Positions 1 through 21,227 of a stretch of 21,227 nucleotides of DNA are shown here, piece after piece. The position numbers and the translations under genes were made by a program. Each line of letters opens with the position of its first letter. The stretch's first letter is position 1. The notes under the pieces are model-generated. The model searched no databases. It was not told the DNA's origin and was given only the letters and a program-made list of their open reading frames with translations. This DNA comes from a virus. The stretch is taken from the IMG/VR virus record IMGVR_UViG_3300020474_000151, positions 1-21,227 of that record; one strand, given 5' to 3'.

Positions 1-19
1 ACCTCACTTTTGATGAGGT
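1..19 (-). terminator. Terminator-like hairpin at the end of the virion gene block
   Basis: An inverted repeat (ACCTCA/TGAGGT, extendable by a G-U pair that forms only in minus-strand RNA) lies about 31 nt past the stop of the last structural gene. The U-run that would complete an intrinsic terminator would fall outside the window, so the call is provisional. The arms nearly match the terminator at 17490-17517. Confidence 0.55.
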
Positions 20-50
20 TCTTACTTTGTTTGAAATGTGTGCCTACGGT

Positions 51-1283
51 TTAAAAATCTAATTTAACTTTTACTAACACTTCTTTATCAAATGATTTTG
101 CAATCGGTTGAGATGTTTTAGCTACTGCTAACATCTCACTTGCGTTATTGTAAAGACCTATTGTTGTAATAAACGTTTTAGGGTCTCTCCTAAACGAAGC
201 GATTGAAAATGAATTATCTGAACCACTTACGAATGTTGGGTTATTAGAGAAGTTATATTCTCTGTTTGTTGCTCTAACAAAGTAATGTGATGTAGATACA
301 TTTTCAGTTCTCCTTGCTTCAAAATCTGCACCCTTTACCATTGATTCATACAACCAATGATGTGCTTTCTTATCAGCATCCACACCAACTGCTTTTGAAC
401 CAGTCATTGAGTATCCACCAACCGAACCTGTATCTAACGAAGTTCCAATTGTAGATTCTAATGCGCCAGGGTTAAGTATAATCATTCCTTGGTCAGGATA
501 GAATAATCCAAATCCTTGTCCTTCAGCTGCTCCAGAAGTATATGTTCTTTCAATAGATGCTTCATTTGCTGAACCTAAGTTCAATGAACCACTTACTACA
601 TTAAACACTCTACCTGATTTACCAACTGTATCTGAGAATTTCTTACCACTATCATCAATAAATGTATGTGTACCTCTAGAACCACTTAATTTAAGTGACC
701 AGTTACCAGCATCCATTTGTTCTTTGTATCTGGCTCTTGCTATGTTAACAACAAATATATCTTCAGTATTGTGTCCTAAACCTGATGATGATGCGAAAGT
801 AAAATGGGAATCACCTTGGTCTAATAGTGCTGAACGATATTGTGAGTAAGTAGCTTTTGAAGGATTTTTAGCATTATCATTTGTAGCAAGGGAGACAGAA
901 CCACTACCACTAATATGACCGTATGCTACTGCAAATTGTAAATTTGCTCCTGCTGTATCGTTAAATACATTATAATAATAATCACCCGATGCTGAATCAC
1001 TTTGAGATGAAGTATAGAATGCAGTAAGTGAACCTGTATCACCTGTCCACAATCCTGTTGTTACTACTTCAACCTTTCCAGTAATTAAATCAAATTGATT
1101 AAATCTTTTATAAATACCCGTAGCTGCACTAACCCCACTCGCTTCAAGTTGGTCACCGCCGGAGAGGTATTCATTAATAATACCAGCTAATTCTTCAGAG
1201 GATACTAATCCATCTGCATTTTGAAGGTATTGAGCCAACTCATTAGTTAGCGATGCTCCTTGTTGTCCTGTTATTTCTGCCAT
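51..1283 (-). CDS. Virion structural protein, 410 aa (tail/baseplate-associated)
   Basis: This is the last gene of the structural block. It is an acidic, Gly/Ser/Thr-rich protein with no signal peptide or membrane segment, as expected for a beta-rich virion protein. Its C-terminal third contains RRDPKTFITTIGLYNN and ends in a KVKLDF tail. From memory, that ending recurs in structural proteins of marine T4-like phages, but no specific function is known to me. The start at 1283 is supported by an AGAGGA ribosome site about 9 nt upstream, which overlaps the stop of the 207-aa gene; the gap between the two genes is 14 nt, so they are probably co-transcribed. Tail, neck or fibre-proximal placement is inferred from context. 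Sure of the gene and fairly sure it is structural; exact role unknown. Confidence 0.75.
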   Translation of the reverse strand: MAEITGQQGASLTNELAQYLQNADGLVSSEELAGIINEYLSGGDQLEASGVSAATGIYKRFNQFDLITGKVEVVTTGLWTGDTGSLTAFYTSSQSDSASGDYYYNVFNDTAGANLQFAVAYGHISGSGSVSLATNDNAKNPSKATYSQYRSALLDQGDSHFTFASSSGLGHNTEDIFVVNIARARYKEQMDAGNWSLKLSGSRGTHTFIDDSGKKFSDTVGKSGRVFNVVSGSLNLGSANEASIERTYTSGAAEGQGFGLFYPDQGMIILNPGALESTIGTSLDTGSVGGYSMTGSKAVGVDADKKAHHWLYESMVKGADFEARRTENVSTSHYFVRATNREYNFSNNPTFVSGSDNSFSIASFRRDPKTFITTIGLYNNASEMLAVAKTSQPIAKSFDKEVLVKVKLDF

Positions 1284-1297
1284 TTTATTTTATCCTC

Positions 1298-1921
1298 TTA
1301 TACTATATATGATACTTTTACAGGAATAGTTTGTGAACCACCCGTTTCGTTACCATATACCGTTATTGTTGTTTTAATATTTTCAGTTATATTTGGATTA
1401 GGAATAAACTCAAATTTTAATCCACTTTCAACTGCTGCTGTTGTAGTAACTTCATCACCTAAGAATACTGGTACTGAACCAGCTGATACTGCTAATCCAC
1501 TTCCTACAATTGTACCAGCGTTTTTATTTGCTAATACTATTGTATATCCAGCCTGTTGATTTCCAGCAGGAGATGTTGTAGGTACTAATGCTACTTCACC
1601 ACTTTTTTGGTTAACAGATATAGATGGTACACCAAATTCTACTTTTGGAATCTTAGTAGTACCTTTTGGTAATGTTACTAATTTATATCTTAATACTTGT
1701 GTTTCGTCTGGTGATGCCTCTAAAATTGGGATTGCTTTAATAGCTGCATCGTAATATGCAGAACCTTTGGGATGAGCTGGTTCATATAAACCATAATCTA
1801 TTTCATCATCTCCTAAAGCAAATCTCGTAATGTTAAGACCTTCACCTGTTGCGAGCTTTTCTCTACCCTTTTTGGTAAGAATTGCATCGACTGTGATTTC
1901 TGTGTTGTCTAAATATGCCAT
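1298..1921 (-). CDS. Virion structural protein, 207 aa
   Basis: The N-terminus (MAYLDNTEITVDAILTKKGR, then a FALGDDEIDYGLY segment) matches from memory a recurrent family of small structural proteins in large marine myoviruses. The rest (about residues 90-207) is Val/Thr/Gly-rich with alternating hydrophobic residues, as in a beta-sandwich. There is no membrane segment or cysteine. The start at 1921 has an AAGGGAA ribosome site. A 68-nt leader with an ATATTTATA element suggests that this gene begins its own two-gene transcript with the 410-aa gene. An adaptor or fibre-attachment role is plausible but is inference from position and composition only. Confidence 0.75.
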   Translation of the reverse strand: MAYLDNTEITVDAILTKKGREKLATGEGLNITRFALGDDEIDYGLYEPAHPKGSAYYDAAIKAIPILEASPDETQVLRYKLVTLPKGTTKIPKVEFGVPSISVNQKSGEVALVPTTSPAGNQQAGYTIVLANKNAGTIVGSGLAVSAGSVPVFLGDEVTTTAAVESGLKFEFIPNPNITENIKTTITVYGNETGGSQTIPVKVSYIV

Positions 1922-1957
1922 AATTGTTTATTCCCTTGTATATTATTACTTTCAGTA

Positions 1958-1966
1958 TATAAATAT
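1958..1966 (-). promoter_or_regulatory. Candidate phage late-promoter element ATATTTATA (copy 1)
   Basis: In the sense (minus) direction the 9-mer ATATTTATA lies 36 nt before the ATG at 1921, inside the 68-nt gap between the 1986-aa and 207-aa genes. The same 9-mer occurs in the other two gaps over 50 nt that precede virion genes. Promoter function is inference. Confidence 0.4.
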
Positions 1967-1989
1967 AACTATTTTTAATTTTCGATTAA

Positions 1990-4900
1990 TTATTCAACTT
2001 CTAATATTGGTTCACCACTTCCTCTACCACTATCTGATACTTTTAGAGTGTTAGGATTAGTAGTAAATGTCTCTACGGGAGGTGTTCCATCTAAAGTTGT
2101 AGCTTTTGTTTGCTTACTACCTTTGAAGAAAGAATTTTCCATCCCAGTTGTTTTATCTCCCACATTTCTATGATGCGTTGGTAGGTAACCACGTAGTGGT
2201 GTTACTTGTACTACCGTTCCATCTGGGTCTTTATCACCTACACTTGGCGCTGAACCCGATGGGGATTGTATTGTTACTAATGTAAATTCTCTTGTTGATT
2301 CAACAATTTTTTTACCTAAACTTGAATCATTAGAATTAACATTTATCTTTTCTTTAAATGTTTTGTTTTTCTTAACTATAAATACTTTAACTTTTTCTTT
2401 TACAAAATTATTATCTACATCTATTCTAGTTCTATGTGCAAATCCATTTGTACCAGGCCCTATTCCAAACCCAGCTACTGATAATGAATCTTTTGATAGT
2501 CCAATAACAGAATCAAAATCGAATGCATCAATTTCTGATTTAACAGAACCTGTCAATTGTGCATCTATTTCTATTGAGAATCCTCCCATATCAGAACCAG
2601 AGTTTCTTGTTATAACTCCCGAAACATCATCATCTGCAGATAAAGTAATTGAACCATTAATATCTTGTACACTAGCTACTAGCGTTTCTAATTTTGTATC
2701 AGTTATCGTACCATCTAATCCTTCTACAGATACTACAGGTGAAACTGATTCAGATAAATGTAAAAATGCTTCTTTTGGTATAAACTCAGTTGAAACATCA
2801 GGTGGTATATCAACAATAGATGATGAATGATGATGTATAGTTGCCTCTACTTCTTTATTTTCTACTTTATTTCTTTCTAAGAAGTGTGGTTCTATCAATA
2901 ACCCATCAATTAATTTTACCCTAGCAGGTAATAATTGATGTAGTGTTTCAAACATAGATTTATCTATATATTTAATTAAATTAATATATTCGTATATGTT
3001 TAACTCATATCTACCGAATACATAATCTCTCAATGTATTTAAATCTGGGTAATGGTCTTTGTATAAATCTTTTGGGTCTCCTATATAATCATCAATAACA
3101 AAATCAGGTAATGATTTTATTATATCCATATTTAATTCTTTTGTTGGTGATAAGAATATTCCTAATTTATTAGAATCAATTGGTGCTTTATCAAATGATT
3201 TTTTAGTACTTCTTTGTCTAAAACTCAAATCCATATCTAAGGTTTGAGATTCAAATCTAAATTTATCTGCTGGAGCAAATCCTACTGATGGTACTTTAGC
3301 GGTTACCTGTCTTTCATATATTTCAAAACTATAAGGATAGTTTGTTTGATTTTGGAAATTAGATGCAGTTGCATATGCAACATCATAATCTCTCTTAACT
3401 GCTACATTCGTTATTGATGTAGATACATTTAAGTTTTCAGGTTTTTCGAAATCTAATCTAAATTCTAAATCTTCGGTAGATGATGATATATGATTACCAT
3501 TTGTTTTATCAGGCATAAAAGTATGGTCTCTAATAATAGATTCCGATAATGCTGAACTCCAAATTCTAAATTCATCCATTGAACCTGTAAATCCATCACC
3601 TAAAGATATTTGTGAACCACTAAAGAATGTATCTACATTATTAAATGAACCTGTAGTACTACCAGTAACTTCCATTCGTATTCTTCCTTGGAAATCTTGC
3701 ATAGCATGTATATCAATGGATGCAGATGCTGGTCCTTGAGAAGCTGTATGGTAATTTATATTTGTAACAACTTGTGTATATTCATTATTGAATAATGAAC
3801 CAGAGTGGGTATAAACATATCCTTCTGATGAAGAATAAAATAATCTACCCAATGTACTAACTTTGTGTTCTAATCCAATGTTCCAATGTGGTTCATTACT
3901 AATAATTGTTTGGTTATTTCTATCATTAGTTTTAATTCTAAATTCTAATGCATGTGATGAAGATACTGCGTTTGTCACATTCCAATCTACATTTATTTTA
4001 GAATCATAATCAGCTTGGAATTTTACAGCTGCTGTTCTATCATCAAATGTAAATGTTGAAGATTGTGATTCCGTATTTCTTGGTCCACCAAATTCCATAA
4101 TAGTTAGAAGTGATGATGGAATACCATATGTAGTTAATAGTGCACTTATACCTCTACGAGTACCTTTGTGTTTTAATAAATATGGTAAGTTATTAAGGAT
4201 TCTTCTCCAAATAGTATTTTCGTATTCTTTACCACTTTTAATTAACTTAGAAGTTTGATTAGAATCTCTATATCCTAATGCATATTCCCATAGTTGTGAT
4301 GAGTTTTTAGATGAGTGAGGTATCCAACTGTAATTTTTAAGGATATGTTTTAACATATCATCAGTAATACCCATCCTTTGTTTTTCTTCAACAGTTTTTA
4401 ATGTCTCTAACCCTTTGATATAACTCCATATAATATCAAAGTGATGTCCTATCATTTGTAAAAATAATGTGTAATCATCATTTTCAGAATCTATCGCAAT
4501 AAATTCAGGTATATTATTTACTAAATAATTTTCATTTACAGAATCATGTTCAGATGAAGATACAATTATTGCATCAAACCAAGCTACAGAATTAGTACTT
4601 CCAGTTGATTCTAATGTAACACCATCAGCTTTCTTTGGATATGCTAATGATGAGGTTGATTCATATAAGAACTTTTCAAAACCATCAAAGTTTACTTTAA
4701 TATCATTTTGTTTCTTAACTATAGATTCTTTTTCTCTAAGTACGCTTAACGAAGATGTAGCTGAACCTACTGCATTGTTTAAGTTATCTAAACTTGAACT
4801 ATATATTTCTAACAGTGAAACTTTATAATGGAAGTTTCTACTTCTTTCTTCAGCTGAACCAAAGTGTGAAAAGTTATCAAATGCATAAGTTTCTGTTATT

Positions 4901-7900
4901 GTACCATCTGCATCCCATCCCTTATCTGTTTCTACATAATCATAAGAAGAAGATACATATTCTATTTCTAATTTATCTGTATCTATACCACTTTTAGATA
5001 CAAAAGTATTTATAAGTTTTGCTGATGATTGAGAACCACTATCTACTAATTCATCTATTAGTGTATATCCCATATCAGTTGGTGAACCACATAGGTTAAC
5101 ACCAAAGTTAGGTCCTTTTAATGGTACACAATATTCTTCTTCATCATCTATTATAGAAACTTCTTCAATAGTAGAAGGAGTTATTATTTTAGATAACCAA
5201 AGTGTACTGTTTGGTTGAATTGATTTATCTAATGGTTCATATAATTTTAAAATTAAAGAATCATATCCACCAATTCTTTTATTTGTTGCTTTACCAGTTA
5301 TTGGATGTGGTTCATAGTCAACAAAACTAACATCATCTGTTTCCCAAGTTGTAATTAGCTTATTATCACCATCACCAAAGTGTGCTAAATGAGTTAAATA
5401 TTTAGAAGTTTCATCATCAAATGTACTAAAATCAAATTGAAAAGCCCCACATAGTCTTGATATAACATCAGCTCTTGATAAAGTTAAGTTTCCTTTATCA
5501 AATCTAATTGTTAGTTCTTCGGTTTTACCTTTTATTACTTTATCTGTTGCTGTATTATATGGACAAAGGAATATACTAAATCTTATATTATCTTCATCTT
5601 CAGAATTTATTTTATCTCCAGCTAACTTTAATATTCTCGCTATATTGAAATCAACTGCTTGTGCTTTTCCAAATTTACCATAAAATATATCAGGTGAACC
5701 TACAGATATATTTACATAATTTGTATTTACAGATTCATATCCAATTGAAAAATCTACATTTAATCCTCTAAAATCAGCACCCTTAACTACAGATGGATAG
5801 GTTATATTAATAATATCAGGTCCTTCGATATATGATTCCGAAATAACATTTACACTAAATCTTACCTTTTCACCATCACCATAGTTTTTATTACTTGGTA
5901 TTAAATAACCAATATATTGACCCACACCTTCAGAAAACGCATTATTATTTAATGTAAACGTTCCTGCTGCATCTGAATTAAAATTAGTTATTTTTCTAAA
6001 TTGTAATTTTACCTGGTCTGCATTTAAAGAAGCGTATCCTATCATTATACCACCACCTGATATAGCATCTGCTATATTAACTGTATAGCTTGTATTGTTT
6101 AAAGTTAATGTTGGTTTAACAACTGATATTTGTTGTTGCCAATCTATGTACAAAGTCATTGAATTACCAACATTTAAAGTTAGTTCATTTAAGTCTAACT
6201 TATCCATTTCGCCTTCATCTGGCTGGTCATCTATTTTTCCTTTAAGAACACCAAACCCTTTTATATCATACCCATTAGTTTGTGTAATTGTTAATTCAAA
6301 AGAATTATCAGATTTGTACACTCCACCTGAGTTGAAAACTTTAGATGTTGATTTACCTATCTTTACATTAAATGTATCCATTCTTCCACCCTTAGAAACA
6401 ATCAATACTTCAGGAGTTGCTAATGGTTTAGGGTCATCTTTTGGATAATCATCTTTAATATCATCATCTTTGATATCAATTATTATCTTTTTAAAATCAA
6501 AAAGTAAAGTCCTTTGGTCGGAAGCATTTAAAGAAGTTGGAACTTCTTTACCATTTACATATTTCCTAACTTCAATTTCATATTTAAATTCAGTTCTTGT
6601 TCTTGTTTTTGTTACTTTTCTTCTAGTAGTAGAAGGGCCTGTTCTTCCTACAAAACGATTTCCTCCTCTACCTACATTTCTATTTATTCCTACTGTATCA
6701 GCATCCCCACCCATTCTCATTCTAATTAAAGATGCATTGGATTGGTCCATCAGATTACCAATTGGTTGTAATGCTGGTCCACCACCAAATCTATCTCTAC
6801 CATCAAATCTTCCTTCGTTATAAGGATTGAATCCACCTTGTATAAAGGAGGTTGGTCCTATATCAATAAAATCATCAGGTGGGCCTGATACTATTTCATA
6901 ATCATCATAGTTTTCTTTTACTTGTATAGATTTAGTAACCCCAGTAACAGTATAATAACACGCATCTTTTCCTAATCTATTTGTATATCCCGTTAATTGA
7001 GCGGTTATTTTTTTAGTTACACCTAAAACTGATTTTTTAGGAAGTTTAATAGCAGTATTTGTAGTTCCTGCTTTTTTACCATCAATGTAAACATCCGCAC
7101 CAACTGGAGATGATTGAACAATAAGAGCAAAATCATTATTTGGTATAACCGGCTTAGTTAATATCGGTGGTTTAGGTAATATTGGTACCGGGTCAGGTCT
7201 TGGAAACGTTCTAATAGGGTCTGGTCTTTCATCTAATCTCGGTGGTTTTGGTACTACACGTGGTCTAGGTTCTGGTCTATCAATGTTTACAGTTTCAAAC
7301 TGAGATGTACTGATTCTATCACCACCAGTTGTTGTTACCACTGGGGTCATTCCTTCTCCTGCAGCTACAAGCGCTCTACCACTTGGGCCTTGTCCACTTA
7401 TAATAGGCATTCCATAGTTTGATTCAACTCCATCATCAAATCCTCTATCTGTAGGTAATCCTCTTGGTCCGGCACTACCACCGAAAGTCATTGGTCTACC
7501 AATAACAATTGGTTTAGTTGGTCTAGTCGATATAGGAACTACAGGTGTAGGTGGTTTAATTATAATATCCCTCGCCATAGCAGCACCTTTATCTCTCATT
7601 GATTGAAGATAGCTATCTACATCAATTATAGGTCCTCCCCCCATAGGTGGAGGTGATATTCTTGGCGCTGGGTTTGGTCTCGGTGGAGGTGGTATTGGTA
7701 ATGGAGGTGGTATAATTATTCTATTAGCTGTATTTGAAGATGGTATTGCATCAACAGGAACTCTAACTACTTTTGGTGGAGTAGGTGCAGGTGGCATCGT
7801 TTTTAATGCAGCTAATTGAGCTGCAGCATTTCCTGTTAGGTTAAGTTGTTGACCTCTACCTCTTGGTCTCCTTGTCCCAGTTAAAGCTTTTGCGTGGCGA

Positions 7901-7950
7901 TTTCTGTTCCCAAATCCTATCCTACTTCTATTTCTAAAATTATACGCCAT
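1990..7950 (-). CDS. Giant composite tail/baseplate protein, 1986 aa (Pro-rich head, PEGA, gpI-like region, LamG-like domain)
   Basis: Seen in order: an Arg-rich N-terminus (1-35); a proline/glycine-rich linker to about 265; a PEGA-type domain at about 273-325 (SSPVGADVYIDGKKAG signature); a Gly/Arg-rich stretch and an acidic Lys/Asp stretch near 490-510; long beta-rich regions; and a helical region at about 1165-1285 with LPYLLKHKGTRRGISALL, which resembles P2 gpI-type tail proteins. A LamG/concanavalin-like domain follows at about 1330-1475, ending in GSMDEFRIWSSALSESII. A segment with LHQLLPARVKL lies near 1667, and a Ser-rich C-terminus closes the protein. No signal peptide is seen. The start is fixed by an AGAGGA site and by the 2-nt gap after the 584-aa gene. 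A role as a baseplate-periphery or fibre protein with a glycan-binding module is inference. It is much longer than ordinary gpI proteins. Confidence 0.85.
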   Translation of the reverse strand: MAYNFRNRSRIGFGNRNRHAKALTGTRRPRGRGQQLNLTGNAAAQLAALKTMPPAPTPPKVVRVPVDAIPSSNTANRIIIPPPLPIPPPPRPNPAPRISPPPMGGGPIIDVDSYLQSMRDKGAAMARDIIIKPPTPVVPISTRPTKPIVIGRPMTFGGSAGPRGLPTDRGFDDGVESNYGMPIISGQGPSGRALVAAGEGMTPVVTTTGGDRISTSQFETVNIDRPEPRPRVVPKPPRLDERPDPIRTFPRPDPVPILPKPPILTKPVIPNNDFALIVQSSPVGADVYIDGKKAGTTNTAIKLPKKSVLGVTKKITAQLTGYTNRLGKDACYYTVTGVTKSIQVKENYDDYEIVSGPPDDFIDIGPTSFIQGGFNPYNEGRFDGRDRFGGGPALQPIGNLMDQSNASLIRMRMGGDADTVGINRNVGRGGNRFVGRTGPSTTRRKVTKTRTRTEFKYEIEVRKYVNGKEVPTSLNASDQRTLLFDFKKIIIDIKDDDIKDDYPKDDPKPLATPEVLIVSKGGRMDTFNVKIGKSTSKVFNSGGVYKSDNSFELTITQTNGYDIKGFGVLKGKIDDQPDEGEMDKLDLNELTLNVGNSMTLYIDWQQQISVVKPTLTLNNTSYTVNIADAISGGGIMIGYASLNADQVKLQFRKITNFNSDAAGTFTLNNNAFSEGVGQYIGYLIPSNKNYGDGEKVRFSVNVISESYIEGPDIINITYPSVVKGADFRGLNVDFSIGYESVNTNYVNISVGSPDIFYGKFGKAQAVDFNIARILKLAGDKINSEDEDNIRFSIFLCPYNTATDKVIKGKTEELTIRFDKGNLTLSRADVISRLCGAFQFDFSTFDDETSKYLTHLAHFGDGDNKLITTWETDDVSFVDYEPHPITGKATNKRIGGYDSLILKLYEPLDKSIQPNSTLWLSKIITPSTIEEVSIIDDEEEYCVPLKGPNFGVNLCGSPTDMGYTLIDELVDSGSQSSAKLINTFVSKSGIDTDKLEIEYVSSSYDYVETDKGWDADGTITETYAFDNFSHFGSAEERSRNFHYKVSLLEIYSSSLDNLNNAVGSATSSLSVLREKESIVKKQNDIKVNFDGFEKFLYESTSSLAYPKKADGVTLESTGSTNSVAWFDAIIVSSSEHDSVNENYLVNNIPEFIAIDSENDDYTLFLQMIGHHFDIIWSYIKGLETLKTVEEKQRMGITDDMLKHILKNYSWIPHSSKNSSQLWEYALGYRDSNQTSKLIKSGKEYENTIWRRILNNLPYLLKHKGTRRGISALLTTYGIPSSLLTIMEFGGPRNTESQSSTFTFDDRTAAVKFQADYDSKINVDWNVTNAVSSSHALEFRIKTNDRNNQTIISNEPHWNIGLEHKVSTLGRLFYSSSEGYVYTHSGSLFNNEYTQVVTNINYHTASQGPASASIDIHAMQDFQGRIRMEVTGSTTGSFNNVDTFFSGSQISLGDGFTGSMDEFRIWSSALSESIIRDHTFMPDKTNGNHISSSTEDLEFRLDFEKPENLNVSTSITNVAVKRDYDVAYATASNFQNQTNYPYSFEIYERQVTAKVPSVGFAPADKFRFESQTLDMDLSFRQRSTKKSFDKAPIDSNKLGIFLSPTKELNMDIIKSLPDFVIDDYIGDPKDLYKDHYPDLNTLRDYVFGRYELNIYEYINLIKYIDKSMFETLHQLLPARVKLIDGLLIEPHFLERNKVENKEVEATIHHHSSSIVDIPPDVSTEFIPKEAFLHLSESVSPVVSVEGLDGTITDTKLETLVASVQDINGSITLSADDDVSGVITRNSGSDMGGFSIEIDAQLTGSVKSEIDAFDFDSVIGLSKDSLSVAGFGIGPGTNGFAHRTRIDVDNNFVKEKVKVFIVKKNKTFKEKINVNSNDSSLGKKIVESTREFTLVTIQSPSGSAPSVGDKDPDGTVVQVTPLRGYLPTHHRNVGDKTTGMENSFFKGSKQTKATTLDGTPPVETFTTNPNTLKVSDSGRGSGEPILEVE

Positions 7951-7952
7951 AT

Positions 7953-9707
7953 CTATCCTCTATAACTACTTCCAAATGGATTAAATCCGCTTCCGAAACC
8001 TGATTTCATATATCCTCCGAATGTTCCCATTCCACCTCCTCCGCCGCCGGATTGGAATCCACCTCTTCCTTCATCAAAGAAAGCATTTGGCTCTCCTTGA
8101 CTTATATCAGGAGCAGTTAATATTGTTGGTGGATTAGCTCTTGATTTATCAATTCCCCTTTTAGGTGGTTTTATTATTGGTGGAATCGGTCTTGGACGTG
8201 GTGGTGGTACATCTCCCCCAACTCCAATAATTGGTGTTAAAGGCCACTTAATTTGAGGCATTTGTGGAAATTTAATTGGTGGTATTATAATATCATCAAT
8301 TGGAAAAGGCCTTATAATAGGTGGTATCTTTATCTCTATTGGTTTTGGTTTAGGAGGTGGTGGTGGTAGAGGTTTTGGTTTAGCTTTAATTATAATAGGT
8401 TTAAAGTTTTTAACCTTACATAATTCTTTTTTAACTATCTGTCCAATTCCAGAAACCTTTACCGAGCCTTCTAATGCGCATATTCTTGATGAATCTCCTC
8501 CATTTAAATTAAACTTAATAGTAGCTCCTTGCATATTTTCATATGAGAAAAATGCAGACCTTGCAACTATAGATTTAAAAGGGAAACTTCCTGCTCTCCC
8601 AGTACCATTAGCGGTACATTGATAAAAATAATATACCTTTGGTGCAGGTTTTATTACTACAGGTGGTTTTGGTTTTGGTGGAGGTGGTGATTTTATTGTG
8701 TATGCTCCTTTCTTTGGAGGTCTGGGTTTTATTATCCTAGCTATAGAACTTGCCTTTGTATCCAATGTTTTAGTGGATGTAAATTTTTGAAGTATCTTTT
8801 GTACTTTATCTCTTGATTCTAATAATTCAGGAGATGTTATTGTTTTATCTATAATGTTACGTTTTGGTAAAAGACTTTCAATTACATCACAAACTATTTG
8901 GTTAGATACTTTATATAGTTTCATTATATCTAAACTAGCATTTGATGAACTTCTTAATGGTTTACCATAATTTTTATTATTAATTTTCCATTCTCTATTT
9001 GACATGAAATAATTAATTGCTTCTTTTGATTTTTCAACAACTCTTCTTAAAAAATCATCAATATCAGGAACTTGAAATTCTGATTTAACTAAGTTAATCC
9101 AATCCTGTCCATATGCATTTTGTAAAATCTTCTTAACTTCTTCAGCTGTAAGTGTTCCCTGAAAAGCTTGTATTCTATTTACAATATCATCTCTAAATTC
9201 ACCATCTCTTAAAAATATATCATATCTAGTTAATAAATCTCCTCTTAGAGCTGGATTATCTACTTTTAAAGGTAAAACTCTAACTTCTGTTCTTGATGGA
9301 GATATTTCATGTACCCAAAGTTTATTTTGTTCTTTTTCACTACCAACTCTTTTGTTAAGTAATGTTACTTGTGTTTTAAATATACCATTTCTATATCCAG
9401 CTTCGTTGATTAATTTTTCAACATCAACAAAATATTCATTTGGTTTATTTGATGCTTGGGGTCTTACTATAAGAATATATTTTCTAATAGATTCTTCATC
9501 GGTAACATCAACATATCTAACTGTTTTACCCGATTTACCTTGTGGTAATATATTATCGGCTTGGTCATATAAAATAAACTCAATAGTATCAGTAGAACCT
9601 CTACCAAAATAAGCAGGCAAAGAACCTCTTTCAAAGATTTTTCTATCTTTGTCACTAACATAGTAGCCAGTCTTATCTAAAATACTTTTAAAGTTTTTTA
9701 TAGCCAT
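7953..9707 (-). CDS. Virion structural protein with proline-rich linkers and Gly-rich tail, 584 aa
   Basis: Residues 1-310 form a mixed alpha/beta region that I do not recognise. A proline-rich linker (about 330-352, PPPPKPKPP) follows. Next is an island domain of about 85 residues containing three cysteines (YQC, RICALEG, ELCKVK), then a second long proline-rich linker (about 447-540), and finally a Gly/Phe-rich tail with a run of six glycines (about 545-584). There is no membrane segment. The start at 9707 has an AGAGG site and lies 1 nt after the upstream stop; the stop lies 2 nt before the giant gene, whose N-terminus is also proline-rich. The two products may assemble next to each other, but that is inference. 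The linkers suggest an extended, flexible virion protein. Function unknown. Confidence 0.75.
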   Translation of the reverse strand: MAIKNFKSILDKTGYYVSDKDRKIFERGSLPAYFGRGSTDTIEFILYDQADNILPQGKSGKTVRYVDVTDEESIRKYILIVRPQASNKPNEYFVDVEKLINEAGYRNGIFKTQVTLLNKRVGSEKEQNKLWVHEISPSRTEVRVLPLKVDNPALRGDLLTRYDIFLRDGEFRDDIVNRIQAFQGTLTAEEVKKILQNAYGQDWINLVKSEFQVPDIDDFLRRVVEKSKEAINYFMSNREWKINNKNYGKPLRSSSNASLDIMKLYKVSNQIVCDVIESLLPKRNIIDKTITSPELLESRDKVQKILQKFTSTKTLDTKASSIARIIKPRPPKKGAYTIKSPPPPKPKPPVVIKPAPKVYYFYQCTANGTGRAGSFPFKSIVARSAFFSYENMQGATIKFNLNGGDSSRICALEGSVKVSGIGQIVKKELCKVKNFKPIIIKAKPKPLPPPPPKPKPIEIKIPPIIRPFPIDDIIIPPIKFPQMPQIKWPLTPIIGVGGDVPPPRPRPIPPIIKPPKRGIDKSRANPPTILTAPDISQGEPNAFFDEGRGGFQSGGGGGGMGTFGGYMKSGFGSGFNPFGSSYRG

Positions 9708-9708
9708 A

Positions 9709-11088
9709 TTAACCTCTTATATTTTGTTTAAATATTTCAACCTCTTGAAGTAATGCTCCTTTAAGTAAAACCTTATATATACGTTCACCTCCGTAATTAT
9801 CATATACATAATATGATAAATGTCTACCTAACCAATGAATAGCTTGTCCAACAACATTATTTGTTTTAACAACACCCATTTGGTGAGCCATCCAATGACA
9901 CCAATATTTACTCATTCCATAATAAACTAAACCAGTGTATTGTGGATACTTTCTCATAAAGTCAACAATATGTCTTGACCACATTTGATATCCTACAACC
10001 AATTTAGGGTCTTTTATAAACATAGCATCTCCCCAATCTTCATCTGCTCTAAATATTTCGTATGGTATCCAACCTTGATGATACAGTTCAGCACATACAA
10101 TTTTCTTACTATTTTTATCTCCTCTATATGCTGTACTAAATGTTACACTTTCACCTCCTGATTTTACAGTAAGCTTTCCAGTTTTACTACCTTTACTCCA
10201 ACCACCTTTTTTTGCACATTTAAAGTTTCTTGTTTTACCAGATTCAACCGAACCACCTGATGGTGCTTGTAACCAACTTGTTGAACCTTCTTTACTAAAA
10301 GATATATTAATAGGTCCTTCTGAAATATTTAATACTTCAATCGTTGGTCCGTTTTTCCAACCTGTATTTGGTCCTTTTTTCGCCTCATAGTATCTTAAAT
10401 CTGCTTTATCAGGTTCACCTTTTTCTTTTATAACTGCCGTAAATGCGTTACCAGCTGCCTTTCCACCTTGTTGTAAGGCTTGTGTTTTACCACCTAATTG
10501 TTCTTCTAAGGATGCAACTTGTTGTACTAATGCTTCTTTTTGTGCAGCTAAACCTTCTACTTGAGCTTCCAATGAAACTCTTTCAATTGCCTCTAAAGTT
10601 CCTTTTTGAATTGCTTGTTGTAAATCGTTTACTGTACCTACAAATTTATCATTAGTTGCTTCTGATTGATTTTCAGCAACTGCTACTCTTACCAAAGATG
10701 CATCTAACTCACTTAATAGTCCATCCACTCTAGCTTCTAAGGATTTAGATAAACCCTTTTCTGTTGCTAATTCTGCTCTAACTTGTTCTATAATACTATT
10801 AGCTCTAGCCAATCTATCTAATACTGAATTATATTCATCTAATAAAACAACATCAGGTTGTTCTGTTGGTTTTGCTTTTATTAATTCACTTACAGTAGTA
10901 TCGATTGCTTTAACCAACTCCGATTCATCATATTTCATTCTACGAAGTCTACCAACAGTCTCACCATCCATTTCTCCACCCATTTGTGGAGCAAGAAAGG
11001 TGTGTCTACCAAATTCATCTAATGATTTGAGAGCTTTAGAACCACTCTGTGTTAGTTCTAATATTCTTTCTTCTTTGTCTAATGCCAT
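9709..11088 (-). CDS. Structural protein: coiled coil, Ig-like middle, conserved C-terminal domain, 459 aa
   Basis: Residues about 70-205 are heptad-rich (Leu/Ala/Glu/Gln) and should form a long coiled coil. Residues about 245-325 look like a small beta-sandwich (IEVLNISEGPINISF onwards), possibly BACON or Ig-like. The C-terminal 130 residues begin near VCAELYHQGWIPYEIFRADE and include WCHWMAHQMG. From memory this pattern (C.ELY.QG....I..AD) resembles an unnamed C-terminal domain shared by assorted phage and bacterial proteins. No signal peptide is seen. The start overlaps the stop of the 352-aa gene by one base (TAATG), indicating translational coupling. A trimeric or dimeric rod with a globular head is plausible. 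Function unknown; the context says virion. Confidence 0.75.
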   Translation of the reverse strand: MALDKEERILELTQSGSKALKSLDEFGRHTFLAPQMGGEMDGETVGRLRRMKYDESELVKAIDTTVSELIKAKPTEQPDVVLLDEYNSVLDRLARANSIIEQVRAELATEKGLSKSLEARVDGLLSELDASLVRVAVAENQSEATNDKFVGTVNDLQQAIQKGTLEAIERVSLEAQVEGLAAQKEALVQQVASLEEQLGGKTQALQQGGKAAGNAFTAVIKEKGEPDKADLRYYEAKKGPNTGWKNGPTIEVLNISEGPINISFSKEGSTSWLQAPSGGSVESGKTRNFKCAKKGGWSKGSKTGKLTVKSGGESVTFSTAYRGDKNSKKIVCAELYHQGWIPYEIFRADEDWGDAMFIKDPKLVVGYQMWSRHIVDFMRKYPQYTGLVYYGMSKYWCHWMAHQMGVVKTNNVVGQAIHWLGRHLSYYVYDNYGGERIYKVLLKGALLQEVEIFKQNIRG

Positions 11089-12146
11089 TATTTAGTTACT
11101 TCAAAAATATAATCATCATCGAAATGTTCAACAGAACCACTTAGTTCTATTTTCAATTCTACTTTATAACTTCTATTAATTTCAAAATTTGTAAAATCTA
11201 AACTAATTCTACTTTTATTTCCGTATGTATTTAATTTAGAATAATCTCCAAAAGGAATAATAATATCATTACTTTCTAAATCTCTTATTTGGTAGAATGA
11301 TGATGTTGGAAGTAAACTGCCGGTGGAATATCCAAATGTATTATTAAATGTTTTTTGTGGATATAATTCCCTTGCGAATACTTCAATATCAGCTTTTGTT
11401 CCTACTCTATAGGATTTTTTTAATCTTTTTAATGATATTTTGTATTCTTCTGGTAAATCAGTTAATGAACCTGTTTCGTACCTGCTATCATCCCAGCCTA
11501 TTCTTATTTTAGGTTGATAGATTGTATTGGTATCTTTACTAAAAAACTTTAATTGACCATAGTCAACATCATCGTTTTCTTTTGTATCAGCATGTTTTAT
11601 AATAAAACCTTCATTTGGATAACTATCATCTAACCAAAATGAAAGAGATGAAGATACATCAACTTCTAAATCAGTTGATTGGTATTCATATGATTGTGTT
11701 TGTTCTGATGCAGTGTACCACATACCACCGGCTCCATTATATGAACCAGTAGCTAATCCTCCGTTTGGGATTTCGGTTGGTAACCACTTGCTACCACTTT
11801 TTCTATAATTCCAAGTACAACCATCTGTACTTATATTATCAAACCTAGTACCTACTCCCATTTCCCAAGATTGAGATATTGGGTGTATGTGTAATGAATA
11901 TTGTAAAGGTATTTCTGATGGTTGTGTTTCTCTAAGAATAAGTTCTGCCTTACTCATAGTAACTTCTCCACTCGATAATTTGGATGAAAGAGAATTTAAA
12001 TCAAACTTTACCAAAGAACGAGCAGTATCTTTTAAATCACCATAATAAACTTTAGACACCTCTAATATCTCATCCAACCCAGTATTTTGTATAGGTTGTT
12101 GAGAAAATATAGTTGTATCCTTAGATGCTGTTAAAAAATAATACAT
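11088..12146 (-). CDS. DNRLRE-like structural protein, 352 aa
   Basis: The N-terminal part has the look of a DNRLRE-type beta-sandwich: ASKDTTIFS near the start, then RSLVKFDLNSL and KAELILRE, followed by aromatic/Gly-rich strands to about residue 220. This resemblance is by eye only. The remaining 130 residues are beta-rich and end in a DDDYIFEVTK tail. It has no signal peptide or membrane helix. The start at 12146 overlaps the gp6 stop by one base (TAATG) and has an AAGGAAGAG ribosome site, so it is coupled to gp6. Its place directly after gp6 suggests a baseplate-periphery or fibre-connection protein, which is inference. Confidence 0.7.
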   Translation of the reverse strand: MYYFLTASKDTTIFSQQPIQNTGLDEILEVSKVYYGDLKDTARSLVKFDLNSLSSKLSSGEVTMSKAELILRETQPSEIPLQYSLHIHPISQSWEMGVGTRFDNISTDGCTWNYRKSGSKWLPTEIPNGGLATGSYNGAGGMWYTASEQTQSYEYQSTDLEVDVSSSLSFWLDDSYPNEGFIIKHADTKENDDVDYGQLKFFSKDTNTIYQPKIRIGWDDSRYETGSLTDLPEEYKISLKRLKKSYRVGTKADIEVFARELYPQKTFNNTFGYSTGSLLPTSSFYQIRDLESNDIIIPFGDYSKLNTYGNKSRISLDFTNFEINRSYKVELKIELSGSVEHFDDDYIFEVTK

Positions 12147-14197
12147 TATACCACTCTTCCTTTTATATCGTTATCTGGATATTTAATTTCGAATATCGAT
12201 GGGTCTAATGAAGGATAAATTTGTTTATTCTTCGTAGCCGCTGATATATCGTATGCGTTTGGAGAATATCCAGAAGATTCTCCACATAGATTTTTGAATG
12301 TACACTCTACAACAGATTGTACACCTTCTACATTTCCAATTAACATTTCAACTTCACCAATGTTGATTGGTGTATTGAATGTCCATTTATCAATTTCAAA
12401 ATAATCTTTTACTGCTGTTATACAATTTGTTAATACTTCTCTTTTATTATAATCTCTATATACTCTTATAGAAAAATCTAATCCAATGTTTATAATAAAT
12501 CCATCCATTAGATTAATTCCATCAGTTAATACTCTAAATTCATTTAAATATGTTTTAATATTTTCTTTAACTGCTTTGTTTAATGATGATACATGCTTTT
12601 GTGAATTGTATCCTAAAACATATAAGTTAACCGCAAATGGATTATTTTTTTCTTTTGTGTTAGATTTTTTGTTAGATAAGAACTTTGTTAATTTTTGTTT
12701 AATATCCTTATCAGATATATCTCCATCATCTACCAAGTCTTGAACCAATGTACTGAATTCAGAAAGTGCATCAGGTGATGCTAATATTGAACCCGGTGAA
12801 TTATTATCTAAATTACCATCAGCTGCCACATATGCTTTAGCTACATTACCAAACTTAGGTGGCATTGATAATGCTCTAACTTGATAATCTTTAGCAGTAA
12901 CTGCTCTGTTTTGAGCTCCAAAGTTTGCAATTGCATTTTCTCTTATCTCTTCTAATGTTTCTGCACCCCTCCCACCTTTAGCTGGTTGGTCGTTATTTAC
13001 TGCTAATGAATTTTTAGCTTGTGCATATAATCCTTTTTTAACTTCATCAAATATATCTAAATCTTCATCAAAGTTAACATTAGTTATTCTTTTGATTGTA
13101 TTAGATGCTACATTTGTATTAACACCACCACCAACATAATACTTTACAGTTATTGTAGTATTTTTAGGTGATTGTCCATATGATTTGGTTAATAAAAAGT
13201 TTGATGGGTCAAATGAACTACCTAATCTGTTTATTGAATTTGGTAATCCCAATCCTACATTTTTAAAATTAGGTACTAACAACTCATCATCTTTTCCTGC
13301 ATCTCCACTACCAAATTGAATTGAAGTAGAGCCATCTGAATTAATTACTGATTTAAATCTTCTTGGTGTTTTTATTAATTTTAAAATAGATGAAACTGTA
13401 TCTTTAAATTGATACAAATCTTTATCGTTAGCTTCTGTATTGGAGTATTCAACATAAACCATTTCTTGCGCTAAGTAAGGAACTTCATAATATTTGTTAT
13501 TATTGGAATCCCTAACATCATATATTTGAATTACATTTTTATCAGGAATATCTATCCTTGCATATTCTTCTGTTGCTGTTCCAAATGTTATTTCTAATTC
13601 TTTTTCTTCTGCTGAGATTACATCAACATATTTTTTTACCAAATAAAAAGTTGGTGTATTGGTATCACCATCTCTTTCATATATTGTTATTTCTCTATCA
13701 AGTTCATCAGCAAAATCTAATAACTCTGTTGTTCTGAAAGTAATACCATCTGAGTCTACTTCCATTCCTTCTTTAACTCTTAAAAAATAATCACTATCTG
13801 GTTCATATCTTAAATCACCACTTGCTATTGGGTCTGCTTTAATTCTTGAAGGTACTAATTGATATACTGTTAAATTTGTTACCGCTGGTGAAGTTACTTT
13901 GGGTTTATATCCCATAAACTTAGATAGTTCAAATATATTATCTCTATCTTCTGCGGTTGTTAGTAAAGATTCTTTTAAAGTATCATCTATATAATATCCT
14001 AAAACATCACCTACATAAGATGCCATTTCAATAAACATCATACCTGGCGATGATTCGTTAAAATCAGTATATGTAGATGGGAAATATGTTTTCGCAAAAT
14101 CAATTAGATTTGTTCTAAATGATTCAAAATCTTTATTAAGGTATTTTATATCTCTACCTTTATTCTTAAAATTCTTTATTTGATTATTTAATGCCAT
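12146..14197 (-). CDS. 6: Baseplate wedge protein gp6 (baseplate J-like)
   Basis: This is the T4 gp6-family wedge subunit, which forms the ring that holds the contractile-tail baseplate together. The N-terminal region carries the usual signature: IKYLNKDFESFR, then FNESSPGMMFIEMASYVGDVLGYY (about residues 47-70) and a DNIFELSKFMGYKP block. A J-like motif, RAVTAKDY, lies near residue 433. At 683 aa it is close to T4 gp6 in length. It lies one base downstream of gp25, the usual neighbour in T4-like phages. The start at 14197 is the only one that preserves the family N-terminus; its ribosome site is weak, so translation may depend on coupling to gp25. Family assignment is confident. Confidence 0.93.
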   Translation of the reverse strand: MALNNQIKNFKNKGRDIKYLNKDFESFRTNLIDFAKTYFPSTYTDFNESSPGMMFIEMASYVGDVLGYYIDDTLKESLLTTAEDRDNIFELSKFMGYKPKVTSPAVTNLTVYQLVPSRIKADPIASGDLRYEPDSDYFLRVKEGMEVDSDGITFRTTELLDFADELDREITIYERDGDTNTPTFYLVKKYVDVISAEEKELEITFGTATEEYARIDIPDKNVIQIYDVRDSNNNKYYEVPYLAQEMVYVEYSNTEANDKDLYQFKDTVSSILKLIKTPRRFKSVINSDGSTSIQFGSGDAGKDDELLVPNFKNVGLGLPNSINRLGSSFDPSNFLLTKSYGQSPKNTTITVKYYVGGGVNTNVASNTIKRITNVNFDEDLDIFDEVKKGLYAQAKNSLAVNNDQPAKGGRGAETLEEIRENAIANFGAQNRAVTAKDYQVRALSMPPKFGNVAKAYVAADGNLDNNSPGSILASPDALSEFSTLVQDLVDDGDISDKDIKQKLTKFLSNKKSNTKEKNNPFAVNLYVLGYNSQKHVSSLNKAVKENIKTYLNEFRVLTDGINLMDGFIINIGLDFSIRVYRDYNKREVLTNCITAVKDYFEIDKWTFNTPINIGEVEMLIGNVEGVQSVVECTFKNLCGESSGYSPNAYDISAATKNKQIYPSLDPSIFEIKYPDNDIKGRVV

Positions 14198-14198
14198 A

Positions 14199-14630
14199 TT
14201 ATTCTGAAACTACAAAAGTTACTGTATCTAATGTTTGTTGTCCTTCTAATTTAAATTTAATCGAAACCGATGCTTGGTTAAAGTCAGTCATTTCTTTACT
14301 GATATCAACGTTTATTTCTTCTGCCACAACATATGGTAACCATTGTTCCAATGCTGAATTAATGGATTCTTCGATATCTTCTTCTAATGTATCGGTAGCT
14401 TGTTCAAATAATAAACCATGCAATCCACTTCCAAATTCAGGTTGAAATAATCTTTCTCCTCTTTTTGTTTTTAATAAATTGATAATATTACTTCTTACTT
14501 GTTCGCTAGTGTTAAACGATTGAGCAAAATATCCAGTATTACCTTTTTGTAAAGGTAGTGTTAATCCGATTGCGAAGTTGTTAAACTCCTCCGTATCAAT
14601 TACTAATTTTTGCCCTAATTCGTAAGCCAT
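14199..14630 (-). CDS. 25: Baseplate wedge protein gp25 (GPW/gp25 family)
   Basis: At 143 aa this is the normal length for gp25, the wedge component that links the inner baseplate to the tail sheath. The family hallmark is clear: NIINLLKTKRGERLFQPEFG, then SGLHGLLFE. In this family the Arg-Gly-Glu-Arg block and the following PEFG are the most conserved part. The protein has a beta-rich C-terminal half (EEINVDISKE onward) and no membrane segment. The start at 14630 has an AGGAGAG ribosome site. It lies 14 nt after the 175-aa gene and 1 nt before gp6, so it belongs to the same transcript. Despite older lysozyme-like annotations for this family, no catalytic site is evident here. Confidence 0.93.
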   Translation of the reverse strand: MAYELGQKLVIDTEEFNNFAIGLTLPLQKGNTGYFAQSFNTSEQVRSNIINLLKTKRGERLFQPEFGSGLHGLLFEQATDTLEEDIEESINSALEQWLPYVVAEEINVDISKEMTDFNQASVSIKFKLEGQQTLDTVTFVVSE

Positions 14631-14644
14631 CTCTCTCTCCTATA

Positions 14645-15172
14645 CTATCGTTTAAATCTTTTTACCAATTCACTATTATCTCTATTTAATATTTTATCTA
14701 AACCGGGTAATCCAGTTTGTACACCTAATCCACCACTTTGTGGTTTACTAGCTCCACCTAAGTTTATATCACCATATCCCATTTGTTGAGCCATTTGTTG
14801 TCTCATATTAGATACTGGTGATGTTCCAATTGGTTGTTGACCTGTTGGTACATTATGTGTTCCAAATGTAACTGTTTGGTCATTTGGAGCTTCTGTTGTT
14901 TGTGCAGTTTCGTTTAATATATTGTTTAAAACTGCATTTTTTGTATATTGTTTAGTTTCAGTATTTGCCTTTCTATCATCTTCTAAAACAGCTTCTGCTA
15001 AACTAAATGGGTCTACATTTGTAGAACTTTTTTGAGGTTCAGCTTTAATCCTTGATTGAACTGCCTCTTCTAAAATCTTAGGGAATTGGTTTTGGAGGAA
15101 GTTTAATTGTTGTTTTTGTACTTCAACTTCTACCAATGCCTTAATAACTTTAACTAATTTTTTAGGTTTCAT
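14645..15172 (-). CDS. Conserved phage protein of unknown function, 175 aa
   Basis: The first 45 residues are Lys-rich and helical (KPKKLVKVIKALVEVEVQKQ), followed by a Gln/Thr/Ala-rich low-complexity middle with MRQQMAQQMG near residue 125. A Gly-rich stretch leads to a basic C-terminus containing GLPGLDKILNRDNSELVKRF. Proteins with a similar ending occur, from memory, next to baseplate genes of marine T4-like phages. There are no cysteines, membrane segments or enzyme motifs. A 56-nt leader with an ATATTTATA element lies upstream, so this gene may be the first of the gp25-gp6-giant-protein transcript. A structural or assembly role is inferred from position only. Confidence 0.7.
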   Translation of the reverse strand: MKPKKLVKVIKALVEVEVQKQQLNFLQNQFPKILEEAVQSRIKAEPQKSSTNVDPFSLAEAVLEDDRKANTETKQYTKNAVLNNILNETAQTTEAPNDQTVTFGTHNVPTGQQPIGTSPVSNMRQQMAQQMGYGDINLGGASKPQSGGLGVQTGLPGLDKILNRDNSELVKRFKR

Positions 15173-15197
15173 AATCGTATTAATATGTTTTTCTTAC

Positions 15198-15206
15198 TAT
15201 AAATAT
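15198..15206 (-). promoter_or_regulatory. Candidate phage late-promoter element ATATTTATA (copy 2)
   Basis: The sense-strand 9-mer ATATTTATA lies 25 nt before the ATG at 15172, in the 56-nt gap after the 188-aa gene. If it is a promoter, it would drive the long transcript through gp25, gp6 and the giant structural genes. Supported by recurrence at 1958 and 17474. Confidence 0.4.
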
Positions 15207-15228
15207 ATGTTTTAAATATTTTGATGTT

Positions 15229-15795
15229 TTATCCCGGTACAGTAAATGTACTCCAAACAATTACTCCGGGACCAGGTACAACCGATGGACCTGCTGGATA
15301 TAATGATATTGTATTAATAATACCTGATACTGTAGATAAATGTAATGTTGCTGCGGTTACAAATAAATTGATAAAAATCATAACATCTAAATTTGGTGGT
15401 GTGGGAAAATCACTTTGCCATTGACCAGGATTAGTACAATTTCCACTTACAAATTGTATATTTGCTACAGAACCCGGTGCAGGTGGAGGTGGTGGTGGTC
15501 CTTGTAGAGTTAACCCAGTCCAATATCCTTTTACCGCTGGACCTAATTTTTTTATCCAAGGAAAACTTCCTTTTTGTTTTTGGAATCCCTCTGCTAAACA
15601 AACTTTAACTAAACTTTCCATCATAGAAGTATTCCCTTTTTGAATTTTAGATAAGTTTGGATTTTGAGTACCAAACGATTTTACACAACTATCATATTCC
15701 GATGTTAGCTTTTTAGCAAAATCAGCTTGTGATGGAGCTCCACCTTCTTGCTCCATATATCTTTTCATATTTTGTTTGAATATTCCCCACCCCAT
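15229..15795 (-). CDS. Conserved baseplate-region protein, 188 aa, with poly-proline linker and hydrophobic C-terminal half
   Basis: Residues 1-90 form a helical domain that begins MGWGIFKQNMKRYMEQEGG and includes DFAKKLTSEYDSCVKSFG. A run of six prolines (about 101-106) separates it from a hydrophobic second half with LDVMIFINLFVTAATLHLST (about 136-155) and a Pro/Gly-rich end, VVPGPGVIVWSTFTVPG. The hydrophobic segment could be a membrane helix, but in this setting a buried packing strand or helix is as likely. No signal peptide is seen. The gene starts 2 nt after the gp5-like gene and is probably co-translated with it; no clear ribosome site is visible. I recall similar proteins beside gp5 in marine myoviruses. 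Role unknown; a partner of the spike is possible. Confidence 0.7.
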   Translation of the reverse strand: MGWGIFKQNMKRYMEQEGGAPSQADFAKKLTSEYDSCVKSFGTQNPNLSKIQKGNTSMMESLVKVCLAEGFQKQKGSFPWIKKLGPAVKGYWTGLTLQGPPPPPPAPGSVANIQFVSGNCTNPGQWQSDFPTPPNLDVMIFINLFVTAATLHLSTVSGIINTISLYPAGPSVVPGPGVIVWSTFTVPG

Positions 15796-15797
15796 TT

Positions 15798-17045
15798 TTA
15801 TACTGTAAAGTTTTGCTTACTAAGTATCGTTTCTAATTTAGATTTTATAGAAGCATATGTAGCGGAGTTTACAGGTGGACCGGATGGACCTGCGGGTGTT
15901 GGGTGTGTTTCTGCTTGTAGTGCATCTAATATCTCACCCATTATATCTATTAGAGTTTGTCCTAATGCAACTGGCTCATCTTCGTTTCCATCTTCACCTA
16001 AGTAAATCTTACCACCATCACTATTAATAATAAAGTTATTACCTTGAGTATTCCACTCCATATTATCATTTGTTTGTGCAAAAATCCCACCTTCGTTATC
16101 TATTGATAATGATTTATCAGAAATAAATCCGTAATTACCTTTAGAGTAAAAAATCATTTCTGATTCTTTGGCAGAAATAATAACCCTACCACTATTAATT
16201 AATATTTGGTCACCTTTTAGTTCCGAAGGATAATCTTCGAACATTTCTGGCTTTGTTTCAAAATCAGTAGAACCTCCATCATCTACAACACCAGGTTGGA
16301 ATTCTAATAGATAATCTTGACTTGTCATAGATATAATTGAACCATCCCTATTTACATCTTCTTCTACTGGGTCTGGTTGTTCTACATCATTCTGAGTAAT
16401 ATCAGATTCTCTATTTCTAATTATAATTGTTGGTGATTCTGTTTCGTCTTGGTTATTATATCCACTAAATCTAATAGATTGTCCAAATCTACTTTGTATC
16501 AGAGTATCTCCTTCATATAATTTTAATCTATGAATTGTTTCACTTGGTACAAAATATTCACCGAACCCAGTTGTTTCACCATCAGCATTTGAATTTGATA
16601 TTCCTGTATTTGATGTTGATTCATATCCTGCCGATTCTCCTTTTGGATTAGAATCTACTTGTCTTGATTTTAGAAAGTCATCCAATGAGGTTTCGGTAGA
16701 ATTAAAGTTTTGGAACTCACCACCTGTTCTTCTTTGGTATCTATATCCAGTTCCTACTTTTATTAAATCTACCACTTCATTTTTTAATGGTAAAGTAAAG
16801 CTAGAGGTATCTAATGGAAATGCAACTACATTACCTCCGCCTGAATCCGTTAATCCTCCCTTACCTAATATTTTAAATTGAATTGCACCTATTGATGTAG
16901 GTGATACTAATTTATCACTTATTGGTTTTGATTCCTCATCTAATATAATATCAGTAACAATAGCAGGTATTGTATTTTCTTTACCCGTTGGTTGACTTTT
17001 ACGCCTACTACCTGCTCCACTACCACCTCTTCTATTCTTAATCAT
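15798..17045 (-). CDS. 5: gp5-like baseplate hub/spike protein without a visible lysozyme domain
   Basis: A basic, Gly/Ser-rich N-terminus (1-25) leads into a probable OB-fold (about 25-110, from IPAIVTDIILDEES to YRYQRR). A second beta domain at about 168-195 (IHRLKLYEGDTLIQSRFGQ) and a repeat-rich beta region at about 275-350 (GDQILINSGRVIISAKESE, then ISDKSLSIDNEGG) resemble the needle of gp5/VgrG/gpV proteins. The C-terminus is an acidic-to-polar helix with THPTPAGPSGPP, a feature common in phage spike proteins. At 415 aa it is shorter than T4 gp5 (575 aa), and I see no lysozyme-like catalytic region. The start overlaps the 137-aa gene by 8 nt and has an AGAAGG site. The gp5-like role is fairly sure; exact orthology is less so. 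Confidence 0.8.
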   Translation of the reverse strand: MIKNRRGGSGAGSRRKSQPTGKENTIPAIVTDIILDEESKPISDKLVSPTSIGAIQFKILGKGGLTDSGGGNVVAFPLDTSSFTLPLKNEVVDLIKVGTGYRYQRRTGGEFQNFNSTETSLDDFLKSRQVDSNPKGESAGYESTSNTGISNSNADGETTGFGEYFVPSETIHRLKLYEGDTLIQSRFGQSIRFSGYNNQDETESPTIIIRNRESDITQNDVEQPDPVEEDVNRDGSIISMTSQDYLLEFQPGVVDDGGSTDFETKPEMFEDYPSELKGDQILINSGRVIISAKESEMIFYSKGNYGFISDKSLSIDNEGGIFAQTNDNMEWNTQGNNFIINSDGGKIYLGEDGNEDEPVALGQTLIDIMGEILDALQAETHPTPAGPSGPPVNSATYASIKSKLETILSKQNFTV

Positions 17046-17451
17046 TACTTACCTTCTGCTTTAATTCTTCTACTTCATTAGTCAATTCATCAACCTTTTC
17101 ATTAGCTTCAGTAGCTCCATCAACAACCACTTCTTCTAATTGTTGTAGTAATTGTTCTTTTTCTTTATCACTAAGGAATCCAATATCACCATCTACTTTA
17201 TCTCTTGAAGCAATCATTCTTTGTGCTATAGCTGCCATTTTAATTAGTGATTCATCATTTCTAACAGATGTATCTACTAAATCTTTTAGTATAGGTCCGA
17301 TTACTGCCATATCACCAGAATGTCTAATTACTTTCTTCATTTCAGCAATTAGTTCTGATATTCTTGTTTTTTTATTTTGCTGGTTATCGTAGATATCTTT
17401 AAACAATCCACTTAAATCTTTACCAGGAAATAATTCAAAATTTGTACTCAT
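17038..17451 (-). CDS. Small conserved T4-like phage protein with C-terminal coiled coil, 137 aa
   Basis: The first gene of the virion block. Residues 1-95 are helical and contain FPGKDLSGLFKDIYDNQ, then VIGPILKDLVDTSVRNDE and LIKMAAIAQRM. This layout recurs, from memory, in small proteins upstream of gp5 in marine T4-like phages. The last 30 residues (EANEKVDELTNEVEELKQKV) form a clear coiled coil. There is no membrane segment or cysteine. Upstream there is only a weak AAAGA ribosome site, but an ATATTTATA element lies 22 nt before the ATG and a terminator closes the preceding cassette, so transcription of the structural genes probably starts here. Function unknown; a baseplate assembly or structural role is inferred. 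Confidence 0.75.
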   Translation of the reverse strand: MSTNFELFPGKDLSGLFKDIYDNQQNKKTRISELIAEMKKVIRHSGDMAVIGPILKDLVDTSVRNDESLIKMAAIAQRMIASRDKVDGDIGFLSDKEKEQLLQQLEEVVVDGATEANEKVDELTNEVEELKQKVSND

Positions 17452-17473
17452 AATCTTTATATATTGTCTTGTA

Positions 17474-17482
17474 TATAAATAT
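17474..17482 (-). promoter_or_regulatory. Candidate phage late-promoter element ATATTTATA (copy 3)
   Basis: The sense-strand 9-mer lies 22 nt before the ATG at 17451 and about 8 nt beyond the U-run of the preceding terminator. A 12-bp stretch here (GTATATAAATAT on the plus strand) is identical to the one at 1955-1966. The terminator-then-element order fits a transcription start for the virion block. Confidence 0.45.
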
Positions 17483-17489
17483 CATAAAC

Positions 17490-17517
17490 AAAAAAACCTC
17501 ACTTTTTCAAGTGAGGT
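17490..17517 (-). terminator. Intrinsic terminator after the holin-like gene
   Basis: In minus-strand RNA a perfect 9-bp stem (ACCTCACTT/AAGTGAGGT, 4-nt loop, 17496-17517) is followed by seven U residues (17496-17490). It lies about 32 nt past the stop of the 78-aa gene. The U-run on this side only shows that it serves the minus strand. Confidence 0.88.
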
Positions 17518-17549
17518 CTTTCTATAATGTACATTTCTATTACTAGCTA

Positions 17550-17786
17550 TTACGCCTTCTTTTTAAGAATATGGTATAAAACGAATGCACCTACTAAACC
17601 AAGTAGACCTTCGTTACTTAATGAACCTAATATACCCATAATGTTATCCACTACTGATACTTCAGGCCAAAAAGGAATCGCTGCTCCCTTAAATAGTACT
17701 TCTAATACTACACCAAGCGCAATGATACTAATACCAATTTCTGTAAGTGATTTTGCCCAATCACCAATTTTATTTAGAAATTCCAT
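17550..17786 (-). CDS. Holin-like small membrane protein, 78 aa
   Basis: Two hydrophobic helices are visible: about residues 16-33 (IGISIIALGVVLEVLF) and 58-74 (EGLLGLVGAFVLYHIL), separated by a short polar/Pro-Trp loop. A short amphipathic N-terminus and a KKKA C-terminus complete the protein. Size, two-helix topology and charged tail fit class II-type holins, which permeabilise the inner membrane for lysis. From memory, close relatives occur as unannotated proteins in marine phages. The start at 17786 has a strong AGAGGAG ribosome site. The gene stands alone between its own candidate promoter and its own terminator. It could instead be another small membrane protein, for example a superinfection-exclusion factor; no lysis gene lies directly beside it. 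Confidence 0.75.
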   Translation of the reverse strand: MEFLNKIGDWAKSLTEIGISIIALGVVLEVLFKGAAIPFWPEVSVVDNIMGILGSLSNEGLLGLVGAFVLYHILKKKA

Positions 17787-17829
17787 ATTATCTCTCCTCT
17801 GTTTTAATTAATTGTCAAATAACTTTTCC

Positions 17830-17858
17830 ATATTACAAAACGTCGGACATGTCAACAA
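17830..17858 (-). promoter_or_regulatory. Candidate sigma70-type promoter for the holin-like gene
   Basis: Minus-strand -35 TTGTTG (17853-17858) and -10 TAATAT (17830-17835) are separated by 17 nt, about 44 nt before the ATG. An overlapping TTGACA at 17850-17855 would leave only 14 nt and is less likely. The rest of the 203-nt gap holds the terminator of the next gene and a small ACACT/AGTGT hairpin at 17917-17930. Confidence 0.4.
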
Positions 17859-17936
17859 TAACTATAGTATATATTAAGTAAAAAGTATGTTTTTAATTTT
17901 AACACCGAATGGGTAAACACTATCGAGTGTCAAATA

Positions 17937-17966
17937 AAAAACCCCTACATTTCTGTAAGGGTTTTT
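17937..17966 (-). terminator. Intrinsic terminator after the secreted-protein gene
   Basis: A stem of about 13 bp with a 4-nt loop has A/T-rich ends that supply a U-run in minus-strand RNA. One internal pair (17945/17958) is a mismatch on the plus strand but a G-U pair on the minus strand, which supports minus-strand use. It lies about 24 nt past the stop at 17990. Confidence 0.85.
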
Positions 17967-17989
17967 GTACTAATCTCTTTGAATTACGA

Positions 17990-18334
17990 TTAGTTTTTTA
18001 GAGCTACTAATTGCTTCAATCGTTCCAATTCTGCCTTCATCCTTTCGAACTCTAACTCTTTATAAGTATATTTAGGTTGCCCTTTAGGTTTAATCCATAC
18101 TAACTTTCCGTTGTCGTACAGAGCTTTTGTTCCTACATCATCTCTCCAATAAGAGTGTTTAATTAATGTGTTATCATCTAATTTGATAAACGTACCTTTT
18201 TGATGTACAGAACCATCTTCGTTGTAAACAGTATATAAATACTCGTTATCCTCTACTAATTGTAAGGTTTTTTGTTGACCGAATGTTAATGTGGTCATCA
18301 TTAGTAAGAGGAATGTTGTGATAATTGTTTTCAT
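17990..18334 (-). CDS. Small secreted protein with flavobacterial-style signal peptide, 114 aa
   Basis: The N-terminus is a textbook Sec signal peptide: MKT, a hydrophobic core IITTFLLLMMTTL, then TFGQQ, with cleavage likely after Gly19. No lipobox cysteine is present. The mature part has two similar beta-hairpin pieces (YNEDGSVHQKGTF and LYDNGKLVWIKPKG), faintly like MORN/YwqK-type repeats, and ends in a charged helix (ELEFERMKAELERLKQLV). I chose the start at 18334 because a perfect AAAGGAGG ribosome site lies 5 nt upstream; the in-frame ATG at 18364 would put ten extra residues before the signal. The gene has its own promoter-like sequence and terminator. Function unknown; a periplasmic or surface role that changes the host, or a part in lysis, is inference. 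It could have been acquired from a host. Confidence 0.75.
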   Translation of the reverse strand: MKTIITTFLLLMMTTLTFGQQKTLQLVEDNEYLYTVYNEDGSVHQKGTFIKLDDNTLIKHSYWRDDVGTKALYDNGKLVWIKPKGQPKYTYKELEFERMKAELERLKQLVALKN

Positions 18335-18339
18335 AATAT

Positions 18340-18347
18340 CCTCCTTT
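18340..18347 (-). promoter_or_regulatory. Strong ribosome-binding site that sets the start at 18334
   Basis: AAAGGAGG in the sense direction, 5 nt before the ATG at 18334. It sits between the two possible ATG codons and would be translated through if 18364 were the true start. Confidence 0.8.
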
Positions 18348-18353
18348 AATATA

Positions 18354-18382
18354 AGTATAACCAATGTTAACTTAACGTTAAG
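18354..18382 (-). promoter_or_regulatory. Candidate promoter with an overlapping palindrome, secreted-protein gene
   Basis: A minus-strand -35-like TTAACG (18376-18381) and -10-like TATACT (18354-18359) are separated by 16 nt. The -35 sits inside a perfect 12-bp palindrome, CTTAACGTTAAG (18371-18382), next to a further GTTAAC palindrome (18366-18371). The layout resembles an operator over a promoter, but no regulator can be named. Confidence 0.35.
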
Positions 18383-18403
18383 AAAATATTACGGAATTGT
18401 AAA

Positions 18404-20104
18404 TTAAATAATCTTTTTTGTAATTAAAATATTGTCAATTACTAAATAATCCAAATCACAATTCATAAATGTATCAATTGCTTCTTGTGAATCTCTAACC
18501 ATAGTTTGGTCTTTTAGATTGAATGATGTATTAAGTAGTATTGGATACTTTGTAATCTTCTGATATTCCTTTAGAAGTAAATACATCTTAGGATTAAAAT
18601 CTTTTTTTAAAGTTTGTACTCTTGCTGAGCCATCTATATGTGTAATAGCTGGTAACTTAGACCTATGTGGTTTTTTTACTTTAACTATTTGATTCATATA
18701 AGGTATTTCTATATTTGGTGTAAAGAACTTACCCATATCAGTAAAAGTACACATTGGAGCAAATGGTCTAAATCCCTCTCTTTTCTTAACTACAGAATTT
18801 ACTCTTTGTTTCATTTGTGGGTCTCTTGGGTCTGCTAATATAGAACGATTACCCAATGCTCTTGCGCCAAATTCTAAACTACCTTGAACCCATCCTATTA
18901 TATTTCCTTCGGAAATAAGTTTAGCTACCTTTGGTAATAGCTTATTTTCAGAAATTGCTTCTATAAACACCCTATCTTCGTTTTGTTTACAAACTTTTAC
19001 AATATCTAATATTTTTTCACTTGGACCTAAAAATGGTGAGGTGTTATCAATTCTTTCAGAATTAGGATTCATATGATAATATACAAAAAGTGCAGCTCCG
19101 ATAGCAGAACCAGCATCGGATGGTGCTGGTGGTATCCATATATTTTCGAATGGTGTTTCGTATTGTATTTTACCATTAGCTGTTCCATTATATGCACAAC
19201 CTCCACTTAAACATAAGTTTTTATTACCTGTTAATAGGTACAGATTATTTAATAAGTAAAAGAAAACTTCTTCATATGTTTGTTGTAATACTAATGCTAA
19301 ATCTTTATGAATCTGTTCAACTGGCTCATGTGGTAATCTATTTGGTACACCTAATAAATTAGATAGTTTTGTGTTAAACATCATCTTATCAGAATAATGA
19401 TAACTAAAATAATCTAAATTTAGTTCATATCCTCCATCTTTTTTCTTTATGAGTCTTTTGAATTTTGATGATAGTGATAAGTTTTCTTTTCCATATGGTG
19501 CTAATCCCATAACCTTATACTCACCTTCGTTTGGTTTGAATCCAAGAAATGCTGTAATTGTCGAATATAACATACCAAGTGAATGTGGATATTTAATTGA
19601 ATTATGGGTGTGGATTCCATCTTTATCCCCTGTACCCATTACAGTGGTATCCCATTCACCTACACCATCTACAGATAGTATTGATGAAGTTTTAAAATTA
19701 GATGTATAAAATGAATATGCTAAATGTGATAGATGATGGTTTCCTATCATAACCTTTGCTTTAGGAAAATATCTTTTTAAATCATCAAATGATTTATCTT
19801 TTAGTTTAAATCCAAAAATATTTTTATACCAATATTTTCTGTAAATAGATTTGTTTCTATCGTTTTTTAATGTGGGGTTTTCGTAGAAACAAACATAAGA
19901 TATATCATCTATAGTAATGTTGTTTGATTCCGTAATCCATTTTATAGAATGTTGTGGAAAACTATTATCATGCTTTATACCAGTAAATCTTTCTTCTTCT
20001 ACTGCCGATAAAACCTTTCCACCTTTTAATAATGCAACTGCTGAATCGTGATATCCATATGATATACCCAAAAAATACTTTTCCTTACTCTGTCCAGAAC
20101 TCAT
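18404..20104 (-). CDS. Carbamoyltransferase of the NodU/CmcH/TobZ family
   Basis: These enzymes use carbamoyl phosphate and ATP to place a carbamoyl group on a hydroxyl of a sugar or small molecule. The N-terminal ASKHA-like domain shows GYHDSA (His19), a KHD motif (His45), HHLSH (His123, His124, His127), SVDGVGE (Asp146), and later LSGGCAYNGTANG and SDAGSAIGA. The C-terminal YrdC-like domain shows GWVQGSLEFGARALGNRS (about 402-420) and NTSFNLKDQTMVR near the end. At 566 aa it is full length with all recognisable motifs intact, so it is probably active. It overlaps the late sigma gene by 20 nt with no clear ribosome site, implying coupled translation. The family is known from other marine myoviruses. 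The acceptor is unknown; a host surface glycan or a phage component are possibilities. Confidence 0.93.
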   Translation of the reverse strand: MSSGQSKEKYFLGISYGYHDSAVALLKGGKVLSAVEEERFTGIKHDNSFPQHSIKWITESNNITIDDISYVCFYENPTLKNDRNKSIYRKYWYKNIFGFKLKDKSFDDLKRYFPKAKVMIGNHHLSHLAYSFYTSNFKTSSILSVDGVGEWDTTVMGTGDKDGIHTHNSIKYPHSLGMLYSTITAFLGFKPNEGEYKVMGLAPYGKENLSLSSKFKRLIKKKDGGYELNLDYFSYHYSDKMMFNTKLSNLLGVPNRLPHEPVEQIHKDLALVLQQTYEEVFFYLLNNLYLLTGNKNLCLSGGCAYNGTANGKIQYETPFENIWIPPAPSDAGSAIGAALFVYYHMNPNSERIDNTSPFLGPSEKILDIVKVCKQNEDRVFIEAISENKLLPKVAKLISEGNIIGWVQGSLEFGARALGNRSILADPRDPQMKQRVNSVVKKREGFRPFAPMCTFTDMGKFFTPNIEIPYMNQIVKVKKPHRSKLPAITHIDGSARVQTLKKDFNPKMYLLLKEYQKITKYPILLNTSFNLKDQTMVRDSQEAIDTFMNCDLDYLVIDNILITKKII

Positions 20105-20807
20105 TATCTAAATTTTCGTCAATAACTTGCCCATCTAAGAATTGATTAAACATTTTCTTTTGATGTTGTTTCATTGTGTTTACTACCTTTGTAATGTAAT
20201 GTGTTTTACAATCTGTCATTTCTCTTATTAAAAGATACAAATGTTTTTTATTAAAGTTTTCAATATAATCAGCTCTTCTAAATAATTCCAACACTGCATC
20301 TGCTATTTGAATATCTCTTTTTTTAGTAAATACAATTGTAAGATTTTTATCCCAGTATGATAACATAATTCTCCTAAATTCAGAAAACTCATCATTTTGT
20401 TCAGATTGGTAAAAGTCATTTTCAGGATTCCAAGTTACAGGCATCTCTGATATTAATTGATTTTTTTGCCATCTTTTGTAATTACCATTATTATTTAAAA
20501 TCAGATAATTTTTTGCTATAATTGTAAAATAAGAAAATGCTTTACCACGTCCTTCTTTAAACATATGAATTTTTTCTACCATAGCAGATACAACTTCTTT
20601 TTGTACATCTGCTTTCGGTACATCAAAGTAAGTAAATTTAAATGTGTTTAAAACATTTTCAGCTAATTTTTCAAAAGGATATTTTATCCCTTTATTATAT
20701 ATTTGGTTTCTTACTGCTGGGTCTTTTTCTTTGTTGTATTCAATAATTGCTTCTTGTGCAGGTGTACCAAAGTACATTTTAGATTTTTTTCTTCTAGGTC
20801 TAGGCAT
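20085..20807 (-). CDS. 55: Late-transcription sigma factor, T4 gp55-like
   Basis: T4 gp55 redirects host RNA polymerase to late promoters. This 240-aa protein has a basic N-terminus (MPRPRRKKSKMYFG) and a region-2-like block, FEKLAENVLNTFKFTYFD, then KADVQKEVVSAMVEKIHMF and GRGKAFSYFTIIAKNYLI (about residues 48-105). That block matches from memory the gp55 proteins of marine T4-like phages. The C-terminal half is divergent and ends in acidic residues. T4 gp55 is 185 aa, so this one is somewhat longer. It starts 1 nt after the small membrane protein and overlaps the carbamoyltransferase by 20 nt. It is the natural candidate to recognise the ATATTTATA elements before the virion genes, but that link is inference. 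Confidence 0.82.
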   Translation of the reverse strand: MPRPRRKKSKMYFGTPAQEAIIEYNKEKDPAVRNQIYNKGIKYPFEKLAENVLNTFKFTYFDVPKADVQKEVVSAMVEKIHMFKEGRGKAFSYFTIIAKNYLILNNNGNYKRWQKNQLISEMPVTWNPENDFYQSEQNDEFSEFRRIMLSYWDKNLTIVFTKKRDIQIADAVLELFRRADYIENFNKKHLYLLIREMTDCKTHYITKVVNTMKQHQKKMFNQFLDGQVIDENLDNEFWTE

Positions 20808-20808
20808 A

Positions 20809-21075
20809 TTATACTAAGTATTTTTCTTTTAATTTTTCTACAATAGATTTGAGAGATTCAAAAACAGAACCTACTTCATCATCTGATTCAAACGAACCTC
20901 TAATATCAACTCGTTTCATTTGCTCTACTACATCAGTTATTGTACGATTAGTATCAGTAACTACTTCTGTTAATGAATCTTCTAATTGTTCATTTTGTTT
21001 GAGTAAATTTCTTACTCCATATAAAAGTATCATATTCACTATAACAGATACTCCCAATATTATTTCTATAATCAT
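20809..21075 (-). CDS. Small membrane-anchored coiled-coil protein, 88 aa
   Basis: Residues 1-22 (IIEIILGVSVIVNMILLYG) form one membrane helix with little sequence before it. The rest is a predicted coiled coil (LLKQNEQLEDSLTEVVTDTN onward), then FESDDEVGSVFESLKSIVEK and a basic end. From memory, small proteins of this plan sit beside gp55 or gp46/47 in marine T4-like phages and have no assigned function. No ribosome site is visible; the leader is an AT-rich AATTT repeat (21077-21094). It lies 4 nt after the upstream gene and 1 nt before the sigma gene, so all three are probably on one transcript. Confidence 0.75.
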   Translation of the reverse strand: MIIEIILGVSVIVNMILLYGVRNLLKQNEQLEDSLTEVVTDTNRTITDVVEQMKRVDIRGSFESDDEVGSVFESLKSIVEKLKEKYLV

Positions 21076-21079
21076 AAAT

Positions 21080-21227
21080 TTAATTTAATTTAATATCGTA
21101 TCCACTAAATTGAGCCATATACGATGTAATTTTTGTTCCAAATCCATCTTTAAAAACTTTACCATTTTTAAAGTATCTTTTTACAGAACCTTGTCCTCCA
21201 AGATGTGCTGCTGCCAATATACCACTT
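21080..21227 (-). CDS. C-terminal end of a probable peptidoglycan hydrolase (partial)
   Basis: The open frame enters from the right edge and stops at 21080-21082, giving 49 residues. The visible part reads GILAAAHLGGQGSVKRYF, then DGFGTKITSYMAQFSGYDI. From memory, an AAAHLGG segment followed by a DAFGTS.SDY-like segment is the usual ending of transglycosylase/lysozyme-like endolysins and virion hydrolases in marine phages. The catalytic part lies outside the window, so activity cannot be judged. It may be the endolysin that works with the holin-like protein, or a virion-borne lysin. It is too short for the usual ORF cut-off but the reading frame is convincing. Confidence 0.6.
   Translation of the reverse strand, partial: SGILAAAHLGGQGSVKRYFKNGKVFKDGFGTKITSYMAQFSGYDIKLN

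Follow-up and report, generated by a model that had tools for sequence, protein, structure and literature searches.

The late promoter of phage T4 consists of a single AT-rich -10-type box, TATAAATA, which occupies positions -13 to -6 and is used together with the phage factor gp55 (PMC2988020; PMC7892883). In the T4 complex, the A at -9 lies against Asn13 and His95 and the A at -8 against Thr99, while the A at -12 is stacked on Tyr97 (PMC7892883). Late promoters of the cyanophage S-PM2 type have the form NATAAATA (PMC2984593). On the side of possible hosts, the -7 element of flavobacterial sigmaA reads TAnnTTTG, and in F. psychrophilum 5.5% of the mapped mRNAs are leaderless (PMC9723704).

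The window analysed here, a 21,227-nt stretch of a virus (IMG/VR record IMGVR_UViG_3300020474_000151), carries the nine-letter box ATATTTATA in front of three virion genes. The box is likely to be a -10-type late promoter element, acting in the sense direction and used by the host RNA polymerase together with a phage gp55-like factor. It would thus be a new spelling of the sense late promoter, very probably served by that factor.

A nine-letter box in three virion leaders

There are exactly three copies of ATATTTATA in the window, all on the minus (sense) strand, and their positions and distances to the following ATG agree with those given in the first-pass annotation (Table 1). The total itself is ordinary, with 3 copies observed against 2.2 expected; what is unusual is that 3/3 lie inside the three virion leaders, 222 nt in total, and in a single orientation, and in this respect the earlier claim of a placement beyond chance holds. 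Boxes 1 and 3 further share the 12 bases ATATTTATATAC, likewise as previously noted. The two cassette leaders, 17787-17989 and 18335-18403, had been described as free of the element, which stands for the exact word; the latter leader does however contain the one-mismatch form ATACTTATA, and the equivalent leader of the relative G007 has an exact ATATTTATA. Strong Shine-Dalgarno-like sequences (AGGAGG, GAGGAGA) set both cassette leaders apart from those that follow boxes 1-3. Sense-strand TATAAATA occurs once in the window, within a gene, and none was found in the window leaders. An intrinsic-terminator-like hairpin directly upstream of box 3 is predicted to separate the upstream transcript from the one that would start at the box.

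The genes behind the boxes have counterparts with similar leaders elsewhere. The box is present in the leaders of the immuto gp107 and gp117 orthologues in the relatives G001, G002 and G007 as well as in Flavobacterium phage immuto itself, and in G001 it is found 21 nt ahead of the gene at the place equivalent to box 2, two upstream of gp25/gp6. The region 1990-7950 encodes a 1986-residue baseplate-region protein that has no PHROGs match and of which immuto gp109 is probably the counterpart. The stretch 18404-20104, flanked by the sigma factor gene on one side and the virion genes on the other, encodes a complete NodU-type carbamoyltransferase; a relative (L075) has a similar gene placed 3 nt after a late box.

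Table 1. Positions of the boxes and associated features in the window
Feature	Position	Strand	Remarks
Late box 1, ATATTTATA	1958..1966	-	36 nt before ATG of 1298-1921 gene; predicted start near 1953-1954
Late box 2, ATATTTATA	15198..15206	-	25 nt before ATG of 14645-15172 gene; predicted start near 15193-15194
Late box 3, ATATTTATA	17474..17482	-	22 nt before ATG of 17038-17451 gene; predicted start near 17469-17470
One-mismatch late box, ATACTTATA	18350..18358	-	In 18335-18403 leader, 15 nt before ATG at 18334
Intrinsic-terminator-like hairpin, then T run	17496..17517	-	Directly upstream of box 3; same hairpin also listed on + strand
Gene predicted under box 1	1298..1921	-	Position of immuto gp107, tail gene cluster
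Gene predicted under box 2	14645..15172	-	First of run leading into gp25/gp6 baseplate genes
gp25 baseplate gene	14199..14630	-	In run after 14645-15172 gene
gp6 baseplate gene	12146..14197	-	In run after 14645-15172 gene
Gene predicted under box 3	17038..17451	-	Position and family of immuto gp117
Small secreted-type protein gene	17990..18334	-	ATG 15 nt after ATACTTATA
gp55-like sigma factor	20085..20807	-	Sigma region 2 at ~11-112; extra helical C-terminal domain at ~139-224

Placement and gene class of the box in related phages

Relatives were recruited by the factor and the gp6 baseplate protein, which yielded hundreds of contig stretches from IMG/VR, the named relatives being immuto, Microcystis phage Mel-JY01 and the 484-kb record LR756508; a scan with the Mel-JY01 factor returned zero relatives. 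Among the leaders of 97 non-redundant contigs (1.47 Mb, simple longest-ATG ORF calls), ATATTTATA is the most enriched nine-letter word. Its 278 copies in these contigs include 213 sense and 18 antisense ones in leaders. The pooled set has 405 copies, of which 278 (69%) end 14-32 nt ahead of an ORF start, compared to 887 of 26400 (3.4%) for 125 other A4T5 words; the next-best of these words are mostly the same box, shifted. As ATATTTATA is its own reversal, a reversed-pattern control is void and composition-matched words were used in its place. An enrichment in relatives, the lack of which the first-pass annotation had named as evidence against its proposal, is present. Mel-JY01 follows the same pattern, with 11 of its 23 copies at promoter position against 3.6% (P=1e-10).

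The direction of the box is likewise consistent over whole contigs, with sense to antisense ratios of 37:4, 48:4, 35:5, 17:0, 25:2 and 25:0, and 16:1 in immuto. The sense strand of the window is A-rich, which favours the reverse complement of ATATTTATA, so strand skew offers no explanation for this direction. The sense spelling in the relatives is A or C followed by TATTTATA, and immuto-like phages have CTATTTATA at the same place in many other leaders (22 at promoter distance, 0 in a control stretch). The open-access literature yielded no relevant description of ATATTTATA or TATTTATA as a phage promoter, an absence that carries little weight given that scope.

With genes classified by homology labels in four genomes, the late box is found in 26 of 42 virion leaders versus 4 of 30 other leaders (P=3.5e-5), which supports the proposed late promoter ahead of virion genes, while a host-type box of the TAnnTTTG family has the opposite distribution, with 2/42 and 12/30, respectively (P=4e-4). 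The two classes were split by pattern, since motif EM on mixed leaders merged them. The preference is not exclusive, as more than a third of the labelled virion leaders have no late box and the four non-virion leaders that carry one leave late-only use unsupported. In immuto the box precedes the genes for TerL, tail sheath, tail tube, baseplate hub and tail spike along with gp107 and gp117, and in Mel-JY01 those for portal and tail tube. At 18-37 kb, the immuto genome also has annotated dpdA, queC, queD, queE, folE and queF genes, a set which suggests 7-deazaguanine DNA modification.

The host-type boxes provide a direct comparison for the view that ATATTTATA is itself one form of the sigmaA -7 element of the host and is recognised by the unmodified holoenzyme, possibly helped by a phage activator. 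The sequence TATATTT is indeed common to both elements, TATATTTA, which is the box with its usual preceding T, fits TAnnTTT, and promoters of the TCGTATATTTG type, with TTTGG upstream, do serve other genes in close relatives. However, the hallmarks of flavobacterial sigmaA promoters (PMC9723704), TAnnTTTG with a TTG-type element upstream, are missing from the late box: the final G is absent, and the upstream TTTGG is found in only 3 of 46 late boxes compared to 10 of 16 host-type promoters of the window clade. No conserved -35 element was found in late-box leaders either, where nothing upstream is conserved beyond AT richness. In flavobacterial chromosome pieces, none of 28 ATATTTATA copies is at promoter position but 77 of 482 TAYNTTTG copies are, which makes the box specific to phages. 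Together with the separation of the two boxes by gene class and the lack of a match to any sigma motif that the text on F. psychrophilum describes, this renders a host sigmaA origin of the box unlikely.

The host-type box of the window clade matches the flavobacterial sigmaA element, and hosts of this clade are for that reason probably Bacteroidota. Mel-JY01 carries CGTATATTTG-type promoters that are typical of Bacteroidota sigmaA, and its recorded host, the cyanobacterium Microcystis, may deserve checking; an argument from two host phyla based on this phage was consequently dropped.

The gp55-like factor and the core of the probable late promoter

The predicted structure of the gp55-like factor (mean pLDDT 75.6) finds mostly sigma factors in Foldseek searches. 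T4 gp55 (7D7C chain F) ties for the top VIA score with Z 10.6 and an rmsd of 4.4 over 111 residues, the scores of other sigma region 2 structures come close to this, and isolated sigma region 2 structures fit at 2.3-2.6 Å rmsd. A sigma region 2 fold is therefore well supported at the level of the model, and a descent from gp55, beyond general membership among sigma factors, appears likely; the hhalign comparison of the factor profile with the gp55 family is modest (probability 44%, E=2.3e-4). The factor had no match in Pfam, in PHROGs or in a sequence profile search of solved structures.

Compared with T4 gp55, the factor is extended by a helical C-terminal domain of ~85-100 residues, modelled with a pLDDT of 84.6. 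Many helical proteins match this domain at Z 4-5, and the sigmaA chains among them, which would allow a sigma region 4 reading, reach Z 4.1. An acidic-aromatic end (DEFW, LDNEYL) is found in 41 of 51 distinct tails in the window clade and in 1 of 64 in the immuto clade, and in the former it recalls the clamp-binding tail. A sliding clamp of the T4 gp45 type (PF02916, PF09116), the co-activator in T4-type late promoter systems, gave no match over the cut-off in the relatives. Some relatives encode AAA proteins of clamp-loader size, with a distribution that splits partly like the factor tails. A phage beta-prime RNA polymerase subunit (PF00623) was not found in the relatives, so the host RNA polymerase is presumably used.

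The box and the factor can be set against the T4 system position by position. Both systems have a phage sigma factor with a region 2 fold and a single -10-type AT box ahead of virion genes, with no -35 element. With transcription starting at base 4 after the box, the box would extend from -12 to -4 and its core TATTTA from -11 to -6, a register relative to T4 that may be shifted by one or two bases, and the core would then differ from the T4 core TAAATA only by an A to T change at -9 and -8. The first-pass annotation had observed, correctly, that TATTTATA is the reverse complement of TATAAATA and had presented the element as a mirrored T4 box. That likeness is a formal one only, as in the sense direction the two cores differ just at two central positions, and the annotation's suggestion that the gp55-like factor has a box unlike that of T4 is supported. 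Immuto-like phages have A or C as the first base of the box, which also recalls the C at -12 in phage Aeh1.

In a joint alignment of the factors of T4, cyanophages, RM378 and the new family, the residue corresponding to T4 Tyr97 is the only invariant one. Asn13, which contacts -9 in T4, is invariant in the T4-type set and replaced in the new factor family and in RM378. The cyanophages of the S-PM2 type, which are likewise T4-related aquatic phages with a gp55 sigma factor, have Phe at the His95 position as in the new family but keep both TATAAATA and Asn13, so His95 cannot be the sole discriminator. A distant relative is the factor of the Rhodothermus phage RM378 (hhalign 94%, E=1.4e-7). The sense box of this phage, TTATTTAA, ends in AA rather than ATA and is found within 80 nt of a start in 29 of 38 copies compared to 13 of 38 for its reverse complement, with the start codons nearer, mostly at 6-17 nt. 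In LR756508 a weaker box, CTATTTAA, is present in 9/17. A tentative scenario, which we regard as quite possible rather than probable, is that a T4-related branch from RM378 to hundreds of aquatic contigs re-specified its late promoter at -9/-8, the bases read by the gp55 pockets, through an altered gp55 homologue with a further C-terminal domain, one clade keeping a clamp-binding-like tail and another being without it.

The pairing of this factor with the box is deduced from their joint occurrence, and the genomes of the relatives were annotated here only in part, which leaves some room for another phage sigma factor or activator as the reader of the box. Against this, all phages examined have both the factor and a TATTTA-type core, RM378 among them and LR756508 with a weaker signal, and the 20085-20807 protein itself has the sigma region 2 fold, so that a different reader seems rather improbable.

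Probable transcription start and meaning of the box

The distances between box and start codon give a clue to the likely start site. Apart from the main group, 20 copies sit 3-4 nt ahead of an ATG, 11-fold over background, while distances of 5-13 nt are hardly enriched. For 17 of the 20 ORFs concerned, the following 20 codons contain no further in-frame ATG, and in one case 43 homologues align with the ORF Met to Met. Since some copies are this close to the start codon, transcription is expected to begin ~4-5 nt after the box, which fits near-leaderless mRNAs starting at base 4-5. In T4-type late promoter systems, the start is one helical turn downstream of the box. Purines occupy bases 4 and 5 after the box in 78% and 77% of cases, respectively, the whole leader being A-rich, however. 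Eight TTATTTAA copies in RM378 lie exactly 6 nt ahead of the start and suggest near-leaderless mRNAs there as well. Finally, a terminator-like hairpin is found within 60 nt upstream of 20 of 129 boxes versus ~0.5% of random positions, which implies a new transcription start at the box.

The favoured mechanism would then be as follows. The host RNA polymerase would carry the phage-encoded gp55-like sigma factor, and this holoenzyme would open the DNA at ATATTTATA as a -10-type recognition element with no -35 element. Transcription would begin ~4-5 nt downstream of the box in the sense direction, presumably late in infection, and yield virion mRNAs with leaders of mostly ~10-30 nt, or almost none when the ATG is 3-4 nt after the box.

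The fairly regular spacing to start codons could also be expected of a processing or translation signal acting in RNA, but the variation of the distance between 14 and 32 nt, the distinct class at 3-4 nt, the terminators directly upstream, which leave little to process, and the enrichment by gene class make it very improbable that the box is such a signal and not a promoter. Antisense firing, which the first-pass annotation had considered on the grounds that the box, read in reverse complement, matches the T4 late box perfectly, is scarcely credible, as transcripts from TATAAATA boxes would at each site lead away from the virion genes, the direction of the box follows that of the genes in the contig leaders and in RM378, which has genes on both strands, and the box lies on the sense side, a short way ahead of start codons and in many cases directly behind terminators.

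As a sense promoter, the box would make the late-gene switch readable in a large group of uncultured aquatic phages whose genes are mostly unlabelled, and would help to tell late from early transcription units from sequence alone. The phages also offer a natural experiment in which a phage sigma factor and its promoter appear to have changed together, with the isolated phage immuto and the solved T4 gp55 complex at hand, and the box and factor are a candidate phage-specific promoter/factor pair for laboratory use in Bacteroidota.
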